Part shown: positions 1 to 64,000 of the stretch, in pieces
How positions within the stretch are numbered: the stretch's first letter is position 1
Layout of the letters: each line of letters starts with the position of its first letter
DNA from: Dysidea avara
Taxonomy: Eukaryota > Porifera > Demospongiae > Dictyoceratida > Dysideidae
Direction of reading: 5' to 3'
Length of the DNA: 64,000 nt
Assembly (NCBI RefSeq): GCF_963678975.1
Contig: NC_089276.1
Span: 31,388,368 to 31,452,367 of the forward strand
Notes under the pieces: model-generated
What the model saw: the letters and a program-made list of their open reading frames with translations, nothing else
What the model was told of the DNA's origin: nothing
The model's database searches: none
Made by a program: the position numbers and the translations under genes

Positions 1-200
1 GAATTCAGCTATGTTACAAGTCACCTCATAGAGAGATCAGCTACAATCAAGTCATCATGTAGAAAGTAACAAATCATCTGTGAAAATGAAAAAAGTCACT
101 TTGGATAGAGATCAGCTGCAATCAAGTCACCATGTGTAGAGTTCATGTAAAGAGATCTGATTCAGCTACATTGCAGTCACCCTGTAGAGAGATGCAATAC
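1..200 (+). repeat. End of a 31-bp minisatellite array
   Basis: Degenerate copies of the monomer that fills 41.0-45.05 kb, in the same orientation: GATCAGCTACAATCAAGTCA followed by a CATGTAGA-type tail recurs several times. The array probably continues left of the window. It is followed directly by the hairpin and palindrome module at 201-520, the same order as in the complete composite element at 40.2-45.8 kb. Confidence 0.75.
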
Positions 201-520
201 ACTATTATGTTTGTATATACGTACATACAAAAAAGAAATTATTTAAAAAATACACACATAACCAAATGCACATAACAAATTCTTTACCTTCTTCCTGTAG
301 TAAAGAAATGACAAGTAAAAAAGAAGCTTCAAAGCTAGTCCTCTGGCCAGCTTTGGTACTATATAATATAATACAATTACAAAAAGAAGTGATATTACAC
401 AAAAACAGCCAAGCTGTAAAAAAAAGTGCAGCCAGGGTGAAAGCTATTTTTGGCCACCATGATTTCAAATCTTTTTGGCTTTTATTGGAGGCCTCACCAT
501 TTATCACAACTTGATTTGGA
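201..520 (+). mobile_element. Hairpin plus half of a palindromic element
   Basis: A short hairpin lies at 330-355 (arms CAAAGCTAG and CCAGCTTTG). It is followed by one arm of the palindrome that is complete at 17.5, 45.5 and 50.3 kb, recognised by ACAGCCAAGCTGTAAAAA and the later GGCCACCATGATTTC. The second arm is missing, so the copy is truncated. Small open frames here on both strands are by-products of the inverted repeat. Confidence 0.65.
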
Positions 521-967
521 TAGTTACATACTTATGAACAATTAAACCTTATTGAATGTGTTGGAAAGCTTTTCTAATGATCATGCTGAACATTGCGGGT
601 TGTAAACATGTTTAGTGAAGAGGTGTGGTCTTAGAAATGTGCCATATGCACAAATTACCAGCCATTTTTGTATGGCAAAAGAAATGCAATGTCAACTGCA
701 ACCAACCTTTCACACAACAATGAAAGTGAACTTCGGCATGGACTAGTCAGTTGCATTTCAGTTGCTTTGGAAGGTGATTTAAATTTTGCATTCATAAACC
801 ACTTGTACAGAAACGTCACCTAAGAAGAAGTTCTTCTTTTTCGTAAAGTATGACTACAAGGTCTCTATTTCAGGTAGTGATTAATTGGTGCAGTATTACA
901 GTGAGCAAAACTAATTGATTGTTTTGCCCTACTCAAATCCGGATTGTATTATATTAAATGATGTAAT
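521..967. other. Unassigned intergenic DNA
   Basis: AT-rich sequence with no convincing gene, RNA or terminal repeat that I can recognise. Confidence 0.5.
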
Positions 968-1724
968 ATGTGACCGGATTTGAAAAACCAGACTTCCACA
1001 CACATCCAGATTTGGGACTTTAAAGGACCATAACTCAATGTATGAGTAGGCTATTACTTTCAAATTTTGACCTGTACTTGGATAATCCATAGAGAGAAAA
1101 TTGTAACTAATAGCATACTGAATGGTGAAATTACAAGGGGTTAAAGTCAAAGAATTAGATGTGTGTGGAACAGCGTTGAAACTGGGTCGGGTCATCCGGG
1201 TCACATTTTCTCCGGGTCATCCGGGTCTGACCCGGTTTACAATTTATCCGGGTCTGACCCGGATTGGATCACATGAGAAACAAAATTGTTCGTTTGACGA
1301 CGTGGAACTTATAAACGCTATCGCATAGCTCTTTCGTGAGCCACGCCCACTTATTGCATTACCAACATATGCTCAGCCACGCCCATTTGTTAGTAAGTGC
1401 AGTATGTAGCACGAAACTGAGGGTATCTATGGTGAGGGGTAGCTATTGTCAGTAGGTGAAGACCTTTTTTTTTGGTCTTCAACCAATATTTACTCAACAC
1501 GAATCGAACGCTCAAAATGTAGACTCGTTCGCTCGCTCGAGACTAGCCGAAACATGTCTCGGCTTTAATTAATCCGGGTCACATCCGGGTCAATCCAGGT
1601 CACATCCGGGTCAAATCCAGGTCTGACCCAGATTGCTATCCGGGTCAGTGGGTCATCCGGGTCAGCAGTAATGACCCGGTTTCAACGTTGGTGTGGAAGC
1701 CTGTTTTTGTCAATACAGTCACAT
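968..1724. mobile_element. Inverted-repeat MITE, split by an insertion
   Basis: Starts with ATGTGACCGGATTTG followed by CTTCCACACACATCC. The matching right arm (ATGTGTGTGGAA, later CAGTCACAT) is split by the insertion at 1171-1690. An intact relative of about 240 bp is at 45071-45313. The family is unclassified. The right arm is diverged, so this copy is old. Confidence 0.65.
1171..1690. mobile_element. hAT-like MITE with CCGGGTC repeats
   Basis: A 520-bp element with inverted ends CAGCGTTGAAACTGGGTC and GACCCGGTTTCAACGTTG. It is flanked by a perfect 8-bp direct repeat GTGTGGAA (1163-1170 and 1691-1698). An 8-bp duplication and CAG-like ends are usual for the hAT superfamily. Both subterminal regions are packed with CCGGGTC or CCGGGTCA units, which may be transposase-binding sites (inference). 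No coding capacity is seen. Confidence 0.8.
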
Positions 1725-1928
1725 TATAGTGCTACACCTTATTGTTAAACACATCTATAAACTTGCATATAGGCATGCGTCTATTATGCCAGCATAATTT
1801 CGGGAATAATAGGGAATCAGAGAATATTCCGGAATAATCGGTTAAATTCTAGACGTATTCGGAAATAATTGGGAACTTTCTGGAAATGAAAAAAAAGGAA
1901 ATGAGTCCAATGGACGGTGTATTGAACG

Positions 1929-4060
1929 ATGTTCTTAACTCAGATGAACACAGCGGGTGATGAATTTGGTAATGAAATGATTGATCATGAGAGTTTTATT
2001 GATTCGGACGTAGAAATCATTAGCAGTAGTACTACTGACGGTGCTCAATTGCGAAGGTCCAGCTGTTCAAGTAGGGAACATGGGGGAGATCACGAGACAA
2101 CAGAAACAATCTCAGGAGTGACCCAGCCACAAACCAATTCATTGTTGAGCATTTTGAAAGCTTCTAAGGCCTCGAGCCTCTCTAGGAAGCGAGCTCAAGC
2201 TAGGAATCCCCCTTCCGGAAAACGAAGGTGTAGAGGAACTTTTGCAAATGAGCCTAAAGGTATTGACCCTGCACAGCGAGTTAAAAAATATAGAAATGAA
2301 CCCTTCTCAGTTGCTAATAAGAAATTGTTTTGTAGAGAGAAGAACTGAGAAGAAATGAGTGTTGAGAAAAGTATGACACTTACCCTAACTCTAACCCCCT
2401 AACCCTAGAGAAGAACTGAGTGTTAAGAAAAGTATTGCGGAGAATCATGTGAAATCGTCCAAGCATGCTAAAGGAAAGGAAAGGATGAGTAATTTATTAA
2501 AAAAGGAAGCACGAGAAAGAGATCTAGCAGAAACGCTCCAGAAATCCAATGATGATGTTCACCTTCGTGGAGAAACATTACCACAAACACAGCAAGTTTT
2601 TCGTGTGAAAGTGCTAAAATCATTTTTGCAAGCAGGTATACCTTTGAATAAAATTGGCCCTCTTGGGGATTTATTAGAGGAAGGTGGCTACCGCCTCTGT
2701 GACAGAAGGTTTCTGTATGACTTAATTCCCTTTGTTGTAAAAGAAGAAGAGATGCAAATTAAAGACGAAATCAAAAACAAGCATGTTGGTGTCATATTTG
2801 ATGGGACAACTCATACTTGTGAGGCACTTGCAATCATTTTGAGGTTCATTAGTGACTCATTTACTATAGAGCAAAAGCTGGTTAGAATTCAGCTACTTGC
2901 CAAAAGCCTGACTGGAGAGGAAATTACTCGGGAATTGACCAGTGTGCTATCAACTTCTTTAGGAATTACTTCACAGTTTGTTGTAGCTACGATGAGAGAT
3001 CGTGTCTCTTGTGAACAACGTTGCCATACGCACAATGAAAATAATATACCAGAATTCTCTGGACATTGGATGTTTTTCACACACTCTGGACCTAGTGGGT
3101 GATCACTTTAAACTTCCAAATCTTACTGAATTTGTTAGTGCATGGTTGACACTGTTTTCACATAGCACTAAAACAAAGTTTTTGTGGAAAGAGCAAACTG
3201 GCAAAGCTATGGCAACGTACAGCCATACTACAGTAGATGGTGGAGTAAGTGGGAGGTCATGCAACAGCTATTGCTACAATTCGAAGACATAAAACCATTT
3301 CTGATCAAAAACAGTGACATTGGTCCACACACCAGGCCTAGGCTACTTTCATTTTTTGAAGATCCGCAAAAATTACACCATCTGAAAATTGAATTAGCTG
3401 CTGTTGTTGATTGGGGAGAGCCTTTTGTAAAGGCTACATATAACCTGGAGGGTGATGGGTCTTTAGCATTTACTTGTTACGAAGCTATTCAAGAGGTGAT
3501 TACATCAATTCAAGTGGAGAATATTCCAAACATACAAGCTGTGGCAAGAGATATTTCACCAAGCCTTACAACCCAAAAAAGGCTCATAGCACATGCCAAG
3601 CAGTGCATTCAGCCAGGTTTAGAATATTTTAATCTACAGCTTAACACTAGCTTGAAAATTCCCTTAATGGCTTTTAAAGCTTCTCGGTTGACAAATCCAA
3701 CAATGATAAAGAATCTTAACCCTGATGCTTCATCAGTAGATCTTTTAAAATCCTTTCCATTTCTTTCTGCTGAAGAAATATGTAACTTGAAGGCTGAGCT
3801 TCTGGCTTATCTTGCTAAGGCTGAGGATCTCGATGACACAGTTGACAAACTGTCATGGTGGAAAATTCAGGAAACAAGTCTGCCAAACTGGTGTGCTGTA
3901 GTCAAAAGAAGTTTACTTGTACAGCCATCCTCAGCAGTTGTCGAATGAGTCTTTTCCCTACTAAACTCTGGATTTGGAGACCAATAGGAACAGTCACTTC
4001 AAAATTATATTCAAGCATCTGTAATGTTAAGATACAACAATCATTAGACAGGATATTGAC
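1929..4060 (+). pseudogene. hAT transposase pseudogene (zinc-finger N-terminus)
   Basis: Cut-and-paste transposase of the hAT superfamily. From 1929 the frame encodes an acidic leader, then a basic stretch and the start of a C2H2/CGGBP1-like finger beginning KLFCRE. The finger resumes after a filler as SIAENH and KSSKH near 2430-2466. The core follows from 2449, including GVIFDGTTHTCEA near 2800. The C-terminus carries the dimerisation signature QPSSAVVE then VFSLLN near 3920-3965. Breaks: an insertion at about 2347-2412, frameshifts near 3005 and 3226, a TGA at 3945-3947 where the family has Arg (CGA to TGA), and a TAG near 3984. It cannot make an intact protein. The family call is strong; close relatives were not searched. 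Confidence 0.8.
2347..2412 (+). repeat. Telomere-like filler with local duplication
   Basis: A CCCTAA-type run (TACCCTAACTCTAACCCC followed by CTAACCCTAG, 2381-2408) lies between two imperfect copies of the transposase sequence AGAAGAACTGAG...TGTT(A/G)AGAAAAGTAT. Removing one copy and the filler restores the finger reading frame. CCCTAA is the complement of the common animal telomere repeat TTAGGG. Confidence 0.75.
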
Positions 4061-4355
4061 TACATTTTTGTGCATTACTGTAATTATAAGTACTATACAC
4101 TTGTGGTAAAATTAAATCTGTAGTATATTATGACTTCATACTCTAATTTACGCAATGAACTCTTTATCAATAGTGTGTAAGTTGTAAGCATAACGTTGGG
4201 AATAATAGGGTGCTGTGAGAATAATTTTGGAATAATAGGTGGGAAAAAAAAGAAGTGCCAGAAAGAATAATGGGAAAATTTTGGAGCATAATAGACTTAA
4301 GCCTACTTGTATACCACAGGATCGTAAGCTATGCACTGTGGTGTATAACTGTTAT

Positions 4356-4852
4356 CAGTGGCGGATCTAGGATTTTTAAAAGGGGGTTTCTGAATGTTGG
4401 TATAGCTGAATAAGGCATCTGATGACATCTCTCGGGAAATTTGTGAGACTTTAGAAGTTCTGAAATCGGATTTTAGGCTATTTTTAGTTACAAATTGCAA
4501 TAAATCGAATGCTTTAAATAAATACTATAGCTAACTATAGGGCAAAGATGGTGACTACAAGCTGTAGCTTTGATTGCTCTATTAGAGTAGTTACTTGACT
4601 GCTCTATTAGAGTATCTCGATCGTTTTTAATGCAGTGAGAGATGAAAAGTGAAGTGTTGCTGAGGGTTTAATAGCTATAAATGGTGTCAGTTAAGTGCAA
4701 CTGCATGCATGCTACTGAAATACAGTGGTATTTAGTTGTTTGCTATGACAAATTGTCAATACAACAATGTTTATATATTTAGACTGCCACTGAGCTAAAT
4801 TTAAAAGGGGGTTTCTGTCGAAACCCCAGAAACCCCTCTAGATCCGCCACTG
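4356..4852. mobile_element. hAT-like MITE, CAGTGGCGGATC end family
   Basis: Ends CAGTGGCGGATCTAG and CTAGATCCGCCACTG are exact inverted repeats, flanked by GTTAT on both sides (4351-4355 and 4853-4857). Inside each end is an AAAAGGGGGTTTCTG stretch. The interior carries two copies of a GACTGCTCTATTAGAG-type motif (4571-4590 and 4597-4623) that recurs in other element families here. Relatives with 8-bp duplications at 8527 and 12115 suggest hAT affinity. Confidence 0.8.
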
Positions 4853-4857
4853 GTTAT

Positions 4858-5985
4858 ACCATGCTTGGTGGCTACACTTATCATATTTGGTATACACATC
4901 CTGCAAAATCCTTAACTAAAACAGTAAACAAGTGTCTAATAACAAGCACTAAGCCAACCAACTATTATTCCTAGCTGGATTGCTGAGTGGATTTTTGATG
5001 AACTCTTGTCTCTTTTGTGAATAAGTTTAGTAATCACAAGTAATTGGGCATGACATTGCTAAAGACACTGAATAATTCTACAGATTTCAGTCACTAAGAG
5101 GCACTGTTTCATACTATCTCTAATTGCTTCATCTATTGCATGCACTCTTCCGTCATGTGAATATTTATAACATATCCCTCTTATAAGAGTTAAAGCACTG
5201 CTGTAACATAAAAGAGTGATTGAAAGACAAATATAGCATGAGGAGAAGCCAAGTCCTATATTTCATCTCAAGACCATTCTTTGAGTACTATAATTTACAT
5301 ATAGCATGAGCCTATAACTGGTATAGAGAACTGTCAACTTGAGGTATACACAAGACACACGAAACAAGTAGAAACTTACAGAGTAGTCTTATCATCAGTA
5401 GAATAGGCATTATACGTGTGTTATGCTTGTGCTTCACCTGCATTACACTAGGATGAGCAAGAGGATGAATCTTCTCAACAACTAAAGTTTTCGATTGTAG
5501 TACATATTTAATAAGTATATTTCCATGATATTCCTACAACTCGTCCGTTTATGTGAACAAAACAAAGTAAGAAAGTTCACTGCTGCTGCCCACAAGCAAC
5601 CATCATTTAAATCTTCCAAGTATGTCTGTAAATTAAATCAAGTCGTTCTGTACTAACTGGTTGGGTTGATTCATTAGCCAACATGGCATTTTGGTTGATT
5701 GATTTTACTGGCTGCAAATAGGCATGGCAGTTCTATATCTACCTGGTATAGAGCTGTGGGTCTATGAAAGTGTTCTATAACAGCCCAATATAGAACAGTT
5801 TTGTTCTGTATGGCTTTTGTAGAACCGTCTTTTTGTTTTGATCCTCCCATGCAAAGTTTTTATATCAAGCTAAAAATAATAGGTATGGATTTACATGTAA
5901 GAATAAGGATATTTGAAAGTTGTCCATAATTCATTCCCTTAGCAACCAGTAATTAGTATACGTATATTATTAATATTGATGTATA
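4858..5985. other. Unassigned intergenic DNA
   Basis: AT-rich and without a supportable gene or repeat boundary. Open frames are short and look random. Confidence 0.5.
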
Positions 5986-5986
5986 T

Positions 5987-6512
5987 GTATAGTCTTGTAC
6001 CCAGCCAGGCTCGCACTAATGCGCAAACACCGTCTGGTGATGATGCTTGAGTTTCTTGGGCCCGGAAGTATGATCCAACCAAAATATTGGCTGGCCAATC
6101 AGAATCAAGGAATTGCATAATCATTTAAAAACAGTGATAGATCGACCATTCGTAAATGGCTAGGAATAAAGTAAACTCAGAATAGGGCATTTGCTAGATG
6201 TGATCTCTTACTGTTTTAGTAAAGGGTAGCATTTCATTTCTGGTGAAACGTCAAGTCACAATTCATAAGGTTAGATCGGAAAATACAACTTGACAGCAAA
6301 CATCTTGAACAACCTAGGTGAGTAAATGGCTGTAAATCGTCTACTTTTTCATATACTTCCAATACATTCATGCAATTATGCAACTCATCAATTCTGATTG
6401 GCCAGCCAATATTCTGGCTGGATCGCACTTCTGGACCCAAGAAATTTGGGGTTGTTAGCAGACATTGTTTGTGTATTAGCACGAGCCCGGATGGGCACAA
6501 GACTAGTATATG
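5987..6512. mobile_element. Inverted-repeat MITE, about 525 bp
   Basis: The left arm (GTCTTGTACCCAGCCAGGCT onwards) and right arm (ending in CGGATGGGCACAAGAC) are imperfect inverted repeats of roughly 140 bp. Both contain TTCTTGGG(C/T)CC and ATTGGCTGGCCAATCAGAAT. The interior is non-coding. The peptides in the arms are mirror artefacts of the inverted repeat. Confidence 0.7.
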
Positions 6513-6793
6513 TACACATATAATAACATGGCATATTCATTAATTAGTATACATGATCAAAACTATAATAAAGAGAGTGCAGGAATGCAAAAAATTCATG
6601 ATCATGTTGGACAGCTTTTAAACATTGCACAAATCATGGTAAGCTACATATATAAATGCTTTTGTTGACATGGTGTTGTGTATGGAATAGCTACGCATGA
6701 ATGCACCAAGTAATATTTTCAAGAAATCCTAATATGCCCAATGAATTTTGATGAATCCAGTTAAAATCAAATACTATTGTTATTGTTATTGTA

Positions 6794-6838
6794 GTTATTA
6801 AAGCTTTACAGTGACCAGCACTGTAAAGCTTTAATAAC
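6794..6838. repeat. Perfect palindrome, 20-bp arms
   Basis: Arms GTTATTAAAGCTTTACAGTG and CACTGTAAAGCTTTAATAAC match base for base around the 5-base loop ACCAG. It lies 25 bp upstream of an ATCAAGACTCACGGTAG terminus, as a larger palindrome does at 9874-9994. Confidence 0.9.
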
Positions 6839-6862
6839 ATGGATTAAGGACTTATCAGTTAA

Positions 6863-6915
6863 ATCAAGACTCACGGTAGTGAGTTGCGTGGCCAGTAAAG
6901 CAGAAACGCACACCA
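6863..6915 (+). mobile_element. Terminus-like fragment, ATCAAGACTCACGGTAGTGAG
   Basis: The first 50 or so bases match the leading end of the composite elements at 18026, 40177 and (reverse) 54127, including the mini-hairpin ACTCACGGTAGTGAGT. Similarity fades after GGCC, so this is a fragment or a family sharing only the terminus. Confidence 0.6.
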
Positions 6916-7407
6916 CAGACAATAAATTATGTGACCACTACACGTGATGATTTTACAGGAACAAATGTTGTCAAATTCAGCCTTCCTGTAACTCAACCGT
7001 CACCTATGTTATCCCTCTGAAACTCTAGAGTTGATGTCCTTCATCCATGTTAACTGATAGGTGCTTGGGGTATGTATATAGGTTAACAATGACTGTTTGA
7101 AGATTGCCTACAACAATAGCTGCACTGTTTAATGCAGGTGTGAAACAAAAATTAAATTAAATATATGTAATGCATGGGGTCAAGCTTTATCACTATGTAG
7201 CAATCCTCAACCAAGTGTCTTAGTGGAGGATTGTCCCTACAAGTTCCTATACATAGGGATCTACTGTACAGCATAATTTTGGGAGTAATAAAGAATAAGG
7301 AATAATAAATTCATGAATTTTATCTGTATTATAGTGAAAAAGTTCTAAAACATTAAAAGGTCAACATTTCTGAAGTAAATACCAGAGTTTGAAGATGCAA
7401 CATGCTT

Positions 7408-8107
7408 GGTGGCGGATCCAGGGGGAGAACATGCCCACACCCCCCCCTTCAAAAAGGGTTCACACTAATTTCAAAACGCATCATGCCCATGGGTGCCCCC
7501 ATGCATATATATTGATATATTATACCACAATTGGTTTCACAAGGTTTCACATGCCCTCTACTATCTAAAGAATGATTTCTTACAATCAGTAGTCCAAAGT
7601 TAGGGTTAGGGTTTGGGTTCAGTATAAATCCAGTCAGGGGTAGGGTTTGGGTTCAGCCGTATTCTTTAATATACACTAGATCACTATTTTTATATTATCT
7701 TGCATTTAAGTACGTCTAAAATTCAGGGTTCTGGCAGCTGGCAGTGGTGGTACGGTTGTTATGGCTCTGATTTGTTATGAAACGTCCTGGGATTGAGCTC
7801 AGAATTTTCACATTTTATTTTTAGTTTTTTACAAGTTTTGAGTTAAAGTCACAAAAGGCATCAAGCGTTATGAAATTAGTGCTACCCTTCAAAAAGACAA
7901 GATCGAGATACTCTAATAAAGCAGTCACAGTGTTCACGAGGCAGTGTAGCTTACTTATGAAGCTATAAATAAGGATTTTATTTTACATACGTGATATATT
8001 ATATATTTGGTAAAGGATAGCTATTATTGCTGTGACCTTTTTTTTTTTGCTCTTCAACTTTTCAGCAATGTGTGCCCCCGTCTTTCCAAACTCTGGACCC
8101 GCCCCTA
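7408..8107. mobile_element. CAGTGGCGGATC-family MITE
   Basis: Left end GGTGGCGGATCCAGGGGGAG and right end CTCTGGACCCGCCCCT form imperfect inverted repeats with C-rich subterminal runs. From about 7900 on, the interior is the same as the element at 16752-17071 in reverse, including the GATCGAGATACTCTAATAAA motif and a poly-T tract before GCTCTTCAACTT. ATGCT occurs at both flanks, a weak target-duplication candidate. Confidence 0.65.
7600..7660 (+). repeat. Short telomere-like TTAGGG stretch
   Basis: TTAGGGTTAGGGTTTGGG is followed 20 bp later by a second TAGGGTTTGGGTTCAG, both inside the MITE. It may be an interstitial telomere-like repeat or simple drift. Confidence 0.4.
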
Positions 8108-8518
8108 ATGCTGTTATCATTCTTTTCTCTGGTTGAGGTCAGGCAGAAATGGAGATAAAAGAACCTTCAGCACAAGCTACATGGCAAGTCATTTGACAGC
8201 CTGACTTTGCCACAGTTGCTGTAGCTTATTTTATAGCAGATGTAATTTCAGAAATGTAGCTGTTTTCACAGTGGAGTCCTAGTTATGAAAAGTTCTGATG
8301 TTTACGTAATTGAATTCTTTGGGTCATATGATGAACAATGTTGGTAGAGGTATTTATTGAATTTATTGGTATATTCCCACATTTACAACTATCTATGTAA
8401 GAATTGAAAATGGTGCCGACTCAAAGTTTACATGTATGTGCCGTACAGCAGGATAAATGTGTGAGGTCCAATTTTTATGAATTTACAAATCAAAGTTTAG
8501 CATGCAAAAGTTTCTGCT
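8108..8518. other. Unassigned intergenic DNA
   Basis: No gene or bounded repeat seen. Confidence 0.5.
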
Positions 8519-8526
8519 GGTATTCA

Positions 8527-8985
8527 ATGGTGAATCCAGGGTGGGGCATTTGGGGCACACACCCCCCGGCATCTCCCCCCCTCACCTCAGCTGTGGAGGA
8601 GCCAGCTATACTTCTGATTAAAATACTAAACTTTATATCAGGCCAAGATCAGTTTATAAAACTCATGAAAATGTGCAGCATTTATTACAAATTTGCCTGA
8701 AACTAAAGCAAACCAAAGTCAAGCTAGCTGTGAATTAGCCTTTGTGCGTACTAAGCGCTAAGCGCCTCTAAAAATAGTTATTGTGTTGCTATTGTTCAAG
8801 CCTTGTAAACAGTTTTGAAACTTCATAAACATTTGTAAAGGCCAAAATGGCATAATCAACAGTGATACACTACTAAGGGGAGATTATTTGCTGCTTCAAA
8901 AATGCAGGAAAACCTGGTTCTCCCCAACCACCTACAACTTAGCCTGTTTGTGCCCCTCCCTTTGCCAGCTCCTGGATCCACCCCT
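8527..8985. mobile_element. hAT-like MITE with 8-bp target duplication
   Basis: Ends ATGGTGAATCCAGG and CCTGGATCCACCCCT are flanked by the perfect 8-bp direct repeat GGTATTCA (8519-8526 and 8986-8993). The ends belong to the CAGTGGCGGATC-like family, and the 8-bp duplication supports hAT-type transposition. Interior non-coding. Confidence 0.8.
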
Positions 8986-8993
8986 GGTATTCA

Positions 8994-9873
8994 TATATTT
9001 TGAGTGAGTAGAAGTTTGCCTTGATCTTATATATTCTTGAAGCTTTGTAATGTTGCCATAGTATCATCCAAAGAGATGTGCAGAATTACGGAGATTAAGA
9101 TGCTCTTGTAATGAGCAAACAAACACCTAATGAGAGGGGTAATTGTAATGAGTATCGTACGTAGTGTGCGGGATTATGATAAGACTGTTCTCAAACTCAC
9201 AACCTGGTGAGTGATTACATCCTGGCAGTGCTGTAACCGATGGAAACTTTCCACCACTAAAATGCATTGAACTTCATGAAGTGAAATGAGCAACTTTCAT
9301 ATATTTTTCTAAGCATATTCTTGAAAGATTACCTACGTATGTATATGACTACATATATTCAGTATATTAGTTATTCACCTAGTTATTCACATAAATTAAT
9401 GCAGGTCACTGTGTAATGTGATCACCTGGCCACTGTAAGAACAATATAACAATATTATAGTGTTGTTTGTTTACAATAAAGTAACCTGACTATGTGCATC
9501 AATTGGCCCAGAGGTGACCAGAATAGCCAGGATTTACATACATAAGTTAGTGGAAATGTGTATATTTATATAAGTATTAAATTTGTGTAGCACACTCCAC
9601 CACATGGAAGCAGCTCTACTCATGCTACTAGTAATGTGCAGTTACAAAATGCAGAAGCTATAGGTAATCATGTAGTAATATTCCTGTTTGCTGCATTCTT
9701 TGTTATATATAACAACTAATGCAGTTGAAATGACCTTGAATTGAATTTTTATAATAGTGTTTCGCCTTTTGCATTTAAACAAGTGTATGTTCTATTAGAG
9801 TATCACAATATTCCAACATATCACATATGTTATAGCAAGTATTTCTTAATACCTCAAAATTTTAAAGAGTGTA
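8994..9873. other. Unassigned intergenic DNA
   Basis: AT-rich, no supportable gene. Short open frames have no recognisable motif. Confidence 0.5.
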
Positions 9874-9994
9874 AGCAATTTAAATATTTAGATTACATGT
9901 GCTTTTTAGAAAGCACACGTAATCTAATTTAAATATTAAGATTACAAGTGCTTTTTAGAAAGCACACGTAATCTAAATATTTAAATTGTTTGCA
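9874..9994. repeat. Compound palindrome of about 120 bp
   Basis: GCAATTTAAATATTTAGATT at the left is mirrored by AATCTAAATATTTAAATTG at the right. Between them lie two internal hairpins, each built from GATTACA(T/A)GTGCTTTTTAG and AAAGCACACGTAATC. It ends 6 bp before an ATCAAGACTCACGGTAG terminus. Confidence 0.85.
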
Positions 9995-10000
9995 AATTAG

Positions 10001-10070
10001 ATCAAGACTCACGGTAGCGAGGTGCACGGCCAAGAAACTACGAATCACATGCCCAATTAAAAGACGTGCG
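10001..10070 (+). mobile_element. Terminus-like fragment, ATCAAGACTCACGGTAGCGAG
   Basis: Shares the composite-element leading end for about 50 bp, then diverges. It follows a strong palindrome, as at 6863. Confidence 0.6.
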
Positions 10071-12106
10071 GCTACTACTGTGAGTTATTTACATGTAGAG
10101 ACAGTTTTGCAATATTAGCCCTTGATTATGCAACATCTCTCAATGGATTTGTATTGCGGTACGTGTAAAAAAAATCTTTAGGAGTTGTCATTGTCTTGTG
10201 ACCTCGCTATAATATAAAAATAGGTGTATTTACACATATTTCACTTTATTTCTCTACCTTATGTTACACTTACCGTCACGTTATACCAGTCAACATAGCC
10301 GTGTTTGTACAGTCCATCTAGCACTGACATTATTTAATTTTGGTTTGTCCATACGCGTGTTTTCTTCAATCAAACCTCTAATCCCTACAATAACTTTTAA
10401 AGACACGATGTGGACACAATCCCTAATGTCTGATAAACAAGTTGTGAAAATGTGCAGAACCGTAAGTTCCCTAGGGAAGGCTTTTTAAGCAGAAATCTTT
10501 TAAACTCCATTTAGTTCCACGCCTCATGCGAGCGTTGATAATTGGCAGATGTCTTAGAGGTGTTTTTCAAGCATAATTCTTGTGCCACACCACACATGGT
10601 GTGTTAAACTTGCTTAACCTTTGTGACTTATCAACTTGCTTGTCAAGCTTCTGGTAGAGCTCAAACCAGCTTGTTAGCTACATAGCATTACCCACCCTAA
10701 CCACTCCCGTTGTGGCTTTCATCATGCATGTCACTTAATGTACATGTTACATAACAAAATACTGTTACATCACATTAATTGTTTGTAATATTAACAATAA
10801 AATTCTGACTATAAAATGCGATAGTGATGTAACCTATGAATTAGTTTATTTCCATCACAACTGTATGCCTCATCCTGGAAAATCAATAGATCATAAACAA
10901 TAATGCTAAGATCTTACCAGGCAGGATGAATCTCATTGTTGATCTTGATATTACTTTGGTCCCACCACAACAGTATAATCCGGAAACATCTGAGATCACA
11001 AATGATAACAGAGTCACGGTTATCTGGTATTTGATCTGTACACCTTGTCAACAATCCTGCTTCGAGATAATACTGGTTTTTTGAGCTACTAGAAGTTTCA
11101 CCTGATGGGTCTCGGTGAATTGGCACTGCTTACACATACATCTAAAATACCTATTGCATCAACATGGTGAATCAGTGTGTGTTGATGTTGATCTAATCAC
11201 TTTTGTTAACCTCCAGCACCAAACAAACTTGCTTGATACCTGATGATACAAGAGACCAGTTCCCTAACAAGCAGGCACTGAAGTAAAAAGAGAATGTGCA
11301 GAAAATTAACATGCCAGGCTGGTGGATCCTCATGGCTTAACTACAGAGTGACAAGCAGGCATCAAATGCAATGCACCTACAATCTGAGTACAATGGAACC
11401 TGAGTACAGTACAAGAAATTACTTAAGGATGCAGCAAGAGTGAATATAGAACACAGCTGAATGATAAAGGTTCAATGTTTAAAATTTGAATTAGTTGTAT
11501 ATGAATATTCATTCTTGGCCACTTCAGATATCAGCTGTTTCAGTTGCCAGTTAGTTTTACTTTCATGTATAATTGTACATGCATGCACCTGCTTTACAAC
11601 CAAGATGTTGTTGCATGGATTAAAACTTTAGTAATTGTAGTTAGTTGTATTCTTGGCCGCTCCAGATATAAGCTCTTTAAGTTACCAGTTACTTTTCTGA
11701 GCTGTTTTTTTTTACATTGGGTTCCAGGTACTGGTAGTTTCTTGGACGCGCCTTTTTACAGCGAAGGTGTTTTTGGGGTGGACATTATTAGTAATAAGGA
11801 TCACCAAGGTTTGAGAAAGCAGCGTTGAACAACCTGAAACAGTTCTAATGAATTCTAAGAAACTTCAAATTTTAACAATATTCTGAAATATGTTTACAGT
11901 TGCCCTTCACTTCAACTACATACATACAGTAGAACCAAGTCATAGAGCAAAATTCATTCATTTATCTGTGAATTGATGCATTTGTTCTAGAGGCAGGGAG
12001 AAGTAATAAGACAAATATAAATTCATGATGTATAAATGCTTTGTACCTCCATATGAAATAGTATATCATGGCTGCAAAAGATTTGCTGGTATATACAGAC
12101 CCAAGG
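10071..12106. other. Unassigned intergenic DNA
   Basis: No convincing gene. A weak pair of similar segments at about 11509-11560 and 11648-11705 (TTCTTGGCC...CAGATAT...GTT(G/A)CCAGTTA) suggests a local duplication. Open frames at 10261-10488 and 10914-11126 lack recognisable domains. Confidence 0.45.
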
Positions 12107-12114
12107 GCTAAGGG

Positions 12115-12416
12115 CAGTGGCGATTCTAGACCTGACCTACAGGGGGGGCCCAGTAGGGAACAACATAACTATTGTTGTTTGGCTATAGTATAAAGTAGAA
12201 TTTTCAGGGGGGTCTGGGGGTGCAACCCCCAAAAGCTGCAGGATTTTTGCAATTTAAAGGCTTAAAAACAGCCTAAAATTTGTTCTAAAAACATGAAAAA
12301 TGCTAAAAATAGCAATGCCAACCTATACAGCAACTTTTCCCCAAGATTTTTAAAAAGTTATTTTTTAACAGGGGGGGCCTTGGCCCCCCCCTGGCCCCCC
12401 CTTAGAATCGCCTATG
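12115..12416. mobile_element. hAT-like MITE, 302 bp, intact target duplication
   Basis: Ends CAGTGGCGATTCTAG and CTTAGAATCGCCTATG are flanked by the perfect 8-bp repeat GCTAAGGG (12107-12114 and 12417-12424). G- and C-run subterminal regions (GGGGGGGCC and GGCCCCCCC) can pair. Non-coding. Confidence 0.85.
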
Positions 12417-12424
12417 GCTAAGGG

Positions 12425-14007
12425 TATTAACACATACTCACCCCATTTGTTTAATTGTACGCTAGTATCTGATGATCAATTGTGGTATCAATATATAGTG
12501 TGAATAACTCTCAGAATGATACTCATATGTTATTATGCTTCATTACAAAACCTATTATTGTGACATTGTGTTGTTGTTTTTTACCTACACTAAGCTTTCA
12601 AAACACGTAGCTTGGCTATTGAGAGAAGTAAGTTGCTAGATTAAGTACAGTACTTAGGGCTTTACTAATCAATTTCATTATATAGATGTAGTAGTCTTAC
12701 TTGTTGTTCTGTTGTTCCATGGTCTGCTCAATAGCTGACACATGATGAGTATAAATACACATCCATGCATCATCCAAATGATTGTTTTAGTGGTCATTTG
12801 TCATAGAATGAGGCTCAGTGTTCAGTGTAATTGCAAAGCATTAAACTAGTCAAAGCTTTGCAATTACACTCTAAAGCCATGAACAAACCATGTTTCCTTG
12901 ATAATATTTAGAAGTTAAGTTCTGAATATATAGCGCCTTAGAACATCCAAGATACTGTGGTATATATATGTACCAGAAAATGCCATATGGAGCCTTCAGC
13001 CTTAATTTAGAACTCAATCCATAACCCACTATAACCCACTCCCCATACCCCACTCAAAGTGAATGAAATACATGCAGAAACATCTGGGCAACTGTCCAAA
13101 TTAAGATGTCCATGTCTTGTTCCAGCTGGCCAGTGATATTTCAAGGTGCCAATGGATGGCAAACATTTCTAGAAATCCACTGAAAGAGCAAATCATTGGC
13201 ATGGCTGTGGTGTAAATGTGTAGTGCATTGGTGTGGCCATCCATTCATGATGTCACCCGCCAAAAATATGGTCACATATCAAGCTTTTTGGGGCCAAAAT
13301 CTGTATCATGAAATGGCCTCATATTATTATGAGGAATGACTCAAAACAATATGTCTACCGAGACCCTTTCCCCCTACTAATGAAAGTCATGTGAAGCTAT
13401 GTGCATTATGTAATAACCTTATAATTAGCTATCTAGCCTCATGAATAAGACGGTCCAAAAAAGATATTATGGCATACTTCATGATCTAGATAAGTATTCA
13501 TATCCTGTAGGCGCTTCTGCAATGTGCTACACATCGGTTTATTGAAGTAATAAATAATGAGGACTAATTATGAAGTTTTTATTTATGTGGTCATGAGGTA
13601 TGAAGACCTACTTGACATGCCTACAATAATGAAGGGGTCTTATTATAGAAGTGGTCTTTGTAAAAGAGGTAAATATTTGTAAAATTTGAAATATATATAA
13701 GTTATCACTATTTCTAGTTTCAGTTTTCAATTTCAGTTTTCAATATTCTCTGTGTCCAATCTTCCTGAATTTATTAGATATTTGGACTGTATATCTCATA
13801 CTAAAGAACCATCCACATGAAATTCTCTTGTCCTTGCTTCTGGTTGGTGAGACTTGAGCCTTGAGTCACAATTGATACAAACAATGTTAGCAAGAACCTA
13901 GTAAGTGACATTTGCTTTAAGATGAGATCAGCTGTGAATTGAGGCCCATTATCAAATGTTAAAACTCTTAGAAAACCTGTGATTCAAGGCTCAAGTGGTA
14001 GGTTACA
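12425..14007. other. Unassigned intergenic DNA
   Basis: No gene recognised. One inverted pair is present: CTTGAGCCTTGAGTCACA (13853-13870) and TGTGATTCAAGGCTCAAG (13978-13995), 17 of 18 positions pairing. It may be an outer part of the adjoining palindromic element. Confidence 0.5.
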
Positions 14008-14270
14008 AACAAGTATGAGGAAAAATTAAAGAATTTTGAATTTTAAGTCTGGTTAGGGATCATAGAATAAAAGGTATGGAAACAAGGGAGGTCGCCTACA
14101 CCTGCAGATATACTAGTGGACATTTAATCCCTAGCTACCTATCATGGCCGAATTAGGAATTAAATGTCTACTAGTATATCTGCAGGTGTAGGTGACCCCC
14201 TACTATTTAATTCTATGATCCCTTATTGAACTTAAAATTCTTAACTTTTCCTTATACTTCTTGGCTTACT
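14008..14270. mobile_element. Palindromic MITE, about 260 bp
   Basis: Arms of about 115 bp share TTTTAAGTCTGG/TTGAACTTAAAA, GGGATCATAGAA/TTCTATGATCCC and CCTACACCTGCAGATATACT with its reverse complement. They surround a spacer of about 25 bp near 14140-14165. The element should fold into a near-complete hairpin. No coding sequence. Confidence 0.8.
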
Positions 14271-14509
14271 TTTGTGGTAACATTGAACCCAGACATACCA
14301 CATCAAAAGAAACCAAGGTAATGTTTTGACTAAATGTGCACGCCAAACATTATTCACTGACTCAAAAGTAAAGTGGCCATTACGCTTCACTTTCACTATG
14401 TTCAGCCCATTACACTACGCTACAAATGAGGAGAAGTGCCTCTGCCATTCACCACAAAAGATGATTCACGTGTCCCCAACTATCAATTACTGTCAACCAG
14501 ACACCGAAA

Positions 14510-14670
14510 CTGATTGTTCTATTACAATAGTGACTGTTCTATTACACTACAAAAGATGTGCTTAATAAATTATTGTTTTTAAAGTAATTTTGCACAGAGT
14601 TTCAAAGGGACTTTTCAGTTAGCTGAACTGCAGGTGGTCCCAAGGTGTTCAGATCACTGAGGTTCCACTG
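14510..14670. mobile_element. Partial pogo/Tigger-like MITE
   Basis: The right end CTGAGGTTCCACTG followed by TA matches the right end of the complete copy at 34897-35137. The TGACTGTTCTATTA motif and GGTGGTCCCAAGG(T/G)GTTCAGAT are also shared. The left end is missing. Confidence 0.65.
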
Positions 14671-14672
14671 TA

Positions 14673-15399
14673 GTTTGCACCTTCACACTGTGATGAAGTA
14701 TTTCAAAATCATCACCTAGACAAGGCCTAAAAACATGACTACATATCAATTATTTCTTCCAACATATTCAGCATGCAGTTCCTTCAGTAGCTTGGTTCTT
14801 AACTGCTTTGTTGCAATCACATGCTAACCTTAGAGAATACATTTATCTTCAATGCCAGTTCACCCTGATTTGCACTGCTATCTTCAACAGAACAGAATTC
14901 TTACTGGTTTCAATTTGGCTGTGATGTACTTCTCATTTCCTTCTTGACAACATGTATGAAATTGTTTGATGCTGTGGTTGAGAGAAGCAGTCTGAGTGTG
15001 TAATGATTAGAGTGTACTCTTTCTTGTAAACATAATCACTTAGATGAGAGCCAATACAAATACTCATGACTGGTATTGTGGTTGTACTACTTCCTCATGC
15101 CCAGACACTTTATATGCGCATGTGGGTCAGTGGTCAGTTACCAATGTGAACAGTCTACTGTAAAAGTACTAGTTAATCTTTTTCACTGTATAATGATATC
15201 CATTTGATAATTTCTGCTTATTTTGATAATGATGTGCCTCCCAACCATTGACATGGAGAGGCATCATGGGTTTTGTAATAGCACTGTAGCTTGACTCACA
15301 GATGCCTTAGCCTTGCTATGAGCTTGGTGGCAAGCCGTGTTTTATATAAAATATTTATATCGACATATTATAAGCATTTGTAGCTATCTCCAAATTGTA
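14673..15399. other. Unassigned intergenic DNA
   Basis: No gene or bounded repeat recognised. Confidence 0.5.
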
Positions 15400-15570
15400 G
15401 TATTTTACACCTATTTTCCAAATTTCCTGGGGGGGGGGGGAGGGGGGGGGGTCAATTCCAGCATGTTTTGTATGCTGGGAGTTGTCAGTGTTTCGCACAC
15501 TTTCACATGAGAGATCAGTACCTTTGGTTAGCCCCCCCTCCCCCTTTGTAAATCCTAAATCCGCCGCTGG
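15400..15570. mobile_element. G-run MITE fragment (GGCGGAT family)
   Basis: AAATCCTAAATCCGCCGCTGG at the right is the reverse of the GCGGCGGATTTAGG end, and a G-run with one A lies near 15430-15452. It interrupts LINE-derived sequence at 15575-15778. The left boundary is not resolved. Confidence 0.5.
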
Positions 15571-15574
15571 GATG

Positions 15575-15778
15575 TATACCAATTGGATTTGCTGCACACC
15601 TGAAAAAGATTTTGTTGTAGAAAGGTTTTTTTAATGGCTTTGCTACAAATGCATATTTCTTCCAAGTAAAATGTTTGTCTATCACTACTTCCAGGTAATT
15701 AGCTGATTTATTAGCCTGTATTTGCTGACTATGGATTCCACTTATATCAGACAGACAGATGCTGCAGCTAGAATCCAT
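15575..15778 (-). pseudogene. LINE reverse-transcriptase fragment
   Basis: The minus-strand peptide contains DISGIHSQQIQ, then YLEVVIDKHFTWKKY and KPLKKPFYNKIFFRCAAN. This fits the region just after the palm domain of CR1/Jockey-type reverse transcriptases (compare KYFGVIIDKNLKWTQHV in the LINE at 31506). It has no start and is cut by the MITE at 15400-15570. With the tail at 16448-16636 it is probably one broken LINE insertion. Confidence 0.65.
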
Positions 15779-16447
15779 AGAGTGTTATTATGAACCTATG
15801 AATGCAATACAAGTACAAAATTAACCATAATCTTACTATCTAGTGTGTTTCTTCTATGGTAGAATCACCTAGGAGTGAGCAATTCTCTGAAGCTCACAGA
15901 AATCCTACAGCTGCAGCAACCCAAGATCGTGGGGAATCTCGCCCACCCAGAAGAAATGAAACTTCCAAGTTTGACTGTGCACTAAGCTGACATACATAGT
16001 AATAGGTTAAATTATTGCACATGCATGCATTGCACTACTAGTACTTGACATTATTTAAATAATCTTGCACATATTGCAGAAAATATTATTGTGTATAAAA
16101 ATTATTTTAATATGCGTAATAGACATTGCTGAAAAGTCAAATGTGTCAACACGTTGATACTGCTTTAAGACTTCAATGGAGCATGTCAAATGCTTTACAG
16201 CTTAACACTTGAAATTGTGTCACAATTGTCATACATCTTTTTCAAACTCAATGGATATCCATTGATAGAGTCACACTTTAATCCCATGATTGATGTTTGT
16301 GGGTATCTTCGTATAAAACTAATAGGGATGAATGTGCACACAGGTTTGTCTTATTTATTATCGATACTGTGCAGACCTCCATTAGGGAGTAGTATAAAGC
16401 ACAGATGCACACAAGAAAACATACATAAGCACAAAGCATACAACATT
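15779..16447. other. Unassigned DNA between LINE pieces
   Basis: No clear gene. The plus-strand frame at 16190-16573 has no recognised domain and overlaps the LINE tail on the other strand. Confidence 0.4.
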
Positions 16448-16636
16448 TTATTCTATAGCTGGGCTAATACAAAAATAGTCTACAATCCTTTTCTTAAAGT
16501 CATCTATATTGCTTGCTTCAATTGCGGTAGCTGGGAGGTTGTTCCATATTTTAATAGTGGCAGGAAAAACTGAGTGAGAATAAACGTTTGATGAGCTGAC
16601 ACCTGTCTGAATCTTTGAGAGCACCATTTTGTACAT
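16448..16636 (-). pseudogene. LINE reverse-transcriptase C-terminal tail
   Basis: The peptide SNVYSHSVFPATIKIWNNLP followed by AIEASNIDDFKKRI is the usual C-terminal end of CR1/Jockey-type LINE proteins (compare NSFFPFTIKLWNQL in the LINE at 31506-33230). No catalytic part remains. Confidence 0.75.
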
Positions 16637-16751
16637 GTAGTCATGTTACCCATTAGGTGAGCACACTACCAAGTGATACTATCATGGAGTCACCTTATAT
16701 ATGTGCTTGTGCCTTCAGACCTGCAGCCCTCTTGCTTGAGCTTATATATAT

Positions 16752-17071
16752 CAGGGGCGGATCCAAAGTCTGGAAAGAGGGGGGGCACCTTGCTGAAAAA
16801 AAGTTGAAGAGCAAAAAAAAAAAAAAAAAAAGGTCACAATAATAGCTAGTTATCCTTTACCAAATATATTATATTACGTATGTTATGTAAAATAAAATCC
16901 TATTTATAGCTTCCTAAGTAAGCTACACTTCCCCATGAACACTGTGACTGCTTTATTAGAGTGATTGGTGATTGACTGCTCTATTAGAGTATCTCGATCT
17001 TATATACATTTTTTAAGGGAGGGGGGGGGGGGGGCACGTGCCCCCTGTGCCCCCCCCTGGATCCGCCACTG
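16752..17071. mobile_element. CAGGGGCGGATC-family MITE
   Basis: Ends CAGGGGCGGATCC and GGATCCGCCACTG, flanked by TATATAT on both sides (low complexity, so the duplication is ambiguous). It contains a poly-A tract (16813-16831) and two GACTGCT(C/T)TATTAGAG motifs (16946 and 16973), the second followed by TATCTCGATCT. The interior matches part of 7408-8107 in reverse. Confidence 0.75.
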
Positions 17072-17538
17072 TATATATAGTATATATCAGCAAATCACTC
17101 ATGGCATGCATGGTATATATAACTATTACATATTAGACTGTACTGGAGTCTGTGGTATCTTTGCTTTTTAGACCCCAGGAAAAAAACAGTACATTCACCT
17201 TCACTGTGTAGCAAACATCATAGTGTTCACACTGATTAATGGTAGATGATTATACTAAAGAGTAAGACTTTCCATGTAAAGGCTTGGCACATAATGACTC
17301 CAGCAGTTTCTTCCACTAATGCAGCAACTTTCAACGTGCATCATATCTATCATTTTTCTTTTTATTATCTTTTTTTAAACCTGAAATGCTTATACATACC
17401 TACATACGTTCATTATTTAAGGTGAAAGATTATTAACAATGTAGACAAGCAAAAACACAACTTGACATGTCATACAGAGCCAATGTAGAAACAAGCCTTA
17501 AACAACTAAGACATACGTGGGGGAAATAGTGATATTTA
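17072..17538. other. Unassigned intergenic DNA
   Basis: No gene or bounded repeat seen. Confidence 0.5.
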
Positions 17539-17856
17539 TATCTAATCAAAAACAGCCAAGCTGTAAAAAAAGGTGCGGCCCCCAAAAAGGCCATGGTGAA
17601 AAAAGATGTGAAATCCAAGGTGGCGGCCAAGAAATGGCTGTGATGGTAGATTAATGGTAAAAATTTTAATAACGACAATTCAGATGAATTTTGTACCACT
17701 TAATTCACCTGAATTGTCGTTATTAAAATTTTTACCATTAACCTACCATCACAGCCATTTCTTGGCCGCCACTTTGGATTTCACATCTTTTTTCACCATG
17801 GCCTTTTTGAGGGCTGCACCTTTTTTTACAGCTTGGATGTTTTTGATTAGATATCA
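17539..17856. mobile_element. Palindromic MITE, complete copy
   Basis: Two arms of about 150 bp are reverse complements. They contain ATCTAATCAAAAACAGCCAA, GTGCGGCC, GATGTGAAATCCAA, GGCGGCCAAGAAATGGCTGT and TAATAACGACAATTCA. Other copies are at 201-520 (half), 45473-45794, 48121-48355 and 50342-50694. The apparent protein frames on both strands come from the mirrored arms. Confidence 0.85.
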
Positions 17857-17879
17857 CTTCTTTTTGTATTTGTATACTG

Positions 17880-17905
17880 CAAAGCCGGCCTATGGCTGGC
17901 TTTGG
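17880..17905. repeat. Module hairpin next to the palindrome
   Basis: Arms CAAAGCCGGCC and GGCTGGCTTTG around TAT. The same hairpin accompanies the palindrome at 330-355, 45422-45446 and 50709-50737. The motif G-C content is far above its surroundings. Confidence 0.85.
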
Positions 17906-18025
17906 GGCTTTTTTAACCCATGTGTTTTTATTTACCACAGGAAGAAGAAAAGAACTTACAGAAGATTTTTAATACTTCAATTATTTTTGATTTTATTATA
18001 TAGTAATTATACAAATTATATACAT

Positions 18026-18645
18026 ATCAAGACACACGGTAGTGTGTCGTGCGGCCCAAGAAGCCGGCGCGTAACACCCGTTAGTATATTGACAAGAAGA
18101 AAGAAAACGCAATTTTCGCACCTCCGTAGCTCTGTGCTGCCTTGATGAAACAGGACGATTTTTGCTGTGGACACTCCCTCTAACTTCAGCACTCCACATT
18201 CCAAATTTGAGCGAAATCGCTTCAAGCGTTCCCGAGATATGCGACTTCAAAAGTTGGCTTAGATTCTTCGTTTTTCTTCTTATTTTCTTCCTCTTTTCGC
18301 ACACTTACAAAACCTGCTATAAAACGTGAACGCCATATCCTATCGCCTTGAAATTTGGCACACAGAAGGGGGGTATAAAGGCACATCTCTGTACCAACTT
18401 TGGCTGGAATACGATAAACAGGCAAAGAGTTATGAGCGATTATTCACGAACAATAACACCAATATGTTGTCACGCCTACAGGGTAAACCGCGTATGGGAA
18501 GAAGCTGAAAATCGGTGGGTGAATAGGTTAACTATTGAACCTCAAATCTTTTGTAGTTTGAAAGAAATCGAGCTAAAAACCAGGAAGATACAACGAAAAA
18601 ACCAACAATGTGTAACAATTATGCAATCGAGATTAGCTAATAAAA
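18026..18645 (+). mobile_element. Composite-element leading block, truncated
   Basis: About 620 bp that by eye is some 90 percent identical to 40177-40803. It starts ATCAAGACACACGGTAGTGT and includes GAAATTTGGCACACAGAAGG and AATCGGTGGGTGAATAGGTT. It stops at GCTAATAAAAA, where the MULE transposon begins, so its spacer motif and satellite are lost or displaced. Peptides read here are not protein-like and are shared by the non-coding copies. Confidence 0.8.
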
Positions 18646-18960
18646 ACGTAGTGGCTATTTGTCCGGTTCCGGACGCCAATTTCACTAGGCTATTCGTCCG
18701 GTTCGGATCGCGTGGTCCTGTTCGTCCGGTACTATTCGTCCGACAGTGTCACCCATAACTCGAGTATCAAACACACTAGTTGTATGAAGGTAAGTTTTGG
18801 GGTGAGTCATATCAAAACTTGTGTAAGATATTCCGGATTTCCGAATGGGTTACGCCCGTTTCGTATAAAATACGTGCGAAATACGCAGTGGTTATTCGTC
18901 CGGCAGCCGGACACCACCTGTCTGCGCTATTCGTCCGGCACTTCCTGTTTGCACACGTGA
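18646..18960. repeat. Clustered TATTCGTCCGG subterminal motifs
   Basis: At least six copies of (T)ATTCGTCCGG or close variants lie near 18655, 18690, 18718, 18733, 18893 and 18928. The right end has them near 31335 and 31368 in reverse. Position and repetition fit transposase-binding sites (inference). Confidence 0.65.
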
Positions 18961-21900
18961 GGGCTCACGTTGCGTTCAGGTTGAGGCGCACTATTAAAAC
19001 AGAAGAGTCTTGGTTGGTTCTTGGACGAACTATGGCCGTATCCTTCGAAGTTGGTGACACCTTCTCGTCCTATAAAGATTTGAAGAATCGTGTTGAAGAG
19101 TTTGAAAAAATTAATTTCGTTCAGCTTGCCCACAGGGATTCCGGGACATTGGCAGCTGCAGCTAAGAGGGCGCCTAAGGTAGTGGAGAAAGCAAATAAAG
19201 AGCTTGTGTATTACAGCATCGTGTTAACTTGTGTGCTTGGGGGAAAGAAGCACAAATGTGAAGGATCCGGTGTTAGACCAACACAAAAGTGAGTCCATGA
19301 TCAGTGTCTGTAGTGTCAGTTATACAGAGCTCTCAACTGGTGGAAATCATTTTGAGTGAGAACATAAGTGAAAATGAGTGAGATTGGTATTAAAATGAGT
19401 GAGATTATGTAGAGGGCAGGAGACTCACCTGCATTGTGTGAATCACACTCCTAAATGCAAAGGATTTTGCCTCTAGAGGGTCTGGGGTATGTGAAAAGTT
19501 TGCAACTCAAGACATTCTTAGGTGCAATTTTGATCGATAGTTCATGATTTTTGGACAAAAGATCAAACAGATTTTAACCACATACAGTAAGGGATTATAT
19601 TGCATAATGTATATATACAGTAGCTACGTATTATATAATTCACTGTTTGCTGCTGTGTGCCCTGTTATATTCTGATGTTACTTTCTTCGAGGATTTAAGC
19701 CACACCACTTCTGCAGGACTACATTTATGACAAGGCTTTGTTTTGATTATAACAGATAATGACCTTAATGCAAACAGTAACTATACAGCATGGAAATGAC
19801 TTAGTATATAATAATTGCATGTTTAAAAATAATGTGAAGTCAGTTAATTAGCTAGCTATAAGGTGTGCAATGAGTTCAATAATGGCTTCTGTTTACATGG
19901 CTTCTGTTGATCGTTGGTGGCTGAGCAACCCTAACATGTGTGAATATAACCATAACAACCCTATGATATACCTGTCCTTACGAGTGATCACGTGATGCTA
20001 AGAAACGGCTGCTTTAGTTCGAGATTCATGCTTTGAGTCATAGAAATTAATTTGTGAGTTTAGAGGTGTTGTGAGTGAGAGTGAGATTTTGTTTCAGTGC
20101 GTGAGAGTTGAGAGCTCTGGTTATACTCTGACCGAGTTTTTGTGTCTTGTGCATTGGCCAGAGGGAGGGTACATGACCAAATTTAATTGTGAAAATAGCC
20201 AATGGCTGACGGGTTGCTGTATTTGGTGGATCAACGGATCACGTGATGAACATATTATTCTACTACTCATTGGATTATTGTGTAATACTCTTGATATAGT
20301 AATTATTTTACTAATAATGACAAATGCTGCACCTTCATCGCTAAAAAGTCCACGCACCGTTTCAGATTTATGGATTTAGCTAGCTACGTAATCACAGATT
20401 AGCTAGCTACGTAATCACAGATTAGATCCACTACCTAGCTTTAAACACAAGTGTTTTTTTATCATTATTTTTAGTCAAGAGGATGAGACTAGGTACAGCC
20501 AGCCCATACCACAGCTGTAATCCTACAATCATTCTATAATTTACCTTCTTTAGGCTGTATTCTCATGGAAGGAGAGTGTGCCATGGCCCAGACCGCTGAA
20601 GTGAGTCAATTCACCAGCTTTCCTGTTAAGAATATTTGCTTCTATAAAGATTGTCAACAGTGCTAGCTTGCCAAGTTAACTTAGGGTCATTCCATGTCAA
20701 ATCAACAAGGAATTTAGGATCACCTCTCGGATTTTGACGAAACTTGACGTGTTTGTAGTACCTGTGGTGCTTATCACTGATGCAAATTTATAGCTCCATA
20801 CATTCTATAGTTTCTGATTTGTGACCACAAATATTTTGAATATTTCATGAATATTTGGTTCATCTCTAGTTATAAAATTGAATGCAACTTTGTTCTGTGT
20901 AAATATTTTTAAACACAATTTTCACTGATGGAAGACTGTTGATTGACCTTTCCAGTGATCCCTAAATTATGGGATATCTACTTAATTATGGTTCAAAAGT
21001 ACTTCATTGAAAATTGTAATCCTTTATATTTTGAAAAATGTTGCTTGAAATTTTTCAAATTCTTTTGTGAATAATGATTGGGTCATAGTCTATGTTTGAT
21101 AAAAGTTTTGTGGTGGGACCACAATGGGCTCAAGAGATATAATGAATTATGATGTGGTATGCGGTGGAATTTGCAGGCTATTATTGCTGTATTGGAGTGT
21201 ACACCTCCAATAACCACTCACAACAAGGCTATGCCAAGTTTGTCTTACAGAGTGAAGGTGTCTAGGTACATTGCAACCTGTATTAGTGACCACCTGTATT
21301 GAAAGGCCACCTATATGCTGCAGTTAAATTATACTTCTTTAATGTATAGCACAAAAGCATCAACCCTTTCTAGCAAATCCAAAAATGGTCCTTATTAGAC
21401 AGGTTGACTATAAATTATAGATCTGACCACCATGTGTCCCTAAACATCATGTAAATGTTGTACCATCTCTTCACAAGTACCTTCTTTATTAACTGTAGTG
21501 GATTTAGCCATATTTAAGTTCCGTACGTGGCTGCATAGATACATACAACAGGACTCCTCAGAAGGGATACCTGGATACCTTGATAACCAGGACACCTGTT
21601 TATACACTGTACTCCCACTCTAGCGGTGCATATACATTTGGACCAAGATACCTCTGTAGCTTCTGTAATATGAGCACTTTATTATGGTCCTAACAATGGA
21701 GGGGTTTTACCATATACGTACATGCATTGATTGTACCTCAATGTGTGAAATTAATTACTACATTACTTTACAATCACGACCACTTTGAAGATCAAGTCAT
21801 AAATTCATACACATACTCATGTAGGAAGTAAACATGTTGGCCACATATTTAACATTTACCTGTACTGATCTTCAAAAACGTGAACACAAAATACTTTGAA

Positions 21901-24180
21901 AAACCATTAATTTTAGTAATTACAGTACTATAAATCACGCATTGAGGTGCAAGCAAGTGTTAATAATATAAAAACTCTTGGTACAAGTAATGCATCTACT
22001 ATATACAGTGTAACTCTTCTATTCCCTGGACCATTGATAAAGTGTTCATTTTTGAGAAACCACAGACTTGTCTTGGGTCCAAAATGTACATACAATTATA
22101 AAGTGAGATCATGAGGCTATCAAGGTACCCAGATATCCTTTTTGAGGAGGTTTGTTGTACCTATGCAGCCATGTACGTAACTTAAATAGTGTAGAGTGGG
22201 GATATGTATGTAAGTGCACTACGGCAAGATTTTACTTAATAAATAAGGTATAACTGAAGAGATGGTACAACATTAATGTGTTTATGGACACATGATGATC
22301 TCATTTATAGTCAACCTGTCTAATAAGGACCATTTTTGGATTTGCTAGAAAAGATTGATGCTTTGGGGCTATTCATTAAGATCCAATTAAAGTATAAATT
22401 AGCTGCAGCTTATAGATGGTCTTTCAATACAGGTGGTCATTAATACAGGTTTCAATGTACCTAGACACCTTCACTCTGTAAGACAAACTTGGCATGGCCT
22501 TGTTGTGAGTGGTTATTGGAGGTGTACACTCCAATACAGCAATAATAGCCTGCAAATTCCACCGCATACCACAACATAATTCATTATATCTCTTGAGCCC
22601 ATTGTGGTCCCACCATAAAAATTTTATCAAACATAGACTATGACCCAATCATTATTCACAAAAGAATTTGAAAAATTTCAAGCAGCATTATTCAAAATAT
22701 AAAGGATTAAAGTTTTCAATGAAGTACTGTTGAACCATAATTAAGTAGATATCCCATAATTTAGGGATCACTGGAAAGGTCAATCAACAGTCTTCCATCA
22801 GTGAAAACTGTGTTTAAAAATATTTACACAGTACAAAGTTGCAGTTGATTTTGTAACCAGAGATGGACCAAATTTTCATGAAATATTCAAAATATTTGTG
22901 GTCATAAATCAGAAACTATAGAATGTATGGAGCTAAAAATTTGCATGAGTGATAAGCACCACAGGTACTACAAACACACCAAGTTTCATCAAAATCCGAG
23001 AGGTGACCCTAAATTCCTTGTTGATTTGACATGGAATGACCCCTTACTCAGGCTGTATCAGGAGTCAGTAAAATCCAGACTCCTCAAACACATGCCTATC
23101 CATGGAAAATGATGTAGCTACTTGTGCAGCACCAGATAGTGGACTATAGAGACTATGTACTGTATACATAAGTTTAATATGACCGCCATAGCTAGCTAAA
23201 TCCGTAAATCTGAAACGGTGAGTACAGTTGAGAAGTTAAAATGAAGTGAGCAGTGTTTTGTCATTATACTAGTAAACTAATTATTATACCAAGGGTATTA
23301 CAACACTGACATTACTTACACATCAGATGATCTCCAATGAGCAGTGGAATATGTTCATCATATGAACTGTCTACCCGTGATCTGTCGACCAATGATTCGC
23401 CCACTACAGCAACCCATGGCCGACTGCAATTTCTAGTAGTTTATATACCATGTATACTATTTTATGTTTCTGCTTTGCTGTATTTTGCAGGACAATCAAG
23501 CAAGGCTGCCCAGCTTCAGTGAAACTTTGCTTGACAGAAGATTGCCAGCAGCTCACAGTGTCTCATGTCAATATGAATCACAATCATGATGTCAATAAGG
23601 TTGTAACTGATGTTGATTGTGTTGGTTGTGTATGACAGCACTAATGCATAAACTACTGTATAGAGAGAAACTTTGGCAGGGGTTAACTTTAGTTAAATTG
23701 CATTTGGAAAAATAAAAACTTTGGCAAATTCAAGCTCATGCAATGTTTAGCTATAAAGAAGCTAATCTGAGACGCTATGAGTAAATGGCGGATTTGGCTA
23801 AATTGCCAAATTTGTCGAAAGTTCCCTCTATACGGTATTGGAGTTGTTGATACTATATACTTTTGTAACCTTTGGTTTGCCTGCACATTATTTATTTTGT
23901 ATAGTAAATTGAATTACAAACATATTTTTAAAACTGGCTTTGAAAGCCTATGAAATAGTGTGCTGTGTATTCTAAACCACTTTGCATGGTAAATACGAGT
24001 TTGCTATGGATAATTATAGCTATTAATGGAATAATTATAATGGTAATCCATTTTTTACTAATAGGAGATGTACAGCCATTTACCAAGGCAAAGGCAGTTA
24101 AACAGTACCGAAAAAGATGAAGCAAAAGTGTTTTTGGGGATGAAAGCGAACAAGAAATTATTGCAACAGCACTTAAGCAG
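18883..24180 (+). repeat. MULE left inverted arm (with insertion)
   Basis: Pairs with 28435-31384. The outer parts are nearly identical (for example 19000-19060 against 31210-31265 without a mismatch). From about 24020 inward, similarity falls to roughly three quarters by eye. The arm is interrupted by the foldback element at 20694-23042, absent from the right arm. Segments 20160-20400 and 23200-23450 are themselves inverted copies, so the arm can also fold on itself. Confidence 0.85.
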
Positions 24181-27100
24181 CTCTGGAAAAGTTGTCACTC
24201 TAAAGACATTTCAAATGTACAAAGAGAACTGAATTCAAGTAGTTCCAGGAATGATTTGGATAGTTTAGTTAGCCGTTTAAGGAAGCTTGAAGGTATATTT
24301 ATTTTTGCTGTTTTAGTTTTACAGTGTAATTAAATCATAGATGTGTGCTGTAATTTATTGTGCATGTAAAGATGTGTTTATATAATTGTGTAACAATTTA
24401 TCCTAAATTTAGGGTCAGCTGTGGATGTACGTATTTGTTGATGAAAAGAAAGTATTTACAGGGCTGATTTTCCAACATGCCATGATGAAATACAATTTCA
24501 ATTGTTTCCCAGAAGTCATTTTTTTTATGCTACTTATAAACTTAATGAACTTCGGATGCCACTGTACTTAATGTTAGTGATTGACAGCAATGGACAAAGC
24601 GAAATAGTTTCACTGTTCCTTACATCACTTGAAACCAAGGAAGCCATCACCAACATGGTAAAGGCTTTCAAATCTGTTAACCCATCATGGTGCAAAGTGG
24701 GTGTTGTAGTTACAGACAAAGATTTTACAGAGAGAGGTGTGTTTGAGGAGCAATTTCCAGGAGTACAATTACAGATATGCTTGTTTCATGCTTTAAGGTC
24801 ATTTCGGAGGGAAGTGACAGTTGATAAACTTGGGATAAGGCCTGGAGAAAGGGATTACTCTTTAGAGATCATAACAAAGCTGGCTTATTCTCGTTCAGAA
24901 GAAGAGTATGAAAAGCATTATGCCACTTTGCTAGAAACTGCTCCTAAATCTGTTGTCAACTACTATAATGCTAACTGGCATGTTATCAAGCATGAGTGGG
25001 TAGAATGTTTCAAGTCAGCTTGTGTTACCTTTGGTGAAAGAACCAACAACAGGTTGGAATCAATCAACAGCAAAGTAAAGAGTGTCTGCTCAAAATTTGC
25101 TAGCCTCTCATGATTTTTTGACCAGTTTTTTTCAGTGCTATCTGTGTTACGGAATGAACGAGACCATGGCACAGTTATGGCATTGGTGAAGAAGCCAGTT
25201 GTCTTTGAGTGTGATCAAGATGAATTTGTGAACTTAGTTACACCGTATGCTTACCAATTTATTTTGAAACAACAAACATTGCGGAAAAAAGTCAAAATTT
25301 TAACTCAGCAAAGTGATTTCTATACAGTTTCTTCCAGTGAAGGTATTAATATTGCTTCATCAATTATTGTTAGTTTGCTTTTCATAGGTACTTTATCAGT
25401 GACTTCTAGCTCTTGCCAATGTGCATTTGCTAACACTCTGAAACTGCCTTGTCGTCACATATTTGCGGTGCGTGATATGCAGAAGTCACCTCTGTATTCT
25501 GAAGTTGGTGTTGCCAATAGATGGAAGCTGTCTTACTTGAAGGAGATTTTCAAAAACAAAAGTTCAACAGTTCAAGATTGCTCGTATGAGGTATGTACAC
25601 CATGTACTATACCTTGATCATTTAATGCACCTGCAGGTTAGCTATAGAAGTTCTGGTGATACTGTTCAGGGGACTAGTCGTAGCACACTTACCCAGCATC
25701 AGAAATTTCAGAAAGCCAAAGCAATTGTTGACAAATTACCCTCTCTTGCATCAGAAGTAGGAATGGATGAATCCATGAAGAGAATGGATACACTGAAGCA
25801 GGTTCATGATGCCTGGGCTCATGGTGGAAATGTGATAGTTTTTGATGAAGATGATGAGAATATTCAGCAACTTCGCAATGAGAATAATCCGTGTAAGTAA
25901 CCATATTGTGTAGCAAAAAACTTCTGTGGCTTGCTTACCCATTAATGTTTGTAGATGAAGTTAGCATTTGTCTCATTCAAACTTAGTGCACTTTTTGTCC
26001 TAAGAAAAGTTACTACCCTAAGAATTAATAGCTGTTGAGTAAGTGCTTCATCTATTTTGATAGCATAGAGGTTAATACGGTTGCATTATAAAATTATTGT
26101 TATTGCATGTTTTATATAAAATTACTGTATGTAAGGTTGAAGGAAAGTATTTTTGCCTCCTGAAGTTTTGCATTATGCATACATGTGTATAACTATAAAT
26201 TGTGATTGAATTTGTGAAAGGTTCCTTTTCCACACATTGTACATGCCAGCAAACAAAATGATGTAACACTTGATTCCTTATACTGATTAACTTGCTCTTA
26301 GTTTCAAAATTCAGCTAAACACTTTAGCTGCACTCATGGAAAATAAAAAAAAGTTATGAAGTAGGGCTACATCTCGACCTCGATAACTGACAACCATTTT
26401 ATCTCGAATATTGATATAATAATGTACTTTTGTAAGCACAGTTTTACATATTTGTTGACGTAAAGTCCTCGTCAAGTCAGAAGTTTTACCTGTTGCTCAT
26501 TTAATTTGATACCTTTCCAAAAGTTTTTCGTCTGACTGTGGTTGATATACACTAGATTGCAGAGATTTACTATCATCTCGATAATGAAAATCTTTATCTA
26601 ATTTACAATAGGTATCTAGATTATCTGTTTATCTAAATTATCTCCCAGCCCTATTATGAAGCTTCGAAGTTCAGAAATGGGTAGAATTTGAGTATGAAAA
26701 AGGTACCTTTTTGTAAATCTGATCATAAATGCCAGAAACTTATGGGAGCAATGTTTAGAAAACATAAGAATTTCTGAATATGCCCTAGCTAGCTAGGTTC
26801 CAGCCACCTATGTTCTTCCCCAAAAAATTAACTAATTTTTGTTTTCAACATTTCTGACATACTGTGTGCCATTAATAACTGGATAATAGCTGTTCAAATC
26901 AGCAATACAGTGGACACTTGTGAAGGACACTTAGTACCACCTATCAGTAGTGAAGTAACTATAGATGGTGGTGAGGTTTATCAGAGTCGTGATGAGGATG
27001 AGGAAGAGGACAATGATGATGGTAAGCGGGCACATACTGTAGCACAGTTGCTATATTCCATTTGTGAATTTGATTAGCAACTGACAATAATGATAGCAGC

Positions 27101-28268
27101 ACACCTGTGCTACTGGACGCCAATCGTAAAGGTATAGCACTATTGCACTTGTACGTATATAGTGAATTCTTGACCATATGTTTTGACCAGGGTGTGCACT
27201 AATTTAAGTATGTGCCTTTCTTCAGTAGTACACCCAAAAAGTGCGTCATATACATCTTATCTGACCACACCCAACAAAAATGTCTTAATGTCAGACACAT
27301 CATTGAAAAACTATAATGTAAATCTAGTAAATTTTTAATATGAGAAATGTTTACCCTATTACGGTATGATGATTATGACAGTGCACAACAATTGTGCACT
27401 AATTTTCAATTATCAAACGTGAATTACAATAAGATGCACTATTTATTTAGTATTCAGGTAGACCAAGCATTCAATTCAACTGCAAACCTGTTGGGTATTT
27501 AAATCACACAATTTGTTTGCTAGAATTTCAAGATGTAACACTGCCACCTAAACTAAAGAAGAGAGGCAGGCCAAAAGGGGCAGAGAAAACTGTAATTGGG
27601 TTACCTAGAAAGAAGAAAAGATTGGACACGCCTGTGCCATTTTTAAAGAAGTTGCCACTTGACAGAGAAAGAGGTGAGCAACTAATGTGACCTGATTTTG
27701 TAACACCTACTGTTTTGGCACATACACATATATGGACTTCTGTAGGCATGTCAATGCCCATGGATTAGTATAGAGGCCTTATAAAATACTGTTTGTCTAT
27801 GTTTTAACACGGTGTACAAAATGTAGGTTTTCCAAAATCAGGTCACATAAATTATTATATTATACATTATTGTTGTACTGGATTCTAGTAATTCTACAAT
27901 GGTTTGTGGAACCTAGTGATGCAGAGATTGTCCTTGCACGAAAGGGCTTAATTCAGGAAGATGGTGTTGAAATTCTACCGGAACGCATTACAGCATCTTG
28001 TTTAGATGACCAAGTCCATTTGGATTCATGCAAGAAATACTTTACTCAGGATGGATGGATGGCCGTACATAATGTGGTGGAAGCAATAAAGAAGAATCCT
28101 GCTTATTACTGTGGCAGCTGTACTCGCCCTATTAATGATGATGAAGACGACTCCATACAATGTGATAGTTGCCTAGTATGGTATCATTTCAAGTGTGTGA
28201 ATTTAAAGCAGAAGCCAAAGTGTGCAGTGTGGTTTTGTCGTTCATGTTATAGCAACATTCCTACTTAG
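19032..28268 (+). pseudogene. MULE transposase, multi-exon, with SWIM, AT-hook and PHD
   Basis: Transposase resembling ZSWIM1/3-type MULE proteins. Exons read by eye: 19032-19288, 23491-23599, 24065-24292, 24413-25342, 25388-25590, 25637-25892, 26890-27021, 27078-27131, 27524-27673, 27889-28268; most junctions are GT-AG and phase-compatible. Domains in order: FAR1/GCM-like zinc domain (TIKQGCPASVKL to VNMNHNHDV), DDE core (VVVTDKDFTER, LFHALRSF, TNNRLESIN), SWIM finger (CQCAFANTLKLPCRH), AT-hook (KKRGRPKG), and a PHD finger of C4HC3 form (CGSC, CDSC, HFKC, CRSC). Damage: frameshifts near 24205, 24430 and 24526, and a TGA at 25111-25113. The first catalytic Asp (family DATYK) is lost or replaced at the 24526 break. 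Either an inactive copy or sequencing errors. Intron 1 is long because of the foldback insertion. Confidence 0.8.
20694..23042. mobile_element. Foldback element, 2.35-kb near-total palindrome
   Basis: Ends GGGTCATTCCATGTCAAATC and GATTTGACATGGAATGACCC, with arms of more than 1 kb meeting near 21870. Further in, TAGCAAATCCAAAAATGGTC and CTTATTAGACAGGTTGACTA recur in reverse near 22300-22350. CTTA stands at both flanks (20690-20693 and 23043-23046). The MULE right arm shows the uninterrupted site TTAACTTACTCAGG, so insertion with a 4-bp (or 3-bp TTA) duplication is directly supported. No coding capacity. The related element at 56811-62904 carries cargo. Confidence 0.9.
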
Positions 28269-28434
28269 TGTTAGTTGACCCCATAGCAGTACTGCATACT
28301 CCATCCAACACATTGACTCTTTTAGTCTGTGCACATTATTAGTTGTTTTACATTTTTTAGCAATTAATCCATACAAGTGTATTACACAACAAAACTACAA
28401 TTTTGCATATAACAATCCTGCTGAGAAGTGCTTA

Positions 28435-31384
28435 AATTAAGTGCTTGTATCTTTTCTCCTATAAGCTTAAGTACTGTTGCATTAGTCTCTCATTCACGTT
28501 CATCTCCAAAAGCAATTTCACTTCATCCTTTTCTGCACTGTTTAACTTTCTTTACCTCGGTAAATGGCTGTACATCTCCTATTAGCAAAATATGGAATTT
28601 CATTATAATTGTTTAATTTAATAGCTGTAATTATCCATAGCAAACTCGTATTTACCATGCAAAGTGGTTTAGAATACACAGCACACTATTTCATAGGCTT
28701 TCAAGGCCAGTTTTAACAATATGTTTGTAATTCAATTTACTATACAAAATAATGTGCAGGCAAACCAAAGGTTACAAAAGTATATAGTATCAACAACTCC
28801 AATACCGTATAGAGGGAACTTTCGACAAATTTGGCAATTTAGCCAAATCCGCCATTTACTCATAGCGTCTCAGATTAGCTTCTTTATAGCTAAACATTGC
28901 ATGAGCTTGAATTTGCCAAAGTTTTTATTTTGCCAAATGCAATTTAACTAAAGTTTATCCCTGCCAAAGTTTCTCTCTATACAGTAGTTTATGCATTAGT
29001 GCTGTCATACACAACCAACACAATCAACATCAGTTACAACCTTATTGACATTATGATTGTGATTCATATTGACATGAGACACTGTGAGCTGCTGGCAATC
29101 TTCTGTCAAGCAAAGTTTCACTGAAGCTGGGCAGCCTTGCTTGATTGTCCTGCAAAATACAGCAAAGCAGAAACATAAAATAGTATACATGGTATATAAA
29201 CTATTAGAAATTGCAGTCGGCCATGGGTTGCTGTATTGGGCGAATCATTGGTCGACAGATCACGGGTAGACGGTTCATATGATGAACATATTCCACTGCT
29301 CATTGGAGATGTGTAAGTAATGTCAGTGTTGTAATACCCTTGGTATAATAATTAGTTTACTAGTATAATGACAAAACACTGCTCACTTCATTTTAACTTC
29401 TCAGCTGTACTCACCGTTTCAGATTTACGGATTTAGCTAGCTATGGCGGTCATATTAAACTTATGTATACAGTACATAGTCTATATAGTCCACTATCTGG
29501 TGCTGCACAAGTAGCTACATCATTTTCCATGGATAGGCATGTGTTTGAGGAGTCTGGATTTTACTGACTCCTGATACAGCCTGAGTAAGTTAACTTGGCA
29601 AGCTAGCACTGTTGACAATCTTTATAGAAGCAAATATTCTTAACAGGAAAGCTGGTGAATTGACTCACTTCAGCGGTCTGGGCCACGGCACACTCTCCTT
29701 CCATGAGAATAAAGCCTAAAGAAGGTAAATTATAGAATGATTGTAGGATTACAGCTGTGGTATGGACTGGCTGTACCTAGTCTCATCCTATTGACTAAAA
29801 ATAATGATAAAAAAACACTTGTGTTTAAAGCTAGGTAGTGGATCTAATCTGTGATTACGTAGCTAGCTAATCTGTGATTACGTAGCTAGCTAAATCCATA
29901 AATCTGAAATGGTGCGTGGACTTTTTAGCGATGAAGGTGCAGCATTTGTCATTATTAGTAAAATAATTACTATATCAAGAGTATTACACAATAATCCAAT
30001 GAGTAGTAGAATAATATGTTCATCACGTGATCCGTTGATCCACCAAATACAGCAACCCGTCAGCCATTGGCTATTTTCACAATTAAATTTGGTCATGTAC
30101 CCTCTGGCCAATGCACAAGACACAAAAACTCAGTCAGAGTATAACCAGAGCTCTCAACTCTCACGCATTGAAACAAAATCTCACTCTCACTCACAACACC
30201 TCTAAACTCACGAATTAATTTCTCTGACTCAAAGCATGAATCTCGAACTAAAGCAGCCGTTTCTTAGCATCATGTGATCACTCGTAAGGACAGGTATATC
30301 ATAGGGTTGTTATGGTTATATTCACATATGTTAGGGTTGCTCAGCCACCAACGATCAACAGAAGCCATGTAAACAGAAGCCATTATTGAACTCATTGCAC
30401 ACACCTTATAGCTAGCTAATTAATTGACTTCACATTATTTTTAAACATGCAATTATTATATACTAAGTCATTTCCATGCTGTATAGTTACTGTTTGCATT
30501 AAGGTCATTATCTGTTATAATCAAAACAAAGCCTTGTCATAAATGTAGTCCTGCAGAAGTGGTGTGGCTTAAATCCTCGAAGAAAGTAACATCAGAATAT
30601 AACAGGGCACACAGCAGCAAACAGTGAATTATATAATACGTAGCTACTGTATATATACATTATGCAATATAATCCCTTACTGTATGTGGTTAAAATCTGT
30701 TTGATCTTTTGTCCAAAAATCATGAACTATCGATCAAAATTGCACCTAAGAATGTCTTGAGTTGCAAACTTTTCACATACCCCAGACCCTCTAGAGGCAA
30801 AATCCTTTGCATTTAGGAGTGTGATTCACACAATGCAGGTGAGTCTCCTGCCCTCTACATAATCTCACTCATTTTAATACCAATCTCACTCATTTTCACT
30901 TATGTTCTCACTCAAAATGATTTCCACCAGTTGAGAGCTCTGTATAACTGACACTACAGACACTGATCATGGACTCACTTTTGTGTTGGTCTAACACCGG
31001 ATCCTTCACATTTGTGCTTCTTTCCCCCAAGCACACAAGTTAACACGATGCTGTAATACACAAGCTCTTTATTTGCTTTCTCCACTACCTTAGGCGCCCT
31101 CTTAGCTGCAGCTGCCAATGTCCCGGAATCCCTGTGGGCAAGCTGAACGAAATTAATTTTTTCAAACTCTTCAACACGATTCTTCAAATCTTTATAGGAC
31201 GAGAAGGTGTCACCAACTTCGAAGGATACGGCCATAGTTCGTCCAAGAACCAACCAAGACTCTTCTGTTTTAATAGTGCGCCTCAACCTGAACGCAACGT
31301 GAGCCCTCACGTGTGCAAACAGGAAGTGCCGGAAGAATAGCGCAGAAAGGTGGTGTCCGGCTGCCGGACGAATAGCCACTGCGT
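28435..31384 (-). repeat. MULE right inverted arm
   Basis: Reverse complement of the left arm without the foldback insertion, hence the ancestral form of the arm. It preserves the empty insertion site near 29590. It ends in CGGACGAATAGCCACTGCG at 31384, only some 35 bp from the (AT)n tail of the LINE. Confidence 0.85.
28440..31235 (-). pseudogene. Second, antisense copy of the transposase first exons
   Basis: Within the right arm: exon 1 at 30979-31235 (the 85-residue peptide from MAVSFEVGDTFSSYKDL is the same as in the left arm), exon 2 at 29041-29149, and a partial exon 3 at 28440-28578. The exon 1 donor GTGAGT and exon 2 acceptor are kept. The exon 3 copy has an in-frame TAA soon after its MYSHLPR start and no downstream core, so this half-gene cannot make a transposase. 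If transcribed it would give an N-terminal DNA-binding fragment (inference). Confidence 0.8.
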
Positions 31385-31505
31385 TAATCATAAGATTCTG
31401 AGCTTTTCAAGCCATTATATATATATATATATATATTTGTTAATGTACAAACTCAATTATGAGTATATTCGTATATGTAGTTAGCTACTTATTTACAAAT
31501 TTATA
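31385..31505 (-). repeat. (AT)n tail at the LINE 3' end
   Basis: A TATATATATATATATATAT run near 31417-31436 lies just past the LINE stop codon on its 3' side. CR1-like LINEs commonly end in short microsatellites, so this is a likely 3' terminus. Confidence 0.6.
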
Positions 31506-33230
31506 TTAATAATAATTGTTAAATAAATCAAGAGATGGAGCTTGGATAATTTGATCATCTAGTTGGTTCCATAATTTTATTGTAAAAGGAAAGAAGGAGT
31601 TCATATAAGCATCTACCCTTGTTGGCAACTGCAGAAATCTTTGATGGTGACCTCTAGTTGTGGTGTTTCTTGATCTAAACTGTTGGTGCACATTAATATC
31701 TACCGTGTCATTAATTATTTTATACATTAGTGAGGCTCTCAAATTATTTCTTCGCTTCTCCAATGTGTGCCATTGTAAACTGTTCAACATTTCTGTCACA
31801 CTAGCTGTTCTATTATAGTTATTCATTACAAACCTTGCTACTCTTCTCTGTACCATTTCTAATTTATAGATGTTATGTTCATGGTATGGGGACCACACTG
31901 TGCAGGCATATTCTAGAATGGGGCGAACAAATGTATTATAACAGTAGCATTTAACTGTTGCAGGACACTTTGCTAGATTCCGTTGTAAAAGACTTCTTAC
32001 TGAGTTTGCTTTTGCAGTGATCATGTTAACATGTTGTGTCCATTTAAGATTTTTGTCGATAATGACACCGAAATACTTTGTATGACTTACTGATGGTATT
32101 AAGGTATTAGATAGGTAATAGGATGATTGAACATAATTCATTTTATTGGTAATTCTCAAAAATTCAGTCTTTGAAGGATTAAATGACATCTGCCAAACAT
32201 CAGCCCATTGTGATAAAGTATCCAAATCATTCTGAAGGGCTACCACATCTTGTTCAGAATGAATACTTCTGTATCATCTGCATACAACCGAATTTTTGAT
32301 GAAATATTGTGTGCAATATCATTAATGTAACATAGAAACAAGAGTGGTCCCAACACTGACCCCTGTGGCACTCCTGAAGTTACTTTACACAGTTGGTTAT
32401 ATTCACCATTCACAACAACTTGTTGGGATCTGTTCGTCAGGAAGCTTTTAATCCATCTTAATATATTTCCACAAATACTATAGTGACTAAGTTTGCTGCA
32501 GAGTCTGTTTATAGGTACGGTATCAAAGGCTTTGGACATATCTAAGAAAATTGCATCAATTTGTCCTGATAGGTTGAGAGTAGTGGCAAAGTCATCAATT
32601 GTTTCAATTAACTGGGTTTCACAAGATCTTCTGGATCTAAAGCCATGTTGTTGGTCAGCAAGAACATTGTGTTTATTTAAATGAGAGTAGATATTTGAAG
32701 ATATTATATGTTCTAGGGTTTTGCACACAACACTGGTAAGAGAAATTGGTCTATAATTTGCTGGTAAACAGCGATCCTCTCTCTTAAAAACAGGTACCAC
32801 AAAAGCTTTCCTCCAATCATCAGGGATAATTCCTTGTTCTAAGGATCCTTGGAATAATATTGTAAGACAAGGTGCTAGTTCTGAAGAGAATTCTTTCAAA
32901 AATCTGGTTGGAATATTGTCAGGGCCACCAGCCTTTTGAGCATCCAAGTTAGACAGTAATTGTGTCACACCTTCAACATTAACTTCAATACAGTCCATAT
33001 CTAGAAAAGGTGGGCCTGGTACTTCTGGTGTTACTGAAGTATCTTCTATTGTAAACACAGACTTGAATTGATCATTAAGAGCATTAGCCTTATCTGTATC
33101 ATCTGTGATTGTGTTCCCTTCAACTGTCAGGGTTGTGATTCCAGTAGTATCTTTACGACAATTTTTAATGAAAGACCAAAACTTTTTTGTTGTCCACTCT
33201 AGGGTCAGATATTCTTTGCCTGGCACAACT
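31506..33230 (-). pseudogene. 5'-truncated LINE reverse transcriptase
   Basis: Non-LTR retrotransposon polymerase of CR1/Jockey type. The N-terminal endonuclease is missing; the preserved part begins near the linker (EYLTLEWTTKKFWSFIKNCR). Motifs: GPDNIPTRFLK, NYRPISLTSVVCKTLE, QHGFRSRRSCETQL, IFLDMSKAFDTV, SGVPQGSVLGPLLFLCYIND and the catalytic YADDTE near 32255. A 1-base loss near 32254 shifts the frame to the downstream part (LSQWADVWQMSFNPSKTEFL; WTQHVNMITAKANSVRSLLQ; ILEYACTVWSP; the NSFFPFTIKLWNQL tail). One frameshift and a truncated start make it inactive, but it looks recent. Confidence 0.9.
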
Positions 33231-34896
33231 ATAAAAGCTGCATAAAAGCACGCTTAAGCTTTTGAAGTTGCAAATATAACACAAACGTGAAGTTTGTGCT
33301 GAGTTGATAACACGTGAGCTGACATTGTTTCAAGATGGCCTCTACTGAGCCTGTCAGTATGCAAGAATAACCGAAAAATAATGAAAGAATACGAATATTT
33401 AGAGCTGACGGTAACCAGATGCGGGCGGTGGAAGGGAAACAGAGAATTTATTTAGAGTGGCCTTACATGTCTTCTCGATTCAGAACATCACCTTAATAAA
33501 TCAGCCTGTAACCAGAAGCAGAATAAACCTACATTATAATAGTAGCTGAGCTGGAGTATCTGTATAATAATAGCGGAATCCCTCTTAAAGGGCACCCCTA
33601 AATTGTGGACAATCTCTTATAAAAGACATCTGTCTAGGTTCCAAATTAACAATAGTAGTACTTTATATATTCCTGAACTAAGGACATCTCCTTTCAAAGG
33701 ACAAAAGTAATAATGCAAAAAGACACCTGTTGGGCTGAAACAACATCTAACAGTGAAAAAATTGAGCCTATACCCTTACATGTAGCTGTTATGAAGTTGC
33801 GCTTGTCTGAAGTCATCAGGCAGGCAGGCGGGCAGGCAGGCATAATTAGTCAATAGAACATTCTTTTTAATCTTTTAGCAACTTAAAAAGTATTTAAAGA
33901 ATTTTGGACCTAACCAATACTGCCATAAAGGGATTGTGAGGCTGGTTTCAGGTCATTATTTGTTGTGAGACAGTGTAAACCTCTATCCCTAGTATACAGT
34001 GCTACTGATCGTAAGTGTGGAACATTAGCATCATTCACTGCTTTGATACAGATGATTTATTCTTTGTTCTCCCTCATTTGTTGCAATAATCTTCATAGCA
34101 TTATAATATTGCATGCTTATTGGCAGGCTGAGCCGTAAAAGTACATTAGATAGGTAGTATTTATTAGCGTAAACTTTCAACTATCAGCAGTACCCAATTA
34201 CCAGTAAAATATATAGTAATTTTTAATCATTGGCATAAAGTGAGCTTTGATAATTTATTGTGTCTACAAAAGGTGAAATCAAGGTAAAAACTGCTTTGTG
34301 AACTTTTCATGTTAGTTTAATTTGTTGATATAGGCCTGTAGCAGTCACTGGTGAATGTTTAGAGATGCCATGGGGTAAAAACATGACTAGACAAGGGGGG
34401 GAAGAAAATGCAATCACGCTTAATTAACTCCATTCAAGTTTTATCATTATTTATTGCACCAAAGAAGTGAGAGCAGTGGAAAGGCCTGTCATGCATTGAT
34501 GCCATTATAAGGCCAGGCAAAAGAGGACAAGCAGTAAAATCGATTAGGTTCTTAGACAGGCACTGAAAGATTAAATTCATACACCAGGTTGTTCACAGTG
34601 GGCCATGCAAGCCCTCTTTATCACATACTGAAGAGGCTAAACTGGCAAACAATAATATTTGTGAATAATGCAGTGGTTTTCTAGTGCACTATCAGTATGC
34701 ACATGCCATATAAGCAATGGTCCAGTCTACTAAAGATGATGATGACAGAGAATTGTCTGGCAGATCAGTTTTTCTTTTTATGTTATATATTGAGTCCTTC
34801 CACTGTCTCTTTGAGGTACAAGATACAACACTATGGACATGTCTGCTCTTGATAACCAGTGACTTATAATTATACATGTTAATGTGTAATCCATTA
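33231..34896. other. Intergenic DNA with a dispersed repeat
   Basis: No gene recognised. Segment 33745-33985 resembles 38480-38755: both contain GTGAAAAAAT(T/C)(G/A)AGCC, a GAAG-CATCAG stretch and a short microsatellite, (CAGG)n at 33817-33841 here and (TCAG/TTAG)n there. This looks like the 3' part of one retroelement family (low certainty). Confidence 0.45.
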
Positions 34897-35137
34897 CAGT
34901 GGAACCTCAGTTATCCGGACCCCATGGGCATTTATCCGGATTCTTGGTTAATCGAACTACAGAAATGGCTGCTCTATTAGAGAAGTGACTGTTCTATTAG
35001 GGTGTTTGATAATACTAAAAAAAATATTTTAATGTTCATTATACTATTATTATACACAGTTTCAGAGATACGGACTTTTCAGACTTATGGACCACCCCTG
35101 CTGGTCCCAAGGGGTTCAGATAACTGAGGTTCCACTG
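34897..35137. mobile_element. pogo/Tigger-like MITE, 241 bp
   Basis: Ends CAGTGGAACCTCAGTTATCC and GATAACTGAGGTTCCACTG are inverted repeats, flanked by TA on both sides, as for Tc1/mariner (pogo branch). The interior holds GGCTGCTCTATTAGAG and GTGACTGTTCTATTA motifs (34967-35001). Non-coding. Confidence 0.85.
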
Positions 35138-35139
35138 TA

Positions 35140-36196
35140 TTATGCGGAATAAGAGTGACATTAATAGTAATGGAATGCTGATAACGTAAGGTGCCAATAA
35201 TTAAGAAATGAGCGCCAGTATTAATGTGCTTGTAACTAACTGTCACATTTATGCATGCGCTTGAAATTAGAGTGTTTGTACAGTGCTCCAGCAATATAAA
35301 CTTTTAAGTGATATGACAAGTTACTATGGTAATTGAGAGTTTGCGCTATAACTAATACTAATTACACTTCACAAACCAAGTACATACACCAATGCGACAG
35401 CCCCCTGGTGAGCCTATGCATGACTCTAGGTGGTGAAGGGACAATCAAAATAATTGTGATCCCAATCAACTCAATATGGTACAATAGTGACAGATATAAC
35501 ATAATAGTGGTATCGTAACTAGAGGCCACAAGTAGCTACACTGTAAGCTGCCAGTGCATCATTGGTGTTGGCAAGTGATGTGTACACACTATACATGCAT
35601 ACAAAACATACAGGAGAGAGCTATACATTATTGTAGTATTGTATGCAGCAATAACACCAAAGATGGATATTATTTAGCCATGTAGCCAATATAGCTACAG
35701 CACAGTATCAAATATAAATAAAATAAATAAATAAATAGAAGTCATCATTAGTTAAATGAAGTTCATCAGTGGTGTGGCAGTGGCACAGTGATGTGTACAT
35801 ACTACAGCATGAACAACTTGTAGGAGATACTGTACTGTTAGAGTATACAAGCCAGGTGAGCCAGACAAAGTACATAAGACAGCCAAGCCAGCCAGAATCT
35901 AGCAAGCCAGGTGAAGGCAAAATGTGCAATACAAGCAAACATTAAAACATACCATGCTGTTTCACAAACAGACAGCCCAGCCAACCAGCTAGCAAGCCAA
36001 GTGGAATGATGAAAAATATACAATATAGGTAAACAATACAAACAAATATACCGCTTTTAATCTTGTTCCTCATCTTGTGCAGATAGCATGCATATGGCTA
36101 ACTTTTCAACAAGTGTAGCCGCGGCTAGGCTAATTAGTTTTGTAGTGTGTGTTGAATGGAATGATATGGCTTTTCAATTGCCACCACAGTAAAGAG
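35140..36196. other. Unassigned intergenic DNA
   Basis: No gene recognised. At 35850-36005, two loosely repeated blocks carry GCCAAGCCAGCCAG and AGCAAGCCA(G/A)GTG words, a short imperfect tandem repeat. Confidence 0.45.
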
Positions 36197-36199
36197 TAA

Positions 36200-36520
36200 T
36201 GCACCTATCAATGTTAAGCCCCACTGCCCCCCTCCCGGGCTTACTAGGGGATTAGTGGGGGATTTTGACCTGATTTGATCTGAAACTCTGCCCCACTAGT
36301 GGGGCATTTGACCGCTCGAAATTTTAGGCGTTTGTTTTAACTTGCAAGCTAAAGGAATTGACCTGTTTCCTAAAGTACCTAACAGCCATACTACATGGAG
36401 ATTTGACCACTAGTCGTTCCCCCATGGGTGGAGAATTTGATTTTCCAAAAAGTCAAATCCCCATCATTTCCCCCACTACGCCCGGGAGGGGGTAGGTGGG
36501 GGATAACATTGATAGGTGCA
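36200..36520. mobile_element. Harbinger-like MITE, 321 bp
   Basis: Ends TGCACCTATCAATGTTA and TAACATTGATAGGTGCA are exact inverted repeats, flanked by TAA (36197-36199 and 36521-36523). A 3-bp TWA duplication is usual for PIF/Harbinger elements. The arms continue as CCCCCTCCCGGG and CCCGGGAGGGGG, giving strong foldback. Non-coding. Confidence 0.8.
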
Positions 36521-36523
36521 TAA

Positions 36524-37114
36524 GTATGATACATTTGTGCCTTTGTTCAATGGCGATTCTATCCCCAATTATTGCATATCTGTAGGCCTTGTAGTTTTCA
36601 TATACATTAATTATTTATGATGTAATTTTGACTGCATTTCTTACTATCTTTTAGTACTTGGTTGTATTATAACTTACCGCAATTCAATTGCACTTATCTG
36701 GCACATACAACGACAGCATTAACAATGAATGTCTTCTAATATAGAAATTAATTGGAACCAATGTATGAATGTTACATTAGTATTACCATATGAATATGTG
36801 AAATCAAAGGTGACATATTAACATATAACATGGCAAACATATTCATATTCATACCATTACTATGTTCTTTCATGCAAACTTTGCACATTATTGGTCATTG
36901 GTAACTTAATATCATGATTTTCATTGTGTATCATGCAAATTCAAAATCAAAACCTAAGGTTACACTCCAGTGCATGTTGGTAGTTAGCTGCGTAAATGTT
37001 CACCAATATACATATAGTAACAGTATTTACATATGTGACACATGAATATGGGTGCATTTGTAACTAAGTGCATGAAGAAACATAAATAAACATAATTATA
37101 TAAAGAAAAAAACT
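36524..37114. other. Unassigned DNA downstream of the PIDD-like gene
   Basis: AT-rich; probably includes the 3' untranslated region of the minus-strand gene ending at 37115. No separate gene seen. Confidence 0.45.
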
Positions 37115-40100
37115 TCAGGTAATGACATGTAACTCTTTAAAAATGTCTTCTGCAGCTTTTACAAGTTCAATTTTCTTGAGTCTATTTAACAACTCTGACC
37201 AAGTTTTTGGGCTAATCCCACGTCCTCTTTCTATCCAATCTATAAACACTTCTCGACAACACTTCTTTGGATCCCATAGACACTTTAATCCAATTGCACT
37301 TACTTCTGGGGAATCGAAGTACAAAGCATAGGCAACTTCTTCCCATTCTGCTTTGATTTTTGGAATCACAATTGTGACCAAGTCCCCCATTTTTGGAGCT
37401 ACGTTACAAGATACAACTCCTTATAATAAACATCAATATTAACTCACTCTTTTTTAATAATGATTCTTTTTCCTTCTGCAGAGCTGTTTCTGAAAATGGT
37501 ATTGGTGGAGGCTTTGTTGATATAGTTGGAACTGTCATGACAAACGCAAATGCATTGTATCAACAGCTAACAAAGTATAATCATAACAATTTTCACTATA
37601 GGTGAAACTTTAAAGCTCCACATAGAGAAACTACACAGAGACTAGGGATGGGGAATGTACTGGATCTCTGTTAGTAACTATGATATCAATTTTGATACTG
37701 ATGTTTTTAAATACTGCCATACCGTCTGTGCATTGTGGCTTCACTGTGCATGGGTACATTTATTCCAAGACATGTGGCAAAGTCTGTAGACAGCTGACCA
37801 AAATTAATTATGATATCAAGAGTTATGCGGCTAATTGGTATTGTATGAAAAATATAGGATAATTCTCGGTGTTCAGTACACTTGGGCAAATACAGTACAG
37901 TTATGCTGTACAGTTATGTAAGGAGTGTCATGAAAACAACCCTCTCAGACAGCTCGAATAACCACTTACATGACATTGTAAGTTACTGAAAATAACCAAA
38001 CTAATCCTAGTAGTTTGTTCTATGACTGGAAATAGGTTATATGAACACACATCTAACACTTTCATACCTCAGATCAAAGGAGCATCCCGGACTACATTCT
38101 GTATGTAGCCGGGCTACAACTGATATAGACATCAATACCAAAATCGATTGTGGGGATAGTATGGTGCCAGACATGCCGTAAAATTTATTTTGCATCTACA
38201 ACAATCAATTTCTGAAAAGTTCAGTGGCCATTATGCTTTGTCTTCAGTTCTGTTTCGCCCATTACACAGTGATATGAATAAAGAGCAGTATGAGAAGTAT
38301 TCTTGCAACCACTATGGAAAATACGGGTGATACGTGTAATAGCTATCACCACAGCCACAGGGAAGCCATATTGCGCTACTGCAAATCAACACCTTGCATT
38401 GTCAGCAAAAAATGAGGACAAAAAGGAGGAGAATGGTAAGTCCATGATGTGTGTATTGTACATACTGCAGTTGGTGAAGACATGTCTCTAGACAAAAAAT
38501 CAAATAGTGAAAAAATCAAGCCCGTAGCCTTATGCATTGTAGAGTTATGCTTGGCTGAAGGCATCAGTTAGTTAGTCAGTCAGTAGAAAATTCAGTTATA
38601 TGGGAAATTTTTAAAAACTTGTTGGAAAGATTTAGAGACATTCTGATGACATTTTTGGGCTTCGTTATGCTAGCATAACCAATACTGTTTTGAAGGAAGC
38701 TGAGGCTGTTTCTTCGGTGATTTTTGAAGGGACTGTATGACATAAATAACTCAGTGCATTCAATGATTTAGAAAATTCACACTGATGGACTGATCTTGTA
38801 AAGGCTCAGGTATGCCACTTTTTGTTAAAATGTATTGATATATAAATTTTGTTTCAAGTACATACTTACCCTGAAGGATATCAGAAATGTCATTAACTTG
38901 AAATGTTGCTCCCCACTCTTCTCCTGTAGATACTGTAATTTTTGAACTCAATGGTTCATAAGGTACATTTTTTGTACAGTAAGTCACCACAAATCGCGGT
39001 GGATAGCTACCAACACTCTCCATTTTCTCCAGGGTGTCTTTAGTGTGAGTACGGAAATTAAACTGACTATAAGATATCTGTAAATATAGAGATATGTGAA
39101 TGTAAGCCACAATACTTATTTAAATATGTACACATGTATAACTGTTTAATAAAATTTCTGCCAGGCAGAGCTACTAGACTTGCATAGAATTGAACATAAA
39201 TGTGACTGTCTCAGCAAAAACCTGACTGGTTTGCACAAGCAAAACATTTAAGGAATTCGTAAAATTATGCATGCTACAAAGAAAAGTACACTAGGTTTTA
39301 TCAGACCATTACTTGGAGAAGGAAGACTCAAATCAATTATAACTATACACCATCTTATTCACCTGTTCATGGAGAGTTTGAAAATCTTCCTAACAGTATG
39401 CATGCTACGTGCGTTTATTAAGGATATAATTACATGAAAATAACAAGGAGAAGACATCCTGACTTCCTGGTACACTCCTGTAAGTGTTCGAACGTAAATC
39501 GGATGGCTGCAGGTTCGAGGCTACCTAGGTCCAGTCATGGATTTTTTCTCCTTTCTCCAACTTTTCAAACACACTTTAAGTAGCTAAAGTCTAAGTAGCT
39601 AGAGTCTTTAAACAGGCTGTAGGACCAGGTGTCCTACAGACCTTCAGCACTTGTGCTGTAAAGCATTAATTAAAGATGCGGTAAACGTAAACAAGATTGT
39701 CGTCACTTCTTCAACTAAACAGCCTTCGTACCCATATATGCGTAAGTGATTACACTACACTTTACTAATCCGTAGTGAATATTTTAAGCCAAATTACAAT
39801 GTTGTAGATGCAAACGGAAGGTATGGCTGCAAATGTAAGTGCTTATAGTTTATTATCAGTATAGTCACTGTACAAATCAATTATCTTGCTCATCCTACTG
39901 TCTATAGCACCAGAATTCCAAAACTACTCACCACAGTAGTGATTCCACAATATGTATATCGTAATCGTGATAGAAGCATTTCATGATAATCGTGATAGCG
40001 AAAAATCTATTTCGTGATAAAAAAACACAAATTATTTAGTGAAAAGTGACTTGATATTTGTAAAATGTGAGGATATTTCTCTGGCAACATGTGGTAATGT

Positions 40101-43100
40101 ATAAAAAACAAGTGTCAACTTTGTCAAATCATTGCTATAAATTGACTGAATTATTAACATATTCAATTGATTTAATATCAAGACACACGGTAGTGTGTCG
40201 TGTGGCCCAAGAAGCCGGCACGCAACCCCGTGAGTATATTGACAGGAAGAAAGAAAACGTAATTTTCGCACCTCCGTAGCTCTGTGCTGCCTTGATGAAA
40301 CAAGACAAATTTTGCTGTGTACATTCCCTCCAACTTCAGTACTCCACATTCCAAATTTGAGCGAAATCACTTCAGGCATTCCTGAGATATGCGACTTCAA
40401 AAATTGGCTTAGTTTCTTCGTTTTTTTTCTTCTTCTTATTTTTCTTCCTCTTTTCGCACATTTACAAAAACTGCTATAAAACGCGAACGCGTTATCCGAT
40501 TGCCTTGAAATTTGGCACACAGAAGGGGGGTATAAAGGCGCATCTCGGTACCAACTTTGGCTGGAATACCATAAACAGGCAAAGAGTTATGAGCGATTAT
40601 GCACGAAAAATAACACCAATATGTTGTCACGCCTACAAGGTAAACCACGTATGGGAAGAAGCTGAAAATCGGTGGGTGAATAGGTTAACTATTGAACCTC
40701 AAACCTTTTGTGGTTTGAAAGAAATCGAGCTAAAAACCAGGAAGATACAGTGAAAAAATGAACAGTATGTAACAATTACTCAATCAAGATTAGCTAATAA
40801 AAAACGACTGCTTGCCATGCCTACCAGAAAAACCGCTTGGGGTAATGCTTTGAAAATCGCTGTACAGATGGAGTTATCATCTTAGAAAGGCTCTTCAATG
40901 GTGTAGAAGAATCAAAGTTAAAGCCACGGAGTTATAACACGAAATCCAACTTGGTGTAGCAAGTGCGAGATCGAGATACTCTAATAGAGCAGTCATCCTA
41001 ATAGAGCAGTCACCCTGAACAGAATTCAAGAGATCAGTTAGAAATAAGTAACCTGTATAGAGATCAGCTACAAACAAATCACCCTGTAGAGAGTTCAGCT
41101 ACAAACAATTCACCCTGTTCAGACATCAGTTAGAAGAAGTTTTCTTGTAGAGAGTTCAGTTACAAACAAATCACCCTGTTGAAAGATCAGCTAGAAGATG
41201 TCACCTTGTAGATAGTTCAGTTACAAAGAAACCACCATGTAGAGAATTCAGCTACAAACTAGTGACCCTGTAGATACATCAGCTAGAAGAAGTTACCTTG
41301 TAAAGAGTTCAGCTACAAAGAAACCATTCTGTAAAGAGCTCAGCTGCAAACAAATCACCTATACAGAATTCAGCTACAAACAAATCACCCTGTAGAGAGA
41401 TCAGCTAGAAGAAGTTACCTTGTAGATAGTTCAGCTACAAACAAATCATCCTGTAGAGAGATCAGCTAGAAGAAGTTACCTTGTAGATAGTTCAGCTACA
41501 AACAATTTACCCTGTACAGAGCTCAGTTAAAAGAGGTTTCCTTGTAGAGAGTTCAGCTACAGACAAATCACCCTGTAGAGAGATCAGTTAGAAGAAGTTA
41601 CCTTGTAGATCGTTCAGCTACAAACAATTCACCCTGTAAAGAGATCAGCTAGAAGAAGTTACCTTGTAGAGAGTTCAGCTACAAAGAAACCATCATGTAG
41701 AGAATTCAGCCGCAAACAAATCACGTGTAGAGAGTTCAGCTACAAACAAATCTCCCTGTAGAAAGATCAGTTAGAAGAAATCACCTTGTAGAGAGTTCAG
41801 CTTCAAAGAAACAATCATGTGAGAGTTCAGGTAAAAACAATTTACCCTGTACAGAGCTCAGTTAAAAGAGGTTTCCTTGTAGAGAGTTCAGCTACAGACA
41901 AATCACCCTGTAGAGAGATCAGTTAGAAGAAGTTACCTTGTAGATCGTTCAGCTACAAACAATTCACCCTGTAAAGAGATCAGCTAGAAGAAGTTACCTT
42001 GTAGAGAGTTCAGCTACAAAGAAACCATCATGTAGAGAATTCAGCCGCAAACAAATCACGTGTAGAGAGTTCAGCTACAAACAAATCTCCCTGTAGAAAG
42101 ATCAGTTAGAAGAAATCACCTTGTAGAGAGTTCAGCTTCAAAGAAACAATCATGTGAGAGTTCAGGTACAAACAAATTGTCCTGTAGAGAGATCAGCTAG
42201 AAGAAGTTACCTTGTAGAGAGTTCAGCTACAAAGAAACCATCATGTAGATAGTTCATGTACAAACAAATCACCCTGTAGAAAAATCAGCTATAGAAGAAA
42301 TCACCTTGTAGAGAGTTCGGCTACAAAGAAACTATCATGTAGAGAGTTCAACTACAAACAAATCACCCTGTAGAAAGATCAGCTATAGAAGAAATCACCT
42401 TGTAGAGAGTTCAGCTACAAAGAAACCATCATGTAGAGAGTTCAGCTACAAACAAATCGGCCTCTAGAGAGATCAGCTAGAAGAAATTACCTTGTAGAGA
42501 GTTCAGCTACAAAGAAACCATCATGTAGAGAGTTCAGCTGCAAACAAATCACCTGTAGAGAGTTAAGCTACAAACAAATCTCCCTGTAGAGAGATCAGCT
42601 AGAAGAAGTCACCTTGCAGGGAGTTCAGTTACAAAGAAATAAACCATGTAGAGAGTTCAGCTGCAAACAAATCACCCTGTAGAGAGTTCAGCTAGAAACA
42701 AGTCACCCTGTAGAGAGATCAGCTAAAAACAAGTCACCCTGTAGAGAGTTCAGCTAGAAGAAGTCACATTGTAGAGAGTTCAGCTACAAAGAAACTACCA
42801 CGTAGAGAGTTCAGCTGCAAACAAATCACCCTGTAGAGAACTCAGCTACAAACAAATCGCCCTGTAGAAAGATCAGCTAGAAGAAGTTACCTTGTAGGGA
42901 TTTCAGCTACAAACAAATCACCCTGTAGAGAGTTCAGCTGCAAACAAATCACCATGTAGAGAGTTCAGCTGCAAATAAATCACCCTGTAGAGAATTCAGC
43001 TACAAACAAATCACCCTGTAGAAAGATCAGCTAGAAGAAGTTACCTTGTAGAGAGTTCAGCTACAAAGAAACCACCATGTAGAGAGTTCAGCTGCAAACA

Positions 43101-46100
43101 AATCACCTGTAGAGAGTTCAGCTAGAAACAAGTCACCCTGTAGAGAGATCAGCTAAAAACAAGTCACCCTGTAGAGAGTTCAGCTAGAAGAAGTCACATT
43201 GTAGAGAGTTCAGCTACAAAGAAACTACCACGTAGAGAGTTCAGCTGCAAACAAATCACCCTGTAGAGAACTCAGCTACAAACAAATCGCCCTGTAGAAA
43301 GATCAGCTAGAAGAAGTTACCTTGTAGGGATTTCAGCTACAAATAAATCACCCTGTAGAGAGTTCAGCTACAAAGAAATCATCATGTAGAGAGTTCAGCT
43401 GCAAACAAATCATCCTGTAGAGAGTTCAGCTAGAAGAAGTCACCTTTTAGAGAGTTCAGGTACAAAACAACCACCATGTAAAGAGTTCAGCTGCAAAAAA
43501 CTCAATCACCCTGTAGAAAGATCGGCTAGAAGAAGTTACCTTGTAGAGAGTTCAGCTACAAAGAAACCACCATGTAGAGAGTTCAACTGCAAACAAATCA
43601 CCTGAAGAGAGTTCAGCTAGAAACAAGTCACCCTGTAGAGAGTTCAGCTAGAAGAAGTCACATTGTAGAGAGTTCAGCTACAATGAAACTTCCATGTAGA
43701 GAGTTCAGCTGCAAACAAATCACCCTGTAGAGAACTCAGCTACAAACAAATATGCAGTGTAAAAAGATCAGCTAGAAGAAGTTACCTTGTAGAGAGTTCA
43801 GCTACAACGAAACCACCATGTAGAGAGTTCAGCTACAAACAAATCACCTGTAGAGAGTTCAGCTAGAAACAAGTCACCCTGTAGAGAGATCAGCTAGAAA
43901 CAAGTCACCTTGTAGAGAGTTCAGCTAGAAGAAGTCACATTGTAGAGAGTTCAGCTACAAAGAAACTACCATGTAGAGAGTTCAGCTGCAAACAAATCAC
44001 CCAGTAGAAAGTTCAACTATGAACAGATCACCCTGTTGAGAGTTCAGTTAGAAACAAGGAATCCTGTAGAGAGATCACCTAGAAGTATTGCCTTGTAGAG
44101 AGTTCAGCTACAAACAAATCACCTGTAGAGAGTTCAGCTACAAACAAATCACCCTGTAGAGAGATCAGCTAGAAGAAGTCACCTTGTAGAGAGTTCAGCT
44201 ATAAAAAAAACCACCATGTAGAGAGTTCAGCTGCAAACAAATCACCCTGTAGAGAACTCAGCTACAAACAAATATGCAGTGTAAAAAGATCAGCTAGAAG
44301 AAGTTACCTTGTAGAGAGTTCAGCTACAACGAAACCACCATGTAGAGAGTTCAGCTACAAACAAATCACCTGTAGAGAGTTCAGCTAGAAACAAGTCACC
44401 CTGTAGAGAGATCAGCTAGAAACAAGTCACCTTGTAGAGAGTTCAGCTAGAAGAAGTCACATTGTAGAGAGTTCAGCTACAAAGAAACTACCATGTAGAG
44501 AGTTCAGCTGCAAACAAATCACCCAGTAGAAAGTTCAACTATGAACAGATCACCCTGTTGAGAGTTCAGTTAGAAACAAGGAATCCTGTAGAGAGATCAC
44601 CTAGAAGTATTGCCTTGTAGAGAGTTCAGCTACAAACAAATCACCTGTAGAGAGTTCAGCTACAAACAAATCACCCTGTAGAAAGATCAGCTAGAAGAAA
44701 TTACCTTGTAGAGAGTTCAGCTACAAAGAAACCACCATGTAGAGAGTTCAGCTGCAAAGAAATCACCCTGTATAAAATTCTGCAAGAAACAAATTGTCCT
44801 GTAGAAAGATCAGTTAGAAGAAGTTACCTTTTAGAGAGTTCAGCTACAAAGAAACCATTCTGTAAAGAGCTCAGCTGCAAACAAATCACCTATACAGAAT
44901 TCAGCTACAAACACATCACCCTGTAGAGAGATCAGCTAGAAGAAGTTACCTTGTAGATCGTTCAGCTACAAACAATTCACCCTGTAGAGAGAGCAATTAG
45001 AAGAAGTCACCTTGTAGAGTGTTCAGTTACAAAGAAACCACCATGGAGATTTCTGTAATCAATATAATATTATGTGACCGGATTTGCGAAAAGGGGTCTT
45101 CCACACACATCCAATTCCGTAAACGTTGGAGACCATACCTCAGTGTTCAAGTAACATAATAACCTGAAAATTTCACCATGTATTCAGCTATAGTGGTGCT
45201 CACCACTGTCCAAATTTCAAGGCAATAGCTCTTTCCAATCTGAAGTTATCAATTGTCAAAGTTGGCAAATTGGATGTGTGTGGAAGACCCCTTTTCGCAA
45301 ATCCGGTCACATATGTATTATATATATAATTTGTACATTTACTGATAAAATATTTAAAGTACATCTACTTCATCTTTTCTTCTTCCTGTAGTAAAAAAAA
45401 AAACATAGGTTAAAAAAATCCCAAAGCTGGCCATAGGCCGGCTTTGGGGTATACAAATACAAAAAGAAATGAAATCTAATCCAAAACAGCCAAGCTGTAA
45501 AAAAAGTGTGTGGCCCTCAGAAAGGCTATGGTGAAAAAAGATGTGAAATCCAAGGTGGCGGCCAAGAAATGGCTGAGATGGTAGGTTAATGGTAAAAATT
45601 TTAATAATGACAATTTAGGTAAATTTTGTGAAGCGGCACAAAAATTCACCTGAATTGTCGTAATTAAAATTTTTACCATTAACCTACCATCACAGCCATT
45701 TCTTGGCCGCCACCTTGGATTTCACATCTTTTTTCACCATAGCCTTTCTGAGGGCCGCACACTTTTTTTACAGCTTGGCTGTTTTGGATTAGATAATATT
45801 ATCATGACTATTGTGACATAAGTCCCATGATATCGTGATTATCGTGATATTAAATTTTTATATCGTGGTATTACTACACCACAGAAGGCTGAAACTTTGG
45901 TGATCCATTTCTTGGACACCACAGATAATGCTGAGAGAATTAAAACACTTTTTGAAAGTTGTGCAAAAAATTTCAAGTTTATGCTGAGATGGTTACAATA
46001 GAAAATGAAATCAATAGAATCTGTAGCATGTATTACTAAGGTTTAGTTCAACATCTCAATGCATAAAGGGTATGACCTGAGTTTATGGAATATATCATCC

Positions 46101-48054
46101 ACTTCATAAAAGTAAGAATAAAACTAAGATTGAAGTGATGGTAAGTGACCATTTTACCAGGCTACTGGATCAGCTTTCTTGAGCTAGACCAGGGTACTAG
46201 GCCACTGATGTAATGTACATATGATATATAGGTGGACATAATAGACTGGCAAATTACACAGCAAGACATTACAAATCATTCTAAGGTACTAATTGTCCTT
46301 GCTAATAAGAGAGTTGTTGAGATAAGTATGCAATGCTGCTAACTGTAACAATTTTATCAATGAAATTTTACCTTTTTTGTTTCAATGGTCATATCCCAGG
46401 CTGATAGTTTTATTGGGTCAACATTAATGGTCAAATGTTGCTCAGAGTTAAATGAAAATGCAAGTCCTCTTATCAGCTCTGCTTTTTTGTTATTGTACTG
46501 TGTTTCAACCACCTATAGTATTTCAGTAGCATGTACACGCAATAGTAAGACACATACATAGTGCTTACGCACATACAAGTACATCAAGTATACTGTTCAT
46601 ACATACCTCAATGCATTCTCTGTTAGCATGACAGATGCATACTTCTGCCATTAAACATCTCTTGAAATTGTACATGTAATAGAGTGCATGGAAAATATTT
46701 GGAATAGTGATATCATCTGTAGTCGAGCAATGAGAGCAAAAATGACAGGTAGAAATAACACAGTATCCAATTTTGTAATCAAAAAAAGCTCCACTGACTA
46801 CTTCATTCATCAAAAGTTTTTGTTTACCATTAGGGCACGTATTTTGTGCAGAAGCCTTCATTGCGCGTAACTTTTGAAGCTCATTAAGATTTCTAGGACT
46901 AGCATGATGACTTAGTATCAAATATACTGGAAGTTTGAATGTATAGTCAGCACTAATCCAAAAGAAGCTACTAATTGGATAATATCCCTCAGGTAGTTGA
47001 AAAGGACCAAAGCGACTTGCAGTTGCTTGCATCTGTACACGGTCTCCTTGTAACACAGCTCCAGGAGGAATAATGATAGCAAAATTGTGGGCTTTGTTGT
47101 AGAATGTTCCACCATCATTATCAACACAGTAAACGGATATACCTTCATTGGTAATAGGACATTTTTCTGAAACCTTAATAACATTATCATTGTGCATATC
47201 TGATAGTTCTTCAACATTTTGTATCAACTTTAAAACATGATTTAGTACTAAACAAGACAGGTAAAGATTTTGGATCACAAAATTATTCTGCTTTTCATGG
47301 CCACATGGTGGAACCAAATGGTCCTCAACAAATCTTGGTCTAATATTCCTACCACACACATTCAGGTATAGCAGTGGCTCATTAGCAGATAGAATGACAT
47401 CAACCAAAAATTCAGTTTCTGAAAAATATGACATGACATTTTTCTCCACATTTAAATATTTTAAGTTAGGATGGCCTCTCAAGGCTTCAGATATACATAT
47501 TATCCCTGTGAACAACAGTGAATTCTGTGATAATTTTAGTTCTTGAAGTGTATGGCAGTTTCTAACAGCACTAGACAAATTGTCTACATTGTTGAGTGAG
47601 ACACAATTTTTGCTTATGTCAAGTACTTTTATGGCATTACTGATTGATACTGTGGTAATAATCTGAGTCACTGCAACAGAAGTTAACTGATTGTTACTAA
47701 GTTTTAATTCTTCCAACAAAAAATTACTGCAGACAGCTTCTATTATACTGTCTGTGGCTTCTTCAGTTATAAAATTATTGTTTATTCTGAAAAACCTTAA
47801 TGAAGAAATGTTTTTCAAAGCTCTACTAATTGTAATACATTTCAAGGAATTCAAGTTGGCATGAGAGATATCTAACTCTTCCAGTGATGATGCTTTATGT
47901 ATAATGGCTGTCACCAAATCAGTTCCTTGATCAGTAATACTACAACCACTAATATTGAGTGTTTTAATTAGTGCCAAAGTCCTTATCAATAGATGTAAAA
48001 TATCAACTTCTTGTTGTCTGTTTGTTAGTGTGACCGCAGAATAGAAGTAATCCA
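37115..48054 (-). CDS. PIDD1-like LRR-ZU5-UPA-Death protein (3' exons)
   Basis: Predicted cytosolic death-fold signalling protein. Minus-strand exons: 48054-46607, 46512-46372, 39077-38870, 37398-37115 (stop). All junctions are GT-AG and phases join cleanly. Exon A holds several leucine-rich repeats over its first 215 residues (LEELDIS, LRFFRINNN, LEELKLSNNQL, LQELKLSQN, LKYLNVEKN), then a ZU5-like domain (GGTFYNKAHNFAIIIPPGAV) ending with ISTCHFCSHC. Exons B and C give a UPA-like segment (GLAFSFNSEQHLTINV, PPRFVVTYCTKNVPYEPL). The last exon is a Death domain (EWEEVAYALYF, CREVFIDWIERG, TWSELLNRLKKI, KAAEDIF). PIDD1 has this domain order, usually with two ZU5 domains; one is clear here. The N-terminus lies upstream and was not found. 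Intron 2 (39078-46371) is 7.3 kb of repeats. Host gene, probably intact. Confidence 0.75.
38480..38755 (+). repeat. Dispersed repeat, second copy
   Basis: Shares TAGTGAAAAAATCAAGCC, a TTGGCTGAAG-CATCAG stretch and a short (TTAG/TCAG) run with 33745-33985. It lies in the third intron of the PIDD-like gene (37399-38869). Confidence 0.45.
39455..39700 (+). mobile_element. tRNA-derived SINE-like repeat
   Basis: GGTTCGAGGCT at 39512-39522 fits a Pol III B box. About 40 bp upstream, CTGTAAGTGTTCG could be a weak A box. Downstream is a T-rich stretch and a body containing TGTAGGACCAGGTGTCCTACA, a hairpin. No second copy in the window confirms its limits. Confidence 0.4.
41020..45055 (+). repeat. 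31-bp minisatellite array, about 130 monomers
   Basis: The monomer is close to GAG(A/T)TCAGCTA then (C/G)AAACAAATCACCCTGTAGA. Alternating variants end in GAAGAAGTTACCTTGTAGA or AAAGAAACCACCATGTAGA. Higher-order duplications are visible: markers recur about 335 bp apart (41521/41856), 430 bp apart (42722/43152) and 522 bp apart (43751/44273), so the array grew by segmental copying. No open frame of note. Confidence 0.95.
45071..45313. mobile_element. Inverted-repeat MITE, intact
   Basis: Ends TATGTGACCGGATTTGCGAA and TTCGCAAATCCGGTCACATA are perfect inverted repeats. The arms continue through AAGGGGTCTTCCACACACAT for about 42 bp. It is the intact relative of 968-1724 and sits between the satellite and hairpin modules. 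Confidence 0.85.
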
Positions 48055-48120
48055 CTACAAAATAAATTATATCACTTAATACAATTTAAAAGCTAGTAGC
48101 TACTACAGTATCCATGCAAA

Positions 48121-48420
48121 ACTGTATGAAAAAGGTGCGGCTTTCAAAAAGCCTGGGTGAAACAAAGTAGTGAAATCTAAGGTGGCAGCCATAAAATGGC
48201 TACAATAACATTGATAAAAAATGCACAAAGCCATTATTTTAAAAAAATTATTGTCATCAACATCATTGCAGCCTTTTCATGACTGCCACACAACATTTTC
48301 ACTCAGGCTTTTTGAAGGCTGCACTCTTTTTATAAAGCTTGGCTGTTTTTGCATAATTTTTTACCTCTTTTTACATTTTAAATATATATCCCAAAGCCCC
48401 TGGTTTTGAGGTTTGTTTTA
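48121..48420 (-). mobile_element. Diverged palindrome and hairpin module
   Basis: Arms at 48130-48200 and 48280-48355 share GGTGCGGCTTTCAAAAAGCC and its mirror with the palindromes at 17.5, 45.5 and 50.3 kb. A degenerate hairpin (CAAAGCCCCTGG...TTTGAGG) follows. It lies just upstream of exon A of the PIDD-like gene, so it is probably in its preceding intron. Confidence 0.65.
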
Positions 48421-49089
48421 ACACAAATCATTGTATTTATCTACAGATGCAATGAAGATGATATAAGGCAAACTAGTGCTCTACCAATACAGTACCGATC
48501 CGATACCAAATCCAATTATTTATACTGATATAATTTTGTGCTTGCTTGTTCATGGCTATATGTTGTATTTTAGCTCCTGTACTTATTTGCAATAGTATTT
48601 TATAACAAAGTACATTCCTTCCAAGTTAGGTATACATGATTGTACTATTTGCCTATTAGGATTTTGCAGCATCTGTTTTATTAGACTATCTCGATTTTTC
48701 ATGCAATACATGATAAGTTGCAGTTGCTCAATTTTTAACAAAGCAAATCCTGTACTTCTTATGTATGTCAGAATGCGATTTCTAGCCTTTTGTCAAAAGT
48801 TTCATTAGCATAGCACTTATAATGATGATTATGATGATGACAATTGGCAAGAGTAGGGCTTAATAGTAGTGTACTATCCCACCAATCTGTACCAAAATGG
48901 CTATAATATTGGCTTTAATACTAGAGAAGTTGCAATAGTATTGCATTACCAAGTTTATTTGCTTTTTGTAATGCTCTAATAGTCATATTCCAAAATTGTG
49001 TCACCATCATAGCAACAATTTTCCGTCATTTGATTGGGACGAGAATTTATGGTTTTGGTGGACAGTTCTGTGGTTAGACCAACGAAAGT
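48421..49089. other. Intergenic or intronic DNA
   Basis: No exon recognised. It includes a diverged TTTTATTAGACTATCTCGAT motif at about 48677-48696, related to the GACTGCTCTATTAGAG motif elsewhere. Confidence 0.45.
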
Positions 49090-49692
49090 TCGAAGTTGTT
49101 AGTATCGATACCAATGCTGCACAGTTGTTGCATACCTGAGTACGATAACAGAGGATACAGGACTGTTACTATCAATGGAAGGAAGCAAAGGTATCTTTTC
49201 ACAGCTTCCCAAATGAAACAAGATGTGACCTGAGACGGCACTGGATTTATGCGATTCACCTCAACGTTGGTAAGGGCCCTATGCCTGCTGTGTTTCAGGA
49301 GCAGTATCCAAAGATGACTGCATTTTTGGATGCCACTGAGATTAAAGTAAGCATACCATCAGACCTATAGCTCTTACAAAATGGCCAATAAATTTAAGGC
49401 ACTTATTGCAGCCCTGCTGGACATGTTGTATTTACGTCTTCACTGTACACTACATAAGTGCAACTAGTGGAGCACAGTGGGTTTCCAGCATTATTACAAA
49501 GAGGAGATGAAATGATGGCTGATAGAGGATTTACCATAGAGGATTTGTCAGTGCCTCTAAGTGTTGGTCTCAATGTTCCACCATTTTTAGGCAGTCAATC
49601 CCAACTAGATGTGGGTGAAGTTGTTGAAACACAACAAATAGCATCACACGTTGAACATGCTATTAGGAGAGTAAAGGAGTACAATATGTGAA
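49090..49692 (+). pseudogene. THAP-DDE_4 transposase remnant
   Basis: Begins with a broken THAP zinc-finger-like stretch (CCIPEYDNRGYRT; after a frame change SFHSFPNETRCDLRRHWIYA). Next comes a DDE_4 transposase piece with FQEQYPKMTAFLDATEIKV (the DATE is the expected catalytic Asp region), a decayed GHVVFTSSLY, then LVEHSGFPALLQRGDEMMAD with RGFTIEDL and IASHVEHAIRRVKEY. THAP plus DDE_4 is the layout of ISL2EU/PIF-related elements. Several frameshifts and missing segments make it non-functional. No ends identified. Confidence 0.7.
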
Positions 49693-49829
49693 GTGGTGTA
49701 ATGCCTGCTTCAGTGGTTGGTTCAGCCAACTAGGTATGGTCAGTATGTTGCTCATTGACCAATTTTCAACACTCTATTAACCTGTATTTGAATTATACAT
49801 TTACTGTGTACATGATAATATAAGTATGT

Positions 49830-49990
49830 GCTAAAGCATTGCACCGAGTGCTATATGAAAAATAAAGCACGAGGCGCATGGCCGAGATGTTAGTAAAACA
49901 CAAGGCAAAGCCGAGTGCTTTATTAGCATCAAGGCCGAGCACCAAATGCTTTATAGCACAAGAAAGGCAATGTTTTAAATGATTTATGGA
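49830..49990. mobile_element. Palindromic MITE, GAGTGCTTTA family
   Basis: AAATAAAGCACGAGGCGCAT and the mirrored GCCGAGTGCTTTATTAGC arms surround a short spacer. A second copy is at 54715-54890. Confidence 0.6.
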
Positions 49991-50071
49991 ACTTGCTAGT
50001 GGTAGCTTGCAGCCATACACTAGGACTCATAATTACCACACGTTGCACACTGAAATTATTAGCAGCCAGAA

Positions 50072-50091
50072 TACACACACACACACACACT
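50072..50091. repeat. (CA)n microsatellite
   Basis: An uninterrupted CACACACA run of about 20 bp. Confidence 0.95.
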
Positions 50092-50859
50092 AGTTTACCA
50101 AAGTAACTCATGCGTAGTTCACCATAGTTTGGTATGGTAGACGTTAATCACATATTTGGCAAGCTTTGGTCACAACCCACAATCGATTCTATTGTGACAC
50201 ATGGTGAAGTATTTCCGTGACATTCCTAGGACTTGTCCGTTTACATTGTCAAATGTAGCAGCAACATTACTAGTGCTTGGAGGTATTGAAAAATAGCAAA
50301 CAGTATATGTACCTTCCATAAAAAGTATCACAGTATTACTAAATCTAATCCAAAACAGCCAAGCTGTAAAAAAAAGTGTGGCCCTCAAAAAGGCTATGGT
50401 AAAAAAAGATGTGAAATCAAAGGTGGCGGCCAAGAAATGGCTGTGATGGTAGGTTAATGGCAAAAATTTTAATAACGACAATTCAGGTGAATTTGTGTTG
50501 TCTCTTCCAAGTTTCACTAGGACTTGGCACCAAATTCGCCTGAATTGTCGTTATTAAAATTTTTGCCATTAACCTACCATCACAGCCGTTTCTTGACAGC
50601 CACCTTGGATTTCACATCTTTTTTCACAATAGCCTTTTTGGGGGCTGCACTCTTTTTTTAGAGCTAGGCTGTTTTTGATTAGATATCACTTATTTTTGTA
50701 TATTCATACCTAAAGCCAGTCTATGGCCAGCTTTAGGTATTTATTTTAACTTGTCTTCATAGAAAGAAGATTATTATGAAGAAGATTTAAATGATTTGTT
50801 TAGCTACATGTACATTTAGGCAATGGTGTTGATTGATCATAAAGATAAGTCACACAGTT

Positions 50860-53260
50860 CGCAGCTGAATACTCTACAGGGAAATGTGTATGTAGCTGAA
50901 AGTTCTACAGGGAAGTAATTGTACTCTTTGACTACATGGTGAATGCTTTGTAGTTGAACTCACCACAGGGTGGCTTATTTCTAGCTGAAACACTATATGA
51001 AATGTAGCTGAATTCTCTCTTATTTCTAACTGATCTCTCTATTGGGTGATTTGTTTCTTATCTAGCTGACATTTTTATAGGGTGACTTGTTTCAAGCTGA
51101 GCTCTCTACAGGGTGATAGCCAATCTTTCTACAGGGTGATTTGTTTCTAGCCGATCTCTAGCTACAGGGTGAATTATTGTGTCTAGCTGATCTGACTTGT
51201 TTCTGCTGACCTCTCTACAGGTAACTTGTTTCTAGCTACACTCTCTACAGGGTGACTTGAAATGTGGTTGAACTCCATTCTGGGTGACTTGATCAAGCTA
51301 ATCTCTCTTCAGGGCAATTTGTTTCTAGCTGATCTCTCTACAGGGCTGCTTGTTTCTACTGAGCTCTCTACAGGGTGACTTGAAAAATAGTTTAATTCTT
51401 TGCAGGTAACAGGGTAACTTGCCTAACTGATCTCTCTACAGGGAGATTTGTTTCTAACGGAATACAATGTATCTTTCTACTGAGAGAGTTTAATTTATCA
51501 GTGCTACGAAATTTCCATGAAATCTCTGAATTCATGTCCATGAAATGACTTTCATGGCATTTTATTGGAATGGGAATTATTTTACTATTCATGGATAATC
51601 CATAGGTGTTTCATAGCACTGTTCTCTGGCAGTGCTACACGGTGACTTCATTCTATCTGATCTCTGTACAGGATGACTTGTTTCTAGCTAATCTTTCAAC
51701 AGTCATTTGTTTCAATCTGATCTTTCTACAGAGTGATTTGCTCCTTACTGATCTCCCTACAGGGTGAATTGTTTCTAACTGATCATTCTACAGGGTGATT
51801 TGTTTCAAGCTGATCTTTCTACAAGGTAATTGAAATGTATCTAATCTCGCTACAGGGTGACTTGTTTCTAGCTGATCTTTCTACAGGTGAGCTGATTTCT
51901 GTACAGGGCGGCTTCTTACTGGCTGAACTCTCTACAGGGTAACTTGTTTATACCAGATCTCTCTACAGGGTGATTTGTGTTTAGAGTTGTACCGATAATC
52001 GGATTGGTAGTTGGTAGAAACCGATAATTAGCTGTTTTTACCATAATCGGAAATCCATTGTAATGGGCTGTGGCCAGCAGATTATTAGTCTATTCAGCTT
52101 CAGCAGCTGCAGTACGACTGGAGGACTGGTGTCAAAGGCTCTGGTATGTACTTGGGTAATTTGTTTATGTTTTGTGGTAACCACAAAGATAAACAGTGAT
52201 GGTTCAGGTCCTAGCCCACTTGTCTGACTATATAGCAACTTTGATTGAGATAAGTGTACAATTTCACAGAATTGGCTTTACTAGCTCTACTTTTAATGGA
52301 GTGTGCACAAATATAATTGTAGGGACCTACAATTGGGTATCGGTTAACTATCAGTAAAACAGGATAAAAATATATTGGATATCGGTTTTCCCTAAAAAGT
52401 GGGAATCAGTACAACTCTATTTGTGTTGAGCTGATCTTTCTACAGGTTGATTTCTTTCTAGCTGCATGATCTCTACAGCGTGAATTGTTTCTAGCTGATT
52501 TCTCTACAAGGTTACTTGTTACTTGCTGAACTCTATACAGGGTGATTTGTTTCGAGCTGATCTCTCTACAAAGTGATTTGTGTGATTTGTTTCCAGCTGA
52601 TCTCTCTTCATGGTGACTTACTTATATATAGCTGCATGAACTATCAGTACAGAGTGGACTTGTTTCTAGCTGATCTCCCTACAGAGTGGCTTGTTTCTAC
52701 TAAAATTTCTATAGGTTGACTTGAAACGTATCTGAACTCTCTGCAAGATGACTCGTTTCTAGTTGATCTCTCTAAAGAGTGATTTGTTTCCAGCTGATCT
52801 CTCTAGTGAGAGATTTACTTCTAGCTGATCTCTCTACTGACAGTCTGTGTGACTTGTTTCTAGCTGATCTTTGTACAGGGTGATTTGTTCTAGTTGATCT
52901 CTGTTTGCTTTTAGCTGATCTTTTCACAGGGTGACTCGTTTTTAACTCTACAAGGTGATTTGTTTTCAGCTGATCTCTCTACAGGATGCTTTGTTTCTAG
53001 CTGACTTATCTACAAGGTGATTTGTTTCCAGCTGGTCTCTCTACAGGATGATTATGTAGCTGATCTTTCTACAGGGTGATTTGTTTCTAGCTAATCTCTC
53101 TACAAGGTAACTTATAGCCAGCTGAACTCTCAACAGGGTGACTTGAAATATAGTTGAATTTTCTTTAGGGTGACTGGTTTCTAGCTGATCTCTCTACAGG
53201 GTGACCTTTTCTTAGTTAATCTCCATACACAGTCGCTTATAACAGTGTTAAATTCTCTAC
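50860..53260 (-). repeat. 31-bp minisatellite array, diverged, reverse
   Basis: Repeats of TAGCTGATCTCTCTACAGGG then TGA(T/C)TTGTTTC are the reverse complement of the copy 1 monomer. Monomers are much less uniform than at 41-45 kb and show many small deletions. No higher-order structure is evident. Confidence 0.9.
51982..52419. mobile_element. hAT-like MITE inside the satellite
   Basis: Ends TAGAGTTGTACCGATAATCG and GGGAATCAGTACAACTCTA are inverted repeats. They are flanked by the perfect 8-bp duplication TTTGTGTT (51974-51981 and 52420-52427). Interior non-coding; repeats of ATCGGTT-type words lie near both ends. Confidence 0.85.
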
Positions 53261-54127
53261 AATACATAGACGAATGCTTTAAGAAGTAATTATTTGATTC
53301 TTAGCTGACTGCTTTATTAGGGTGACTGCTCTATTAGAGTATCTTGATCGCACACTTATTACACCTAGTTGGCTTTCGTAGTGTAACTCAGTAGTGTTTC
53401 ATCTAATCCCTTGTAAACTACTGAAAGATCATTCTAAAATAATTGGTCTACCTCTCTACCTATTTTCAGCTGATTCCATTAACTATTTGCCTGGAAAGCG
53501 TGATAAGTAATACTAAAAACTCGATCATGCGATTTTTACACATGATTGGCGTTTTTGTTATAACTACATGATTGTTAGTGTGATTTCTTTCAAACCACAA
53601 AAGGTTTGCACTACGATAGTTATTCCATCTATAGACCGATTTTCAAGTTATTCTTACCCTGGAGGCGTGACAACAAATCACCTTTGGATTTTTGAAAAAT
53701 CACGCATAACTCTCTTGTTCTTTTCTGATCTCTACCAAAATTGGACTGCAAATGTACAGTATTATGCTCTTACTGCCCTCCAAATTTTAAGTAAATCAAC
53801 CAAAGCACATGCAAGTTATTACAATTTTTCTAAAGTGTGCGAGATGAAGAAGAAAAAGAAGATTAAGAAAAATACGAAGAAAATAAGACGAACTTTGAAG
53901 GCACGTATCTCGGTGATGGATGGGCGGATTCACCTCAAATTTGGAATATGAAGCGCCCTACCCCAAGGGAGTTTCCACAGCTAAAATGGTTAATTTCCAC
54001 TCAGCCATTATCAAGCTATGGATGCATGAAAACAGCGTTTTCTTGGTTCCTGTAAAATACACACTTGTCTGTCGCGCGCCCACACTGGCTGTACTTGGCC
54101 GCACAACACACTATCATGAGTCTTGAT

Positions 54128-54714
54128 ATTATGGTATTAATGCAAAAACCATTGGTATTTAAATAACTGCCATTTACCTTAACAAAAGCACCAAGTACCC
54201 ATTGAAGCTCAGCAAGCTTCAGGTACAAATTACCACAAACAAATTTGTTTACATAGTTTGGTTAGCTGGCTACATCACCACCTGCCTACAAACATTGTCA
54301 CACATCTGGTTACCTTCTAAATATGGGATGAAACAAGCCCACAGGGAGGCCACAATTCCCAGACGGTATTGCGATATTAAAGTAACAGACGGTATTAAAA
54401 TAACAGGTGGTATTAAAATAACAGACGGTATCAAAACTGGTATGACTTAAATATCACAGATTGCTAACAATACCGGTATATCGCCCAGCTCTAAACATTA
54501 CCTTCTCCCACCCATCATCGAAGTATTTGGATATGTCTATAAAAGTAATCCATTGGTAGAACTCGTGTCGGCTGGGGTGATTGACCACTCAGCATGGTGC
54601 AAGTTACCAGGCTGCAGTGGCTCGGGTGATTAGTCATACTGGCGTGAGCACTACAGGCTATTAGCCTGCACTAGAGCACGTGGGAAACAGTGTTTTATTA
54701 CTCACAAAGAGTGC
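54128..54714. other. Intergenic DNA with a short tandem repeat
   Basis: No gene. About 3.5 copies of an 18-bp unit, GGTATTAAAATAACAGAC, lie at 54364-54440. Confidence 0.6.
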
Positions 54715-54890
54715 TTTAAATACCAGATAAAGCACCGCCACACATACAATATGGAAATAAAAGCACGAGGGCATGGGCGAGAGACTAATATAGTACGAGG
54801 CAAAGTCGAGTGCTATATTAGGCTCGAGACCATGCCCGAGTGCTTTTATTTTCATATTGTACAAGCATAGTGGTGCTTTAACTGATTTAA
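54715..54890. mobile_element. Palindromic MITE, GAGTGCTTTA family, copy 2
   Basis: Left AAGCACCGCCACACATACAA and AATAAAAGCACGAGGGCATG pair with CATGCCCGAGTGCTTTTATT and CAAGCATAGTGGTGCTTTAA on the right. Related to 49830-49990. Confidence 0.75.
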
Positions 54891-55054
54891 AGTGCTGTCT
54901 TGTTGTCTTGCTTGGAGCGTTCATTTCGAGAATTCAGTTTTCAGCCATCAGACAATTGGTAAGTGTCTATGTAGTACAGTTCTGGTAGTATTACAAGCAA
55001 ATAGTATCTTTTTGGCTACTTTGGCAATTAGAAATGTTATGCACGTGATCTTGC

Positions 55055-55205
55055 TTTTCATACTGAAGTTTTCATCAGCATTCGAATCTGCGTGACACCG
55101 TGCATGAGTGTGTAGATGGCACACTCAACCTTTCGTCATCACGCTAACCGCTACGCACTCAGGCACGGTGTCACAGATTCGAACACTGGTGAAAACCTCA
55201 GTATT
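55055..55205. repeat. Inverted repeat of about 150 bp
   Basis: Arms of about 60 bp share CATTCGAATCTGCGTGACAC with CGTGCATGAGTG and the mirrored ACTCAGGCACGGTGTCACAG with ATTCGAACACTGGTGAAAAC. Probably another palindromic MITE. Confidence 0.75.
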
Positions 55206-55417
55206 TATTTTCCAACCAATGCGTAACTGTTCTTTATGTTCCATAACTGTACTTTATTGTGATGCAAATGGAAAATATAGCACACTTGAATAAGTTATGG
55301 AAAATAAAGTACTCTTTGGGTAATAAAGAACTGTTTGCCCTAAAGTATACTTTATGAAATTTAAAGTACACCTTTTCCTTTGATCTTGCCCACACAAAGT
55401 TCTCTACTGTTTAGTTA
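55206..55417. other. Unassigned DNA
   Basis: No feature recognised. Confidence 0.5.
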
Positions 55418-56480
55418 CTTTATGTACTTGCACTTTGTGCTAAAAGATACTTGAAATAAAACTCTGTTAACCGCGTCTGCATGCCTTTCCAACACCCTTC
55501 ATCAAGTTTAATTCTCTCAATGCTGATGTCCTTGAACATGTAAGTCACACCACGACAATGCAAGACAGAGCCACCTGTCCTTGGAATTGGTAATAGTAAT
55601 AGTGTTTGTGCGATTGTTTCAGAGTTACCTGAAGGTAGCAAACCTGAAGGTAGCAAAAAAGTTGGGGTCACTAGTAGCATCCTCAATGATTGACAGTCTA
55701 TGGACATTTCACTTCTAATAGACCAAACGATGGTTCCGATGGGTCATGTACTAATCCATCTGGAGAAGCAGCTAGCCAAGGAAGGGATGGGTTAACTAAG
55801 AGACTGCAGCAATGTATTTTAAATCCAGTTCCTGCAATGTAAGCATTTCAGGCTTTTATTTCCTTTTGAATTCCGCAACTAATCTGAACAGGAAACTTTG
55901 AATAATCCTTGGTCTCAAAAGCGAAGTGCTGGTCAGAATTTGAGCAAATGCACATGGTGGTTGGTCACTTATTAAGCTGTCATGCAGCTGCTTCTGGTGG
56001 TCAGTTCCATTCACAAAATGCGAAGAATCATGTATCATACAGGAAACAGTTGATTTGGATTTTCTTCAATTCTTGATCTACTTGTTTTGCTCAACAAAAA
56101 ATCACATTCATTACTGATTCTGGATTAATTTGACATGACCTTGGCTTATGCCATGACTGTTGCATCTGAGTGCAAGAAAGACCAACTGGAACTGTTTCAG
56201 CAGACCAACCACATGGCTACACATGCCGGATTTACCAGCAGTACAGGAACAATTTGCTGCCACAACATGGTAAGGAGCATCACATGACAATATAATGTAA
56301 GTATGTGCATAGAATCATTTTCTTTTGACTTCGGTAACAATGAGCTTTCACCCATATAGTATCCTCTTTATGACAAAACATTACATGCTTTCCAGGATAT
56401 AGTCCTCCATGAGTACTGGTGGCCCCTTTGGAGTGTCAAATAATTTACATTAACAACATCTTGGGAAATTTGCCTTGCTT
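55418..56480 (-). pseudogene. SWIM-YqaJ gene remnant
   Basis: Reading the minus strand with frame changes: KAHCYRSQKK, then a SWIM zinc finger (NCSCTAGKSGMCSHVVGLLK), then CTQMQQSWHKPR. A YqaJ-type nuclease domain follows (NPSLPWLAASPDGLVHDPSE, FGLLEVKCP, KQSHKHYYYYQFQGQVALSC, SIERIKLDEGCWKGM, LTEFYFKYLLAQ). The catalytic-region motifs SPDG, EVKCP and QGQ are visible. Frameshifts and stops are spread throughout. Fused SWIM-YqaJ proteins are numerous in invertebrates and are suspected to move with transposons; no element ends were found here. Confidence 0.7.
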
Positions 56481-57550
56481 TTAATTGTTTGACAGATTTT
56501 TGTAAGTGTGATAGAATGATACTAACAGTAAAAATTCGTGAAAAATTCCTTTGATTTGCTGTGTGTATGGGCTTTTGGGCCATGTAGGTATACTACTCAA
56601 AAAAAAACAACTCCACAGTGCATGTGCTTTGTGTTTACTGTCACACACGTGAACTCAACACACACGCAGTTCCGTCTTGGGTACACACAACTACACTTGA
56701 GAAGGCAACACTGCCACACACGAAGGCAGCATCTGGCAGCATGACTACACGCACGATGCATGTAGTATGTAGCACAAGTGTAAAATCTTCCCAGTTGCTC
56801 ATATACATGTGGGTCATTCCATGTCAAATCACCGAGAAATTGTAGGGTCACCTCTCAGATTTTGACGAAACTTGGTGTGTTTGTAGTACCTATGGTGCTC
56901 ATCACCCATACCAATTTTTAGCCCCATACACCACATAGTGTCTGATTTATGACCACAAATATTTTGAATAATTCATGAAAAATTGGTTCGTCTTGAGTTA
57001 CAAAATCAACTGTAGCTCACCACTGTGTTAATATTTGAAAATAAAATTTTCAGCAATTAATGACTGTTAATTGATCTTTCAAGTAATCCATAAACCATAA
57101 GATATTAATTTAATTGAAGTTCAAAAAGGCTCCATTAAAAACTTTAATCCTAAATATTTCAAAAAGTGCTGCTTCAAATTCTTTGAATTTTTTAGTAAAC
57201 AATAATTAGGTTATGGTCTATTGTTGGTAAAACTTTTGTGGTGGGGCCATAATGGGTTGAAGAGATATGATTAAATATGTTGTGGTATGTAGTGGAATTT
57301 TGTAGTCTATTATTGCTATATGGGAGTGTACACCTCTAATAACCATTGCTGATAAAGCCATGCCAACTTTGTCTTACATAATGAAGGTGTCCAAGTACAG
57401 TGCAACCTGTATTAGTGACCACCTGTATTGAAAGACCACCTTTGTGCTCCAGTTTATTTAATTGTATAGTTTTCAATGCAGCCAACTTATATAGCCTGCA
57501 AAGGCAGTACAATGACCAGCTAATGACACCACGTCAGTTGTTCAATTGAG

Positions 57551-58053
57551 CATGTAGCAACATACCTGCTGCTTACTTTGGGTATTGTAACAATGAAGAT
57601 TATTTGAGACAAAAGGGACGTTGCTTTCAACTCTCACGTACAATCCCTGGTATGAGAATACTGCACTCTTTTGTGCCAATTTCAGATAGCAGAGTGGAAA
57701 TAAAATTTTACTCAAAATCTGATGTTTTCAGGAAAGAGAGAGTTGCTCTAGCAAAGAATGAAGCTTCATCAGAATCGATTGCTGGATTTGTCACTTGTTT
57801 ACATGAAGAGAATTGGTGGTTAGCTTGTGTGTTTGAAGTTTGCAGTGACACTAAGGAAGTGAAGCTGACATTTCTGTATCCACATGGTGCATCAAACTTG
57901 TTCAAGTACCCAGAGCCCCAGAATATCCACACTATACCAATGGATGACATTCTAACTCTCGTAGACCCAAGGACAAGAAGTGGTTGTGTGTACTCTGACA
58001 AAAAAAAAGAAAAAACTTTTGCTACCAAACAGCATCACACTGTATCACCATAG
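57551..58053 (+). CDS. Unknown protein exon, transposon-associated type
   Basis: An open stretch from an in-frame stop near 57548 to the stop at 58053, with no convincing ATG at its start, so probably a terminal exon. Readable parts: RTIPGMRILHSFVPIS, IAGFVTCLHEENWWLACVFE, VKLTFLYPHGASNLFKYPEP, and a C-terminal lysine-rich DKKKEKTF. The aromatic, beta-rich pattern (FVTC, NWW, FLYPHG) resembles a small barrel-type domain I associate with the C-termini of animal transposon proteins, but I cannot name it. It lies just inside the left arm of the foldback element and may be part of the element's own lost gene. Confidence 0.5.
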
Positions 58054-58119
58054 TAACAAACTTGTATTACCGGCATGCCTTCGTTACAACCTGTTTATAT
58101 ATGCATACATTTAATTTGC

Positions 58120-58560
58120 AGTTGAATCAAAGAGTCTTGTGTGTCTGCAAACATAAATCAGCAGAATGGGCTTCAAGGTGTGAAATACTCTGTTGGATAT
58201 CTATACTATAATACCACAAACACCACTAGCTACACAGGAAAAATCGCGCTTCATAACGTGTACTGCACGGAATACCGGGTGTATATTGGTGGCGGTGTCA
58301 ACGCGTATTTGCTCGGAGTTACTGCTAGCACGGATAAAAGAAAGATTCCGTTCATGCATCCGGCCATCATATGGTGCAGTGCACGGATATCAGGGCATGA
58401 TGTCCGCGTAGGAAATGAATTAGGAATATTTGAAAGAATCGCTCAAATTTTCTCAACATCAACAGTTAATAGATTATCAGAGCTGTTTAATGCCAGCAGA
58501 CAATGTAAAATTAAGCGAACTGGAACAACGGGTAAGAAATGAAGGCGCTCATTCTAAGGT
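58120..58560 (+). other. CpG-richer block with candidate splice donors
   Basis: Segment 58240-58420 has noticeably more CG dinucleotides than the DNA around it (AATCGCGC, CACGGAATACCGG, CAACGCG, CATCCGGCC). It ends with two donor-like sites, GGTAAGAAATG near 58530 and AAGGTGAGC near 58559. An open frame (58141-58542) exists but shows no domain and begins with GTG. A promoter or first exon of the following repeat-rich transcript is possible (inference). Confidence 0.35.
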
Positions 58561-58955
58561 GAGCTGTCCTACGCATTTAACCATAATACGTATGGATAAT
58601 CAAAGAGACCGCTGATCCCTATGGTCGTGTGTGCTACAGTAGAGAAAATAATTGCTCGCATAATTCTTAGCTAGTAATAAGCGCCTGTGCTTATTGATTG
58701 CAATTAATGCCTACCATCCTGTGCATGCCTCGTGTCATGCTTGTCACGCAGCAGCTGTCGCCGAACGATCTGGTGTTTTAATTTAGGTATAGTCGTCTTT
58801 AACCATGTACTTAGATTAGTACTGTTCGTATATTTGTAATCTAATAGTAGGAGTTATATAGTGTGCAATAATTAGGTTTATTTGGTGCATTTTGTAGACT
58901 AAAGCCCGATAACATTTAGCTTGTAGGAATGGAGAAGAAACAAGAAAGGTACTTA
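58561..58955 (+). other. Spacer before the tandem arrays
   Basis: No gene recognised. Confidence 0.4.
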
Positions 58956-58959
58956 TTGC

Positions 58960-59400
58960 TGTATACCTGCCTTGTGGTTGTCATGTTTCATTCTGGCCGT
59001 GCTTTAGCTGGTCATGTTGTTTGAGACTGTTGTTGCAATTGTTGTACTGTTTGTTGTCATTGTTGTGTCATCTCATTCTGACGATCGTGCTTTAGCTGGT
59101 CATGTCATTTGAGACTGTATGTTGTTGTCATTGTTGTTGTGTCATCTCATTCTGGCGATCGTGCTTTAGCTGGTCATGTCGTTTGAAACTGTTTGTTGTT
59201 GTAATTGTTATTGTGTCATCTCATTCTGGCGACTGTGCTTTAGCTGGTCATGTCATTTGAGACTGTTGTTGTCACTGTTGTTGTGTCATCTTGTTCTGGT
59301 GACCGTGCTTTAGCTGGTCATGTTGTTTGAGACTGTTATTGTGTCATCTCTCATTCTGGTGATTGTGTTGTAACAGGTGGTGGCGTTTCAGATGTTGTTA
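58960..59400 (+). repeat. Tandem array of about 80-bp units
   Basis: About five units carry TCTCATTCTGGCGATCGTGC, TTTAGCTGGTCATGTC and TTTGAGACTGTTGTTGT. Unit length varies through the GTTGTT-type tract. Non-coding. Directly followed by the splice-signal array. Confidence 0.9.
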
Positions 59401-59469
59401 TGGTATTTTGTCATACTTAATCCTTCACTCATTGGCACCATAAAGTGTAGTGATTTGTATTTTACTTTT

Positions 59470-61440
59470 TTCATGGTTGTTACAGGATTGTGATTGTTGG
59501 ATTTGGCCACATTAGACTGTTTTGTCTTGTGTCTACTTGTCATCAGAATGTAAGTGCAAAATGTATATATTGTATTCTAATTTATTTGTGATTGTTACAG
59601 AGGTGTGATAACTTGATTGTTGAAATAGGAGACTTTTCACTGAAGTACACCTTCAATCATCTTGGCAGCATGGAGTGATATTGATTGTTGAAATAGGAGA
59701 CTTTTCATTGTTGTACGTCTTCTGTCATCTTGGTAGCATGGAGTGAGTATTTTTGTATTCTATTTTAATAGTCATTGTTACAGGAAGTTGATAACTTTTG
59801 ATGGTTGAAATAAGAGATTTTTCATTGTCGTACATCTTCAGTTATCTTGGCAGCATGGAGTGAGTATGAACTGTATTTTTGCACTATATTTTAATAGTCA
59901 TTGTTACAGGAGTGTGATAACTTTTGATCGTTGAAATAAGAGACTTTTCACTGTCATACATCTTCAGTCATCTTGGCAGCATGGAGTGAGTATATGAACT
60001 GTATTTTTGTACTCTATTTTAATAGTCATTGTTACAGGAGTGTGATATCTTTTGATCGTTGAAATAGGAGACTTTTCACTGTCGTACATCTTCTGTCATC
60101 CTGGCAGCATGAAGTGAGTATATGAACTGTATTTTTGTACTCTATTTTAATAGTCATTGTTACAGGAGTGTGATATCTTTTGATCGTTGAAATAGGAGAC
60201 TTTTCACTGTCGTATATCTTCTGTCATCTTGACAGCATGGAGTGAGTATAAAATGTATTTTTGTATTCTATTTTAATAGTGATTGTTACAGGAAGGTGAT
60301 AACAGATGATCATTGAAATAAGAGACTTTTCACTGTCGTGCATATTCAGTCATCTTGGCAGCATGGAGTGAGTATGAACTGTATTTTTGTACTCTATTTT
60401 AATAGTCATTCACATTGTTACAGGAATGTGATAACTTTTGATCGCTGAAATATGAGACTTCACTGTTGTACATCTTCAGTCATCTTGGCAGCATGGAGTC
60501 AGTATGAACTGTTTTTTGGTATTCTATTTTAATAGTGATTGTTACAGGAAGGTGATAACTTTTGATCGTTGAAATAAGAGACTTTTCACTGTCGCACGTC
60601 TTCAGTCATCTTGACACCATGGAGTGAGTATGAACTGTATTTTTGTACTGTATTTTAAGTCATTGTTACAGGAGTGTGATAACTTTTGATCATTGAAATA
60701 AGAGACTTTTCACTGTTGTACATCTTCCATCATCTTGGCAGCATGAAGTGAGTATGAATTGTATTCTTGTATTCTATTTTAACAGTCATTGTTACAGGAG
60801 TGTGATAACTTTTGATTGTTGAAATAAGAGACTTTTCACTGTCATACATCTTCCGTTATCCTGGCAGCATGCATATGGAGTGAGTATGAACTATATTTTT
60901 GTACTCTATTTTAATAGTCGTTGTTAAAGGAGTGTGATAACTTTTGATCATTGAAATAAGAGACTCTTCACTGTCGTACATCTTCCGTCATCTTGGCAGC
61001 ATGGAGTGAGTATGAAATGTATTTTTGTATTCTATTTTAATAGTGATTGTTACAGGCATGTGGCTACTTGATTGTGGAATTGAAGAGTTATGACTGCCGT
61101 ACATCTTCAGTCTATGAAGTGAGCATAAACAGTATTAATTTTATGTTCTATTTTAATAATAATTGTTACAGACATATGTGATAACTTTTGTTTATTGAAA
61201 TTAGAGACTTTAGACGTCATGAAGTGAGTGTGAACTGTATTTTTGTGTTCTAATTTGTAATGTTACAGGGGTTGATACAAATTGATAGTTGAAATAGGAG
61301 ACTTCACTGTCATACATCGTCAGTAATTTTGGCAGCATGGAGTGAGTATGAACTGTATTTTTATGTTCTATTTTAATAGTGATTGTTACAGGGGTGCGAT
61401 AACTGATTGAAGATTTCAGACTGTCAGTCTTCATAGTTTG
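59470..61440 (+). repeat. Tandem array of about 126-bp exon-like units
   Basis: About 16 units. Each has ATTGTTACAG (ending near 59485, 59600, 59783, 59909, 60037, 60165, 60291, 60423, 60547, 60671, 60797, 61055, 61171, 61268 and 61391; one mutated near 60928). Next comes a block of about 76 bp with GTGATAACTTTTGATCGTTG, AGAGACTTTTCACTGTCGTA and ATCTTGGCAGCATGGA, then GTGAGTAT and a T-rich stretch TATTTTTGTACTCTATTTTA leading to the next unit. The layout is acceptor, block, donor, 50-bp pseudo-intron. All three frames of the block contain stops, so it is non-coding. Confidence 0.85.
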
Positions 61441-62239
61441 TGATCATGAAGTTTCATCATTGTGGATTGCTAACTGGATGATTTTTTTTGCATGTGTACT
61501 CAATGTTGCGTTTTGTGTCAGTTGTAAACATTTTAAAGTATAGTTACCGGACTAAATAAGCGGATCTATATGGGTTTACGGAAAGGGGATTGAAAGCGGT
61601 GGTCTGCACAGACGCGGTGTTTAGGCGGGTGATGGAGCGGTGCCAATACGGTAAATTAGGCAGGTGTACATGCGGATAAGTCCATGTAGGATGTCTCAGA
61701 ACGTATGCCAGGCGGAGTCAGTCTCATATACATGGCGGATTCCGCAAAGATACTGGCTTAATCGCCCTCACGGCGCTCGTTATGTAGTAGAACAGGCACC
61801 ACCCAGTAGCGCGATTTTTCCTGTGGCTACCTATCTCATAATCCCATAGAGACCCCAAACTGAAACTTGAACTAATAGGCAAATGTTTGACAAATATTCA
61901 AAAAAATTCTAATCAGAACTTTTTGGTAGAGCAAAGGTCAAAGATTAGGATACATGGTTAATTATCAACTTCATCAAATTAAGCTGTTAATATACCAAAC
62001 AAAAGCTAGTTTTTCTTTGAGCTTTAAAGTTGTGCAATTCATTTTAAAAATATCCAAGTTATGATGCTTTGAATGGTCACAAGTACAGCGAAAATAGAAT
62101 ACTAAATAAGCCATTTCTGGGAAGCCATACAAGCAATGGGTGAAGGGACACATGACCACTTTGGATACCCACACACCAAATTTCATCCAATTCTGAGGGG
62201 GCCATGTGCAAAACTTTGGTGAACTGATATGGAATTACC
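61441..62239. other. Unassigned DNA inside the foldback element
   Basis: Segment 61559-61850 is richer in G, C and CG than its surroundings but shows no gene. Segment 62160-62237 resembles a tip of the foldback family (CTGAGGGGGCCA...GATATGGAATTACCC). Confidence 0.4.
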
Positions 62240-62904
62240 CATACAGTAAATCCAACTGAATAAATTGCAGCACAAAGATGGTCTTTCAACAGAGGTGGTC
62301 ATTAATACAGGTTGCACTGTACTTGGACACCTTCATTGTGTAAGACAGAGTTGGCATGGCCTTATCAGCAGTGGTTATTAGAGGTGTACACTCCCATATA
62401 GCAATAATAGACTACCAAATTCCACTACATACCACAACATATTTAATTATATATCTTGAACCCATTGTGGCCCCACCATAAAAATTTTACCAACAATAGA
62501 CCATAACCTAATTATTATTTACTAAAAAATTCAAAGAATTTGAAGCAGCACTTTTTGAAATATTGAAGATTAAAATTTTTAATGGAGCCTTTTGAACCTT
62601 AATTAAATTAATATCCCATAGTTTATGGATTACTTGAAAGATCAATTAACAGTCTTTAATCACTGAAAATTTTATTTAAAATATTAACACAGTGGTGAGC
62701 TACAGTTGATTTTGTAACTCAAGATGAACCAATTTTTCATGAAATATTCAAAATATTTGTGGTCATAAATCAGAAACTATGTGGTGTATGGGGCTACAAA
62801 TTGGTATGGGTGATGAGCATCATAGGTATTACAAATACACTAAGTTTCGTCAAAATCTGAGAGGTGACCCTACAATTTCTCGGTGATTTGACATGGAATC
62901 ACCC

Positions 62905-64000
62905 ATATGCCGTGTTCTTTCATTGTAAATCACAACCAGTGTAACCTGTGTACACCAGTTAGACCACTGAATAGATTGCACCATGGGTGGGGGAAAATTA
63001 GTATCATAGCCATCTAACATTGCATGGAAAACGTCGCCATGGATCCATATAATTTGCAACAGGATTTTCTCAGTCTTACTGGCAGCTGCCAACTCACCTT
63101 AAAGAGTAAAAGACCAGGATTAGGATATCCAAATGTACACTGAATACAGTCGATGTACAATATATTTTCATGTGTTAAAATAAATTAGCATGTCACGTGA
63201 CTACCAGGAAGACAAGGTTTTTAGTTACAGTGGAGATTTCTAAAATGTTTGCATGCAGTATATGCAAAATTCAATTGTACAAATGCTGTGTTCATGAGTC
63301 ACTTCTTGAGATCTGGATTATTAGTTTTGTGACTCCAGTTAGCTGATTGTGCCAGTGCAGTGAAAAAACATATGTAGCTTAATATAAGTACACTTAAACT
63401 AGTTGTTGAAAACTCACTACTGATGTATACAGCTTGACAGCCTACACTTGTGTAGACACAAACTTGCATACATGTGTGCACACACGACTTGCAATCTTGC
63501 ATACACTAGCTGCACATTTTAAAACTAACATGCATGGATTTTTAAGTACATGAGTCATGTTTAGTACCACGCATTATAGAGCCACGCATGTGTAAAGTTG
63601 CACTGGAGCAGTACGTACTGTATTGTGAGGCTTGTTTTAAGGTGATATTTTTGATCAGAAGAGCCCAAACTTTCATGATTCCTAATATACAATACTATTG
63701 TACTGTATGATAATATTATAAAGTTAAGTATGTTAAAAAAACAATTTTATCACTAATCACATAGTGATTTAGTTTGCCATACGTTTGTCTCAATAGTAGG
63801 AGTGCAATTAATCCCAAATCGCATGGCCTTGTTTCTATAATTGCACTGTAAAGTAGCCAATAAAATAGCAAAATCACAGAAGCCTTTTAAATGCAACAAG
63901 AAAGTGATATAATTATCACAAATCACTACTTTACAAAATTGACATTGTCCACATTTACACCCCATTCAAGTTACTTTCTAACCCATGGCTCAAAACAGAT
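62905..64000. other. Unassigned intergenic DNA
   Basis: No supportable gene. The minus-strand frame at 62850-63092 overlaps the foldback tip and has no recognised domain. Confidence 0.45.

Follow-up and report, generated by a model that had tools for sequence, protein, structure and literature searches.

Positions 40178 to 45793 of the window, the 64,000-nucleotide stretch of Dysidea avara DNA analyzed here, are a single mobile element with sharp ends. We read it, with a probability of about 70%, as a non-autonomous element of the Helitron superfamily that a RepHel-type enzyme would move in trans. The reading draws on a Helitron-like anatomy, namely a TC start, hairpins near both ends, a 9-bp subterminal inverted repeat and exact tail-to-head fusions between copies.

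Anatomy of the element

An earlier note on this DNA had described two full copies with a common module order. Both are present, and their borders were refined to 40178-45793 on the plus strand and 54126-50344 on the minus strand. The features of copy 1 are as follows.

40178..45793, plus strand: copy 1 in full, running TC...GA between an A at 40177 and a T at 45794
40178..41016, plus strand: conserved head (5' block), with at least 40 matches at 95-100% over 822 or more of 824 bases
40182..40199, plus strand: 5' subterminal hairpin, GACACAC-GGTA-GTGTGTC, separated from the 5' end by 4 nt
40200..40208, plus strand: 5' subterminal repeat, here GTGTGGCCC and in the consensus GTGCGGCCC, with an inverted counterpart at 45752-45760
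40973..40995, plus strand: CTCTAATAGAG motif at the head/array border, dispersed elsewhere too
41052..45049, plus strand: 31-bp tandem array of ~130 units, with higher periods of 61 and 92
45062..45323, plus strand: internal inverted repeat, a second fold-back module of the young subfamily, between the array and the CAAAGC hairpin
45420..45448, plus strand: CAAAGC hairpin, 29 nt
45474..45794, plus strand: terminal palindrome, arms 45474-45627 and 45641-45794, the right arm being the 3' end
45752..45760, plus strand: inverted counterpart GGGCCGCAC of that 5' subterminal repeat, separated from the 3' end by 33 nt
45770..45782, plus strand: 3' terminal hairpin, ACAGC-TTG-GCTGT, separated from the 3' end by 11 nt

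The borders read A|TCAAGACACAC...ACAGCTTGGCTGTTTTGGATTAGA|T, and the 3' end, which reads ..GGATTAGA, is TTAGA. The two ends share only ATC and the 9-bp subterminal repeat GTGCGGCCC, which lies 22 nt from the 5' end and outside both hairpins; they are not terminal inverted repeats. No coding capacity was found in the element. The head was considered as a gene and rejected: some copies have an uninterrupted frame of about 195 aa, yet the longest open frame of the head matched no Pfam family.

The palindrome has arms of 154 nt that are 96% complementary and separated by a 13-nt spacer. Six Rfam matches all fell inside it and below the gathering score of their families, and we therefore regard them as hairpin look-alikes and not as a known RNA. 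The CAAAGC hairpin folds with z = -6.48, a value equaled by 0 of 200 shuffles, while the 13-nt 3' terminal hairpin is weak when taken alone (z = -0.87, 36 of 200 shuffles as good) and conserved in sequence across copies. Covariation amounts to two examples: a variant of the 5' hairpin, ACTCAC-GGTA-GTGAGT, that preserves pairing in one copy, and a T-A pair in the CAAAGC hairpin of window copy 2 where copy 1 has C-G. The tandem array has a TRF score of 3797; as a folded structure it was rejected, the three pieces tested giving z values of +1.28 to -0.83.

A unit repeated throughout the genome

Searching the genome and aligning copies, as the earlier note had proposed, defined both ends, the A|T target site and empty sites. 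We examined module order in 21 copies, comprising the window copy and the 20 next best matches to its head. The head, the 31-bp array, the inverted repeat and the terminal palindrome follow one another in the same order in 18 of them, with both ends in common, the same borders and unrelated flanks. The CAAAGC hairpin was matched in 16 of these 18; L015 and L019 gave no match to it, and in L044 it is cut. It is not obligatory to the element. The internal inverted repeat is kept in all 18 complete copies of the young subfamily and had no match in window copy 2. The heads of this subfamily (18 copies picked among the best matches) differ on average by 2.6%. Genome-wide, the exact 5' ends number 7,589 and the 3' ends roughly 5,400. 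An extrapolation gives about 4,000 full copies, or roughly 3% of the genome.

The proposal that a satellite array is being moved as the center of one element is supported by the common ends and order, the unrelated flanks, the empty sites and the collinearity of the 31-bp arrays between copies. Collinearity was followed with unique 24-mers, whose per-position values are not normalized, so that only their ranking was used. The arrays are inherited together with the element. The family offers a clear case of a satellite array that a mobile element disperses as its cargo and that still evolves inside it. By eye, the array of L011 holds a large open frame of LINE type, and one of Gypsy type lies beside L020; neither is a partner of the element.

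That the modules were joined by chance, or that a satellite block was segmentally duplicated with its surroundings, is hardly credible. The CTCTAATAGAG motif does occur elsewhere, three of its five matches in the window falling outside the two full copies, and is thus not exclusive to the element. Fragments with only one end exist as well, and head and tail divergence are uncorrelated across copies (Spearman -0.13, p = 0.10), an observation that also counts against the Helitron reading. Random joining is nevertheless not what the 18 of 21 copies with common order and borders display. Moreover, of the 33 exact palindromes listed on C1, 25 lie no more than 12 kb from a correctly oriented head, against a random mean of 5.2 and a maximum of 12 in 500 draws, and empty sites exist.

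The window holds further remains of the family besides its second complete copy:

50344..54126, minus strand: complete divergent copy 2, with unrelated sequence within its array
18027..18646, plus strand: 5'-end-only fragment, adjoining the tail of a minus-strand relative
17541..17953, minus strand: tail-only fragment (gap, hairpin, palindrome), adjoining the head at 18027
1..520, plus strand: decayed array and tail of another copy
48116..48398, minus strand: decayed palindrome and hairpin of another copy

Copy 2 is 66% identical to copy 1 in the head and 84% in the tail. The first module reported at 18026 is a real 5' end, present as a head only, and the sequence that preceded its insertion is readable in L053 (compared by eye). 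The start of the window had been said to show the last three modules; positions 1-520 do hold array remnants, the CAAAGC hairpin and 55 bp that match the palindrome where it starts, but a long palindrome was not found there, the best arms being 16 nt at 81%. The tail fragment at 17953-17541 and the internal inverted repeat at 45062-45323 had escaped the earlier note.

Insertion sites

An A precedes the element in 39 of 40 5' flanks and a T follows it in 57 of 57 re-anchored 3' flanks; L019, by eye an aberrant insertion with 23 bp of target missing, was left out of these counts. The target is A|T, then A and an AT-rich stretch. A occupies position -2 in 20% of flanks and T position +2 in 12%, the percentages for +2 to +11 resting on an anchoring that includes two 3' flanks not starting with T (0.96), which are probably mis-anchored. 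Paralogous empty sites, compared through joined flanks (without copies L011, L021, L024 and L026), place the insertion at A|T. Neither L028 nor L016 has a duplication beyond AT, the latter with small indels a few bases on; L022 versus L017 was not counted because of an (AT)n tract. By eye, L067/L087 also provide empty-site evidence, being nested in the head of another copy: the 9 nt ahead of the junction and the 43 nt behind it agree fully with the head consensus.

At the sites seen, insertion into A|T without duplication and a 2-bp duplication of AT give identical letters. A cut-and-paste (DDE) element related to ATon or ISL2EU, which would duplicate AT and whose palindrome would be a MITE-like part, could therefore look alike here, and we consider this unlikely. 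The excerpts of the published work on which our comparisons draw describe the ATons of Aedes aegypti as non-autonomous, flanked by A and T, present in thousands of copies without a known partner and, in some cases, endowed with subterminal palindromes. They are nonetheless shorter than 500 bp and have terminal inverted repeats, neither of which applies to our element, and those excerpts do not mention a satellite. The same work cites the maize Heltir for inverted repeats that resemble Helitron 3' ends. ISL2EU, as described, targets A|AT|T and usually has inverted repeats starting with GG, which agrees neither with our ends nor with the frequencies at -2 and +2. A stand-alone palindromic MITE was rejected, too, as all 20 palindromes read adjoin a tail and none stands alone, although these were drawn from the 40 best matches and old stand-alone relatives could escape. 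The likeness to the unexplained AT-inserting ATons has its own interest, for a partner would test what moves such elements.

Tail-to-head fusions and a proposed mechanism

Tails and heads are neighbors within 30 nt at 142 sites, of which at least 62 are exactly fused (counted by eye among 100 listed), whereas a simple site model of independent insertion with the measured target preference predicts about 8 to 12 exact fusions. Tail-to-tail neighbors occur at 5 sites, none of them exact; an exact joint of this kind would yield a long perfect palindrome, which may not be stable or may be missing from the assembly. Thirteen fused junctions bear heads of several subfamilies and so are not one amplified dimer. 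In L103, the one tandem pair read far enough, the two tails are only 86.7% identical, a divergence more in keeping with re-insertion than with a newly made dimer. The exact fusions are compatible with a rolling-circle or circular intermediate, without proving it; a precise head-to-tail joint of the same kind is described for Helraiser circles in the published excerpts.

Directly observed are the ends and how many of them there are, the module order, the A|T target with its empty sites, the collinearity of the arrays and the exact tail-to-head fusions. The following Helitron-like scheme is proposed. A RepHel-type enzyme, supplied in trans, would recognize the subterminal hairpin and the GTGCGGCCC repeat and nick at the 5' TC. 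One strand would then be copied or peeled through the whole unit, satellite included, in a putative rolling-circle step, which may stop at the 3' hairpin and fold-back palindrome acting as terminator. The strand would be joined into an A|T with an A and AT-rich sequence behind it. As cargo, the 31-bp array would travel along, its length probably changing by internal duplication and deletion between rounds.

Comparison with known rolling-circle elements

In the excerpts consulted, the canonical Helitron starts with 5' TC, targets A|T, has a hairpin about 11 bp from its 3' end and ends in CTRR. Helitron1 elements such as Helraiser thus share with ours the TC start, the A|T target, the exact head-to-tail joints and a hairpin at a distance of 11 nt from the 3' end. 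Our element differs in ending with TTAGA instead of CTRR, in its second hairpin at the 5' end, its long palindrome and its lack of detected coding capacity; its 3' hairpin is 13 nt long and weak in energy, against a typical Helitron1 palindrome of 16-20 nt.

The earlier note had pointed to Helentron-like elements, and a resemblance remains in the hairpins at both ends, the subterminal inverted repeat and the central repeats. The non-autonomous Helentrons (HINE, DINE-1, Cg_HINE) are described as having a satellite-like array in the center between two conserved modules, a subterminal inverted repeat, a palindrome near the 3' end and no target duplication. The T|T rule of Helentrons fails, however, as our element inserts into A|T. 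It also lacks terminal T runs, has a subterminal repeat of 9 bp versus 11-15 bp, ends in a fold-back with 154-nt arms, and has a second inverted repeat and the 29-nt hairpin before that fold-back.

Helitron2 elements such as FoHeli1-2 of Fusarium are described as starting with TC and having hairpins at both ends, as ours does, and asymmetric inverted repeats, which in FoHeli lie some 20-50 bp from the 3' terminus. FoHeli elements end in ATTTT, however, are reported to sit between TNAT and A or T, and have a 12-bp repeat within the hairpins, where ours is 9 bp and outside them. The proto-Helentron of Phytophthora is described as inserting between A and T although its Rep is of Helentron type, but is autonomous, about 14 kb long and ends in CTAG. 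Our element mixes traits used to separate Helitron1 from Helitron2/Helentron. On our best reading, it is new in joining the target choice of Helitron1 to ends of Helitron2 type and in enclosing a satellite with a fold-back at the 3' end. A less probable reading makes it a separate rolling-circle branch with the hairpin and GTGCGGCCC at both ends, in which two copies of the 3' end, inverted to each other, form a 320-bp fold-back terminator; such an element would serve to transport and disperse a satellite, and its Rep would be absent from the sampled loci.

Search for the moving enzyme

Rep matches are present in the genome (150 scored of 230 first-look candidates), as are canonical Helitron ends (by eye), indicating that the Helitron enzyme class is there. 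An autonomous relative, which the earlier note had suggested looking for, did not turn up: the loci covered by the search yielded no RepHel element bounded by these ends. The ends of the element were found at 0 of 11 sampled Rep loci, nine of which were read only ~3.2 kb upstream, and the seven ends next to other sequence (three of the 3' and four of the 5' kind) lie more than 300 kb from any listed Rep match. The missing partner at the sampled loci counts against the Helitron reading, as do TTAGA in place of CTRR, the divergent tails of L103 and the chance that AT is a 2-bp duplication.

IS200/IS605-like and Replitron-like systems are single-strand (HUH) transposons with subterminal hairpins at both ends. 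Mobilization by such a system through both subterminal hairpins would suit the hairpins near both ends, the lack of duplication and the short fixed target, but the Y1_Tnp transposase had 0 matches in the genome while the control was positive in 5 of 14 genomes, and we regard this origin as quite improbable. The Rep locus L037 holds a 212-bp piece, 96% identical, of the head of another copy, which looks like a neighboring fragment and not like the Rep element's own end.

Module order and copy number

The modules described in the earlier note, all of which were located in the window with some corrections, make up two copies of one element:
40178-45793, plus strand: copy 1, from T40178 to A45793, preceded by A at 40177 and with T at 45794
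50344-54126, minus strand: copy 2, running from 54126 to 50344

Since their heads (the conserved 5′ block) are 66% identical and their tails (the modules 3′ of the 31-bp array) 84%, the two copies belong to different subfamilies. A search of the genome (551 Mb, 108 contigs; the window is C5, 31388368-31452367) with the head gave 5,716 first-look candidates, and among the matches listed at least 40 were 95-100% identical, each spanning 822 or more of the 824 bases. We compared a sample of 21 copies, consisting of the window copy and the 20 next best head matches, each with about 8.5-9.5 kb of downstream sequence. A head, an array, the internal inverted repeat and the palindrome keep the same order and orientation in 18 of the 21; the CAAAGC hairpin was matched at its place in 16 of these 18, with no match in L015 and L019. 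One of the 18, L026, has lost an internal part of its palindrome. Of the other three, the downstream sequence covered ends within the palindrome in L011 and within the array in L024, and that of L021 yielded no tail. Complete copies span 3.5 to 8.0 kb, with arrays of 1.9 to 6.4 kb.

The exact 5′ end occurs 7,589 times genome-wide and the 3′ end, with up to 3 mismatches, 10,843 times; as both palindrome arms enter the latter count, it corresponds to about 5,400 tails. Reversed-pattern controls for both ends gave 0 matches. On another contig, C1 (region up to 6.87 Mb), 25 of 33 exact-arm palindromes are accompanied by a correctly oriented head, among those listed, no more than 12 kb away (5.2 expected), with a median span of 4,479 and a shortest of 694. 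Multiplication of the end counts by this pairing extrapolates to about 4,000 full copies, some 18 Mb or about 3% of the genome.

The satellite array travels with the element

The 18 copies compared for their arrays were drawn from the best matches and thus represent a young subfamily. Mean differences are 2.6% for heads and 2.9% for tails, and the two sets of distances are not correlated (Spearman −0.13, p 0.10), as in a star-like burst or exchange between copies. All 153 array pairs have 294 to 935 24-mers in common, each unique within both arrays, and the collinear share of these is 94% at the median and 81% at the least, in support of the earlier proposal that the satellite is moved as the centre of the element. 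Sharing peaks in the first 250 bp. Within a single array, 2 to 55% of 40-mers occur more than once. Collinear 24-mers and repeated 40-mers together indicate that the arrays descend from a common ancestor, followed by internal duplication and deletion. Central satellite arrays have already been reported in Drosophila and oyster elements of such kind, in the portions of the papers covered; hence this feature is not new.

Ends, target sites and empty sites

The element ends are constant between copies and the flanks are unrelated. With L019 left out, A directly precedes the element in 39 of 40 5′ flanks (L069 has T) and T directly follows it in all 57 3′ flanks. The flanking T is followed by A in 81% and then by seven A/T-rich positions, A or C being commoner at +10/+11; beyond the preceding A, the 5′ side has nearly no base preference. 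L019 itself lacks its own first bases and 23 bp of target.

Paralogous empty sites, which the earlier note had named as a check, have the flanks joined at A|T. The best is that of a C1 element (L067/L087) nested inside another copy's head, where the flanks, once joined, match the head consensus without difference over the 9 nt before and the 43 nt after the junction (by eye). The L028 site matches window 16943-17001 and L023 over an alignment of only 52-59 bp, and that of L016, compared with its own neighbour, has small indels a few bases past the junction. Insertion at A|T and duplication of AT give indistinguishable sites and cannot be told apart.

The two ends are built alike, with AT and a few bases before a hairpin and, after it, GTGCGGCCC in inverted orientation, for which the window copy has GTGTGGCCC. 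Pairing is retained in the 5′ hairpin variant ACTCAC-GGTA-GTGAGT and in the tail hairpin of copy 2, these being two examples only; the 5′ hairpin of copy 2 has one mismatch, and the 3′ terminal hairpin is energetically weak. Palindromes from the 40 best matches were joined to a tail in 20 of 20 cases, ending in ..GATTAGA and then T. In L051 and L053 a short AT-rich spacer and then another copy follow the palindrome, and in L044 the CAAAGC hairpin is cut. In pairwise comparison of seven palindromes from different subfamilies, similarity is higher for the right (outer) arm than for the left in 19 of 21 pairs (in one by 0.001; pairs not independent), which fits a constrained outer arm with the inner arm as its inverted copy. 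The part of the ATon paper covered notes that maize Heltir has inverted repeats similar to Helitron 3′ ends.

The element thus lacks the 3′ CTRR required of canonical Helitron1 and departs from the T|T insertion rule of Helentrons and HINEs, which places it outside both groups. It works like a Helitron-superfamily passenger with a predicted partner enzyme. The literature basis was parts of PMC4067079, PMC7492417, PMC8268682, PMC4482050, PMC4778049, PMC5148889 and PMC3422177; in these parts, and in search listings of other open-access papers, we met no description of the family.

Tail-to-head fusions

Same-strand tails and heads of adjacent copies lie at most 30 nt apart in 142 cases. Exact fusions, GGATTAGA-TCAAGAC, account for 62 of the 100 cases listed; of the remaining 38, 22 are separated by (TA)n alone (both counts by eye). 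Under a model in which insertions are independent and follow the measured target preference, 8 to 12 exact fusions are expected. The heads at thirteen junctions belong to several subfamilies, indicating that fusions arose repeatedly, and Helraiser is described, in the part of the literature covered, as forming circles with precisely such a head-to-tail joint. Conversely, the two tails of L103, the only tandem covered as far as its second tail, are no more than 86.7% alike, as expected from a second element landing on the regenerated A|T. The fusions therefore favour a rolling-circle or circle step without proving it. Tail-to-tail neighbours matched the pattern at 5 sites, 0 of them exact; a fusion of this kind without a gap would form a long perfect palindrome, which the genome or the assembly might fail to retain.

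Tandem 5′ ends were seen in L060 (1-401) and L061 (1-401), where a head truncated to its first 69 or 55 nt, and ending in A directly before TC, precedes a new head, both pieces apparently from one subfamily; a start that was aborted or a local duplication may explain them.

Search for the enzyme

Of 230 first-look Rep (PF14214) candidates, 150 were scored. The element ends are absent from the long-frame Rep loci L029 and L030 and, at nine other loci across score classes, from the 3.2 kb or so that precede the Rep domain. At these nine the upstream piece alone was covered and, long frames being present in some, 5′ ends may lie beyond. Patterns excluding the usual neighbour picked out three 3′ ends and four 5′ ends next to other sequence, and would overlook a partner whose ends have the usual letters beside them; by coordinates, none of the 150 scored matches lies within 300 kb of these seven. 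No Y1 transposase was found in the genome.

The canonical Helitrons L030 and L039 have a common 5′ end, A|TCTATATTATAAGAGTGAAAAGCCGTCTGTC, and the 3′ end of L029 is apparently ..GGGCAGGTAACAATGCTAG|T (by eye). Two different Rep loci, L031 (1234-1270) and L032 (1176-1212; both in coding-strand orientation), have in common a run of 37 identical bases that includes a GGGGC..GCCCC hairpin and may be a Helentron-type 5′ end.

Other features of the window

The ends of the internal inverted repeat (ATGTGACCGGATTTG; 45062-45323) recur at window 964-1014, near the window start, and the repeat may for this reason be a captured MITE. The following lie elsewhere in the window:
4596-4618, 7905-7927 and 16973-16995: GAGATACTCTAATAGAGCAGTCA motif of the head/array border, outside both copies
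24502-25113: MULE transposase piece (PF10551)
32240-33226: reverse transcriptase domain (PF00078)
59060-61112: tandem arrays with units of 74 bp and 126 bp, for which no connection with the element was seen

Pieces similar to the GAGATACTCTAATAGAGCAGTCA motif are also present in L029 and L030.
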